A stretch of 64,000 nucleotides of DNA from Isoetes taiwanensis (taxonomy: Eukaryota; Streptophyta; Lycopodiopsida; Isoetales; Isoetaceae). Made by a program: the position numbers and the translations under genes. A model generated the notes under the pieces. The model was not told the origin of the DNA, did no database searches, and saw only the letters and a program-made list of their open reading frames with translations. The stretch is from positions 12,410,973 through 12,474,972 of the forward strand of contig JAJEKV010000038.1 in the NCBI GenBank assembly GCA_021234155.1, given 5' to 3'. Shown in pieces: positions 1-64,000 of this stretch. Position 1 is the stretch's first letter, and each line of letters opens with the position of its first letter.

Positions 1-637
1 TGTTAATATTCGCGATCCAACCTCTCAAGAATTTCCGACCTCCATATCAAAGAAATCCACAAGTTGTATTCTCTTCAATAATGTCTTCCGGTTATCATCC
101 ATTGCAACTTGATACAACAATGGAAAAATGGAATCCACTAGCAACTTGACTTAAATTCTTCAATCCTCATGCTTTAACGCAATATGATTGTATAAGGTGG
201 AGACAAGAATGTTTTATAAAGCGAGTCATCAACCAAAATACATCTTTTAGATTGTATTGAGTGAACTTGGTTTGTCAACATGTCGAGGGTAGCGTGAAAG
301 GCATTTTGTCACAAAACTCTTGTCCCCCAAATAAAAACAAACTGTGTATAAGTAATGGACACAACCACGTAACACCTCCTTTGTATTGAAACCGGTCATA
401 GATGATCATATAGCCAAGTCATAGTAAACACTTACCTTGTTTAAAAATTGCAGAACACCGAGGCACTGAATAGAACTATCTTGTTTTTGTATACTCTATA
501 ATGTGTGGGCGAGGTATTTCAAGTTTTCAGACTTTGAATATGTTTTGACCAAAACACCATTGAGGTCCATAATCAATAGCTTTCTACTCACCATGATATC
601 TGCGCTATGTCTTTGCTTTACTTGTTGAACCTGGCTT
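1..637. other. Unassigned AT-rich DNA
   Basis: No coding frame, RNA gene or repeat could be supported. Short open frames lack recognisable motifs and splice context. Confidence 0.5.
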
Positions 638-860
638 TGGCTCAACACTTGCGGCTCAACACTTGCGGCAAGCTTGCCGCTCAACACTTGTTTCAAATGT
701 CTTGGCAATCAGTATCAACACAATGTTGAACCATTGTTGGTGTACTATATTTGCTCCTCTGAAACTATCTTTTGTGGAACAAAAGGCTGGCTCAACACTT
801 GTTTCAAATGTCTCAACTATATTTGGCTCAACTATAGTTGGTGGAACTATAGTTTTCACT
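638..860. repeat. Short interspersed motif cluster with a 16-bp palindrome
   Basis: The phrase GGCTCAACACTTG and shortened versions recur several times, followed by related CTCAACTATA phrases. Inside lies a perfect palindrome, GCGGCAAGCTTGCCGC, at 665-680. The cluster has no coding appearance. It could be a degraded minisatellite or a transposon terminus. Confidence 0.5.
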
Positions 861-1241
861 CTCCTTTTCTACTCTCCTTTTCTTCACTTTATTGATGATG
901 TTTGATTTCTCTCTTTTTCATTATCAAATTTGTTTGAATTTCGTCGATGGACCTACATTAGAACAAAACAAATTCAAACAACCATTGCAAAGCAATTTAA
1001 ATTTTTTTATTAATAACACTCAAATGGCTACAATGAACACTCAAATACCTTCTAATGGCTACAACTTTGCCTTTCATTGATATGGAATTATCTCCAATTG
1101 TCCTCGCATGTAATCAAGGCCAAACATAATTTTCATGTAAATGAGACTCTTGATTGAGATAGAATCATTTTTTGTCATTGAGCATCAAGTATAGCTTGAA
1201 ATAGAATACCTTCTTTTGGAGTTGGACCCCGATCTTCTACT

Positions 1242-2835
1242 TCAACAAAGAAAGAATGGTGGCAGATTGACTGTGGTGATGATGCTTTCCCAAGTAGCGG
1301 CATTATTAAGTGCTACAAGTGCTTCATCGTTGTTTTCTTGCAACTCTAAACTTGTATTCTCATCAGCCTCTAATGCATCTTTCAGATTCTTCTTGCTTAC
1401 GAATGGATAAGTCCTCTTAGGTGCTTCTCCTTTCACCTTGCTTTTATCTTTGCTTTTTACTGTTTCTTTGGAACTCTGCACTTTTGATTTGGGTGAAAAT
1501 TTTCTTTTCTTGAATATTCCTTCACCACTTCTATCTCGTGGTGTCACTCTCTTGATGTGACTCTGAATTTCCTTTCCCCTCAACAACCTTCCCATCATCT
1601 GTTAGTATAACATTATCAGTAGCGACATCACCCTCATCATCGTTAGTATAACATTATTTGCTCCAATCTTATAAGGAGATCTTGAAGTTGAGGGTAGCAA
1701 GAGCAAGATTTCAAAAGGTGATATCCTATCATGTACAATGGAAGGTGATCCCGTATTTTCAAGCCTTTGTCTCGTCCCACAGAACCTTTGTCATACCAAG
1801 CTCTAAAATAATCATAACTGGAGATAGATGAAGTGCAAACAATGCATTTACCTTTAGCCAACAAAGGAAAGCGACATTAAGTGATACTCATGATCACATT
1901 TTAGTTTTCTTGATAACTTGTAATTGCTGGAGAATGCTAATCCACATGCAAAGCACAAGCGTCCTCAAATAAGCAGGTAAGTCTCTACTAAGCGCATTGA
2001 CTCTAATTGGTGAAAATTTCATACCTTTCGGTTCTTCCAAGTTTTGAGGTTTGATCTCGTGATTGAGAGGTTAGCATCCTTCATGTGAAGTTCACCTTGC
2101 AATTCATCCCTTCTTGATGTTGTGTTTGGATTGACCTTCCTGTAACTTGCCATTTTTTTTTTTGCATAGGTCTCAAGCATAATACTTGTTTCAAGCTCAA
2201 TGTCTTTTTCTAACTTTCGGAGTTACGCAAAGATTTTTTGAGTTCTAATTCTTTTTTTCATTTGCTCAATATTATTGTTTGCTTACGCCACATTGCCACT
2301 TAAAGCCTGGTTTGAGAGATCCTCTGGCGCCAATGTGACAAAGGATGTCATTCAACTCAATGCACAAGCTTCTCTCTCACTAGAAATTGATGATCTCATT
2401 CTCGATCGTGGTTCTATATTACGTACAATTTTTTGTGCTCAAAATAAAAGATTCCATCGCCAACTTCTTTTCCTCTTGAGCTTCTCACCGTCTTCTTCTC
2501 TGTATTTTTTGGTTCCAATGATTAGGGCTTCCTACACCTCCTCTGTATTTCATAATTTGAGCTCAATGGCCAATTTACCTTGTGCTTTTGGGGATTTTTT
2601 TGTGCTGATATGCAATTTTCCCATGCAAAAGCATAGGCTATCTTTTTCGACCTCATTATTGCATCATCCCTCACTCGATAAAGCTTTTTTTATCAATGTT
2701 TGTAATTGTTCTTTCGGATGTGGGTTTTGTACCGAGATTTTTATCTTGTGTGAATTTATCTCCTCTCTCCAAACCGATAGCCAATCTTCTTTGGTGATTT
2801 TTTTCTCCAAATATTTCATTTTAGAGCCGAATTAG
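1242..2835 (-). pseudogene. Decayed coiled-coil/lysine-rich reading frame, family unknown
   Basis: Read on the minus strand, this stretch keeps long protein-like segments broken by stops and frame changes. In order from the 5' end they are: a charged segment near 2.6-2.8 kb; a coiled-coil-like segment near 2.15-2.27 kb with LRKLEKDIELETSIMLETYA; a segment at 1643-1864 with SYDYFRAWYDKGSVGRDKG; and a lysine- and serine-rich segment at 1242-1598. The composition suggests a former structural or gag-like protein or a gene fragment. I do not recognise the family. A weak resemblance of the YFRAWYD piece to plant-mobile-domain-type sequence is not enough for a call. The 186-codon plus-strand frame at 2275-2835 is antisense to this and is probably a shadow. 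Confidence 0.35.
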
Positions 2836-4242
2836 TCCATCATCCGGACAATCCCATGCATTTCCACAAAATCTTCTCATCCTTTGCCTGACCCATTCGA
2901 TGCTTTCCATTTGGCTTTTTCGGTATGGCTATGGTAGCGAGAAAATCCCAGGACTAAAAGCTATGGCTATGGCGAGAAAGTTCGACTAAAAGCTATAGCT
3001 TATGGCTATGGCGTATCACGGTTATGAGGCCGCGCCGACATTAATTGCATGACACAATTTGGGGGATCAAGTGCGATCCAAGTCTTTGGGTCTTTGTCGG
3101 CTTTTTTGATCACCAATTATAAATTTACACCTAATACTTAAACCCTACTAAATCTGTAGGTTTAGGTTTTGGATGCCTTTCCTGCTTCTGAAGTGGCAGA
3201 GAGTGTGCGTGCAGGGTTTCCTCGGGTCAAAAAGAGACTAGGAAGAGAGAACAAAAAAACCCTCCATAGGCACCGGTTCCAAACTTGTATCGTTGGCTCA
3301 TAACAAGTTGGACATCATCTAACCGGGCATGCCAGAAAGTACAACATAATACTTTGACTCCACGATTGCATTCAAAGGTCAGAGTTACTTTAGGAATGTC
3401 TGAGGAGTAGACGAATGATCAAATGCCTAGATTCTCGAGTACATACTATATCTACACTAGCGCACTGGCAAGGAGTGCATTGAGCAGAAGGTTGACTAGT
3501 TTCCCATAACAAGATGAGTTTGGCTCTATTGGTCATAATAGTTGGTTTCTATGGTAAATTGGATGCTTGGGCTAGCAGAATTGATTATCCTTGCTTTGAC
3601 TAAAAATAATTTGGTTGAGTTTATTTCCATCATAAAGCCAAAACAGTGAAATCTGAAGCCACATATATAAAGTCTATTTTTCAATTGCAGTCTAATATCG
3701 CATTATTTTTTGAGGATGAGAGTTACCCAATGGTAATGTCTGTATTCCCATTTGCAACGATATCCAACATAAGGACATAGTAATTGTTTTTCACAAATGG
3801 TTCCTCATTAATTGGCCCCTCACCCTTAGAATTTTGAACTATTTGATTGAAACAAAGCCTTATGAATTTCTTTCTATATTTTGTGCTTGGGCTTTGCAAT
3901 GGTGTATCTTTCACTTTAACATAAAAAAAAATATCACGAAAGCTTAATGTGAATACACCACAGTGGCTACATAGAATTCAATCTATGCTTTGTAAATTAA
4001 TTCCCCTAGCACCAAATCTTGAATAAAAGAAATTTACTCATTGATTTCTTATCAAAGCTTGCTTCACTCATTTTGAAGATTGTATTAGTGTCCAAATTTG
4101 TTTAGACTCCATAGCACTACTAGTAGATTTTGGAAAGTTGATATTTATGGACAACTAGGTAACAAATAAGGCCTAACTTCCAACAAATAAGATACACTAG
4201 AATAAGGGCAATTGGTAGCTTGCTTGTATGTTGATTGTATGT
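2836..4242. other. Unassigned intergenic DNA
   Basis: Contains short GCTATGGC-type repeated phrases at about 2925-3020 and otherwise ordinary AT-rich sequence. I see no gene, splice-supported exon or RNA. Confidence 0.5.
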
Positions 4243-4270
4243 GTTCTATTCTATTCTATTCTATTCTATT
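4243..4270 (+). repeat. (TTCTA)n microsatellite
   Basis: About five uninterrupted copies of the pentamer TTCTA. Confidence 0.9.
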
Positions 4271-4852
4271 CATTAAGCATAGAACACAATAAATTTTTTC
4301 AAAATGTGGCTTGGCTTGGTACCATCTTCTCATGAAATCACCATGGAATTGTAAATGGAGAGACAAATAATTATATTAATGAAACCAGTTATTTAATGCA
4401 CTTTAGCTACCAACAAAGGAAAAATCATTAATATAAGAAGTTGCATTGCGCATGCGCGTGCACACACAAAATACAAAATGCATGATGGTGTTTGGGAAGA
4501 CGGAGCATAGAAGATACATGTTCAAAAGCCCATCAGATAAGCCAAAGGAATTCGAAAGTAAGGATCAATGTTGGCTCATCATATAAGGTGTAATGATTTT
4601 GACAAGACAGTGTTCGTCATCTCTTCTAGACCATCATGGCATAAAGTAATGCTCGATGCTTAGACATGAACTATTAGACGGACACAAAAAAAAATGCATA
4701 TTGTTGTTATTCATGGTTCTTGAACATAGTAACCTAATCTTCAAATCATGCTAATATTCATCTAGCGGTTTCAACAAACTATTACTATTTTTCATAAATC
4801 AATTGCATCGATCCGAGCCATCGGATCGTCATTCTGGGCAGGGACAAGCCAT

Positions 4853-4860
4853 TATATAAG
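4853..4860 (+). promoter_or_regulatory. Possible TATA box of an unknown transcription unit
   Basis: TATATAAG sits in more GC-balanced sequence, just after an imperfect dyad (GATCCGAGCCATCGGATC, about 4809-4826). It is followed within 40 bases by a long CT-rich leader with repeated TTCCTTTTC phrases (about 4890-5060). Plant core promoters often have this arrangement. AAG|GTATGG near 5163 could be a splice donor. No convincing coding exon follows, so the unit may be non-coding, decayed, or a retroelement LTR promoter. Confidence 0.35.
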
Positions 4861-7800
4861 GCTCTTCTCCATTCGGGACCGGTTATCGGCGTCTTCTCAC
4901 AGCAGCACTTCTTCCATTCTCATTGCTTTCAATCTTCCTTTTCAAATCCTTTTCCCGCGACACTACACTGAATCCCATCTTCCTTTCCATTCCTTTTTCC
5001 ATGACTCTATGTTGGTCCAATCCTCCTTTTCAATCCTTTCCTGTGACTCCACCATGACCCGATCCGTTCCTACATTTCCAGATATCTTCTTACTGGATTT
5101 CTGCATGCTATTATAGCAATCATCTGCAAGATCCTTATGGCCCTCATAGCAATCATCTGCAAGGTATGGCCCTCACATGTTTGAAGCGATGTGGCACAAT
5201 CAGCTATGAGGTATAGCTCTCCGTTTCTTGACTTCTCATACATGTCTTATTGTTAGTTTCTTAGCGATGCAATATTTTCTGATGTTTATAGCCAATTTTG
5301 TTCTGATGTTTATCGCCAATTTTGTCATCCTTTGGTTGCGACCCTGTGATTGTAACTGGAATTGGCATATTGCTTGTGTTTTTTATTTTGCACATTCTTT
5401 CTACTTCATGCATGTTTTCATTCTACCAGCCTGGTTTCGATGGCTAGGTAGATCCTAAACTACCTTATTTAGGATTTAACTATGATGGCTAGGTTGATCC
5501 CCACATAAGGGTAGATATAGCTACCCATTTTTGTTTGCTTTAGCGAATTTTATAGCAGGAAGCGATGTTCATCGATTTGGTGCCCTGGCGAGGCGTGTTC
5601 ATCGATTTGGTGCAACGATTGGCGGCAAAAGGTGAACGGGCGCTAATTCACATCCACGATTTTGGACGAAAGAATCAGCCAACCACCCTTTATGCCTCTT
5701 TAGGCTTCTATTTCATGTGCTTTCGGATCTTTCTTTTTGCGGGGGCGTTTTCCCCGGCAGATAGAAGGGCGGCGGATTCAGTGGTGCGGCATGCGGTGCT
5801 GCCGCGGCGAGAGCTCCGGTGCGGGCCACAGATCTACCATACATCCCTTAAAAGGCCGGGTTGAATCGACAAACCATCCGATTGGCTGCGGGGTGACTAA
5901 TGGTACGCTTTTTGGGGCCCCATCGATTGGCTCGGAGGCGACACCTTACCCGAGCATCCAGATCAGTGCTATCGGAATCCAACAGAGTATCGGCGTGTGT
6001 CGAATGTAGGCATTCCATCTTTTGTGGAGTCATTCAGGTCTGGCGGTATTTCTCGTATTCGGTGATCTCTCCTTCAAGTTTGCACATCCTCTTTTCCCCT
6101 TTGTTTAATCACTTCCTTTGCTCTCGAGGACGGATTTTTTCTTGGATCTTCACTTTTGGATGGCGATTATTTCCCATGAAGCGTGATTGGAGTTGTTTCA
6201 TCGCTTTGCTCCCCATCTCACGAAAGCATGCCTCATCGAACACCTCTTCTATCGAATGCCTCTTTCTTCCGAGGGCTCGCTTTTTACACCAAGATTCTCA
6301 TCTTCCCGCTATGACGATTGTTCCCAAGCAGTGTTACTCTACAAGACCTCTCTCTCTCTCTTCTTTGTGCTTCTCATATTTTTATGCAAGAGCCGTTTTC
6401 TAGGCAAAGGCAAAGGCGGCTGCTTCCAATATTCGGCATGCCCATCGATTGCCTACTTACGCCTACTTTTAGCCTACCTACTTTTTGGCTTCTATCTGCT
6501 GCCATCTCTCTCGTTTTTTCGCTTCTAGACTACACCGCCTTCTTTCTTTTTGCTAAACCTACGATCGCTTTTCTCGCCCAAAACACATGGACCCAACCAT
6601 TTTTCTACCATTCTTTTAGCCAAGATCCCAAATAATCGCTACATCCTATATTCGCTACATCCTAGCCATCCAAATATGGCATATACCCAAGCACATGCCA
6701 TACCCCAAAAGCAGTGGCCGCCCAACCCCAAGTCAAGATGGGGTCAAAACCCCATTTCCGCGTCGCCCTCTAAGGTTCATCGGGGCGTATTCATTTTGAA
6801 GTCAATTCCATACATACATACAAAGTAATAACTTCGAAAACTCGGATCACATAAGTTTCTGGAAAGATGGCTGCCCCAAGCAATGATGGGACACTGTCTT
6901 ACTTCCAAAGGAAATTCTGAGGAAAGGACCACGGAACTCCCATGGCAGAAAGTAAACACCGTCCACAAACCGAAGAAGAATTTGTCGACCAAGCATCTGG
7001 CCCACAACTGCTAAGCATTTCCAAAGGAAATTAGAGAAGGGCACCATGGCCGCAATGAAGTGTGCAACTCTGGCTTCACAACTCATTCCACAACCGCAGA
7101 GCAACCGGCAGAGCTACAGCGGCGCCCACAAAACCAAAAGACCCCCTAAAAAAGAGCCGTAAGAGGGCGAGAACAAAACAAGGAAAATGCATGCAAGAAT
7201 GGGGATTTGAACCCACCATTAAATCGGGTACCAGATTTGATGAATGGCTTAGGACTTACCATGGTCGCCATTACACCAACAACATAAGGAGCACGCATAA
7301 TAATCGTGGCAAGAGCGAGAATAGGCGAGAACAAAAGAAGAAATTGCATGCACATGCTTTCGCTATGGCGAAAAGAACAATCCAAATCTCCCCTTCACAA
7401 GAAGAAAAACGCGGATGCCATAGCGGCTCAGATTCTCCATCTCATTGCCCCATCCGAATTCTGCATCGGGCCTCCGAAATTAAATCCATGTTTTCACTGC
7501 TTTTGCCGGATTAACAGGCTCTAAGAATCGATTTGAAGGCGTCGGTTGCTTGAACCATGCGAATAACTCCTCGCCATCGCCAAGCAAGCGCCCCTGGAAG
7601 AACTCCGCCATGCCCCGCCCTAGCAGCCCAATTCGACCACGAACCCCACTTTCCTAATGGGGCGGGAACAAAATGGGCGACTCCGGTTGTAAAAATTAGG
7701 CCTTCCCAAAAAAAAGCCAATACAACCCATTCGACCATTGCCAAACCAAACCCAAATTTGTGAGTCAGCAAAATACCATTTTTAGATACGAATACATGCC

Positions 7801-8080
7801 TTAACCTTGCAAAATCTTATGTTACACGAGCCCCCAACAACATTTTGGGAACCTAATAGCTCATCTTTATTGGTTGGTTTCATGCCTCCATTTCGTGATT
7901 TAGATTTGCACGAGTGCGGCTTGTGCCCTCCAGGCATCTTGATGGCACACCTTGCCTTTGGGGTACGTTAGTTTGAATTATTTTATCTGAGTTGTTCCTG
8001 CTTTCGTTATTCTTTTATTTGTACACGTTTCATGTGAATGCTAACGTTCGTTACAATGTTCTTATTCAATTATAGTGCTA
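4861..8080. other. Unassigned region, pyrimidine-rich then more GC-rich
   Basis: After the TATA-like element come a pyrimidine-rich leader, a 25-bp-scale duplication at about 5277-5326 (TGATGTTTATAGCCAATTTT and a one-base variant), and a duplication of TGTTCATCGATTTGGTGC near 5566-5612. The 5560-7770 part has higher GC and many overlapping open frames on both strands, none with a recognisable domain. A plus-strand segment near 6855-7085 (LLPKEILRKGPRN...) looks mildly coding-like. No primer-binding site or polypurine tract was found. Confidence 0.35.
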
Positions 8081-8538
8081 CTAGTAACGGTGCCCAGCGT
8101 TGCTGGGCATAATGTGTAACCTGTAAATGCTTGGAACTTGTGCATTTACATGGAGTAACTTCTGTGCCTTGGATCATTTTGGGAACCTATAGAGTAACTT
8201 CTGGGCCTTTGGATCGTTTTGGAAACTTGTAGAATGCAAATGGCCATGTTGATGATGTTTATGTGTTGTGGCATATGTAACCCTTTGAAGCCATTCTATT
8301 TATTGGGCTATTTATTGTGAATCTTCGATAACTTGTTCATTTTGTGTTGCACCTTTATCTATAGCTACCTTTAAACTTGGAACCTTAAATTAGAGCTACC
8401 TTTTGTAATACTTGGATGTTGTTAATTGTGTGCACAAATAAAAGATGAAACTTGCAAATTAAGTATGAAATATTGCAAAAGAAGAAAGGTGGGCTTAATG
8501 GATATTCTTGAATATAGAAACAGTGCCCAACATTAATC

Positions 8539-8616
8539 GTGAATGTTACAAAGGACTCCATCTTTGTCTTTATGGGTGTGAATGATACAAAGGACTCCAT
8601 CTTTGTCTTTATGGGT
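8539..8616 (+). repeat. 39-bp tandem duplication
   Basis: Two adjacent copies differ by one base (GTGAATG[T/A]TACAAAG...TTTATGGGT). A more degenerate third copy begins near 8638. It lies inside Helitron D. Confidence 0.85.
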
Positions 8617-9514
8617 GCTTAGCATGTGTTGAGAACTGTGAATGATCCGAAGGAGGACCCCATGTTTATGTTTGTGTGCCACAAAGAGATTGAATGCAAA
8701 CCTTTTTACTTGGATGGATGGCTCATCAAAATGGCATATCTTTTGGATCAATCACTATACAACACCACCTTCATTTGTAAGATATTTGCAACATTTCAAA
8801 GATGATAATTTCACTAATTACTTTTACCATAGTTGTATTTTCCATGACAATAGCCAGAAGATTGACTTAATAGATTTTGGTCACAAATGCCAATACTTAT
8901 CCTTGATTTCACTTGATTGAGTCTGCTTTAATATGGTCTCTATATCTCTGAAGACTCTTTATTAAGAACATTTGTAATACACACCAGCTACATCCTAGTA
9001 ATCCTAGTACTATCTTCATTTATTTATTTTTATGCAAAGAACTCTAATTGAAAGAAAAAGCCTTTTTGTGTTCTGTTTCTCTGATAAAAACATAATTGAA
9101 ATAGAAACACAACTTTAAATGAAAATAAAAACGTAATCTAAAGTGGCTGAGATAGAACATGCATCATTCAACAATTTTGTGGCAAGAAAAGAAGACATGT
9201 TTACAGCATATACGGATAGATCTCTCCACTTAGAGTTTGCCAATCAAGATAGTACTTTCTGATAGGTATCCCCACATATATTGCTTACACTGCTTACAGA
9301 GCCAAAGGAAAGGAAAAAGAGCAAAATTTGTAGCTCACAGTTGATTTATCAATACAAAAGAAAGCACTTGCTCTTTAAGAGCTGCAGAGAAAGCAGGAAT
9401 GCTAAACAATGGCCAATGTAACAGAAAAAGGCTTGACTTGTAATGCAATCACATAAGAAGGACCCAGAAGAACAGAACAAAAGCACAAATCGTTCAAAGA
9501 AAATCATGCCTTAC

Positions 9515-9632
9515 CTTCCACAAACAGAGATGGACATGTTGCGGCTGCTAATGGGGTTGGATCCAGTGAGCTTGAATCCTGCTTGAATCCATATGCTAGT
9601 GGTCTTGAAACAGAAGTTGGATTAGAAGTCAT
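9515..9632 (-). pseudogene. Exon-like fragment captured in Helitron D, possible RNA-binding-protein exon
   Basis: The minus strand is open from an ATG at 9632 for 39 codons and ends at a good donor, GGAAG|GTAAGG (intron starts at 9514). The C-terminal residues read DPTPLAAATCPSLFVEG. In plant RRM proteins a short Pro/Ala linker followed by LFVEGLP commonly opens the domain (RNP2), so this may be the exon just before an RRM. That assignment is tentative because the rest of the domain is not found. The fragment lies on the same strand as the Helitron and close to its presumed 5' side, as expected for a captured exon. Confidence 0.35.
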
Positions 9633-9677
9633 GACATCTTCAGCTATGCACTAAATGGCTCATCTATGCACTATGCA

Positions 9678-9790
9678 CTAAAGGCTACTGATTGGCTTCA
9701 ATCCGAGTGCTAAGGTGCTCTGCGGATGCTTCATGTCAACAGGATGTTTACATTTCTTGCACCAAGCAATAATTCCAAACTCATGTTTGT
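9678..9790 (-). pseudogene. Second captured exon-like fragment with a CxxC motif
   Basis: On the minus strand a pyrimidine-rich tract ending TTGATGCAG (acceptor at 9792-9791) precedes an open frame. It contains HEFGIIAWCKKCKHPVDMKHP and stops at a TAG at 9680-9678. The acceptor, the CxxC pair and the neighbouring fragment at 9515-9632 suggest a captured piece of a real gene. I cannot name the protein. It may belong to the same gene as the downstream fragment or to a different one. Confidence 0.3.
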
Positions 9791-9848
9791 CTGCATCAAA
9801 AGTAGAATAAAAAGGACAAAGCTTAACACCAGGCATTTCTAGCAGGGA

Positions 9849-10334
9849 TAGTCGACGTCCAACGACGTCGCGACGTCGAAGAACGACGGGTCATCGTCGA
9901 ACATCGACAACATCGTCGTTGCTCAACGACGACAACGTGTTTCGGCGTCGTTCAACGACGTTTGGGAAGGTGGCGTGTCGGATTGGCTGCGTGGCATGGA
10001 TCGCCGTTTCCGCAGGCGCACAATGTCAAAAAACATCGCCACCGGACGTCGTTGAACGACGCCTCACGTGAGCCGACGTGGCACATCCGGCCGCGGTTTG
10101 CCGACATGCGGCACGCCACCGTGTTTCGCCATCGTCGACATGACGCCGTTGAACGACGACCGAAAAATCGACGTGACCGGCCGGCCGTGGGCTTGTCGCG
10201 ACATCCGGCCGGCACGCCAAAGTGTCTCGCCAGTCGCACGCCAAAGTGGCAAAGTAGTTTTGCAGCATTGGCCGGTATCGTCATGCTTTTAACGCTATTG
10301 TCGCCAGAAGACGTAAAACGCTGTTTAACGACGC

Positions 10335-10335
<1 letters not shown>
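9849..10335. mobile_element. CpG-rich palindromic element, possible MITE
   Basis: A sharp change from AT-rich flanks to a CpG-rich block saturated with CGTCG/CGACG and AACGACG motifs in both orientations. The two ends are weakly inverted: the left end reads ATAGTCGACGTC, and the right end on the other strand reads ATAGTGGCGTCG. A block with the same vocabulary occurs at 37484-37897. Such a block can fold into many stems. There is no coding evidence; the open frames here reflect GC content. It is inferred to be a non-autonomous DNA transposon. Confidence 0.45.

Positions 10336-10422
<87 letters not shown>
10336..10422. repeat. (AT)n microsatellite
   Basis: About 85 bases of uninterrupted AT dinucleotides directly abut the CpG-rich element, followed by a T run. 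A second short (AT)n lies at about 10446-10460. Confidence 0.95.
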
Positions 10423-10430
<8 letters not shown>

Positions 10431-11702
10431 GGGAATGGAGTTTGGATATATATATATATTTTGTGGCGAAGTGAAGTCAAGGGCCTCTTTTTTAGAAGCA
10501 AGATATTCAGAATTAACAAATTGTAATTAATGCATAGTCTGGACTTAAATTCTTGATTTTTTGTCACTAGTTTCCTAAGTCATCGCCAACATACAGCCAA
10601 CTTTCAAAAATTTTGGATAAGGTTTAGATCAAAGAGTTTGCATTAGAACGGTCAAAGGCAGACTTGTTGTTGGGCGGCCGAAATGGGCACACTTGCCCAA
10701 GTCAAACAAGGCCAGGGACCTTGCAAGGCCCTCCTCATTAGAGGGGAGAGTCCAGAACCTGTAAGGCGAGCCCCCAAAAGCTTCCCAAGGCTGACCTTTC
10801 TGGGCCGGCCCACGGGGCGACGCTAAAGACCACTGCCAGTATCTCGGTTCCGTGATTCGACCAGTTGAATCCTTTGTTCCGGGAACACGTCCCAGAAGGT
10901 CCAAAAATCCAACATCCGCGTCCGGAGAACATATCAAACCGCGAAGCGTCCCGGCGGCGCGGGTAGAAACCAAAGTGTTTTGTCGTTCGGACATTGCGGA
11001 GCTCTCGAAATGCCGATCCGACTCCGCCACATCGTCCAGGAATGCCAAAAATTACCCTAAGGACCAAGTTACCGCGGTCGGGTTTGCAAAAAGAAACAAA
11101 CACTTACGCCCTACATTGCGCAAAGATTCGCTGACCACCTCCTAGGCCAATTGACTACGAGTCGCGTTGCACATGAGATAGTTTGGAGGCTTCTTCGAGA
11201 AGGGGGTGGGCTTCGCCACAAAAAATGTCGACGTTAAAGAGTCCATTGGCGACGCAGATCACGGTTCCGGAGAGGGAAGTTGCCCGTCCGTCGCCCGGGG
11301 CAGCCGGGGAGAGGACTTTTGGGGCAAGCCGCTTCGGTGGTTTTAGGGTCCGATGCTCGGCGTCAACACCCCCCTCTGGCAAGACACGGCGCCAAGGTCC
11401 TGATCCAACCGACAAGCATAGAGCCTCTCAAACGTAAACCCTATGAGTTTGCCGTGTTCCCAGCGGGGTTTGCGTTTTGGGTGCGAAGTTTTGGTCTTTT
11501 GCACTTGGGGCGTGGCCAATCACATGCGCTTGAAGCGAAGCAAGGAGAGGACGGAATGGAGTTTGGACGTACTCCTCCCGTTGGCGGTTAGAAGTCAAGG
11601 CCCTTTTGCGGTAGCAAGACATTAGAATTAGTGAATTAATGCATAGTATGGACTTAAATTCGATTTTTTTGTCGGCCTAGCATCCTAAGTCGCCAACATA
11701 CG
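10431..11702. mobile_element. About 1-kb GC-rich segment between 150-165-bp direct repeats
   Basis: 10431-10594 and 11552-11702 are diverged copies of one sequence. Both run GGAATGGAGTTTGGA, then GAAGTCAAGG..CC, then TTAATGCATAGT.TGGACTT, then CCTAAGTC..GCCAACATAC. The roughly 950 bases between them are GC- and CpG-rich and have long overlapping open frames on both strands, with no recognisable domain. The structure resembles a very short LTR element (TRIM-like) or a segment duplicated with an insertion between the copies. No primer-binding site was recognised, and the TG..CA ends of LTRs are not clear, so the class is undecided. Confidence 0.45.
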
Positions 11703-12144
11703 TGCATGTTGAGATAAACTACATCTTCGCATGTTGGTAGGGTATTAGTTCTCGTGAGGGGACAAAATTAAAAAAATATCTGATCTATATATGTTCTTAT
11801 GTTTCGCGCTTATCCGACCGTCCGTTCGAGATCTGATGGCTCACGTGGGTTTGGGATGTATCCTACGGCCCAGACGGCATGGGAGTTTACATATATAACA
11901 TGCACCATGCTCCTACGGTCCAGATTGATTTGATCCTGACCGTCGGTCCGAGATCCGAGCCGGCTCACTTGGCTTGGGGACATCCCCACGGTGCCGCGTG
12001 GCTTTGGGAATTATATGTAATAGATCCTACGGCTCATATTGCTTTTATATAGTGAGATCTTGATCGTTGATCGAGTCTAAGATCCTAAGGTTCATATTGA
12101 ATGCTCGTTCCTTAAGGAAAGGCTTTTAAAATTTTTTATGTTAT

Positions 12145-12214
12145 TGGGGGGATTCGAACCCTGGTCCTCAACCCTCCAAACCCCCCACTCTAACCACTAG
12201 ACCAAGCATTAATC
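12145..12214 (-). mobile_element. tRNA-derived SINE-like head
   Basis: The minus strand has a good polymerase III A box, TGGTCTAGTGGTTAGAGTG, and a perfect B box, GGTTCGAATCC, about 30 bases apart, as in a tRNA gene. The presumed acceptor arms (GATTAAT.. against ..CCCCCC) do not pair, and the anticodon stem is not formed (GGGGG against GGTTG). This is therefore not a functional tRNA. A tRNA-derived SINE or a decayed tRNA gene fits best. Confidence 0.55.
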
Positions 12215-12339
12215 CTATGAAGTATTTATGTTTTAAATATACTTAAGGGTAATATTCTAATTAAGATAAAATAGACTATAATATTCTAGGATGTTTTGAA
12301 AGTTTCAAAATGTTCCAGAAAGTTCTAAAATGTTCTACA

Positions 12340-12530
12340 AATTTCTAGAATGTAAGGGAATCCAGGAGAATTAAAGGGAATATAAGGAAATCTCATAAAT
12401 TGTAAGAGAATCTAGGAAAATATACAAGTCTAACGGAATCTCTTAAAATCTAATTGAATCTAAGGGAATCTTCATAATATCTAAGGGAATCTAAGAGAAT
12501 CTTGATAAATCTTAGAGTTTTTTTAAGATT
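12340..12530 (+). repeat. Degenerate (AATCTAAGGG)-type repeat
   Basis: Phrases such as GAATCTAAGGGAATCT and TAAGAGAATCT recur with irregular spacing over about 190 bases. There is no coding potential. Confidence 0.55.
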
Positions 12531-13038
12531 TTGCAAAGAGCGACAATAGAATGTTCTAAAATGTTTCATAATAAAGGTGTACAATATAAATCTTGAAAAA
12601 AAAATATTCTAGATGCTCGGGGCAAAGCACCTGGATCTAAAAATAGAAAATATTTTAAAAAATGTTGCCTACGGATCCAAAATAGATTATTTTTGGAAGG
12701 TTTTAAATGCTCATGGGTAAGCACCTCAATCAAAATAGAAAATTCTAAGAGAACCTAGGGGAATTTTCATGAATGCTAAATATAATACATAGAATGTTGA
12801 AGAATATAGAGGAATCACAAGAGAATCTCGGTAGAATCGTTGGTCACCATAAGAACATGCTAAAACTGGAACAATGCGTCGTAGGACGTATTAATTTTCT
12901 TGTATATATATGTCGTCGTAACAAGCGAACACGTAGCTACATATACTAGTGGTGGAAACCTAACCTTTTTAAATCTAACAAAATAAAATTTTAAGATAAA
13001 TTACATCTTTGCATGTTGGTAAGGTATTAGTTATCGTA

Positions 13039-13437
13039 GCAGGTAAGGTATTACTAGTTATCATCATCGTATTATATACCTCATAGCTCAACGGATGTAC
13101 CACAAAACATTGAACATTTTCATGGTGGTATATTTCATAACTTTAACGGGTGTAGCAAGTCAAATAAACCCCTATCCAGTTAAATAAACCCATGTATCAA
13201 GTGTACATGCATTCTATACTATTTAAAAAAGCAAAGGCAATCCCCGCTTATTTTCGAAACAAGTGGAAGCTTATGGAGGAGCGTTTTTTGAGGCGATTTT
13301 TGTAGCGGATCTACTTTGGGGTCTATTCTAAGTGTAAGACAAGCTTCATAAGGTATGTGCACGGATCAACCAACTCGTTTTTTAATCTAAACTTGTTTTG
13401 GGTAGATTTAGGGCTTTTTGTATTTGTTGTTTGTTCT
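13039..13437. other. Unassigned AT-rich DNA
   Basis: No supported gene or repeat in this stretch. Confidence 0.5.
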
Positions 13438-13735
13438 TCCTTCAACCTTCATTCTTCTTCTTCCATTCTTGCATCCTTCTTCCATACATATTCTTCCATT
13501 CCCTTTGTCATCTTCTTCTTCGATTCTTCCTCCTCTTATACTACTTCTTCCTCCTCTTATTCAAATTCTTACTCTTAATCCTCCTCTTGCGCTTCATCTT
13601 CTTCGTATTCTTCCTCCCCATTTTCGGGTTCCTCCTCTTCTTCTTAGCCTTTTTCTTCTTGAATTCTTCCATTCTTCTTCTAATTTTTTTCCCATCTAAG
13701 AAGGCGTCGTTAAAAGGCGAGACCCTTCTTCTTTC
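13438..13735 (+). repeat. Pyrimidine-rich CTT/TCC tract
   Basis: Almost uninterrupted C/T with TTCTTC and TCCTCC phrases. It gives spurious open frames of Ser/Phe/Leu on the plus strand and Lys/Arg on the minus strand. It is best treated as low-complexity polypyrimidine sequence. Confidence 0.75.
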
Positions 13736-13751
13736 CACAATTTTTCCTTAT

Positions 13752-14115
13752 TAGTTGTTTTATACTATTTCTTTCTAATCATTGAATTTTTGTTTTGCAT
13801 GTACACTCCTAGCAAAATGTGTTGTTCTTGCAAAACAAGTTGGCACCTCTTCGGGTAAGGATTTAATTTTTCAATACGCTAATAAAATACTAATGCTTTA
13901 TTTAGGTTAAATTGTTATCCAAGAAGGGGACGTCATTGAAACCACCCCTCCCCCATTGATTTTCCATATTTTTTTTTCCTTTAAGTTGTTTATTTATACT
14001 AATATTTTACTAATCATTGAATTTATTGTTTTGCATGTACACTCCTAGCAAATCGTTGTTTGTGCAAAACAACTTTGCCTTTGTACCCGAGGTAAGCATT
14101 TAATTTTCAATATAT
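13752..14115 (+). repeat. AT-rich tandem duplication, period about 231 bp
   Basis: 13752-13890 and 13984-14115 share the order CTAATCATTGAATTT, TTTTGCATGTACACTCCTAG, then TGCAAAACAA, then a TAAG.ATTTAATTTTCAAT phrase. The copies differ by substitutions and small indels, which indicates an old duplication. Confidence 0.75.
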
Positions 14116-15812
14116 GCTTAATGTATTGATTAATGTATTTAGCTTAATTTATTGATTAATGTATTTAGCTAAAAAATTGAGGCTTCATTTATTTTTTGTA
14201 TTTTTAATATATTTAAAAGCGACATCATTTAATGGCGTTAAAATCTTATATTTCTTTATTGGTTAAATTCATTTTATAGGCTTTAAATTAAATGTATTAA
14301 CTTCATTCATAATAAATGTATTATTATTATTTTTTTCAATTTATAAAAAAAAAAAACTAGCAAAAAGGCACGCCAGAGGCCATAGAAAATAGAGGCGCAA
14401 GAAAATTAGGGCAAGGTAATTGGATACCAAACGATATTTGAATTGTCTTTTACGTTTTTTTTTCTAAACCATCTGAAAGCTTAATAAGGGCAAAATTGGA
14501 TTGAAATTTATGTCCATGATAGAAATAGCATTTTTGTTTGGATAGTTTAGATGGTGCCCCTGCGTTTAAGTTACAGTATTTCCTAGTTTTGGAAGGGCAG
14601 GATATGAGGTTGTTGTAGCTGTCTTTCGGTTGTGTCGTAAAGGTTTATGTAACGTCTTTCGGTCTCATTTGCCTTTTTCTTGCATTTGGTTTCTTCTAAG
14701 AGGTCGAAGTGGAAGTTTTTTTCGTACGGTTTGTGCTTGTCGACATCTGCTGCCATTTTGAGATTTGGTTTTGTTTTGTGCTGTTTGTACCTAGTTTATT
14801 GTTTGTCCTACGTATTTTTTGTTGTTCTTATTGCACGTTAGGCAATATATCTATATCGTAGGTTTTATTATCGTAGGTTTTATTTTGAATTGTTAGTTGT
14901 ATTAAAGTTGTTTTTACGTATAAATATTTTTGTTTTTTCCTTTTTCTTTAGTTTTAGTTCTGGTGTGTTTATAGTTATTAAAATAGGATTTGCGATTGAG
15001 ATCAAAATTGTATTGTATTACGTTGAATTGTTTAGCATTTTGAATAGTTTAGCATATGAAAAATATCAAAGTGAAATTGTAAGGGTATTAACTGTGAAGT
15101 TTATATCTCAAGCTTGATTGTGCTAAATGGTAAAGTAGTACAACTTTTAATCCGTGAATTGGCAGGCACTAGGAAATGAATAGAGGAAAAGAGTTAAAGA
15201 AAATTATGATCTAAGTTTGATCTCTCTATCTACACATGATAGAGCAAAGCTAGACAGTTGTTCTTGACAACTTTTGAAAGTTGACTTAGGCTTGTTCTTT
15301 CTATTTAAAGCTCCCTCTATTTAAAGCTCCCTGGGTTAGGTTCCACACTACGAGTTAGCGTGCAAGTATTATGAAGATAAAGTAGCATAAGTACAAGGGT
15401 TTTGGAACTGCCCAGATGCGTGAACGGTGTGCCTTCTCAGACTGATCAAATTGGTATTGGTAGAATTAGGTGTTACAAATTATTTGCAGACTTTAATTTT
15501 GAATCATATTTAAATGATTTGCAAAAGGAGTGCCATTGCATGTTCTTTTCATTCTGACTTTGCAAGTGTAGTTTATTAGCAAAAATCTGCTTTAAGCTCG
15601 ATTGGACAAGCTAGAGAACCCAGTAGTGACATATTAGTTTGCAATACCCATCTGGAATATATTATAAAAATGAATGATGTTCTTTGATATCTATCTTTGG
15701 TGTAAATGTTTATCTTTGATGTTCCCGAGCTGACTGCAAATACGCTACTTGTTGAAGCAAGAGTGCCTTGAGCTCCTTCTGGTTTGCCTGAGATCAAGAA
15801 CAATCTTTAATA
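14116..15812. other. Unassigned AT-rich DNA
   Basis: T-rich sequence with no supportable gene. The 75-codon frame at 14890-15117 is hydrophobic, biased by base composition, and without context. Confidence 0.5.
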
Positions 15813-17175
15813 CTAGTAATGGTGCCCAGCGTTGCTGGGCATCGTTAGAAACCTACAAAGATAGGGAACTTGTGAAGGAAAATTTTGAAGATATTTGTGA
15901 TTGCTTGTTAATTTCTTGTTGGATTATAGCGTTGGTTCTATGATGAACCTTTAGATATATGGTTCGTGTTTATTTGGCATTTTATATATCCATTAATTTT
16001 TTATTTTGATACAATTCTATGAATTCCTTGATGTGATAAGTATTATTATTGCAAAAAAAAAAAGCTTCTTGTTTTATAAGAATTTACCAATTTATTTGGC
16101 TTATCAACATAATGTGCCCCTCTTATTCTTTTGCCCTCCATATTATATTATCATAGATTGATGTTTAATTGGCAAAACAATGATAACTAAGAAATGTGAT
16201 CAATGTTAACTTGGTTCAGCATCAAAATAACGCAATACCATACAACATTAAGCAATACCATACAACATTAAATAAGATGGAGTCCATATTGTGCCAAATT
16301 GCTTATTTCATGAATTGCTTATTTATAATTTGCATCATACCACATAATCATTGGCTTTTTACAATTCCAACTCTGGTTTCAGAGCTTCATTTTTTATGGT
16401 TTGAGAACCTATGTAAGTGTTGTTGGCCTTGATGGGTGTAATGATACCTCACATTATATTCACTTAAAAGTACAAAATCAACATTCCAAAATCAACATGC
16501 CAATATGCTCACATCTTACCCATGCTAGCTGCGTTTGATTGGCTCATATACAATTATTTGATCTCATAACACCATCTTCCATCTTTGGCCTAATCACTCT
16601 CATAAATGTCAAAAACAAACAACCCTTCATCTTTATTATAATTAGATCAAGTGAAGGACAAATTTTTCAAGCTGCTACTCTTTTGCCCAAGCTTCCAACA
16701 AATCATGCCTTCCACTTTGGCATATCACTTCCGATCACCAAAATTCTTGCATCTGCTAATTACCTCGTGCCCTGCCCTAGTTCTTGCATATCTTTACTTC
16801 TTGCATCCCTGTTTATTCGTCAGGAAGCCATAAAATCACAATCATAAGCCATTGTTAGCAAATTTAAAGCACTTTCTACAAATTTGCCCTCTTTGGCCCT
16901 GCTTTGGCTCACTATCAGATTCTTTAGGGCCCTAAAAAATTTTAATGTGAAAAAAGCAAATCCTGAACTGATGCACAGAACTGCCTTAAGGCCTTCTGTT
17001 CACTTATAAAGTAGGCAGATGCCTTGATATTGTTTTGGAAGTATATCTATGTAATTAAAACGAAGCATTGCCTGTAGACAATTATGAATAAACAAAAAAC
17101 CAAAACAAAGTATGAAACAAATGCAGATGGAAAAATGAAGCATTGCATACCTTGAATACTGTTGTCTAGATGTCC

Positions 17176-17501
17176 TTAATGCAACGAATCAGGATCACTG
17201 TTGCGGTCACCCATAGGACCAAATAACTATGCTTTGAAAACAGGGGACCTAGCAGCCAGAATAAGCTTATGAGCTTTTAATTCCTCTCCATCTACTTCAA
17301 GTGTGATGTCTGTATCTTCTCCATTCTCAAGAAGGCCACCAAAGTCCTGTCTTGATTCTGGTTCTGGTGTTGAATAGAATGCATCTTTGAACCTTGTGTC
17401 CAAGCTTGGACGACACCCATAGTGCGTTTAATCTCAAGGGTGCCATTCTTTAAAAAATTGGAGTGTCTCTCTTGAAGAATCGTAAGTCCAAGATCAACAT
17501 T
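17176..17501 (-). pseudogene. MATH-BTB (BPM-like) protein fragment, captured
   Basis: Intact BPM proteins are substrate adaptors of cullin-3 ubiquitin ligases: MATH binds the target and BTB binds the cullin. Here an acceptor ending TATTGCAG (17503-17502) precedes the MATH tail ([16 protein letters not shown]). After a frame change comes the BTB opening: [18 protein letters not shown], then [19 protein letters not shown], then LFGPMGDRN. The order and spacing match the MATH-to-BTB junction of plant BPM proteins. A TAG interrupts between FKA and LFGPM where the family usually has Gln (CAG to TAG). The reading ends at a TAA after SDPDSLH, so most of the BTB domain is missing. It is a broken copy inside Helitron C. 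Confidence 0.7.
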
Positions 17502-17640
17502 CTGCAATACTACAAAGGCAACGAACACACACATAAAACACACATTTGAACCTAAAAATCCCAAAAAAAGACACAGGATTGAGCGGGCAAAGAACATTTA
17601 CCACATATTGCTTCGATATTTCAACGTCCCAGCAACATAC

Positions 17641-17823
17641 CGTGACAGCATACTGTGATTTTGAAGGTGCTAAAACGGACAAAGCCCCAATTCCTGCGAT
17701 GATGTTGGTGGTTTCTGCTCCCAAATTGGCCAAACCTTGAACCATAGATTTTACTATAACCAAGCTGCTACTCCTGACCCAGACCGCTGCTCGAGACTTG
17801 CCATAGTCACCAAGAGCCATCTT
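17641..17823 (-). pseudogene. E1-like (ThiF/SUMO- or ubiquitin-activating) exon fragment, tentative
   Basis: The exon is bounded by a good acceptor (CCCTAGCAG before 17823) and donor (CACG|GTATGT after 17641). The minus strand reads MALGDYGKSRAAVWVRSSS and then VQGLANLGAETTNIIAGIG. The second part resembles the E1 nucleotide-binding segment, whose family pattern is roughly 'V.G..GLGAE..KNI.LAG..S.TL'. The RAAVW part would correspond to the RQIR-WG segment of E1 N termini. In E1 enzymes this fold adenylates ubiquitin-like proteins. The aspartates expected after the last strand are absent, so the match is partial. It lies 140 bp upstream of the BPM fragment, in the same orientation. Confidence 0.35.
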
Positions 17824-20800
17824 CTGCTAGGGCACAGGGAGATATGCAGCTATGACGGCTTGAATATACAAATCAAACATTTTATTCAATATGGCCATCT
17901 TTAATCTCTGAAAAAAAAGTGTGACATTGTATATCCCTGCATGCGACTGTGTTCCATGATAAGCAAAGTATTCTTCTAATGAGCTGAATTCATATATTTC
18001 TGCTAGACCTTTAATGTCAGGTTAAATAACAGTTTTAGAATGTTTTGAAATTTCCACATCCCACATCTTTGAACGATCATCAGAATCATAGTGCAACCCA
18101 AATCCCCCATCCACATCACGGTGGATCTGTATAATTCCATTGTAAAGTTGCATTAAATTCTAATTGGAGTTATCTGAGCTCTATTGCGAATTTTTTTTCC
18201 AGCATCCATCTGACCAGATCCTCAGAAAACCTTTTGATGTCTTTATGAGCAGGTTATGAAGTAGGAACAAAGATTATATCTGAGCAAATCTGAATCTGCT
18301 TCCTTCTGAATATGGAGCTCTAAGTTAATTTTAGATGCATCAAAATAGCAGAATTGGACTGTGTTGCATGCACACTATGTACACTGATTATGGTCTCCTG
18401 CTTCTACTTGAATCTAAAAGCTAAACCCATCTTAATTCAGAGTTGCCCATCGTTACCTTCCAGGATAGCCTCAAGGAGTTTTTCAACATCATTTTGAACC
18501 AGATAGTTGGATTTTTAAGAAGAACTCTTAGAATGAAAATAATAATACGCTATTTTCTGTAACCAAGGAAGAGATATACCTCATCAAGAACTCTACAATG
18601 TGCATTATGTGGAAAGGAGCTGGCAAGATTGAGCCATGAACAACAAATTCTGTGGCCACCCCTTAGATCCTATACATGGTATGTCGGAAGGTCTGAGATA
18701 GGAGATTTTAAAATTTCTTAAATATACCATCAAAGCAGCAACCTCGCATCTGCGCAGAACCACTTCATCGTTGCCATGATCTACTGTGCATAGCTAATCG
18801 GTCTCCAAAGGGTCTGCAAACCTGAACAGATAGGATGGATAACTGTTTCTAGCTCAACTCCGGTTAGCCCAAGCTCAAGAAGTCTCGAAATCCTCTGCTT
18901 TTGTGTATACATGTTTCAATCCGCTACAACACTCCCATGCCATTTTTGAGTCAGATCCTTCCCGCGAGGTTAAAATAATGAGGCAGAGCTTTAGCCAGAA
19001 AAGATCAGCTTTCAAATAAATCCCCTCCGGAGTTACTTGCCTCAGATTCGAAAGCTGAGGGCAAGCCCAAGCCCTAACCCGTCTGTTCTCTACCACAAAA
19101 CTGAACCTAGCTTTCTATTATCCTAGCTTTCTACAGCTATGGCATCTGCCATAGCCAAGGCCTCCCGCATGGTTTTCGAGCTATGGGTATGATCTCTGCC
19201 GTCTAAAGTAAACAGATGATCTCGATCGTCCGATTTAGGGCTGGATACAACATAGCATAACATTATAATATAGGACTAGTAAATTGCCCACCGTTGGTGG
19301 GCTTTACATGTGATTGTTCACCTTTGTGATCGTTCCATGTGATGTCTTGGAAGTGGGCTTAGAGTGAGGAGATGCGTGATTGATGGTATAAGAGTTTTGT
19401 TTGTATTAATTTAATGGTCTTAATGTGATCCAAATCAAATTAAGTAGTGTCTATTTGTTATGTGGTTATTTTGCATATGTTGGGCTTTTATAAAAGATAA
19501 ACCCATTATGTGTTGTATTTTGAGCACAAAGCCCAAAAGATTTTAAGATGTTAAGATAGTACCACGTAAGTCCATTCTGACTACATTCTAGAACCCCTCG
19601 GTTATAAGGTTTTAGAAAGCTTCTAAAATGGAAATCTCACCTAACCTTAAACTTGAAGCCCAAAATGAGGAGGACCTCTCAGATCATGATAAATCCCACC
19701 TAACAATCAATCCAATCACCGCTCAATCGTGCCTGAGAAGCCGTCTCATTTTCCTAATCCAGTTTCCTTGTGAAGTAACGGTTTCCAATCATACTGCTAT
19801 GAAATGCAAAATTGATCAAGACATCCAAACTCTATATGTGCCATAGTTGGGAGCAATCCACAATTGTTGTGTTGTTATGTTAGAAATATAAAATGTTAGA
19901 AATATAAAATGTATTCAACAACTTAGATGTGAAGCAAAAAATTGTAAACTGGGATTAGGCTAAAAGGCAAAAACTCTGTAAGGAGCAAAATAAAACCGAA
20001 AAATGTCAAGAACACTTTATAGTTTGCAAGGTGATGCTTTGCATATTCTTGCAAAGTCCATGGGAACAAAATATAAGGTATTGTTGGGATTTCTTTGGAA
20101 AAAGTTGTGCAACAACATTGTGATTCTTGAGATTGAGTTGGTATGCATTATTAAAAGAGCAAAATATAGCTATAGGTAATCCCTTATCAATTGTGTGGTG
20201 CACACGTCCTAAATTATGTAGCACGTTATGATGCATGGAGACCATTTTGTTTTATGGTGGTCTATTTTGTTTTAACAGCTATACTACATTGGCTCCAACA
20301 CTGAACAGTTTAATGTGTAAATGAAGTCATTAACATACCACTTTATGCTAAAGTACCACTTTATGAAATGGATTCTTTTTCTAAAAGCATTGATATGGTA
20401 ATATTGATTTTGAATCTGGATCTCTTCTATCAATTGGACTTGTAGTTTCACAAATCTCAACTACTTTGTTTCCATATCTGTAGGACTGAAATGGTTTCAC
20501 TTTCGGTGGGGTTTAACACATCTCAACTACTTTGTTTCCATATCGTTAGTAGAACATGCCCAACCGTAATAAAAATGATGCACAAACTTTCTATATTGCT
20601 AGACACCAACATACTTTGTACAACAATAAATTAGCCACTCGGATGACAAATTCTTTCGCACTGTTTCATCATTAGCTAAAAGTATTTCTACTGATCATCC
20701 TGCAATGAGAAAGGAAAAAAATAGTAGTTGTAAATTATCTCTTTGGATCGAATTTTGAAGGATTAAAGCGGTCTCGTAGCATGGCACCTATGACGATTGC

Positions 20801-20890
20801 ACCTATGGCATTTGTGAACTTCGATATCCGGATAAAAAGAAGATTGCACGCACGGCATTTGTGGATTTCAAATATCTGTATTGCGGCTTG

Positions 20891-22385
20891 AAATTTGCAA
20901 AGCTCTCCAAGTCATTGGTTACCTCTCATTGCTTTGTATAAAGGTGTCTCCTCCTTCTCAAGTAAGCATGCCCTCAATGTTTTTGGGGATGCACGGTGCA
21001 TTGCAATCTCTTCTTGTGCATCTTCAAAACTTCGGTAGAAAAGGTTAAAAATTGCTCATCTAACAAATCCCGAAATTAGAAAATAACTACTCCATTTGTT
21101 GCAAGTCTTAGAAAAATTTGGATAGTATTCGAAACCGGGGATCATGCCTTGACAATCTCCTAAGGAAAACAGAGCTAAACATGTGCAACTGTCGTTAAAG
21201 CAACCGCATCCAATCAACGGGTAACAAATATCTTGTTTTACACTTCCATTTGTTTTAACCCTTAGTTTCACCCCTACGAGGGAATGTGACTTGATCATTG
21301 AGGTTCTACCGCGTAAAAAGATGCATAACCTATGAAAATAGTTCATGAACTCTCGCCTGCCGTGAACCACTTCTTTTCTCGGTATGTTTGACTCATCTTA
21401 GATTGTTCTTCTTTCCGGATAAATATGCTATCCTTTTTTGCCAAGAAGCGGTGTCTTTAGGAATATGTGCCTTTTGCGAATACTTTGTGAAATCTGCAAA
21501 GCTCTCCAAGTCATTGGTTACCTCTCGACTTGTATAGCGTGTCTCCTCCTCGAAATGCGCATGCCCTTAATGTTTTTGCGGATGCACAGTGCGTGCAATC
21601 TCTTCTTGCACATCTTCAAAACTCTGCGAAAAGGTTAAAAATTGCTCATTTAGCAAATCGAAATTAAAATAACTACTCCATGTTGCAAAGTTTTAGAAAA
21701 ATTTGGATGGTCGGCGACTTGGGGATCATGCCTTGACAATCTCCTAAGGAAAGCAGACCTAAACATGTAAGAACCGTTAAAACAATCGCATCAATCAACG
21801 GTAACAAATATCTTGTTTTACACTTCCATTTGTTTTAACCCTTTTTTTCACCCTAGGGGAATGTCTTGACTTTATCATTGAGGTTCCGTTACACGGGGAA
21901 AAAGATGCATAACCTATGAAAATAGTTCATGAACTTCTGCTCTGTTGTTTGTGAACCACTTTTTCTGGTATGTTTGACTCATCTTAAATTGTTCTTCTTT
22001 CGGATAAATATGTTATCCTTTTTGCCTAGAATTTGTGTCTTAGGAATATGTGCCTTTGTGAATACTTTGTGAAATCTGCAAAGCTCTCAAAGTCATTGGT
22101 TACCTCTCGACCGCTTGTATAAGGTGTCTCCTCCTCGAAAGTAAGCATGCCCTCAACGTTTTGCGGATGCCTAGTCATTGCAATCTCTTCTTTAGCGCAT
22201 CTTCAAAACTCGCTTGAAAGGTTAAAAAATTGCTCATCTAGCAAATCCGAAATTAGAAAAATAACTACTCCACTGTTGCTGTAAGTTTTAGAAAAAAAAT
22301 TGGATAGAATTACGACGACTTCAAGGATCATGCCTTGACAATCTCCTAAGGAAACAGAAACTGAACATGTTGAAACAATAATTAA
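20891..22385 (+). repeat. About 0.6-kb tandem repeat, 2.5 copies
   Basis: Copies start at 20891, 21490 and 22072 with AAAT.TGCAAAGCTCTC.AAGTCATTGG (periods 599 and 582). Each continues through the same phrases, such as GATCATGCCTTGACAATCTCC and GATGCATAACCTATGAAAAT; the last copy stops near 22385. The copies differ mainly by many small indels rather than substitutions. I find no protein or RNA in the unit. Confidence 0.85.
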
Positions 22386-22619
22386 ATAAAAAAATTACTA
22401 AATTGAGTTCCCTAACTGGCTAGCACCTATGTACATGAGGATATGCTATCTCAAAAAATGTCAACCAAATTCCTTTACAGAAGCTTCTTCTCTTTCTTTC
22501 TTCCCGTCTACATTGCATTAAAGCTAGACCTTCACACACTCACCCCAACATTTGGTCCACGGTGAAAACAACAGTAAAAACAAAACACGGATTGTTTTTT
22601 GAAGATTTGAAAAAACCTA

Positions 22620-22860
22620 CGTAGTTATATGGAGGTGTGGTTTTCATGGATATCTTGTAGTTTTTTCTTAGGGGGCGGTTTTTTTTTTTTAAGAATGTGT
22701 AGTTTCTTAAGAAGGTGTAGTTTCTTTTTTAAGGATGTGTTGTTTTCTCGGGCGGTATAGTTTTTTGAAGGGATGTTTTTTTTTAAGGTGTTGTTTTTTA
22801 AGGTAGTGTTTTCTTGAGGTGTGGTTTTTTATGGTTTTCTAAGAATGCATGTATGATCAA
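22620..22860 (+). repeat. G/T-rich low-complexity block
   Basis: Repeated phrases of the type TGTAGTTT, GGTGTTGTTTTTTAAGG and poly-T, nearly devoid of C. There is no coding content. Confidence 0.65.
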
Positions 22861-22950
22861 GTTGTCCACATGCCATTACTGCCACAAAATGGCAGGATAG
22901 AAGTGATGTATGCATGCTTGACACACTCACTAGCATTTGACTTCATACAT

Positions 22951-22965
22951 GTGTGTGTGTGTGTG
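22951..22965 (+). repeat. Short (GT)n
   Basis: Seven GT dinucleotides in a row just upstream of the minisatellite. Confidence 0.8.
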
Positions 22966-23083
22966 AGCTTGTAGAGCGTGAAACTTGAAGACATCCATCA
23001 CTTGGCAACTTGTAGAAGACACAATGATACGAAGAACCAAAGATAGACACTGGTTTGGCATCATATAGGCATTGAAGGACTCA

Positions 23084-25962
23084 AATATGCCACACTCAAT
23101 CTAACATGGCACGTGGGCTCCAAAATGCCAAGGTGGCTCAAATATGCCACGTGGGCCCCAACATGCCACCTAGGCTCCAACATGCCACGGTGGCTCAAAC
23201 ATGCCACGTGGGCTCCAACATGCCACCTAGACTCCAACATGCCAAGGTGGCTCAAACATGCCACGTGGGCTCCAACATGCCAAGGTGGCTCAAACATGTC
23301 ACCTAGGTCCCAACATGCCACCTAGGCTCAAACATGCCAAGGTAGCTCAAACATGCCACACTGGCTCCAACATGCCACCTAGGCTCCAACAAGCCAAGGT
23401 GGCTCACAACATGCCACCTAGGCTCCAACATGCCAAGGTGGCTCAAATGTGCCACCTAGGCTCCAACATGCCACCTAGGCTCAAACATGCCAAGGTGGTC
23501 TAAACATGCCAAGGTGGCTCAAACTTGCCACGCAGGCTCAAACATGCCACCTAGGCTCCAACATGCCAAGGTGGCTCAAACGTGCCATATAGGCTCCAGC
23601 AAGCCACCTAGGCTTAATTCAACATGCCAAGGTGGTTCAAATATGCCAAAGTGGCTCAAACATGCCACGCGGGCTCCAACATGCCACCTAGGCTCCAATA
23701 TGCCACCTAGACTCAAACATGCCACCTAGGCTCAAACATGCCATGCAGGCTCCAACATGCCACCTAGGCTCCAACACACCAAGGTGGCTCAAACATGCCA
23801 CCTAGGCTCCAACATGCCAAGGTGGCTCAAACATGCCATCGAGGCTCCAACATGCCACCTAGGCTTAACCATGCCTAGGCTCAAGCATGCCATAGTGGCT
23901 CAAACATGCCACTTGGCCTCCAACATGCCACCTAGGCTCCAACATGCCAAGGTGGCTCAAACATGCCACAAAGGCTCCGACATGCCACCTTGGTCCAACA
24001 TGCCAAGGTTGGCTCTAACATGCCACCTAGGCTCAAGCATGCCAAGGTGGCTCAAACATGCCACTTGGGCTCCAACATGCCACCTAGGCTCAAACATGCC
24101 ACCTAGGCTCCAACATGCCAAGGTGGCTCAAACATGCCACCTAGGCTACAACAGGCCAAGGTGACTCACAACATGCCACCTAGGCTCCAACATGCCAAGG
24201 TGGCTCAAACATGCCACCTAGGCTCCAACATGCCAAGGTGGCTCAAACATGCCATCTAGGCTCCAACATGCCACCTAGGCTTAAACATGCCAAGGTGGCT
24301 CAAACATGCCACGTGGGCTCCAAGGCCACCTAGGCTCCAACATGCCAAGGTGGCTCAAACATGACACGGGGCTCCAACATGTCTTCAGGGCTCCAACATG
24401 CCAAGGTGGCTCAAACACGCCACCCTGGGCTTCAATATGTCAAGGTGGCTCAATTTGCCAAGGTGGCTCAAACATGCCAAGGTGGCTCAAACTTGCCAGG
24501 TGTGGTTTCCAACATGCCACCTAGGTCCAACATGCCAAAGTGGCGCAAACATGCCACCTAGGCTCCAAAGATACCACAAGGCTCCAACATGCCAAGGTGG
24601 CTCCAACATGCCACCCGGCTCCAACATGCCAAGGTGGCTCAAACATGCCACAAAGGCTCCAACATGCCACCCTAGGCTAACAAGCCAAGGTGGCTCACAA
24701 CATGCCACCTAGGCTCCAACGTGCCAAGGTGGCTCAAACATGCCACCTAGGCTCCAACATGCCACCTAGGCTCAAACATGCAACCTAGGCTAACATGCCA
24801 AGGTGGCTCAAGCATGCCACGCGGGCTCCAACATGCCACCTAGGCTCCAACATGCCAATGCGGCTCAAACATGCTAAGGTGGCTCAAACATGCCACCCAC
24901 GCTCCAACAGCCAAGGTGGCTCACAACATGCCACCTAGGCTCCAACATGCCAGGTGGCTCAAATGTGCCACCTAGTTTCCAACATGCCACCTAGGCTCAA
25001 ACATGCCAAGGTGGTTCAAACATGCCGTGGTGGCTCAAACATGCCACTTGGGTCCAACATGCCACCTAGGCTCAAACATGCCAAGGTGGCTCAAACATGC
25101 CAAGCGGGCTCCAACATGCCACCTAGGTTCCAACATGCCAAGGTGGCTCAAACATGCCATGTGGGCTCCAACATGCCACCTAGGCTCCAACACACCAAGG
25201 TGGGTCAAACATGCCAAGGTGGCTCAAACATGCCACGTGGGCTCCAACATGCCACCCTAGGCTCAAACATGCCACCTAGGCTCCAACATGCCACCTAGGC
25301 TCAAACATGCCAAAGCGGCTCAAGCGTGCCACATAGGCTCCAACATGCCACCTAGGCTTAAACATGCCAAGGTGGTTCAAACGCGTCTCCACATAGGCTC
25401 CAACATGCCACCAGGCTTAAACATGCTAAGGTGGTTCAAATATGCCAAAAGGTGGTTTCAAACATGCCATCGCGGGCTCCAACATGCCACCCAGGCTCCA
25501 ACATGTCGAGGTTGCTCCAAACATGCCAAGTGGCTCAAACATGCCATGTGGGTCCGTGGCATGTTTGAGACACCTTGGCATGTTGGAGCCTAGGTGGGAT
25601 GTTTGAGCCACCTTGGCATGTTGGTTTAGCGGCGTGTTTGGCCATATTGACATGTTGGAGCCCACGTGGCATGGTTGAGCCACCTTGGCACTTTGGAGCC
25701 TAGGTGGCATATTTGAGCCTAGGTGGCATGTTTGAGACACCTTGGCATATTGGACCCTAGGGTGGCATGTTTGAGCCACCACGCTGAGGTCTAGGTGGTG
25801 TTTGAGCCGCATTGGCATGTTGGAGCCCACTGGCATGGTTGGAGCCACCTTAGCATGTTGGAGCCTAGGTGGCATATTTGAGCCTAGGTGGATGTTTTGC
25901 CACCTTGGCATGTTGGAGCCTAGGTGTCATGTCACCCAAAAATTTGACGTGGCCACCTTGGC
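23084..25962 (+). repeat. 19-bp minisatellite with an internal orientation switch
   Basis: About 150 units of 19 bp occur as two main variants: ACATGCCACCTAGGCTCCA and ACATGCCAAGGTGGCTCAA. Units run in plus orientation from about 23084 to 25553 and in the opposite orientation from about 25557 to 25962. Because 19 is not a multiple of 3, three units give a 19-residue repeat when read as protein, and this produces several long spurious frames on both strands. No promoter, start context or non-repeat coding flank supports translation. It lies inside Helitron B. Confidence 0.95.
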
Positions 25963-26183
25963 AAGATCCCCTCCCAGAACTTTGTGATATGTCACTCCAT
26001 GGGAACTTTCCACCCAGGGCTTGGTGATCACATCAATCCCAACAATGGTGTTAATTGACACTGTGGCTCCCCAGGTCGTTCCCGTAGAACGGATGGCGAG
26101 TGGAATCTAGACCTTAGTTGATGTCATTGACGAACAAATACTTTAGTAAAGTTTATTGGCCATTTTAAAAATTTGAATACTAT
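25963..26183. other. Short unassigned segment after the minisatellite
   Basis: A moderately GC-rich stretch with no recognisable feature. Confidence 0.4.
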
Positions 26184-27110
26184 CTAATAAATACCGTGGT
26201 CCCGATGAAGAACCGTGATATTTATAACTCTAGAATTGTGAAGGTGTCTTTGCAGATATTGTAGATCTAAATTAGTATGAAAGCCGACCGGGCATTTTGC
26301 TTTGAGGGGGAAGAAGACGTATTTTTCTACGTTCCTTAAGGTCCGATTGTGGATAGCATCTGGCGTCGCCTGGCACATGTTGGGCAGCCAAGGGCTTTCC
26401 AATTAGAGCTCCCCGAAAGGTGGCGGCATGGCGATGAAGGGGGGGCAGGTCCCTCCTTTCAAATTTGCATAGCTTCTTCAAATCTTCAAGAGTTTCTTCA
26501 AATCTTGTCGCTTTGTGGAGTCCATCCATTGCAAAGGATTAGTCCGCGGTAAACCTCGACCGAGAAGGCCTTGGGGGGAAATTTGTCAAATGCGTTTGAA
26601 GTGAGAGGAAGGGGAAAAGACTTGGCAATTTTCGGTACCGGTTTTATATTGCCAAAATGCACAAGATCTTCTCGAGGTCGAGAGAGGGTGCCTTCAATTT
26701 CCTTGATGAGGGATTTGATGAATCGAAGCTCCCCTTTGCTCCTCTCAAAGTTTGGAATGGTTGGGAAGTGATTAATGACTAGCATCGTAGCGCGGTGTAA
26801 CACCATTGCTAGGAGTGTATATAGTTTTGCTTCATCTTGCAGCCCTCAAGTTCCATTCCCATTCCCTGTTTCTAGCTCTATTAGGCGCGCTTGCGGACCC
26901 ATCGAGAACCATAGTTTTGTAGCCCGAGCAAAAAGGCCACCTATGGTGGAGGTCGGATTTACACCATTGAAGGCCGCAATGATTGCCGTTGATACAATTT
27001 CAATTAATCTTCTATATTTTGCTTCAAGCCATGGTTCCGTGCAAAGGGCACTCCTATTAATTGGGGGTCAATTTGACCCCATCTTGACCCATTAGGTGGC
27101 TCCGGATCTT
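26184..27110 (-). pseudogene. Decayed reading frame of unknown family
   Basis: The minus strand reads as protein over about 300 codons with one internal TGA and then frame changes. Segments in order: LIEIVSTAIIAAFNGVNPTS, GGLFARATKLWFSMGPQARL, then (after the TGA) LYTLLAMVLHRATMLVINHF, SKGELRFIKSLIKEIEGTL, AFSVEVYRGLILCNGW, and in another frame FEETLEDLKKLCKFERRDL. Codon-level regularity and mixed amphipathic composition suggest a former gene or transposon protein. I do not recognise a domain. It lies in Helitron B on the same strand as the element, so a captured gene fragment is possible. Confidence 0.4.
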
Positions 27111-27369
27111 CCTAGCCGCAAAAGATATTTTATAGAAGGTGCCGTCATCTCGACCGCCTATAAACCATAATACAAGCAATAAACCATAATACACCATAAG
27201 AAACCCATGTATTCAATGGCCGATTAATGTCAAAATGGACGGCACAGATTTTGATCCAGTCCTATCATTTTATTTTTATTGGTCGTTCAAATTAGCGAGC
27301 GTTTCCCGCCTCCAACCGCTTTAACCCATCATGGGAACCTATTCTCCCCTTAAGCGGGACTAGCCTATT

Positions 27370-27590
27370 CGCCGAGCTACTATGGCCTATTCCATTCCTG
27401 TTAAGCCCATTCCACTATTGCTTAGCTATGGAGCCTATTCCACTATTAGCCCAGCTATGGCGAATGACTCCGACTATGGCGAATGGCGGCTCAAACGACT
27501 CAAAATGGCGAATAGCTCCCGGCTAATGGCCCGAATGGCCCAATCCTCGAACTATGGCGAATGGCGGCTTTCTTCATCATTGCTATAGTT
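27370..27590 (+). repeat. Irregular CTATGGCGAATGGC repeat cluster
   Basis: CTATGGCGAATG.C recurs three to four times among CTATTCC..CTATTAG phrases over about 220 bases. Similar GCTATGGC phrases occur near 2.95 kb. Confidence 0.55.
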
Positions 27591-28559
27591 CATATCGAAG
27601 TGTGGCTCAATTTAATGCCCTAAGCTGCTTCTTGAGCAGGTATGAGAGTTATTGTATGCGGCTTGAGGCAAAAAGCAGAAGCAGGAGGTTACATTTGAAG
27701 CCGTTTTACTCGATACAAAGGTACTATGAAAAACACTCTGAAAAGAGATGTTTGTAGATTTAAGTGTGTTTATGCCTAGTCTGTGTTTAAATTTATTTGC
27801 TCTGCCGGGGGTTTTTATTAGCTGGAACCAGTGAAAATCCTGCTATGTATTTTGTTCACGAAGCCAAGTTTGGCTTTGGCTTCTTTTCGAGCAAGCATAA
27901 CGGGCTTGCAAAAAATGAAGTTATTTAGCATAGCAGGTTGGCAATGTCGGATATAGAATCTCTATTACCTCGATATTTATCCTTGTTATTCTTTTTGGAC
28001 TTATATTTTTGTATCGGAAGGACTTCTTTTGTCAGGTGTGTTTAGCCAAGAGAAAAATGATTGCCAAGACCTCATGGCCAGGAAACCTACACCTTGTCGG
28101 GTAACCTTATTTTGTTTTTCTGTTTGCCAAGTTTTTCTTAGAGAACTAAGATTCGTATGGCCGGAGTTAGGACTTGCAAATCAGGAAGGATAGTCCGATC
28201 CAGTGGAAAAAGAATAGCTCTTGATGGAGCATTCAAAGGAAGCGGATATTACTTTCCGGCTCTAGAAGCATATTTGGTCTATCTCGATCTTTAATACAAA
28301 ATCACGATGAAGGAAAAATTGTAGACATTTCTATAAATTGGGGAAGGAATCTTGTTTTACTGATTTGGTTTGAGAACGGATGGAAAGAAATGAAGCCAAG
28401 AAATGTTGTGAACCTTAACAACTATTTAATTGTTTAAACCTTGACCATTGATGTAATATTTTTAAACATAATGTTTTAATCTAATGTGGATTGCAATTTA
28501 ATAATGCCTTATGGGATTGTTTTGGGTTGACTCCCAAAGGTTATGCAAAAACAATTATT
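27591..28559. other. Unassigned segment of Helitron B
   Basis: No coding segment or repeat supported. Confidence 0.4.
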
Positions 28560-28920
28560 GTTTTTGTAATTTTAAAAAAAGAATGCCACGTGGATCGATA
28601 TTTAATTAGCTAAAATAATGTTTTTATTTGGTAGTATACGAAAACAACATATAGTTCTTTAAAACTATGTGTCTTTATTTGAAAGCACCATATTTAAAAC
28701 AACTATTTAAAAACCCATGTGGATATTAGCAAACCACATATTATTTAGTTAAAACAACATTTGAAAACAACTAATATCCACGTGGATATTCTGTTAAACC
28801 ACATGTATTTTAGTAAAAACAATACTTAAAAAACAACCACTACTTAAAAACCACATGTGGATATTCGTTAAACTATATGTTATTTTTAGTAAAACAACAC
28901 CAAAAACAACATTGAATTTT
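28560..28920 (+). repeat. Diverged repeat built on CCAC[A/G]TGTGGATATT palindromes
   Basis: Four or five copies of a 65-85-bp unit combine AAAACAACA, ACCACATGT and GTGGATATT. One copy contains a perfect 18-bp palindrome, AATATCCACGTGGATATT, at 28773-28790 with a CACGTG core. Confidence 0.65.
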
Positions 28921-29333
28921 TATTAACAGGGACTATCAATTTTCTATGCATAGACTTTTGATACAAAAACTACACATTGTTTCTAGCATTTTAGGAACAA
29001 TACTATGGGTGGTCTTTAAGTATGTTTTTTTAGAAACAAACAAAAACTACACATTGAGCAAATTTTGGGGTTAGTGTGTTTCGCAAGGGACAAACTACAC
29101 AGGTTCAATATTCAATAAGTGATCAAATATTTCTTGTTTTGTTGAAAGGTTGCTCAAAATAATCCTCACACAAAAAGAATGCAACCACCTTTACCTCACG
29201 GTGATCCCCGGCCTTTACCGCGGTGATCCCCACTGAGACCATAGTTGCTCTTTTGTTCTATGAAAGAAGAAGCAAGCTTGACCTAAATATCACACATTAT
29301 TCTTCTTTGAAGGCCATTTCCTTTTCATCCCAA
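28921..29333. other. Unassigned segment of Helitron B
   Basis: AT-rich; 'CAAAAACTACACATTG' occurs twice. No gene seen. Confidence 0.4.
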
Positions 29334-30130
29334 TCATTTGGATGCATCGCGTGGGAACTCCCAGATTAACAATAGTATTTTGGAAGAGACAAAGTTTAAA
29401 GAAAAATTTAAATGGTAACTCCCGAGTCTTTGGAAAAGAAGAAGGGAGTCAGAGAAATTAAGGTTTTGAAAAATCGGTGATAGGCGCACGAAGCGAGATA
29501 AGAGAATTGTTTGTTTAAGACATCTAAGTAGCATCGATAACCAAATAAAGGAGGAGATTTTTGGAAGAATAAGACACGGGTTGTAGGCTCGAACCGCCAT
29601 AGTCATTTTCTTGCCACAACAAACCCTAAACCACGCTCGTCGTTCTTTTGCCCTAGTTCTCCTTCTATCCATAGGCGCTTTGATTTGCCTTCATGAAAGC
29701 TATTTGGTTCATACCTTGGCGTCCTTAACATATGATTGTCAAAGGTTTTTGGCCATAAAGGGATGGAAATAAAGGTACCTTTTGGATCCTAGAAGTTTCA
29801 AGAATGTCATTCCACGGCAGATGATGCGGATGGTTATTACTCGACACATTTACGGCTTTGCTTGCATTCGGGCAAATTTCTACATCGGTGCCGATTCGAT
29901 AGCTCGGAAGTGCATCAATTTGTTGGGGTTTTCTTTCACGGTAACAAAGGTGCAACAAACACCACTATAGGGATCTACAGGATCTGAGGTTTTCTCGTAA
30001 CCATGCACGACTTTTAAAAGCCTCACCGGATTCAAGAAGAGATGTAGCAATAGTTACCTCCGACTTAGCTTCCGCCATAGCCACGTCCAAGACATAAGCA
30101 GCAGCTGATCCATCTCCACGGCTAGAGTCG
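29334..30130 (-). pseudogene. Exon-like fragments near the 5' end of Helitron B, family unknown
   Basis: On the minus strand the first piece (about 30129-29980) is open and reads AAAYVLDVAMAEAKSEVTIA followed by TSLLESGEAFKSRAWL. This is Ala/Glu-rich and helix-like. It is followed by less convincing frames at 29958-29725 and 29672-29334, the latter opening MDRRRTRAKERRAWFRVCC. Their orientation and position just inside the 5' terminus fit captured host exons. No family is recognised, and the three pieces may come from different genes. Confidence 0.3.
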
Positions 30131-31875
30131 GGATTCAGAACATGCTATTGCAGAAAAACCTAAAGCAAGTCAAAATGTAACATCTAAGCCGTCCGATTTT
30201 ATTGAACGATCTCAGCCGTCCGATTTAGGGCGTGGTCCATTACACAACATTATAATATAGGACTAGTAACGGTACCCAGCGTTGCTGGGCATAATTTGGA
30301 AACCTATAAATGTTAGAAACTACTTTTGGGCCATTGAATCGTTTTAGGAACCTGTAAATTGCAAGTGGTCATTTCTATGGGGGGTTGATGTTGTATCGTA
30401 CTAAATTTCGTATACTTACTCTCTCTTGTTGCTTGCACATGAATGTGGATGTATTGTGGCTATAGATGCCTTGTGAACAACACCACCATGTAATCCTTTG
30501 AAGGTATTCTTGCGTTATTTCTTTGTTAGCATAGATAGCTTGTTCATTGTGTTTGCACCCTTATGTATAGCTACCTTTAAAAAGAACTTTGCACATCTAC
30601 CTAGAGTATCTTTAAAAATACTTGGTGTATGCAAATAAAATATGAAGCCCATATGCGTGTTCATGACTCTTGCTTATTAAATGTGAAACATTGCAAATAA
30701 AGCCTCCTATAATATATGTGTTATGCGACTATAATATCGTAGGAAAAAGCTTTGTCGAACCATTGCCAAAAAAATATGTTGCAACACAATAGGTTCTTCT
30801 TTACTCACATTATCATAAGGCAAAACCTTAATGAACTTATAACCCAATAATTACCATGTCAAAACTTATATGCATGCAAGCTTCCCAAAAAGGCGCAAGA
30901 AAAATATTGCTAGTGTGAGTGTAAGTCATCTTCTTCTTTATATGCACTTTCGGGGTTGCTATATGAAGTTGAGTTTTAATATGGGACTTAGGTTAAGATT
31001 AAATGGTGAAGTAATGATCTAATGGTAGGGTCAACAATGCAAACGAATGAATTTCCTCTATTATAAACGATTAATTGTGAAAGTCAAGGCCCTGTAAGGT
31101 AGTGTTATTTATGTCGTAATTATATAACATCGACATTCAAGAGGAATGAAAATCAAAATCAAAATGAATTTGAATCAAAATCACGGACTCTTGTCACAAT
31201 GGCAAAGATTACCTTCTATTAAAAAGGACACCACAAATAAATTGATGGGGCACGTGCCAAAATGTAGAACAAAATCATGGTAAGCTGTGAGATCTTAAAC
31301 ATCGCATTTTGCACAAATCATATCCTTCATGAATGTCTATATCATCCATCATATCACCATGAGACGACTTTTCTTCTGTTTGGACCAATAAGCTTATTTC
31401 AAGCACATCTTCTAAGCTATCCCGTTTGCTAGCAGTCAAACATTGACTATCAGATCGAAATCTAACTTCAAAAGCATTAAGCCAAAATATCTAAATGTGC
31501 ATATCACATGACTCTAAACTTGTCAGACTTGAGTCATGGAACAATGAATTCTTATCATCTTTGCTAGATTTTGACCTAATTTTCTAGCATCCAAAAGATA
31601 GCCCCGCAACATGTGTTTCATCAACTTTACCAAACTTTACCAGCTCCAAATATCTTGTTACACCAATGCAAAGAAGTTCATACACAATAGTTCTTTGGTG
31701 CTTCACCACTATTAATGTAAAGGACATAATCATGATATGATGGTGCAAACTGCAAAATAAAACATTTGTCAGCAAATAATCATTTCCAAGTAGTAGGAAA
31801 ATAAACTTTTGGTCCAAATTAGACTTGAACAATATCTGGTACCACATCATAAAAGTTTAGTGCATGAGAAACTGC

Positions 31876-31884
31876 CGAGCAGGA
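31876..31884 (+). repeat. Left 9-bp target-site duplication of the MITE
   Basis: CGAGCAGGA, identical to the sequence at 32021-32029 on the other side of the inverted-repeat element. Confidence 0.85.
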
Positions 31885-32020
31885 CCAATCGTGGTATTTA
31901 TCAACCACCGTCATGTTTGAACCAGCATGAAATAAAAAAAACTCCGTGTATTTTTTCTCTCAATGTGGTTTTAACATGACACTCACTAAAAAATTCGGTG
32001 GTTGATAAATACCACGATTG
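31885..32020. mobile_element. 136-bp MITE with 25-bp terminal inverted repeats
   Basis: The left end CAATCGTGGTATTTATCAAC... (31886-31910) and right end (31996-32020) are perfect inverted repeats over 25 bases. An identical 9-bp CGAGCAGGA on each side (31876-31884, 32021-32029) is the expected target duplication. Nine-base duplications are typical of Mutator-like elements. Too short to code for anything, it must have been moved by a transposase elsewhere. Its perfect repeats suggest a recent insertion, here inside Helitron A and within an exon-like minus-strand frame (DFFILVALLSCSA...SHALNF once the MITE is ignored). Confidence 0.9.
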
Positions 32021-32029
32021 CGAGCAGGA
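32021..32029 (+). repeat. Right 9-bp target-site duplication of the MITE
   Basis: CGAGCAGGA, identical to 31876-31884. Confidence 0.85.
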
Positions 32030-33122
32030 TAGAAGAGCCACCAATATGAAAAAATCTTGGATATCCTCTGGGCCTTTTAAGATGCCCATTTTCACCACCA
32101 ATTAGACAAAGATAAACAAACCTCATCATACCGTCTTACACCAGAGAAAATATTGAAGATTCTCTCATTAGTTAATGTGCTCAACTGGAAACTGCAACAT
32201 CATGGACAATAAAAGCAGCAACTTTTAGCATGACACTCAAGGATAGTTGTAGCCTCAACACTATCTTGGGTCCATCCTCTACTATGCGGATAACTATGAG
32301 TGGGTCTTACAGTTGAATAAGGTACTATGAAATATACATATTCTCCTACAAATTCACCAAGAACCGTTGCTATACACCTGCAAAAATAAAATCAGTTCGC
32401 TACTGCAGTAAACAGATATGTTTAAGTGTAAAATACAGAAAAAGCATGGTTCCTTCATGCCATTGCTCTATTGATGTCTTGTTTTGACATCCATGCTAGC
32501 TTCTCTGACATTTTGCTACCAGAACTCCCCTTTGTGCAAGTTTAGAAATTAAAATCTTTGATATCATGAACCATCCTAATAAGACTCTCTCTATGGAATG
32601 GAGCTGTAGATTAATGGCCATATTCATAAAAACAATCCATAGCAATCCTTAGTGCCTGTTCATAGCATCGTCATGTTGATTATTCTCTGCCTGTTCATTC
32701 TCTGCCGAAGTCAATCCCGATTTGCATGAAACAATACTGCATGCACCTTGATTTGCATGAAACAATACTGCATGCGCCTTGAGCTATCTGGCAAATTCCA
32801 TTTTAGTGGCTATTTGCATGCCAATTGCTGGCAAATTCAATCTCAGTGCCTATGTGCATGCCAATCAGTGCTAAATCAGTGCTGAATTCAACATGTATAT
32901 GGCAGAAATTAAAGCAAAGCAGTGCCCAAAAGGAAAGATCAAATCAGAAAAAAAAGGCACCGGTCTGTACTGGATTCGGCAAATATCATGCATATACTGG
33001 CCCATTTGTAGGATATTCGGCGCATAATGTAATTGTAGCTTATGCCCATTCTGCTTATGCTGCAAGATATTGGCAAGATATCTGCTTAATCTTTCCATCT
33101 GCTCAGGCCTGTCAAGGCCACA

Positions 33123-33339
33123 ACTATATACCACCCTGTAGTAACGATGGCTCAGGAATTTGTGCATAAAAGAGGCGAAATCTTCATCACCTACTCCTGG
33201 GCTATGCAAAAGTGTAGACTGCTGCAATTTTATTTGTCAATTCATGCCTCTCTTCTTCAGACAGTAATGCTGAATACACAATTGCCAATGCAGCTTCAAG
33301 GCTGTGGCCCGTAATGTGGATTCTAGCATCTGGGTTTTC
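33123..33339 (-). pseudogene. Class 3 lipase fragment, captured and broken
   Basis: Class 3 lipases are serine hydrolases acting on triacylglycerol or other acyl lipids; their nucleophile sits in a GHSLG elbow. After an acceptor (TTTTTTGATAG, ending at 33340) the minus strand reads ENPDARIHITGHSLEAALAI, then NKIAAVYTFA, then a TAG. A one-base insertion shifts it to PGVGDEDFASFMHKFL and YYRVVY. The order nucleophile elbow, AVYTFGQPRVGD, then YYRVVY matches plant members. GHSLG has become GHSLE, the Gln of FGQPRVG is a stop (CAG to TAG), and the frame shifts, so it cannot encode an active enzyme. The Asp/His part is absent. It lies in Helitron A, same strand. Confidence 0.75.
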
Positions 33340-34025
33340 CTATCAAAAAATGATGGAGCTTACCTCCTTCAAAATCAACAGAATGCATCTTCCATTTCTC
33401 TGTAGAATTCTAAGCTTCCTGTTAGACTTGCCAGTGCCGTCCATTGGCTGTCTCCTATTGGGACTATTGGCGGCAGTCTATCCTACAAATGTACAAATGT
33501 ACCGGAGGGAAAGAGCCGCTCAATCTGTTACTGGATTAAACCTTAGTCACAAATCACGCAGCAACCCTAACAAAATTCACGCATCAGCCATAGCTAAGGG
33601 AGAGACCTGCAACCATCGGGCGGCCGCCATAAGAGAGGAACGGAAAAAAAACCTAAACCATGGACTAAATCTTAGCCCTCGGATCTATGTCAAACGATCT
33701 GGGCCATTAGATCTAGGGCGTGGTCCATTACACAACATTACACAACATTATAATATAAGATACTTATCATAATCAGGTGCAAAACAGATAAGGACACTTA
33801 CTTTTCCCATTACATTTCAAGGCAAGGACTCCCATATGTACAATTGTTGTGGAATCTGACATTGTTTACTAATATGCATTTAATGACATGTTTAATAGTA
33901 TGCAGAATCATGATCCCTAAATATGATGTGCTACATTCCTGTTGTAGGGGAAAACAAAGGAAAAGGAAAAACATTGCCCGAATGAGGATAATGCTATTTC
34001 TATCAGACTGAAATAGCAGAGCTAA

Positions 34026-34185
34026 TCTTATAAGGAGCCATTCAGTTTTTTGCCCACTCACGAAGTTGTAGCAGAGATAACTATGACTCCAATGCCATTG
34101 ATTTGCTAACTACGACAACAGAGACAATTTCTCCATAAGCCTTATCAGGCAATCCGAGAACTGCACACTCTACTATTGCCGGATG
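34026..34185 (-). pseudogene. Acyl-activating enzyme C-terminal exon fragment (malonyl-CoA-synthetase-like)
   Basis: After an acceptor ending TGTTTGCAG (34187-34186), the minus strand reads HPAIVECAVLGLPDKAYGE and IVSVVVVSKS, then TAG, LLQLREWAKN, TGA and MAPYK, all in one frame. This is the C-terminal lid domain of ANL adenylating enzymes; the closest remembered match is the plant malonate-CoA ligase (AAE13/ACSF3 type), whose exon ends at APYK. In the intact enzyme the lid closes over the AMP-binding core to complete thioester formation. Two in-frame stops make this a relic. It lies 270 bp outside Helitron A, so it may belong to a resident pseudogene or another element. A possible first exon near 37.1-37.3 kb could not be confirmed. 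Confidence 0.65.
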
Positions 34186-37100
34186 CTGCAAACAGGACAC
34201 ACAACATTGCGCATAAATGCCGAAAAACGCAAGTTGGCTTTCAGGGATCCCGAGCTGATCCAAACCTGTACTGCAAACATAAAACATACATCTCAATCCA
34301 CGCACATAAAAAAAAGCAGTAGAAAAGTTCTCCACGCCCTGCAAAACTCCATGTAATGCATGGAACTAACATTTGATGCAGATGGGAAACCTATGATCCG
34401 AATTTCTATAGGCAGCTGGTTGGCTCACTCTTCAAGAGCAACTTTCGCTTTCCACTCTAGACCTTCAGTGTTGTCCTACAGAACATCAAGTGGCTGATGG
34501 AATAATCAAACCCCTCACTTGCTTCAAATTCCAGCAAATGAAGATATTATTTAGGATGCAGTCCTTGAAGAGCAGCTCTCAGATTACAGTAATGTTTTTT
34601 TCCTTCTCTTAAGTTTTTTAGTGAAAGCATCATTTCAGGAGGGTGTTGGAGTTTAGAAACTCACTCTAACCAACCTAAATCTGATGAATAGCCAAGATCA
34701 TGCGACGTCATCATTTTGCTATGTCATCAAAAAGTGACTATTTAATGTCACGGTCATTGTTCACTCATTACGTCCAACTTTTTCTCTTTAGCTTCAACTT
34801 CAAAATAGATGTGTGATAGATTTATGTGCTAGATCTAAGTGAAGTACAACACAGAGCCCTATATGGATGTATTGGGCATTTTATGGTTGTTTTCATTAAC
34901 AGGGGAATCTGATAAATAAGAAAACTGGATTTATTGTCTAGTGAAGAGAAGAATCTTTCACAGAAGTTTTCAGTAATGGGTTTCGCTTGGTTTAAATTGA
35001 CATTATGAAGGACCAAACGAATAAAAATCCAGTCCAGATCTCTTATCATTTGGGGTTGATCTACGTACAATTAGGATGCTTGAGAAGCCCAATTAGTACT
35101 CCCATTGGTCTCAAACTCACAAAGGTTTACCAGCAGGTCAGGAACCAGAATGATGTCTTCAATCTGAAAAGTAGAGGAAGGGTCCCACTTGAGCCATGCA
35201 GATTATACTGAGCCAAGTCCCACTTCTAAATACTTGCCCTTTTAAATACTGAGCCAAATCCCACTTGAGTTTATGCAGTCTTTTTTCTAGTGGCCTTTCT
35301 TATTGCAATACCAACAAGCAAAACGAGTTTTAGTCTGAGGAGTACGTGCAAAACACTATATCTGGAAGATTCAATAGCTTCAAATCAGTGAAGACATTTG
35401 TAGCAGGGAAGCTACAGAGGAAAAAAAGAACATTTGTAGCAGATGGCAAATCTAACTTTAGAATAGCGTGTTGCTTCATGTTGCTGCAGTCAGTTGTGGT
35501 TTGTTTCTGCTTCTATCTTACAACGGAGCCTTGGGTTTGAAATGATTAACCAAAACTTGATAATTCCTTGTCAAACCATTAGATGCATACACAAACAAGG
35601 GAACATCGTCCAATTACCTCTCGCCAAAGTGTACACGTTTAAATCCTTTATTATCAGTTTTTCAAATTTTAAAAGCAAAGGATGTTCAAAATATGCAAAT
35701 AGAAATGCAAGTTTCCCCATCAATCATATGCAAAACCATGTAGGAAAGTGCTTGTAGTAAAGAAACTATGGAGCTTAGGACAAAAATCTGGAGGATTCCA
35801 GACAAAGAAACAAACATCATTAAAAACCATGCAGTCTTCCTTGATCAAAGCATCGCCAGTAAACAAATATGCATGCATGAAATTAGAAAAATAAAATATA
35901 CCTGCTAAAGATCGTATAATACACTTTGATCAGAAGCTTCAGCCATGCCCCATACTAAAGCGGATCACATCTTCATGCCTTTCCTGTTGAATATCTTGAA
36001 GGTCTAGCACATGAATTTAGACAGTAAAAAATCTATCGTATGCCTGCGAGATCATGATGAGAATGGATTTAGTTTTAATCTAAATAAGAATATTCTGCAG
36101 ATTATAACGCCCTGCAGCCCGACGTCATGATGAACACGACAAACATGCAGAAGAATCGATATGTTTTCACACAATGAGATTAGTAGATGAGAAGTTATAA
36201 GTCAAAACTTCAACAAAAGCTCAAAACTAAATAATAATATCTAGCATCTAGCATCTAGCCATCTGACCGAGGGTGCTAGCCTGGTTAGCACAAAAGGAGA
36301 AACATGCAAAAGTTATAAGAAAAAAAGAGAATATGATCTATCTTTTTCTTTATGTAGACACTGGATCTAATTTTTTCTGCAACATCCTCTATACAACTGC
36401 AAAGGTCGATTTGGTGCAATGCAATGGTCAATACAATTCAAGCTTCAAAACATCCCAGACACTATACACTGTTAGGTAATATATAGAATTGTCTGAAATT
36501 GTACATTGAAAGTAATTGCACAAAAAAGAAAAAGTTACTTTGATCAGATTCTATTTCAGCAACAATGAGTAGTCTTGGTGCTATGCAAGGAGATTGCATT
36601 ACCAGAGCTGGAGTCTAATTCCTAACAGCACTTCTCTCAGACCTACTATCAGCAGCATGCTACCATAGACAGAATAATTTGGTTCTAAAATATGAGTGGA
36701 ATGAAAGGCTTCAACAATAGGCTATGATATGCCTGGCTGTCAATTTAGCAGGTCTATAAGATGAGCTAATATGGACAGCTTCATGCTATCTACAACATTC
36801 AGTCTGTTGTAAAGAATTCAGTCAATGTCTGAGTGACTTAAATAGGCAAAACGTTAGCAAAGAATTGATCTTTTACATATTTATATCTGGAGAAAATATT
36901 CCTGACTATTTGTATACCTTTAATATGTTGCAACCTGGAATAATATGTAGATGGCCAAAAACGTCCAAACCCCTGTTCCGATGCAAATATTGTCCAAAAC
37001 CCAGCTGATTCTCAGCACCCGAAGATGTAAGGAAAGAGCAGAAGAATGAAGGGCCTACAGCCGTAGCCAGACTGAGGGATTATGCTAATATGGTTGCACT

Positions 37101-37483
37101 TAGAGAAAATCCACCTGATATCTCACGATACTTCAGCCACCAGAGAAAGCATGGGAATAGTGGGCCCTGGTATAGCGGCAGCCGAAGTCTCAACGGGGTT
37201 AATAAATCTGTGGAACGCTCCACAGAACAAAGAAGAAACGAAAAGACGAGATAGCCGAAACGCAAGTAGAATAACAATCAACGGCGTTTTTCATCTCCGC
37301 GCCTTTTTTTTAGCCATTTTTTAATTTCTCTAGCCGTAGATCTCAGAATAAAAGAATCAAACGGTGGAAATTACTGCCACTTCAATTTTTGATTGTTTGG
37401 ACATGCTACGTGGATAGGCTAAAATTGCAAAGGAAGGTTGTAGGTTTGGTTAGGTTGGGCGTGCTAAAAAAAAAACTAATAAA
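34186..37483. other. Unassigned, intron-like DNA
   Basis: AT-rich with scattered GT/AG-like sites but no second convincing exon of the acyl-activating enzyme. A minus-strand stretch at about 37320-37080 (RFINPVETSAAAIPGPTIPM) is mildly coding-like and might be a first exon; this is not established. Confidence 0.35.
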
Positions 37484-37897
37484 AAACGCGGCAACGTAAA
37501 CCGCGCCGGCCACGTCGAACGGCGGGGTAACGCCCCGGCCGCCGCTGGCTGCCACGCGGTAATAAAGTCATTTAACGACGTCAAACACGCGGGTCGCACG
37601 CCGCAAGAAACCCGGCTGGCCGACGCCACGCTCACCGGGGCGTGGCGGCCACGGTCAGCCACGCGTGTTGGTTGAATCCACGCCACGCCCGCTTTAAGAC
37701 GACGCCGATTGCGACCACAGAGCGGCAGCGTCCGGCCGTAAAACGACGCGGATCGCCGCTATAGGCTGCTGCTCATCGACTTTTTGGCGCCGTTTCATCG
37801 ACGTTCAAACGACGACGGACGCCGTAATTAGACGCCGTCGTGGGGCAATTTTTTTTTGTAGTGGACGCCGTAATAGACGCCGTAATGAGGGCAATAT
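37484..37897. mobile_element. Second CpG-rich palindromic element, possible MITE
   Basis: A CpG-saturated block in AT-rich surroundings uses the same AACGACG, CGACG and CGTCG vocabulary as 9849-10335. Near its right side the minus strand reads CACTACAAAAAAAAATTGCC (about 37846-37865), which resembles the CACTACAA termini of plant CACTA elements. GACGCCGTAATAGACGCCG repeats follow. The left border, near CGTGCTAAAAAAAAAACTAA at 37460, does not clearly mirror it. It is inferred to be a non-autonomous DNA transposon. Confidence 0.45.
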
Positions 37898-39375
37898 GTC
37901 ACTAGAGCGCCGGCCAAGAAGAGAAGGCTTGGACAAATTCAAAGCTTTTATAGACTCAAGATGTTGTTGGCTTCATCCTGCTATATCCTCGCCTAGATTC
38001 AACAGCCCATTTGATGCCAGGAGTAGAAGACAAAAATTGTTTGAAATGCCAAAAATAAGAAGCAAAGCATACATGCCTTTTGAGCTTACCATTTGCACAA
38101 CATTAAACTATCCCTGTTAGCAGTAGCTACTACTTGACCACTGGTTCGGGTTAGCTGCATCTTTAAAGGTGATGATGGCTTTGAGCTGAGGGGTTGGGCA
38201 GACTTCTTTGCATTTAATGCCGGTTTTGATATTCAAAGGAGACCGCATATACATATAAACACCTGGAATGCCTAGGGCTTGTATTTTCTTTCATGCTAGC
38301 AATATGCAAGGCATTACCATAAACTTCAACCTGTGGAAGCTTTCGCTGCCAAGTGGGAAGACTATTAGCTAGAATAATAGGGATGAAGACGTCGTTCCTT
38401 CCGATAGATCAAGCATTCCACCAAATGTTTAACGTACATCAGAACCCTGTTTGGCCATCATTCCAGTGGTCAGATCCGGGATTAAAAGACCGTCACGCAA
38501 CATACCCTAGCTTATCATAGCTGCAAAGACAACTACATTATCTACCATGTCCACCTAAAATGTTATCAAGCAAGCCACGCACCTAAGCAAATCCACCTTT
38601 AGCTGCAAGACTTGAAACCAACTTGCAACACATTTTTATGACAGAACTACCTATTGCATAACATATTCTGCCTAACTCTAAAGCCTGGACTAATCTCCCT
38701 ATCATAAGTTCATAGAGCAGCAACTACATAGGAGCCAAGGATCTATAAAGCGCAGCAAGAATGTCAGTACCTATAATGCCTACAAAACCTTGACCAAAAA
38801 GCCTAGCACTGAAACAAAGTCTAAATTATGACTACAAAACTATGGAGCAACATCGCAATAAATCTGCTTACACCATGTAATGAATCTGCATATTAGTATG
38901 TAGTTTTACACTATTCTACATTGATCATCAAGATAACAATCAAAGAAAGTGATGATGCCATAAATAGAACAAACCATTACCAGAATAGAGCTGCATATGT
39001 CAAAGCTGCTGCCTTATATTATGTTTTATTGAGGAGCTCCAGATGCATTTGCCCAGCTACTCTTCTGCTATGTGCATCTTAGAGCTACCTCTGCAATCTT
39101 GAAGCAACAGAAGGCCACGTCTGAAGTAACCAAATGGGCTTAAACCATCATTCAATTAAATTGGGTTTATGTCTTAATTTTGGGACAAATTTCATATTGC
39201 ATGTTTTAGTAGCATATTCAAATTCACATTTTTTCACCTCAAAATTATGAAAACGTAATATCATGTTATTTACAAAATAGTCAATATTTCACAATATAGC
39301 ACCATATCATAAAAGCGTGATAACAAAATTTACATAGTTATTCAACTTTCTTCAAGCACCCCCATATAGCCTTCT
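37898..39375. other. Unassigned AT-rich DNA
   Basis: No exon with a recognisable domain and no repeats of note. Confidence 0.45.
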
Positions 39376-41650
39376 TCACGACATCCCGAGGTATTGTAAT
39401 TCTCGCATTTCTAAATTTGGAACGGTGTTTGGAGTCCATGAGTACAAAACACTTTCATAGTCTAGCCAAAGATCGGGGATCACTCGGATTTCTCCTCCAT
39501 TTCTTTGTCCAACAATGAAGTACCTTTCTTTATCCGATCGTTGGTCAAGCGATGCTTTGGACACCACCATTCCACCCGCACATGGTTGAAGTTAATATTA
39601 CCTTCTTCTTTGCAAATATCAGAGATAGTGAACCCCAACCACCTTTGGATATGTATCTAAATCTCTTTGGCTTTACTACCACAAATTGGTGGCATTCCAA
39701 GTCAATGGAAGGTTCATAAGCATCCATGCCTAGAAACTTTGGCCTATTGTTCTTAGGACCAACATAGTGTTTGTCGGAAGGAGGAGGCATATTGCTTGCG
39801 AATGCTACTTACGGTGTCATCAAAATCCTCGGCACTTTGCTAAGGTCTTCCACCTAGTTTTAGGCAACCACCCCTTCTTTCAATTCATCGAGGATGTGTC
39901 TATCTCCCCAACGGGGTTAATCACCTTCTTGATGAAGTCACCAAGGCACGGTTGGTGTCATCTGGATTGTTTTGCCAATGCTTTATATAGTCTTGGATTC
40001 CTTCCTTAGTCAATCCCAATTGCTTCACTTCTTGATGGGTTTTAAAGCTTTTTTGGTTGACCTAGAGGTATCATAGGCTTGCCATTCTCATCTCTCGCCA
40101 TATTTCCTCCCCTCCTCTCCACTCATCCTCGAAGGTCTCATCTTCCATTGGAAGATTGGAATCCCATCTCTCACCCAAAAGTGAACTGCAGAGGGCTGGA
40201 ATGACCTTCAAGATCAATGTATAACCATCCACAAAGCTCTTCCAATCGGGCACTTCTTCTATGAGAGAAGCTATAGGGTTTGGAGTAGTGCATTCATGCA
40301 AGATTTCCATTAGCCTAGGAAAGTTGGTCCTTATTTGCTGCTTCAAGTATACAACTATATTTGCCAAATAATGCATCCACATCCTCATGGGTATGCCCGG
40401 CATAAGAAACCCTAAATTAACTCTTTCAAATATCCCTTAAGTAGGATAGGAAAGAAAACATCCACCTGTTCTTATTTTGCAAAGACAATTATCAAGTTGC
40501 AAGAGAAACCTTTTGGGTAGATCTTGAGGTTTAGCACGTGAAGTTGAAGCTCCAACATGTTCATTAGACCCATGCTTCCTAAACCTTGCCTTCTTTGAAC
40601 TTTTCAATATTGTTAGGGTTTCCATCTAACAATGCTCTATGTAGTGCCTGGCTAGTTTGTAAGGTCCGGAGGTGACCATTGTATCCATTTTCATAGTTTC
40701 TCAAACACCTCATGATACCTTAATATGAAAAATCGGACCATCACTCCACAACTCCAAACTAAAATGGCCATAGTAGGTTTGATTTCCCATGCAAGATTGC
40801 CCCGATCATTGAGATCCTGTAAGGGTATGATCTTCCACATGACTTTGGTATGTACTTGAATTGGGAAGACAAGTCTTTTGCTGGTCCATCTTGTCATGTA
40901 TAATACATAAATAGTTATTGGGTTCCAATGGGATAAAGTCCTCCACATCCAATAACATGATCTACATGATAGTTGGTCATCTATATGGTCCTTCATATGC
41001 TCCCCTTATCCTAGCCCTTTGACTAGGTTTTTGAGTCTTATCAAGAGTCTCCTTCAACTTAGCACATAAATTGCACTTTGCAAAGTTGTTTGAAGTTGCT
41101 ATGGTGACATGATTGAAATACTTCTTCCATAACCTACTAAAGCTAGGTTGGGATATTGGAAGAATTCCCAATTCTAAGGGGGAATTCACTTCTTCCAAAA
41201 TACTCTTTTTGAGTACAATGTGATGGCAACCTTTTCTCAACATTTGCTCTTCCCTTTTCATCCCATACGCTTTTGTGTGGCATAGACTGGTGCATTGGAA
41301 TCAATATATTTTCAAATATCTCCCTGGCGGCCGAGGGTCCTAGCTATTGGTCTCAACAAACCATTATTTCCATATAAAGCAATCTTTTCCCCTCTTTTTT
41401 TTTTTTTTGCCAATTATGCCATGAAGAAGTTGGAATTGCATGGATACTCTGCCATGCTTTTGCACATATCCATTTGCCTAGCAAAGGGTATCTTTTCTGT
41501 TTGGGTTTCTTTCATCTTGAAGTGCATGCTCGAAGATTGTGTACATATAGGTCCTCCTCTCATCAGCAGTGTACTCTTGAAAAGTGGCTCTTGCTTCCAC
41601 CTGGTGTTCTATTGTGAAGAATTGCATACAATCACTCCAACAACAATCAG
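39376..41650 (-). pseudogene. Degenerate DUF7869-like DDE transposase
   Basis: The minus strand keeps collinear pieces of one protein across frames and stops. In order: CAKAWQSIHAI (about 41.5 kb); FSRLWKKYFNHVTIATSNNF then AKCNLCAKLKETLDKTQK (41.04-41.15 kb); a damaged metal-site region with YIPKS and MIGAILHGKSN (40.8-40.9 kb); LPKRFLLQLDNCLCK then NKNRWMFSFLSYL (40.44-40.53 kb); VSYAGHTHEDVDALFGKYSC (40.34-40.41 kb); and a tail toward 39.4 kb. LQLDN..KNKNR and GHTHEDVD..F are the hallmarks I associate with this transposon-derived family in plants and animals. Many stops and frameshifts show it is dead. I found no flanking inverted repeats. Confidence 0.75.
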
Positions 41651-42548
41651 GCCCTAACCTTCACCATTGTCTCACGTTTGGTGTCACTAATCAACTTGGC
41701 TCTTTTGCTGGGATAATGTCCGCAACGTGCTTCTCCCCTTTTTGCCTAGGTTTAGAGTTCCAACCGCCAATGGATCAATATCAAGACAATCATTGTCCCC
41801 AACAACCTCGGGCTCTGGAAAAATATAATCCTCCACAAATTGAACACTACTTATAGGCCATGCCATGATGCAAGGAACCTCCAAATTGCTTGACACAACC
41901 AAAACATTCCTTGTCACCCAAACCTTTACCTTTCCGATTTGTCTTCCAACATCGAAATTGCAATACCAATATTGTCTTCCCCTAGCCTTTCATCATTAAC
42001 AGCTTGACCGAGGATACGCTAGCACAATGACTCCTTGGCCTACTATTTCCTTGTTGCACTTGTGCATGATTCTCACCTTCTTGTTCCTCCATTGCACCCT
42101 ACTATAGAGGACTAATTGTTTTCTTCAACATTCTTGCTAGGGTTGGTTTTTCATTGATATTGCTCTTTTCACCATCTTGAGTTGGAGGGCACCATTGACC
42201 TAGAGCAAATTGCACCCTTTTTAGTCAATGAGTAAGAAAAAATTATTACACCATAAGATAAAAAAAAACGTACATTTATGGAATATGTAGAGGTAAATCA
42301 AATTTTTTAAAAGCAAGAAATTCCTTGGAAATAGGTTTAATATAATAATATGATTAAGCGAAATCATTTAAAACAAAAATTTTCCATGGCAACAACAAAA
42401 TGACATTTATATAATATATCCAAATTTTAATTATCGAAAATTTGGATATATGATTCTGAAAAGACATATAACTAATAGGCGTGAGGAATTTATTATCCAT
42501 AATAATATACCCCTAGATAATATAGCCTGGAATTTTCAGACGTCGCTG
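41651..42548. other. Probable remnant upstream of the transposase, then AT-rich DNA
   Basis: The minus strand at 41687-41917 is open for 76 codons (ending ...LGKKGRSTLRTLSQQKSQVD) and may be more of the same transposon. From about 42.2 kb the sequence becomes AT-rich with no gene. Confidence 0.35.
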
Positions 42549-42630
42549 GCGTGTTATTGAGGCAATAAATTATTCACGCTAAGGCTAATTAACCCTATAT
42601 AAAATCCGGTTCACGCTCTCGAAGACCTCA
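42549..42630 (+). promoter_or_regulatory. TATA module, copy 1
   Basis: GCGTGTTATTGAGGCAATAA, then ATTCACGCTAAGG, then CCTATATAAAATCC (TATA box at 42596-42604), then ACGCTCTCGAAGACCTCA. A second copy of this module occurs at 44004-44080. The ordered upstream block, TATA and CT-rich leader fit a core promoter. Confidence 0.55.
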
Positions 42631-42828
42631 TTACGTCCCAATTTTTTTTTACGCCCCGCCGTGGGCGTTCAGCCCTCGACCCTTCACTGAAGAACCGGGG
42701 TCTCCTCAAAGAGGCGTCGGGTTGAAGAACTCCCTCAATTCCCCCCCTCATTGATTTTCTTTCCCAATTCTCTCGGTTCGAGAGGATGATCTTCGATTTT
42801 TGAAGAGGATGAGCTCCTCTGATTCGTT

Positions 42829-43134
42829 ATGGAAGAGGAGGAGTTGGGATGTCCTCCCAAAGGCATGAAACCGCTTTCTGCTTCCAGGTTGAAAGCGGTA
42901 CAAAGAATGAAATCTAGGAGGAAGGAGGAGGAAAGGAGGAGTTGGAGGAAGAGGAGGATGTCCTCAGGGAGGAGGAGGAGGAGGAGGAGGAGGAGGGAGG
43001 AGCTTGAGGAGGAGGAGGAGGAGGAGGAAGGAGGAGGAGGAGGAGGAGGAGGAGGGGAGGGAGGGAGGAGGGAGGAGGGAGGAGGAGGAAGGAGGAGGAG
43101 GGACAAGGAGGAGGACCAATTTTTGGGTGGTTAA
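42829..43134 (+). CDS. Hypothetical open frame running into a GGA repeat
   Basis: An ATG 233 bases after the TATA module opens a 101-codon frame. The first 30 residues are non-repetitive (MEEEELGCPPKGMKPLSASR, then LKAVQRMKS); the rest is Arg/Glu/Gly encoded by the GGA repeat and ends at a TAA/GG context near 43134. CAG|GTTTGC at about 43146 could be a donor, and CTTCTTTAG near 43234 an acceptor. Intact function is doubtful because frame and content depend on microsatellite length. It could be the first exon of a small charged nuclear-type protein or just an open reading frame by chance. Confidence 0.25.
   Translation: MEEEELGCPPKGMKPLSASRLKAVQRMKSRRKEEERRSWRKRRMSSGRRRRRRRRREELEEEEEEEEGGGGGGGGGEGGRREEGGGGRRRRDKEEDQFLGG
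42912..43117 (+). repeat. (GGA)n polypurine microsatellite
   Basis: Nearly pure G/A with AGG/GGA trinucleotides and a few interruptions. Confidence 0.9.
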
Positions 43135-43546
43135 AGAGATGAAGACAGGTTTGCATATGATTTCTTTTGTTTTTGTTTTTGTTTTTGCACCTTTCTTTCT
43201 TTTCTAACACCTTTCTTTCTTCTACCTTCTTTAGCGTGAAGAAAAGAGTGAGTCTAAGAGATCCAGGCGGCCCATTTTTTGTTTCCATTCTTCACGGAAG
43301 TTTTTGGACCACGCCTCAGGGCAATTTTTCTGTAAATTGTGTGAAAAAGCCTTGGCGAAAACTACTTCCAAGCCTTGAACATCTGTACATACAACTGTTT
43401 TAATGAAATCAAGCAGTTTTCTTCATAACTTTGTCTTCAAAGGTTTTTTTTCTTCAAACAATTTTTTACGTACATAAATTTTTTTGGATAAAATCAATTT
43501 GTATTCTCAATTATTTTGGCTCCAAAATTGTTTTTCTCTAAAATTT
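43135..43546. other. Unassigned DNA between the GGA repeat and the gap
   Basis: Begins with T-rich (GTTTTT)n sequence and a CTTTCTTT pyrimidine tract. A frame at about 43230-43403 follows a possible acceptor but has no known domain. Confidence 0.4.
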
Positions 43547-43646
43547 NNNNNNNNNNNNNNNNNNNNNNNNNNNNNNNNNNNNNNNNNNNNNNNNNNNNNN
43601 NNNNNNNNNNNNNNNNNNNNNNNNNNNNNNNNNNNNNNNNNNNNNN
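43547..43646. other. Assembly gap (100 N)
   Basis: Exactly 100 Ns, the usual placeholder for a gap of unknown size. The true distance between the flanks is unknown. Confidence 0.99.
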
Positions 43647-44003
43647 TTGTCTCTCTACGAATTTTTGTATACTTAAATTTTGTCCTCAGCAAGTCGGGAA
43701 CACTATAAATCCAACCACGCCCAAGAAATCTCTGTTAAAATCCACGGTAACAATAAGGAAATTTTCCTATCTGACCCTAAAACAATTCCCCAACCTTACA
43801 AGTCATTTTTTAGCCTTCATAATTTTACCTTTAAAATCATTTTTAATGTAACTGTCAAAATTCTAAATTCTATTTTTTTGAATGCAATAAATGGAATAAA
43901 ATAAAAGTGAAAATTTATTGCACATGAAATACAATAATTTTTGCGTATTTTTATATATACATATACATATGTATAAGCGCAGGAAGGCAAATGCGCCCGA
44001 AGC

Positions 44004-44080
44004 GTGTTAATTAAACAATGGTTATTCGCTCACTAAGGTAGGCCTATATAAAATCCATTTAAGCTCTCAAAGTTCTACAT
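44004..44080 (+). promoter_or_regulatory. TATA module, copy 2
   Basis: GCGTGTTAATTAAACAATGG, then ATTCGCTCACTAAGG, then CCTATATAAAATCC (TATA box at 44045-44053), then AAGCTCTCAAAGTTCTACA. It aligns block by block with 42549-42630. A CT-rich leader follows (about 44085-44105), but no convincing coding exon was found downstream. Confidence 0.55.
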
Positions 44081-45028
44081 TTTCTTCCCTTCCTTCATCT
44101 ACGATTTGCACGGTTGCGCCTGTTTGTGTTTTGGATCCAGCGAGTCGAAATCTTGGTGAAAGCTGATTTATATTTATCAATGCAGATGTTTGGTTTGTGA
44201 ATTCCACAACACTAAAAGACTCGCCTTTTTGTTACATATACATGCTTGAAATGTGGAGACTTCGAAAATTAAAAACCAAAGCGAGAGGACTGACTAAATT
44301 TAGGGTGAAAAACACAGATTAAAAACCCACAAGCATAGATCCTCGTTCCAGATCTTGACCTCGGAACTCAAAGGTTAGTTTTCATTTTAGATTTTAGTTG
44401 CATCTCAATGGCCGAGTTTAGTCCAAGAAGACAAAGCTTTTGCACATTTTGCTCAAAGGCCGAGGAGGCGGATGATGTTTATGAAAACGAATGGTTTTAT
44501 AAACTTCATACGTCGCCTGTTCGAAGTAAATTCTTGGAAATTTCTTCTGAATAAATAAATATATTGCATGCAGTTTTCTATTATAGATATATGGTAGAAG
44601 CATTAGAAAATCGAAAGATAATGTTGTTGAAACAACGTAAGTGTTTAGGATAACAACCTTCAACATGGTCTACGCTCGTGATGCATTCGTGAGAAAAAAA
44701 ACATAAGGATAGATGATAAATGGAATAAAGAGCCGGAACCAATTATTTTACTGCCATTTGGCGCTCTTTGAATGCCTGCCGTGTATAGTTTTTCTATATA
44801 ACTTGATTTACCCGCGTGCAAACAATTGTATCCCTACTTTCAACTTTTCGCTAAACGCGTGTCTCTTAATTTCAAGTTTATAAATAAAGAAATATAACCG
44901 CCCGGTAGTCACATTCTCAAAACACTTCTATTGATAGATGCGGGTTACATTAATCGCGTTTGGTGACGAGATGGATTGGAATTACATTTGGGCCGGCAAT
45001 CCGCCTGACCCGACTCGATTTAGAACCA
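44081..45028. other. Unassigned DNA downstream of TATA module 2
   Basis: No open frame with recognisable content. Confidence 0.4.
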
Positions 45029-45100
45029 ATCTCAGTCGGTTGAGCCAGCGGTAGAGCACCGGTCCGGTACGACGCAGATCTTGCAACCCTGGGTACTTGG
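45029..45100 (+). mobile_element. tRNA-derived SINE-like head
   Basis: An A-box-like segment GGTTGAGCCAGCGGTAGAGC (45038-45057) resembles the D-arm region of tRNAs. A degenerate B-box candidate (TTGCAACCCTGGG) lies about 35 bases downstream. The tRNA fold is not complete. It is best read as a SINE head or a decayed tRNA. Confidence 0.4.
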
Positions 45101-48100
45101 ATGAAGTGATGGCGGAAGCGCGGGCAATGATAGATCACAGGCTCTCTGTTTGGGCCCTTACGAAATGTAGATTTCGCCCTCTCTTATCTAAATCCCGCCG
45201 AATCTGATGCAGCCATTGGTCGAAATTGAATCTCGCCTCCCGTCATTTCGAGATTCAAAATATGAGGCGCTGCGTTTCTTAATTGGTTAGCCTCCTGCAG
45301 GATGCCCAACCACGAACCACACACCTGGGGCCCGATTATCTGATGCTGGCTAGATAAGCTCAACCAATGGAACCACCCCTACCTTGGCCCTATACGTCAT
45401 TAGGTTCAGCAATGCGGAAGGCGGGAGGAGGCGAGAGAGGTGGAGGTGCAGGCGTGGGGGTGGTGGGCTACAGAGCACAGTGTTTTCTTGGGTTTTACGG
45501 AAGAATTCACTATACCACGCAATGGAAATACAGTGTCGATGGCCAAGCTACTCGGTGGCCCGGGCTTGAAGCATTGAGTAAGGTTTCTGTCTGGAACATC
45601 AGTTTATCAGTTATATACAATTGTAATCGCAATGGAAGTAAACAAATTTTGTCTACTTCTATATTTCTACAATGTAATATTTACGCATACCTTTTTAGCG
45701 GAACTGCGGCCATACAGCAAATGTTCCAACACTTTCTCGCCATTATCCCAAAAGGAATTAATACGAGGTAAAGCTTACGGCATCCATGCCGTAGCGGCGA
45801 TTAATCTTTAACAACTGGACCTCACTTATCAGGCCCGAATTCCATGACCAGGTTCTGGGTTGGATCGGTAGATGATGCCATAATTCCTTTCCTTTTCTGG
45901 ATTTAGTTAACGTGAGAGCATTCATCTTAAAACCATGAAAATTGCTATTGAGACACTACTATTGGAAATTAATGTTCGACTATTGGAATGGGATGATGCG
46001 AGTCACCTTGACCATTCTTGAGAAGGTGATTTGAGTCCTCTGGCTTGTTTGAGAGCTATGAAACTGGCACAAAGGAAAATTAGATTAGAAGAAGATTAGG
46101 TTAACTTCGTTTAGAATCATTTAGGCGGATTTAAAACTTAATGAAAATTGGTAGGGCCAGATTCTGCATCATTATTATTTGTATATTAATGAGAATGTTT
46201 CCGGAAGCTGCATTTTATGTTTCTGAAAATTCAAATTTCTCATTTTCTCGTCTGAGGTAGAAAAAGCTAACTGTGGCGGCTTTCGGCGCGTATCCAAGCG
46301 ACCCGCCAGAGCTCTGTTGCTAAGCTGACTCAGGGAATGTCTTCTAAAGCAGATGAAATTCAGTGGTGGGCCAGAAGGCGGTGGAAGAAGGAGATCTCAC
46401 AACCCGGCTCTTCTCCAAGTTTGAGGAAGGGGCGTTGATGGGAATACGAATACCGCATAACCTAGCTAAGGTAGCTGGTACCCACAGTACCTTTGTGTAG
46501 AGTATTATGCTTGCAGATTTGGGAAGATATTTCCTTTCACTTAATATGCTTTGCATGAGTTTGATTATTATGCTTTGCATGAATTTTAAGTATTAACATG
46601 ATTAATGCACTCACGATTTAATAGTCTGTAGAACATATTTTCATTTTATATAAGGCTCTCGTGGTGTTAAAATGATTGGGAATAATGACTAATGAGTTAA
46701 ATAAGGTGAAATATATGGATTCATGAGGGTAACATAGCTTAAAATGCTGGATGCAAATAATTTAGATTTCAAATTGCCTTAGCATGGTCGTATAGGGGAA
46801 TACAACCATGGCGGCGTTTTTATATTTAAGTTTAATGCACGCCAAAGCGTGATCTCTTATTCTGAAAAGTACTCTAAAAATTATATCTTCATTTAGAAGG
46901 TGCTTTCGAGAGGAAGAAAACCCTATAGTCGGGTTCTAATCACGCCTGGCAGGCTGACCGGATCACGGTACCATATGATCTCACCTTAGATGATGAAGGG
47001 CCGATTCTTGCAACCGACCACACACCTGAAATGGGCGAGTCGCGGTGTACTTACCGAACCAAATGGCAAGCTCGACTCACTCTCGCCTACTCAGAAAAAG
47101 GCGAACCAGATAAAACAAAGGGATCCCTAATCTCTTGCTTGAAGGAAGAGGATGGCACCCGCAAATTGCTTGGAGATTACCTGAAGCGGAAGAAGAATCT
47201 GCTGGAACCTCCGCGTAGAGCTCGCATACAAGGATCGTTCATAGAACCAGATGTGAGCGGTGAGACGTATTTTAAAGTATGGTTGTGGCAAGTATAGCAA
47301 TTCGCGCCAATATCTATTTGCCAAAGGGTTCACAGGTATGCGTAGAGGCATATTCACTAATGACACTATTTCTGCATTGACTAAGGAATTAGGTGACTTA
47401 GCTTCAAAGTTCTAGATCCTGAGAAGAAGTCTTCAACCTGCGGTTAACCGAGCGCGGGGGAACTACATTTTTTGAGAATGGCCAGCGGAATGAGTATTGC
47501 TTGACTAGAGGCCATAGACAAAATGGAATAGAAATGCAGTGACCAGCTAACCAAATTTAGGTCTTAAAGAAACTTTTGCGTCAACCAAGTCCCTCATCCG
47601 TTCACCAAGCTCATTTATGGCTGCGAGAATGATTGGCGGGGTATGATTAGTAATCTGGTCAAGTACCTATATACCCGGTGGATGTGCTACCTTGGATATG
47701 ATCTCGACCAAAGCTGCTGTATGGATGAAGCGTCCGGGGGCGGCTATTATCAAGTGATGATGGTAAATATGTCATCATCGGCGGCTGTATTCAGATTTGA
47801 GACGCAAAAGTAATATGTTGGCGAGAACAAAGCGAGGCCAAAAGTATTCTACAATCATCATTATAGGAGGTGTCATTATCTTGGATGCCAATACTTCCTG
47901 GGGTGGAAATTTGCGAGATTAAGTGCAACTTTGATGGTGGGGCCGTCGACGGTTTATAGGTAATTGTATTCCCGCGCTGAGGCATTAACCAAATCAACCA
48001 ATTCACGCCGGAGAGCATTGTTTGAAATCAATGGCCAATTCGCGCCGGCGTGTTTCAAGTCAACCAATTGATTTGCGGCTGCGGCACGGCGTCGTCGACC

Positions 48101-51100
48101 AGTAACTTCTGCTGGCATGATTTGATTTAATGCGCTGGCGTGAATTACGATAATAACTTTATTCATTTCCGCGCGAGCGTGATTTTCTCTTCATCAATTC
48201 TATTCAAATCAGCGTGCCTATTCTGTAATCTTGATTGATATACCGTACTGTACAGTCGCATACGTTGGACAAGCTATATGCGCGATCAGGTGGGTGGAAT
48301 ATGGCCGCCCATTGCCCACGGAACCCGGGGTGGGTTGAAGTCAGACATTCAAAATTTCTTTAGGCCGGACTGCAGCCGGGAACAATTATCTGAGGAGAAG
48401 AAGAAAGGCGCAGAAAATCGAAAAAGGTAGGTGATGACATTGCAGATCCTTCTGAAGCTCATCAGTAGTCAGGGATATGGAGATAAATGCTCTTGGGTGT
48501 GTTTTGGAAATGATGTAAAATCAAGTGGAATGAATTGCGGACACTGCAAAATTTGCGGATATATGGGTAGGAGTGCCTCATTTGATGTTCAAGCATCTTT
48601 GGCCAGATGTGAGAGATGAGACTTCGGGGGGCTAGGCGGCCAGCTGAGATTGTTTGGAGTTTTAGACGATTCTTAGAAATCTTATACGAAGGTGCTTTCA
48701 CTAAGGATAGGATGTCCTTAATTTGGAGTGCTCACCGATCATGTAAGGATATGCATTACAATGAAGTAAATTTGTAGGGTGAGTTACAAAGAGCTATCAG
48801 GATGTAGCATTATGTCGGTGGATTATTTGGACAAATGCAAAGGTGATGTGATGACATCAAGAAGTTTATATTACAGGTCAAGGACTTCCCTATAAAGGTG
48901 GAAGGCTAAGAAATACAAAACATAGGAGACTCTACCCCTAAGTCTTGGGTTGAGAAGAAAAGTGGCCTTAATGAAGAAGATTCTGGGAGAAGGCGACAAC
49001 ATCAGGTATGATCCTCCATTAAGGTGAGGTCTCTTATGATTCAACCCGGCCTTAAAATATATCACTCTTTGTGTTGGACAGCGAGGGGGTGGGAGAGATA
49101 TGGGGCATGGGCAAGGAAGGGGACTCTGAGTAGCTTCTTTTGGTATATAGGATTGACAAGCTGAAGTCCTTCACTATTATCATAGATTTGTACGTCATCG
49201 CCGGTGAATTACACTCTGCATGCACTACTCTGCTTTGCTCATGATGCAGAGTGCCCTCAAAGTTATTGGGAGGTACCTAATATATTGATATTAGGAGATA
49301 ATGAAACTGACAGGCAGGAAGGCCAGCACATGTGATCTTTGTGTATTCTCCATCTTGTCGGGCAAAGACCTGATATTACTAAAGGCCAAGAGGGTGACAA
49401 TAAGCGTGCATGAGATATTTTCTTCAGATGATCAGGACTTAAAGAACTTCTATTCTTTCCTCTGGTCGGGTGAATTTAGGCGGGATAGATGAGAGGATGA
49501 GGATGGGACCCCCTCCTAAGTGGGGAAATCAAGTCTGAGCTTCTAAACTAAGGAGAAGGGCCCTTAAATAAATGGATTTCAGTCTATGGTACGCTTACCT
49601 CGTCGAGGCATTTATCCAATTGATACAACACCTTGGAAGCATATTTGGAGGATTATATTGCAGAAATCTTATGGAGTGCAAAGAAGATTGTAATTGCTTT
49701 GTAGTGATGGGCGAGGCCAAAGACTTTTCTTGAACCATTCATCATGCGTATTGCTTGCCAAGTCTCCTAAAGGCCCTTATAGCAACTGAAAATCATCAAC
49801 AATCAAAAGTCCATGGAAGCGTGGACAGAGGCTGGCTGTGGGAGGTTTAGTAATCTGCGCTGATAAAGGCGGTAAATGAACAAATCAAGTACACTAAATG
49901 CTCAAAAATCTCTTGTGGCGAACTTAGGAATCCTTGCCCACATTGCGGGTGATGCAAAGCAACAATGAAGTGGAATTCCGCAGTTAAGCAATGAAATAAT
50001 TGTGAGGAAAGCCAAAGAAAAATAGAAATAAGCGAAGGCGGCTCTAGTGATTCACAGGTTTGCCAAATCAATAAGTAAAAATAGTATCAGTTGTGAAGGC
50101 TGTGGAACAATAGAAAATAACAATTCTTGATGGAAGAAGGCGAAGATTAAGGTGTGGAGGGAGAATGGCGATGGCCAATGGCGAAGATGATAGGTATAAG
50201 CGCCTTGCAGAAATGCGCCCTGGCGTGATTTAATTTGTATTACCTTTGAATTACGAGCACTTGGAAGGAAGTGCCTGAAGCAGGGCATTGAGTTATTCGA
50301 GTTGGTATTTGGTCATCCATAGAACTAAAAGACATCAAGGATACTTTGGAGCCTTTGGGGAAATCGCGTGTAGAATGGTTGACCCATACAGGATCAGAGA
50401 GAACAAATGTGAAGTTCACTATGTCCCAAGGGATCCAACAGACAAACCCTATCTTCATAAACACCCAGAGTAACATGATGGGTGAGCAGTATAGAATAAG
50501 GATGATATAATAATCATAGTGGATGATGATGCTCTCAAATGCTTCTACAATCAAACGAATACTGAATCCGCCATCTTGATCCAAAAACTTTGGGAATGAG
50601 ATGATTTTCTGGTGAAGTTTGTGTCTATTATGCATAATTTGGCTATGAGGATAATGATTAGGTGAGAGTATTTAGATTAGGTACTTGAAATTTGGATAGA
50701 GCGGTGACATGGAACCACCTTGTTAAATCACGTGGAAAAACATGGAGTTGATCCCTTAATGTTTATTGGAATATATGATATTTTGTATGATATTTTGTGC
50801 CATGTATGATAATTTCAGTACTAAGATTGCCTGCTTGATAGGCCAATTTTATTATTATCAAACCTAATATTTATCATCTATTGAGCAAGCAATATTTGTC
50901 TCATCTATGTTGTAACTTGCTCTTCATTTACGCATATTTCAATTTATATAGAAAAGTCCTGCGTGCATAACCTTATGTTATTTTTGAGTCCAAAAAGATT
51001 AAAAACAAAAACCCACAAGAGGCAATAAGCGGGTTGGTAAATTTTGGAGTTGACATAAATCCCAATTTAATTGACCAGTGGTTTCTTCATGTCGGCAAGC

Positions 51101-51999
51101 TCTATCTGAATCAAAGGCAAGGGGCATGAAGCTGGAACAAAGGAATGCGGAATCAGGAGTGCAAAAGAGGATATAAAAATGAATGCCTTAGATTTTTGTA
51201 GAAAGGCTTTCCCGCAAAATCAGAATGAGTTGCATATGCTCCATCCTGCGTTATTTCATGTCTATTAGGAGCTCAGTGCATTTGCCTTAGGGTGCTCTTT
51301 CAGGGCTACCACCAGGAAAAGCGGAGGAAGAGAAGCTGGAAGTAATAGAGCATATGATACCTCTTTGCATAGAAATTTTACGACCAAAATTTTTAACCTG
51401 CATTGGCCCTCCTCGGCCGACTCCGGACCTTTGCCTTTCTCCAGTGCTGCAACCTTGCATTGATTCTTGTTCCTTAGCAAATCAGGGAAAATTTTATACG
51501 AATAGCATCAAAGGCAAGAGGCAGAAATGGGTTATCCACTCCATAAGCTGGCTGCTCCGGGGAATCAATAGTCAAAAGGTACGAGATCCCAATCATGCGA
51601 GGAGATGAGCACTGTGAGGCTAGTTATTGGGGAAGATCACCGTATCTCCAATTTGAGAAGAACACAGCGTAAAGGAAGCGTTCGCTTTTGGCTGCCGGCC
51701 GTCGGATCTGGCGACTCACCAGGGCCGTTCTAGGATCTAAGTTTGGAGTCCAACCTCTTAGTATTATAATAGGATGTGAGTTTATTTTGGGGCGTTCTTG
51801 TGGTATTCTTTTGCACGCGACCTCCCTTACGACTTATGTCAAGGGTTACCGCAGTTGTCTGTCGACTTGCATGTGAGATATTCTCCGGCGTGGGGTGGCT
51901 TACAATTTCACCCACGGCATCTACACTAAATACACCAACATCATCCCATCATTTCTTTTGAGACCTAGTATGCCCGCCTATTGTTATTTGGCCTAGCCG
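45101..51999. other. Unassigned decayed DNA, purine-leaning on the plus strand
   Basis: Many short frames on both strands, none with a recognisable domain. The plus strand is enriched in G and A over long stretches. Old retroelement remains are likely but I cannot place any gag, protease, reverse transcriptase or integrase motif. Confidence 0.35.
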
Positions 52000-54900
52000 T
52001 TATTTCTCTTGCTCTTGTTAAAATCCCATTTTCTTACTGCACCTTGACATGATTAAGGTTTCAAAATAAAAGTACCACAACTTTTGTGCCTGTATGCAGT
52101 CCTCACACAATATTAATTTCTAATCTTTGGATGACAATTACTTCTAATAAATCGATTGTCCTTTTGCACCAGTATTCTAATAAATCCCTTGTACCACTTT
52201 ACTTCTGCCGGCCTCATGCTTATCGCTAATAATGCCCTTGTTGGGATAATGTAAATGCCCTTCTTGGCCTTAGGTCACAGTAGTTTTGATTTCGCCACTG
52301 CTTGTCACCATGTAATTCACTACATTGTTTAACATGGCTTTTTCGCAATCCTTGGACTTCACGCCGCAGAATTGACATCGTACGCTGCTGGGACTTGGTT
52401 TGCTTGCAATAACACTGGCGGTGATGGCACGACGCCGGCACCTTCTGGACGGGTTGAAATGGCGATAAGTACGTTGACCCCTATAATCAGCCCACTGTGG
52501 CTGTTTCTTCTGTGCATTCATCATTTTCCCTTCGGTTTCTTGGCATTATTGTGTCATCGCCGAGGAACATTCAATTTTTACTTACATGGTTTTCTGATTT
52601 AGTTTAAAAGGATTTTAGCCTGGTTTTCCCTTTCCTGATGATTTATTCTTAGTTTTTAATAAGTTCAATACGTTTTTAGAAGGGTTTTAGAATGTTATTT
52701 ATAAAAGCTTGTTTGTTTGATACCTTAGAAATGAAGTTATATATTTCGCGATTTTCTATTTGCATTGTGGCTTTGTTGATGGATTTCTCTGCGCACTAAC
52801 AACCATATGCTATGTTTCCATTTTCATTTAGCATATACATAATCTTTTACTTTATGTTACGTGATCATGTATGAATTGGATTAGGGTATTTATTCCAAAT
52901 TTTCATGGCTATTTTTCATTTTTACTTGACTTTTAGAATTTCTCCCGCTGTAGCCTTGACATTCAACATGTTCTTCATATGATCTCAATCTCGACCTAGA
53001 GTGGCCATTCTCGACTGACTTTGTCCTTTACATATTTCGTGGTATCCATCAAATCCTTTTGCCGGTGTTACAATCCTCAAAATAGCCAGTTTAGCACGAT
53101 TTTCGCTTTATTCTTGTTGACCTAACCGCCAGTGTCTATCATTTTGTTCCTGTCCATTCTCCCGCCATAGAAGCATTAGTTTAGCGGTTTTGATATCTTT
53201 CAAAACTGAAGCGGTGCATCTCTGATGGCGTACCGGTTAAACTTGCGTCTAGCATTCATAGGGCTGCGGCTTTCGACCCATTTTCGGGGCATTTAACGTG
53301 AAATTTTTCATCTAACCGACCGTTGTGTCATCATTGTGGATTTTTCTCCTTTCTCTCTTTTTTGTTAGCTCCACCGGTAGGATCATTACGTACAATACTG
53401 CGCAGCCCCTTGATTCTCCCTCGGGTCTTATTACATCTTGTCTTTTAGAGTCTTGCTCAAACACAATCTATTTCCTTCCCTTTATCACCTTCTTTTGGGT
53501 GCTTTTTACCTTTCTAGATATTTGTTTTTTCACCATATATGTTCGCATTCAGTAATGTATATCTTGAGTTCCATTTCTACATCCTATACTTATACTTGCA
53601 TTTTGCCTATAAGCATTATATCTTGGTACACGATCTTGATACATCATTTTTCCAAGTTTTTCATGCTGCGGCTTTTCCAAGGCGTAAGTATGAGTTTGTC
53701 ACCTTAGGTGGTAGAAGCGCATTGAATTTTTTCTTAAGTTTTAAAACACAAATTTATTTGTCACTGGAAACATTGCTCTAAAATTGTACATTATATTTAG
53801 GCGATTGCTCATTTTATGTCGTATAGCAATTTAAACCTTGAGTTGCATTCTCTGTTCTTACACCAAATGGGTGGCGCATTAATTTATATTTGTTAGGTGG
53901 ATTTTCATTTTATCACGGACATTCAGCACATGTTTTGTACTTTTGCTTCCAATTTATAGAGGTGATCCTTTGTTTTACGTTAAGCTCCCAGCTTTGTTAT
54001 ATTCATGATGGGGTTTCTCTTTCCGGCGCAAGCTTTACTCACAATATGTAACATTACATCCTCATTGTGTGTTTTACGTTTCCTTCTAGCGATGTTTTGG
54101 CTTTCCTGGGTGGCTTTCTTATTCTGACCATGCAATGCGGCACTAGCTTTACTAATATATCCTTCCTAAGTAGTCATTCTATATAGCTGCCTCCTAGCAC
54201 TCCTTGGGACCTGTACTTGTGTTTCGTTCTCTTTTCTCTTGGCCTGCCTCACCTTGACTTTGACCTCATTTGACGCCTGCCTTTAGCAGTACATAGCCAT
54301 CTGCACTTTTCTTCAAACTTAAGCCTCATTTTCTTTACTCTTGATGTAGTCAAGAATTCTTCAAATCATCTCCCATACATCCTTCCTCTTAGGTTGTATT
54401 GACATATGCCGCCTCTTCTACTCAAACCTCTTCCTATTAGTGCTATTCATAGCTAGGCATCTATTCCTCGCTCCTTAAATATACCGTATTATTTTCCTTA
54501 TGACATCTCATTTTAACTTATCATTTCTCTTTTATTCAACATTCACATATTGTTTAAAAAGCAGCGTTGCATTGCATTTTCTCACAAGCCGCGATCTGTT
54601 TGGCAAATTCTAGTTTTGGCGACATCTCGTGTTCTTGAGTTCTTCACCATTCCTAGGTTTTCGGCGCCATCATTATCGTCATTGGCATATTTATGACTGG
54701 CTTTATCACGAGATATGATGCATATTCGTTTGGCACTCCATTGAGATTTGCGTGACATAGGTTTTCCTATTGGATCATTTTCATTTTATGCTTATCTTTA
54801 TCTAGATGTAGGTATAGTAAGTTCTTGTACACAAGGTGATATTATATTTAAGGCATTTCTACTTTTGTGCATTGTGCTGGATTACGCATGATTCTAGTTA

Positions 54901-56250
54901 TCTCGGGAAATCCATTTTCTATTTGTCTGTTGAGAGCTTTTGCATATAGTAAGATCTTTTCTCTTTGTTTTCAGTTTGGCACTCTCTTATTAGTCCGCCC
55001 TTGAAGTTATAAAGCGTGAATGTCCCAATTTTCATATCATTTCAGCCATCATTATGATTTCATGTAGTCATTGCATCACTTGTCATCGGCTAAATCTCCT
55101 TACGCCCCCTCATCTGCACTTTTGGCTTCCATCTCTTCTATATGCTGTCCGTGCTGCCTTTGGCGTAAAACCTCCATTTTACTCTTCATGCGACAATAGC
55201 CATCTTATCATTCTTTTGCGTCTTGGACCTCTTTATATACGCCACCATCCTTTACCTCATCCATTGTTTCTCTCAATCTTTACTTATTTCATTTATTTAG
55301 GGTGCCTATATTTGAGGTCATCCTCAAAGGCGGAATCATTTTCATATAAGTCTAACTTCATTTCGACCTTATCCATTGTTTCGTCATACCTCCTTGTCTG
55401 CCGGGCTTATGTTGAGGGTCCTTAACCTTCCTCTTGACTTTGTACTCCTGCGTGTCTTGAAGTGATGTTTTAGACTTTACTACTGTGAGGTCATGGGTCT
55501 TCTATTTTGGATGTATGTTTAAAAGCGTTCTTTTATATTTTTACATTTTCAACATCACCTTCCTTATTTTCCTAACATGTCCTTGAGATAGTCATTATGT
55601 TTTTGGTTCATTTAACGCATGTCCCATTACTTTTTTGCTTTAATATTTCCAGACCATGCACTTATGGCCCTAGCTTTATTCATATCGTCCCTTTACTAGT
55701 CATTGTATTTTCTATTTGGTCCTTTTCTACTATCACAGCTCCTCCTTGCCTCCACCCCGGACCTTGGTACTTTTTTGACCTCCATCTTCTCCTTTTCAAT
55801 GGCCCATAACCTCTCCTTTGACTTCACCGGCCTCATTTTTGCTTCGATTTACGTTGATTCAGTGGCATATTCTAAGGTGCACAAATAACCAAACTTCTTG
55901 CTCTTGTTTTGTACTAACATGGCTACAACCTCTTCCTCAATCCTAAGTCCCTCGTTTTGTAAAGAGTATTATTCATTTTAGACCAGGCCCTAAACCTTCA
56001 TTTCTTGGCTTCCCTCTTAATTTTGTCAGAGCGCCTGCCGCTACCTCAATCCTCACTCATGCCATTGGCACATATCCTCTTTGGCAGGTGCAGTTTGAGG
56101 CGTCATGTTCTTGAAGTTCTTACAGCAGGGTCAAAGCACAATATAGTGTCTCAAAAAGGTAGAATTTCTAACTACAAAGAAATAGTTCTACAAAAAGAAA
56201 AGCGTGGAAATTGGGTTTGTTAGAGGTTGCTGTGGGGAATTTTCGCGAAA
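52000..56250 (-). other. Strand-asymmetric block, possible ruined coding sequence on the minus strand
   Basis: The plus strand is strongly C/T-rich, so the minus strand reads as Lys/Glu/Arg-rich protein with frequent stops. A possible zinc-knuckle relic reads CQFCGVKSKDCEKA (about 52.37 kb, with the expected His and last Cys missing). Two separated pieces look alike: VPRSARRQLYRM..GYISKASAALHGQN near 54.2 kb, and VPRSGVEARRSC..DDMNKARAISAWSGN near 55.7 kb. This suggests a repeated unit. Naming it gag-like would be speculation. Confidence 0.25.
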
Positions 56251-58283
56251 ATTAAAGGGAAAGGAGAGTTCAGTTAGGAGAAATAGCAAAAGAAAGAATG
56301 GGAGAATTTCGTTCGGACTCTAAGCTCTCCTCCCGCTGCCGGTTTACCTCATTTTAGTCTTTCTAGGCTCTCTTCATAAGCTTTTGCACAGGTATGCCGC
56401 GGCACTACTCCCAACAGGTTTCTCTTTCAGCCATGAAAAATGGCATCATATAAAGCTCTGAATTAATTTCTTTATTTGCGAATTATATTTGTTTTTTACG
56501 TATGCAAGATATTTTATTTTACGATGATAGGTAGAGTACAAGGCCCTTAATGGGTAGATATCCGGCAAATGTGATAAAGAAATAAAAATAAAATAGCGTC
56601 CATCCAGGATGACCTTAAGGAATAGTTTGACTCCAAACCCTTCTGTGCAGGTTGATGAAGAACTCCATAAAACCCTTTTAATCTTACCAGTGGTCAAATT
56701 CATAAGTATTTGTACTTCATCTTTACTTGATTAATGAGATGGCCATCGGAGAACAACAAACAAAGCATCCCTTGATTGATGCGCAATCCTACTTCCTTCC
56801 TCCAAGGGGCTACTTATGCAGTGCTTCCAAATGCCAAAAAGGCTATGGCTATAAGTGATGTGCTTAGTGACCTGCACCATACCACTAATTTGGCCAATTG
56901 CCCAGATCCTCTCTGAATGTACCCAAAAATCGTAGTTGCCCACTTAGTCAAAGCCCCATTTGATTTTGAGACCAGGAAGAACATATGGCTGATGCTTTCC
57001 TCAGGTCTAGACTGACTGAGGACAATCTACGGTATATTTGCTCACGAATTTATATGACCCGCATTAGCTCCACTCTACCATTTTGATTTCTTGCTCTTGC
57101 AAGCGTTTGCATACATCTCCATGTACTTTTCATGAGAACCTTTAGACCAATTAATATTTCTTGTTGTATGTCAGCTAGCCTATTGCCATTGTATTTCATA
57201 TTATAATGTTATATTATATATTGAACATTTGGCCCTCTACCTCTCCGCAAGATCAAATACTTGAAGAAAAGTATGTACTCATCTCAATTTTCACATTTTT
57301 GCCATCATGTATGGCTGGTAGTTTCATTCTTTGTACAGATGCAATGATACTAAGAAGAGCGGGAATTTAGAATGGGAAATGTCGACAAAAATGGCATGCG
57401 TATAAAACTTCCTACCATTTTATTTCTTCAGCACTAGATTTTATGTGATGATGTAAAGGCACTTTTAACCATGGTAAGCTGGGCCATAGAGTTGTGATGC
57501 TGGTTAGAAGGAGACGAATTGATTTTGATAATTTGTTGTGATAGGCAATAGATGGAGTCTTTTATAGGCCGATAGGAGTACCTCTTAGACCATAGTATTT
57601 CTTTTTGTCTATATATTTACAATTGTATTTTATGATGTGAGGAAATCTAATGTAAAGTTGCGTGCGGAGTCATCTGACTTGTGATCATAAGGCGCGTTCC
57701 AAATCATGCGATTCCGATTTGAGTGACAAAGGAAGAGCACATAAAAGAGTTGCTCAGATGCGGGAAAGACATATTATTAATGACATCTTGAAGATGTAGA
57801 AGTCAGAGGTAAATGGAAAAGGCTTATTCACAGGTTCAAGAACTAGTAAAGAGAAACTAAAGAAGGAAGAATTCTTGTCATTATACAAAATACATGGTCG
57901 AACCAAAAGGTTTTAGGAAGTGAGGTACTTGCCCAAGCACTTTGGCAATAGCACATTTACGTACATTGTAATGGGCCAAATATTTGGATGAGCTTCCTAT
58001 GAGCATACAAAATGAAGCTAAAAGGCTGACACTTGCAAATGATGTGTGGATGATGAGCTAGAAAGTGGCGGCAATTAAGCGATTATCCCTCGATTAGGTT
58101 TGTCTCCAAGCTGCCAAGCTAGTTCTTCATAAAGTTAACTTCACAAAAAACCTTGGTAGCGTAGCGTGATGAAATGATGCAGAATTATACAGCAATCCGA
58201 ATTATTCAACTCACAGTTTTTATATTCTGTTTATTCTCTGCTAGCTCCATTTGTCATAGTAATTCTGGAAATCTGATTTTAAA
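56251..58283. other. Unassigned DNA
   Basis: No supported gene, RNA or repeat. Confidence 0.4.
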
Positions 58284-58794
58284 TTAAGTCTAATTAAGTC
58301 TTAATCTAAGTCTAAAGTGCATCACAACTCAAAGTCTTGTCTAAGTCCTAAATTAGTCTAATTCTGTCTAAATGCCAATACAAGTCTAAGTCCCGGGTCC
58401 ACAAGCTCTGTCTAAGTCACGTCTTGATGTGGATCTAGTCTATCTAAGTCGTCCAAGTCTAGAGTCAGGTCTAATCTAGATGCATCTAAAGTCTAAGTCG
58501 GTCACTAAGTCTATATCTAAGTCTAAGTGTAAAGTGTCGTGTATATGTGAGTCTAAGTTAGTCATGCAAGTCTAAGTCGATCTAAGTCTGACATCTAAGT
58601 CGGTACAACTACAGAATTTGCATCCTAAAGTCTAGTCGGTCTAAGAGTCAGGTCATTATGTCCTAGGGTGTAAGTCTTAGTCTAAGTCTAAGTCTAAGTC
58701 TAAGTCTAAGTCTAAGTCTAAGTCCTATGATCCCTAGTCTAAGTCTAAGTCTAGAGTCTAGTCTAGAGTCTAAGTCTAAGTCACAGTCTAAGTG
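58284..58794 (+). repeat. Degenerate (CTAAGT)n hexamer array
   Basis: About 510 bases dominated by TCTAAG/CTAAGT, with a perfect run of about eight units near 58677-58722 and interrupted copies on both sides. Confidence 0.9.
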
Positions 58795-61700
58795 CAATGT
58801 GAGTTATGTTTTGTAATCTGAACTCAATCGACATTAAAATTAGTTGTGTTTTAATCTGAGTATCTTCTTGCACTATAGAAGAATGTCAAGAGTTCTTGAA
58901 GGAATGGATTGCAAATCATGAACATGGTGTCTAAAGCTGACGCTGAAGGCTACATTTGCATGATGATAAGTGCTTTGACATAAGAAAATATGGAAACGAT
59001 CTAGAAGTTAAGCGGAGTTAATTTGACCGGCGAAATAAAAAAGTATAAATTGATTTGATAACCACGGCCTATCAAATTACGAAAAGCGGGAAGGTGTTGG
59101 GAAACGGTCGATTGACCTTCAAATCGGGGAACTTGAAAGTCTTGATTAGCTTTGAGTCAAGCATCAAAGACTTGTCCAATCTCAGAAATTTGTAGAATCA
59201 TTTGGGCGATTGAACAACGAGGCCACCGCGCTTCTGTGAGCTTTAGCGCTCGCCAAATTATGTGCCCGACCATTTCAGTTGTCCCTCTTTGCGAAATGCT
59301 TGTTCTTGAAGTGCTACTTGAAATGAATATTCAAGCATAATTTGAAGGAAACATACTTATTTAGCGAAAGATCACTCAATGCAGAGTGAGATGCTTCTGA
59401 TCATAATTGGTGAGTTGCAAACGTACATATCATATCACATCTTTTCGTAGCATTTAGGGTAACATCTTTATCTATAATTTTTTAAATTTGTAGGATTATC
59501 TAACATACTTTCTTGTGTAGTGGCACTCTGATGTGTTCGCGATAAGTTTGTGGGCCCGTAGCGTAATGTCGGACAATTGAATTTGTTTTTTTCTTGGTTT
59601 AAGAAGAAGCATCCTTAGGACCAAGATTAATATGATAGCATATTGAATGGTTGGTCTATATGCATATTTTTTTCATCTTCATGAGTATGTTGTTAATGAT
59701 TGCTGGTTTGATATTGGAACAGAAAATTTGCAGCTAAAGGCATTGGCTCCTCGGCATCCTTATCATTTATGAAAGAGCATAGAAAAACATTACCCACAGA
59801 GCGTTTGAGGCTTTTAACAACTCAGGGATGTGCATGTGATCAATGATGTTTTAAAGAAACCGAACAAATTGAATAACAATGTTTTACCGTTGTTTGTTGG
59901 TTCGTTGTGATGGTGCCTCGCCAAGGCGAACTGTTTTTAAAAGGCCGAATGAACTGGATGGCAAATCTCGGAAATTACATGGGATAGGTTGCAATACAAT
60001 AAGTTGGCTATTTGTTAACTACAAATATTCCTAATAATAATGGTGCAAATCTCAAAGTACATGAGATAGATTCTTGATACAATAAAATTTGGTACTCATG
60101 AACACTGCCTTTGAATCCCGACTATTTAGTTTAAATTATTATTTCATTTGACTTTTGCTCACGATGATTCTCGGAACTTCAAGCCTGTTCCCCTTCATCT
60201 ATGTTTGCATTGAAACGACTTATATTTTCCTCGAGCTGCTTGCTAGTTGTTTTGGCATTAGGCACTCAAAGTCGGAGTTTGATTTTATACTGTTTATCGC
60301 GAAAGATGTCAAACTCTGATTCTCGCGTTACAAATATTTCAAGCTTATTAAAATAAAATATAGGCAAATTTTCAAACCAGATACAGCTGATTATATGCGT
60401 GAGCTTTGACATGGCCGAAGTGCTTGCCCTTATGATGGGAGATGCACACCATATGGGTCATTTGAAAAACATTGTTTTGAGCCATGCATGCCTTTAATTA
60501 ACCCTCTACAACCATTTCAGGGCAAATTTTCCGGCTTATTGCATCCTACAAAACTTTACAATGTTGATAGTAGATAACAAAAGAGGTACCACATAATTGG
60601 CGATCTTTCTAATATCATACCATAAAAACATTAAACTAGTCCATTACAAAAATTTGGCTCAATCTGTTGAATCGCGATACTAAGTCATGAAACAGAGTTG
60701 AGAATGGCAGATTCCACGTAAAGATTAAATAGTACATTATTTGAATGGTAAAAGTTAAAATTAGCGATTCAGCTTAGGATACGGATAAGGCCACGTGTAT
60801 CATTCACCAGAACTGTCGCCAGATTTTCTTGTGACATTTGCACACATACAGTATATAGCAGATAAAAGAAATCTTGACTGAAAAAGAAGTTCATAATATA
60901 TAATAGAAGTTCTCTTGAAACATGTAGTCCTTTGAAGGTGGCCATGAAACCCTTTTAGCCTAGCTGGATTTATTGAATGCATTACCAATTTTTAACAATT
61001 TTAACAATGCTTGTACATTATCAATGATAGAATTGTATAAAACGACATACTTCCATCTGAGATGTAAGCCAGATATACTTTCAAGGCATTAGTTTTAAAC
61101 TTTGTTTCTATATCTGAATTATGTACATAATCTGAAAAGATAACTTCTCTAAATAAGCGACCAATTACAATAGTAGCAAATCACCCAGGATGAGTATTCC
61201 CTATATACATTATTTTTTAAAGTGACACGGTCCATGGTAAATCTCTTTCTTTACGGTTGTTTCTTACTTTACCATAAGATGTGGGAATACAATGGAGTTG
61301 TTTTCTTGTGGCAATACAAGGTTGCGGTATAAAAGGCTGCAAGCTTATTGCATAGATCGTAGAGATGGAAGAGGAAGTTTGTATTTACTAATGTTGCAAT
61401 GTACCACCCCTTTTACTAGCATTTGGATGTTAACACATAAAATGAAAAATAAAGTTATAAAACATATATTCTAAATATTTCTCATCTGATACTACCTCCC
61501 GAACACTTCCTTATCAGATCCTAGAGCACGTACATGTGCAGAGAAAAGCTTAGCAGACTCTTATCACGGGAACATATACTTGCAAAAGGGTTTTGCACAT
61601 CTATCTACAAAATGGGCATTCTGATATGTCGGACTAGTAGCTCCTTTATGCATTACTTAAAAGTTAAAATACTCTCTTACATCAAAATGAACCGTGGCAT

Positions 61701-64000
61701 ATTTAAGGTCTTTTCTTTTTAATGAGTTTCTTCTCGATAAAGTTTTTTGCAATAAATGCGAAAATACTCCGCGATGCAATGAGTTTTGAAAATACACTTT
61801 AAGAGTCTAAGTTAAGTCACGAGGTCATAGTTGCTCATTCATATTCAACAAATGCCTTACTTTGTCATTTTTCTTTTGCAAGCTCTAAAGGTTACGAGCG
61901 GAAGGCGATAACAAACCTTACCGATCTCTCTGCAAAGAGATTTCCTGAGCTACTGCAATGCGAAGCGTTCTACCTTATAATCTTTTCACGCTGTCATATC
62001 TAAAACACACCCTGCGCCCGAATCTGACCCTATGTCATTGGCTTTAGAAAATCGGCCTCTATCCAGGATTTGCTTTTAGATCCATAGCCTCTGATCCAAA
62101 CTATCGAAGCCCTATTTCAAGTATAGGCCATGACTACAGGACCATCATATTTTTTGGTAAAAAGGTCACTTTTGAGGCCCTCGGTTCTTTCTTGACCCAC
62201 TCATCTTCATCAGCTTCGAGTTTCTTGGATGCAAGCGCTATTTCAGGAAGTTTTCGCACCAGAAGATATTAGATGGAATAGAAACAAATGAGAAAAAAAG
62301 ATAAAGAAAAGCTTAGCTTACTTGAAGGGCGACACTTGAGATCAATTTGAAATGAGAGTTTAAAGTCGAATATAATACTCCACTCTCAAAGTTGCCGCGT
62401 ACCACTAATATGGATGAAGGCCCCAGAAGGATCTGGAATTGATTCAGCATTAGGCATGCCATGGCGTGACTTTTGCCCTCAATAAGGAAGAAAGGCTTTG
62501 CCTCCAGATGAAGGATTTTTGAGTCTTGTATCCGATCACATTAAAGTCAATCATAGCCATGCATTTTAGAGTTCTTCTTGCATAACATTATAATATGGAT
62601 AAGGCAAAGGCGGCGATGATTTTAGCGAATTAATACATCGCGTTCTGCTGGAGGAAAATATTTATTATTACACTTATTATCAATTTTTATAATCTTGTAA
62701 GGGTTAAAGGAAGTACCAGATGGGAAAGATATAAGTGACTTTGCAACCTTCATCACCTTTTGGAAGAGAATGTGGGCGTTAAACTATGACAATGGGAAGA
62801 CTTCACTTTTATCTCAATGTCTGAAAGTTTGATGGTGTATGGAAGGGATAATAAGATTATTAAACCCATCCCCGGAGTCTTCCAATTTCATCATGTAGTC
62901 GATTGTGAAGATAAAAGAAAAGGGCCTCTCATCGATCACAATCTGAAGGAATCTACATTTCACTGGTAATTCTTTATTTTTTGTATAAGAGTGATTATGT
63001 TTGTTTATTTGAAACATTTTCTTCCGGGGAAATAAAGGGCTTTAATTGTTCTGCAGCGAGGAAAAATGCTTGATGTAGAAGTTTTGAGTCCTTAAGTCCC
63101 CATGTACCAAAAGGATAAAGTAAGCATAAAGCTTTTGATTTTTGGGTAGATGGAGTGTTAGTAGAAGCTATTTAGAAAATGAAAACCATTACTTGATTGT
63201 GTATGGAGTGGTCAGAACTTAAGCACAATCACACAAAGATAGCTGTAGCTGCGCCCCGAGGCCAAGGAGCTTTAAAATTGGTGCATGGAGCACTTCAAGA
63301 TTGCCATTTGGACAAACATTGAGCATCAACAATAATCAATGCAGATGGATGTTTTGCTTGAAAGGTTGTTAGAAAATTGGAGTTTACATGGTCTTGACTA
63401 AGTGCACAAATATGGCATTCAAAGTTGAAAGGGAAACATGTCTTGTTGAAGGAGTTGAGCAAAGTTTATTACAGAATAAAGGGAGGTTGGATGGACAAAA
63501 TACATTTAATTCGATGATACCAGCATCACCGAGTAGTTTTAGAGATCCACACATACAATGGTATGCCCCAATACTTATCAACCGTCCGAGGAAGAGATGG
63601 TGACTTCCCTAACCGAACATCAGACTATGGCTGGAACTCTTTATTGAAAATTTGCGAGAATGCTGGAAGTGTATCTTCAAGCCAATCCATTAACTAACTT
63701 TACGGATAAGGTTTGAAGAAGCAATTGATACGTCTCGAAATCTGAGATAATAGACATCGGAACAGTATTTATATGATTACTGACCATGGTTTTGTTTAGT
63801 GAGGTATATCATTATAATTGTTGCTGTATTTTCTCACACAAGACCAAGTGACCAAGTCTTGGCTCTTGTGTTGAATTAATAAATACATGTGCAGGGGATT
63901 AATATTTGTCCTGAAGTTGTGTATAAGCCTTCGTATGTAATTTTGCGAGGATCTTCCATGTAATTTGCGGATTGTAGATAGTTCTAAGCAATACGTAATG
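58795..64000. other. Unassigned DNA to the end of the window
   Basis: Short frames only. A minus-strand stretch at 63017-62814 (VKCRFLQIVIDERPFSFIF) is open but unrecognised. No terminal repeat or RNA gene was found. Confidence 0.4.

Follow-up and report, generated by a model that had tools for sequence, protein, structure and literature searches.

Three dissimilar Helitrons joined head to tail without intervening bases, and insertion of Helitrons at the 5' ends of resident Helitrons

Architecture of the array

The window, i.e., the whole 64-kb stretch of DNA that was analysed, carries on its minus strand three Helitrons, here called A, B and C, which follow each other head to tail. That they abut exactly, as claimed in a first-pass annotation, was borne out by direct reading of both junctions, with no base between the neighbours. 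The features are as follows (a slash marks a terminus or a junction):

33761..33761, minus-strand base: host A on the 5' side of the array, read from the sequence
30263..33760, minus strand: Helitron A, 3498 bp, non-autonomous; 5' A/TCTTATATTATAATG; 3' GCCCAGC-AAC-GCTGGG..TTACTAG
30262..30263, minus strand: junction A/B, CTAG/TCC, 0 bases between
19276..30262, minus strand: Helitron B, 10987 bp including an insert of ~6.5 kb; 3' GCCCACC-AAC-GGTGGGC..TTACTAG
22534..29079, strand not given: CACTA-like insert in B, inverted ends ACACACTAACCCC and GGGGTGAGTGTGT, flanked by a 3-bp repeat GAA
19275..19276, minus strand: junction B/C, CTAG/TCC, 0 bases between
15813..19275, minus strand: Helitron C, 3463 bp, non-autonomous; 3' TGCCCAGC-AAC-GCTGGGCA..TTACTAG/T
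17230..17427, minus strand: BTB fragment in C, 37 domain residues and then a stop; PF00651, E 1.2e-9
15812..15812, minus-strand base: host T on the 3' side of the array, read from the sequence

Both junctions (30263/30262 and 19276/19275) read TTACTAG/TCCTATATTATAATG, and the outer flanks, GATAAGTA/TCTTATATT at A and CTAG/TATTAAAG at C, are the canonical A before and T after a Helitron, in keeping with insertion at this dinucleotide and no duplicated target. The 5' terminus TC is present in all three elements and is preceded at the internal junctions by G, not A. The 5' end that the annotation ascribed to all three is common to B and C (TCC), with A one base off (TCT). The hairpin-CTAG architecture ascribed to the 3' ends was found in each element, with CTAG read directly and hairpin cores of 6-8 bp ending ~10 nt before the terminus (DNA-fold z of -2.65, -5.01 and -4.66). 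In a pattern scan of the 64 kb, a GC-rich perfect hairpin followed by CTA[GA] and T occurred at four places, three of which are termini of A, B and C. Within the strict limits of this hairpin scan no Helitron end lies inside B, and internal ends in B were accordingly rejected. The 15-mer with up to three mismatches is not rare in the window (7 found vs 3.7 expected), so that, due to the AT-richness, its occurrence there has no significance on its own. The sole run of N in the window (43547-43646) is outside the array.

Pairwise comparison revealed that neighbouring units of the array are not copies of one element. The bodies are unrelated and common stretches of 25-70 bp are restricted to the termini: 25 and 48 bp at the 5' side for A and B, 29 bp (5') and 48 bp (3') for A and C, and 50 bp (5') for B and C. 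The join CTAG/TC between unlike bodies, by which adjacent dissimilar Helitrons of the maize type are recognized, is thus present in A, B and C. The longest stop-to-stop frame touching the array has 184 amino acids and no Helitron domain was detected in the 10 of 49 frames scanned; as no RepHel-coding frame was found in the array, all three elements are called non-autonomous. The Pfam search of these 10 frames gave three weak matches, none over the cut-off, with the BTB fragment being tested separately.

Relatives of the three elements

Relatives elsewhere in the genome were found separately for each element. One relative of A (C1075:1575519-1579035) matches both of its ends, at 89% over A 1-152 and 87% over A 3133-3498, and has its own flanking A and T. 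Two relatives of B (C1004 and C1063) agree with it at 97-99% over B 1-80 or 4-80 and also have its 3' end, and the idea that B combines the ends of two different elements was rejected on these grounds. Both probably represent one duplicated site, judging by their common host flank, and they directly abut the 5' end of another Helitron, which is not that of C. In a further relative (C264) the 3' body of B is combined with a different 5' end, so 5' ends are swappable in the B family. For C, the 5' end is matched at two loci and the 3' end separately at a third (L051, L044 and L040, respectively); no full-length relative with both ends was found among the relatives fetched.

In a co-location check of positions close to the termini of the three elements, neither A-3' with B-5' nor B-3' with C-5' lay together elsewhere among the matches listed. 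On the basis of these matches and of the junctions read, a single longer repeat A-B-C was rejected, and the annotated distinctness of the elements stands, given their unlike bodies and separate relatives. Relative ages taken from the nearest copies are only suggestive: the best long match is 83-84% for C and ~91% for both A and B, and the greater distance of its relatives weakly suggests that C is not the youngest element.

Genome-wide occurrence of edge junctions

In the genome of 1.66 Gb the 19-mer CTAG/TCCTATATTATAATG occurs 45 times exactly, vs 0 for a reversed-pattern control. Exact 5' ends number 999, i.e., 881 preceded by A and 118 by another base. Since junctions and 5' ends were searched as exact patterns, these totals are lower bounds.

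The simplest explanation for such joins is plain insertion at A/T without any preference for resident Helitrons, the array being a coincidence. It is in line with the canonical flanks, as A precedes 17 of 17 solo 5' ends and T follows 30 of 30 3' ends (11 solo, 19 head-to-tail) at the loci fetched. Nevertheless, random landing on the ~1.5e8 AT sites predicts only about 0.05-0.15 junctions with base preference included, and even the most generous setting (30,000 insertions, 50-fold clustering) predicts 7.4 vs the 45 observed. The count contradicts this explanation, except if most of the 45 derive from a few ancestral junctions, which the 30 read do not; plain insertion without preference is considered extremely improbable. 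Target-base preference was likewise rejected as the source of the excess, with factors of 1.3-1.5 for the edge site and about 4 for the inner site described below. The underlying upstream flank table comprises 78 distinct 8-mers from the 89 A-preceded among the 100 listed of 577 matches, leaving out 11 repeats as well as 11 rows with a base other than A in front, and its pattern excludes G at the first position; the downstream table holds 28 flanks (17 + 11). The excess points to the resident 5' end as a favoured target, apparently an oriented hot spot. The earlier proposal of stepwise insertion at the 5' edge is thus supported by the 45 junctions and by the inner sites, while its premise, that the host A and the first T of the resident recreate the target, is insufficient with 0.05-0.15 junctions expected.

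Reading of 30 of the 45 junctions revealed two classes. Four, all on one contig (C31), belong to a homotypic tandem family with units of ~2.96 kb and copies ~93% identical, and only these four agree with one another on both sides of the join. Each of the remaining 26 is a different pairing. Some upstream families are found again next to other partners (L074/L083 and L081/L090), and at L007 the downstream B-type end is the same as at the A/B junction of the window with a different upstream side. As 30 junctions were read and whole neighbours were compared for the two junctions of the window, some of the 45 may be homotypic concatemers.

These classes bear on the possibility that at least two Helitrons were joined first, as rolling-circle concatemers or as heterodimers formed by the transposase, and landed as one block. 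Tandem Helitron arrays are reported from bat and plants, and the C31 array fits a homotypic concatemer. The first-pass expectation that read-through yields identical copies is only roughly right in view of its ~93% identity. A, B and C, however, are alike in their terminal 25-70 bp only, no pair apart from C31 recurs as a unit among the 30 junctions read, and their own pairings were absent elsewhere among the matches listed. An origin of A-B-C in this way is therefore quite unlikely.

Inner-site insertions and orientation

Helitron insertions were further detected 5 bp inside resident 5' ends, at the inner site TCYTA^TATTATAATG, with 67 cases vs 1 in the control. Their position identifies the intruder at these sites as the upstream element. 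The matching upstream half, TCYTA/TCYTATATT on the same strand, was located 2.8-7.9 kb upstream at 9 of 20 checkable sites and was absent at the other 11 among the matches listed. This pairing covered 20 of the 67 sites and 93 of the 100 listed TCYTA-preceded 5' ends (307 matches), the other seven rows coming from contigs where none of the 20 sites lies. The 307 ends are more than the 67 inner-site 3' halves account for. Among the first 100 of 357 places in a gap scan (control 34), 54 had the length of an edge join and 10 that of an inner site, as assigned by match length, and 6-8 places each at gaps of 5, 6, 7 and 10 are without explanation.

Head-to-head joins are depleted. Only two were counted at edge and inner sites together, both classified as inner by match length, vs ~19 expected after correction for base preference and detection (P ~1e-6). 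For the inner site alone 15.7 were expected (P 2e-5). At the exact edge none was found vs 3.3 expected (P 0.04), a value that allows for base preference and takes its detection rate (9/20) from the inner site; here, considered alone, the orientation bias of the exact edge is weak. Taken together, insertion at or near the 5' edge of a resident in the same orientation is supported as a real process in this genome.

The inner sites also affect two further explanations. In the first, a Helitron circle carrying CTAG/TCCTATATTATAATG recombines homologously with a resident at the corresponding end, 5' or 3', which gives a head-to-tail arrangement without transposase cutting the resident. Such recombination alone accounts for the exact edge, the same orientation and the mixed pairs, and suitable substrates are described: Helraiser circles carry exactly a join of the CTAG/TC type (PMC4778049) and a wheat Helitron gives circular DNA coinciding with the element (PMC13286980). 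Nevertheless, it yields no insertions 5 bp inside a resident 5' end (67 vs 1, both halves at 9 of 20). Moreover, a crossover after base 3 at A/B predicts TCC outside and TCT at the junction, and the opposite is observed, the outer end of A retaining TCT like the A relatives fetched and the A/B junction retaining TCC. Besides, at their 3' termini A and B resemble their own relatives and are no hybrids. The diagnostic bases for this are few: the B relatives at C1004 and C1063 start with TCT and the B-type end at L007 with TCC. Recombination is accordingly regarded as unlikely.

In the second, newcomers join a resident at its 3' edge (CTAG/T, a non-AT site), and A would be the oldest and C the youngest element. 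Maize lines that contain the upstream element alone favour this direction (Du et al., 2008, PMC2267711); they fit growth in the 5' direction only if the other member of the pair was excised. At the inner sites, however, newcomers enter resident 5' ends, and the distant relatives of C (83-84% vs ~91%) weakly suggest that it is not the youngest. Insertion at the 3' edge is therefore very unlikely.

Proposed mechanism

The preferred reading, to which a probability of roughly two in three is assigned, is that A, B and C are separate non-autonomous Helitrons which arrived successively and in the same orientation at the A/T bond on the 5' edge of the respective resident, with an opened or Rep-bound end as the putative target. 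This bond is the expected nick point of the Helitron transposase at the start of transposition, and the 5' end of the resident is thus the putative target that presents a strand. An opened or Rep-bound end would offer one strand, into which the intruder, probably a circle with CTAG joined to TC, would be ligated, entering with the orientation of the resident. The hot spot would accordingly be created by nicking through Rep, and edge junctions would arise by the same route as inner-site insertions. From the polarity of the latter, the local order of arrival is predicted as C, then B, then A, with C the oldest and A the youngest.

The more general proposal, i.e., that the 5' end of a resident, at the bond nicked by its own transposase, serves as a strand-oriented hot spot for other Helitrons and that arrays grow stepwise in the 5' direction, joining unrelated gene fragments under one outer pair of ends, appears somewhat more probable than its negation.

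Comparison with known Helitron arrays

Head-to-tail Helitron joins have been attributed both to rolling-circle concatemers and to one insertion after another, and the direction in which the arrays grow was left open (Du et al., 2008, PMC2267711). Dissimilar adjacent Helitrons are already known from that maize study, which describes two such elements head to tail in the r1 region (AF466202). As in A-B-C, CTAG is directly followed by TC, the captured genes differ and consecutive insertion was invoked, and the idea of host A plus resident T was already stated there. The r1 pair is a single case of two elements, its polarity left open in that report, whereas the present genome offers three elements, a count over the whole genome, a test of orientation, and polarity from nested insertions.

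For the bat Myotis lucifugus, tandem Helitrons with perfect head-to-tail CTAG/TC joins have been described (Pritham and Feschotte, 2007, cited in PMC2267711). These are tandem repeats, a type to which the C31 array belongs and A-B-C does not. In Fusarium and Metarhizium, self-insertion is reported, with a FoHeli4 separated by 2 bp from the 5' end of another downstream of it, as well as three tandem copies attributed to 5'-end insertion or rolling-circle replication; that report presents single cases without statistics (Chellapan et al., 2016, PMC5148889). The circle junction of Helraiser has the same CTAG/TC form as the array joins, but belongs to the extrachromosomal intermediate of one element, whereas A-B-C is chromosomal and composed of different elements (PMC4778049, PMC5876387). 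Furthermore, maize Helitrons prefer insertion near Helitrons (PMC3288121; Yang and Bennetzen, 2009, via PMC12477314). This self-attraction resembles the present case but was reported at the scale of the neighbourhood; here, the preference is resolved to one bond and has an orientation.

Thus, one genome features homotypic and mixed joins side by side, in a number that is enough to exclude chance landing at A/T as sufficient and that adds an orientation bias, and its nested cases tell the second arrival from the first. Should resident 5' ends serve as targets, such arrays would offer a ready route to composite Helitrons with several captured gene fragments.

Captured and inserted sequences

The BTB gene fragment carried by C is broken. 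The sequence of B is composed of ~4.4 kb of its own Helitron and ~6.5 kb of foreign DNA (22534-29079), which is absent from the relatives of B, their matches running from B 1175-1184 to ~7731 without the insert. This CACTA-like insert has 21-bp inverted ends with 90% identity that start with ACACACTA, both these ends and the GAA on either side being read by eye, and contains a 19-bp minisatellite at 23103-25546.

Three Unlike Helitrons Joined Head to Tail

The array consists of three non-autonomous Helitrons, named A, B and C, whose limits were read from the sequence, and the second of which carries a CACTA-like insert:

33760-30263, minus strand: Helitron A, 3498 bp
30262-19276, minus strand: Helitron B, 10987 bp
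19275-15813, minus strand: Helitron C, 3463 bp
22534-29079: CACTA-like insert in B, about 6.5 kb, inverted ends ACACACTAACCCC...GGGGTGAGTGTGT, GAA on either side

The exact abutment proposed by the first-pass annotation was confirmed by reading the sequence, as zero bases lie between neighbors and both junctions are TTACTAG|TCCTATATTATAATG. The upstream flank of A, which starts with TCTTATATTATAATG, is GATAAGTA; C ends with TTACTAG followed by TATTAAAG, and host sequence devoid of all three elements would read A|T. Every 3' end features a hairpin, either GCCCAGC-AAC-GCTGGG or GCCCACC-AAC-GGTGGGC, closing about 10 bases ahead of the end of CTAG (fold z of -2.65, -5.01, and -4.66). Four places in the window have a GC-rich perfect hairpin with CTA[GA] and T; three are the termini of the array members, and the fourth is at 8081. 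This last is the 3' end of a further Helitron (hairpin-CTAG|T, 8081-8108, minus strand) downstream of the array; between it and C, no TATTATAATGTT-type 5' end was found with one mismatch allowed. Two more TATTATAATGTT motifs at 57199-57210 (plus strand) and 62584-62595 (minus strand) are possibly the 5' ends of other, decayed Helitrons. Besides, a run of 100 N outside the array (43547-43646) may be an assembly gap.

In pairwise comparison, only terminal sequence is common to the three, with 5' stretches of 25 and 48 bp for A and B, 29 bp (5') and 48 bp (3') for A and C, and 50 bp (5') for B and C. They are separate elements. A relative elsewhere in the genome (C1075:1575519-1579035; flanks ...TTTA|TCTT and CTAG|TTTG) matches A at both ends, relatives on contigs C1004 and C1063 match the first 80 bp of B at 97-99% as well as its 3' end, and the ends of C were found on separate relatives only (5' end at loci L051 and L044, 3' end at L040). 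The C1004 and C1063 copies are preceded by the same host sequence and thus probably represent a single insertion within a duplicated region. Their match follows B up to about 1184 and resumes at 7731, which identifies the intervening 6.5 kb or so as an insert carried by B. This insert has many genomic relatives near 80% and includes a 19-bp minisatellite (23103-25546), repeats of which are also present in inverted orientation (25555-25932). A frame within it at 26498-26845 (minus strand) matches PF14476 with 21 bits (E 1.8e-4; below the cut-off of 25) and may be a captured piece of a plant gene. Among the stop-to-stop frames that touch the array, none is longer than 184 aa, and hence none of the three elements encodes a RepHel transposase; C contains a broken BTB fragment (PF00651, 1.2e-9). 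A-like copies are clustered at L010, L013, L014, and L020 (contig C1099, 1.68-2.24 Mb), where some abut and 3' parts are repeated, with 2232949-2233803 ending at the start of 2231419-2232948.

The array is real and of an already known kind, having three members here instead of two. In maize, two unlike Helitrons joined as CTAG|TC were described, with re-creation of the target by host A and resident T offered as an idea and the polarity left open in the accessible text (Du et al., 2008; PMC2267711).

Junctions and Nested Insertions Across the Genome

The genome (1.66 Gb, 1110 contigs) was searched for exact patterns and for control patterns. The junction CTAGTCCTATATTATAATG has 45 exact copies, of which 30 were read, vs. 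0 for the reversed control. Those read comprise 8 at L001-L008, 20 at L073-L092, and 2 in the window. That the junction motif is part of one longer repeated unit, a possibility raised by the first-pass annotation, is rejected, since among the junctions read partners differ outside contig C31. Only four of the 30, all on C31, have both sides in common over at least 150 bp, three of them in a tandem array whose units measure about 2.96 kb and are about 93% alike. At L001-L004, this homotypic head-to-tail array is accompanied by the same junction 150 kb away on the other strand. Upstream families with differing downstream partners (L074/L083, L081/L090, L079/L080, and L006/L087/L088/L089) were found, likewise downstream families with differing upstream partners (L007 with the A|B junction, and L005/L078/L083). 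Joining of elements prior to insertion is disfavored, as repeated pairs are lacking among the junctions read outside C31. Whole neighbors were compared for the window's two junctions only, so the others may include same-family pairs. Of the 3' ends upstream of the 30 junctions, 21 passed a strict hairpin test, one of them weakly (5 bp); among the nine failing, some resemble degraded hairpins, and L086 shows none by eye.

The exact 15-mer 5' end follows A in 881 cases and another base in 118, and 45 of these 999 ends sit directly on CTAG. A random model with 10,000-30,000 insertions and 0.09 AT per base predicts 0.05-0.15 junctions, base preference included, or 2.5-7.4 when 50-fold clustering is allowed. 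It is true that host A and resident T recreate the target, but this leaves the junction frequency unexplained. Judging by the observed flanks, the edge, i.e., the A|T bond at the 5' end of a resident Helitron, is favored only 1.3- to 1.5-fold over the average AT site.

Insertion 5 bp into a resident 5' end (TCYTA^TATTATAATG) yields CTAG|TATTATAATGTT, which occurs 67 times in the genome vs. 1 in the control. Helitron 5' ends preceded by TCYTA (e.g., L095 and L097) number 307 vs. 0, and nested insertion accounts for only part of them. Pairing was examined with 100 listed of the 307, on whose contigs 20 of the 67 inner sites lie. At nine of the 20, a matching TCYTA 5' end on the same strand precedes the site by 2.8-7.9 kb, the reverse order was seen at none, and among the matches listed an upstream one is absent at 11. 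As the resident's first five bases lie upstream of the newcomer in the nine pairs, the element further upstream inserted later. For A, B, and C, the local age order is a prediction. At C1004 and C1063, TCYTA stands in a repeat run (TTCTTATCTTA|TCTTATATT).

A scan with variable gap yielded 357 places vs. 34 in the control. Among the first 100, 54 have the exact-edge length, 10 the inner-site length, and 1 the next-AT length; unexplained gaps of 5, 6, 7, and 10 account for 8, 6, 6, and 6 of the other 35. For edge and inner site together, two head-to-head joins were counted where about 19 were expected (P about 1e-6); their length assigns both to the inner site. For the inner site alone 15.7 were expected (P 2e-5), and for the edge alone 3.3 vs. 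0 seen (P 0.04). These expectations are corrected for base preference and an exact intruder 5' end, and the detection rate of 9/20 from the inner site was applied to both.

Resident 5' Ends as Probable Insertion Sites

Across the genome, the 5' ends of resident Helitrons appear to be a hot spot with a preferred orientation, which is a stronger result than the array itself. The edge is the bond where the Helitron transposase is proposed, in the text available, to begin its own transposition (PMC4778049, PMC5876387). A, B, and C are probably successive insertions, each at the 5' edge of the resident. If nicked or held by Rep, the 5' end of a resident could offer one strand as target; this would account for the exact position, for the additional site 5 bp further in, and for the bias in orientation. 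The best rival for edge junctions is that a circle recombined with the matching end of the resident, a process that would give such junctions but makes no inner-site insertions. At A|B it further predicts a TCT/TCC arrangement opposite to that seen, a point resting on one base, with B-type ends occurring with TCT and TCC.

No report of a one-bond, oriented Helitron hot spot was found in a literature search covering mainly freely accessible papers. As far as the accessible texts go, tandem arrays in bats and plants (PMC5876387) and a preference of Helitrons for inserting near each other (PMC3288121, PMC12477314) are cited, and a fungus is reported to have three Helitrons in tandem and one lying 2 bp upstream of the 5' end of another (PMC5148889).
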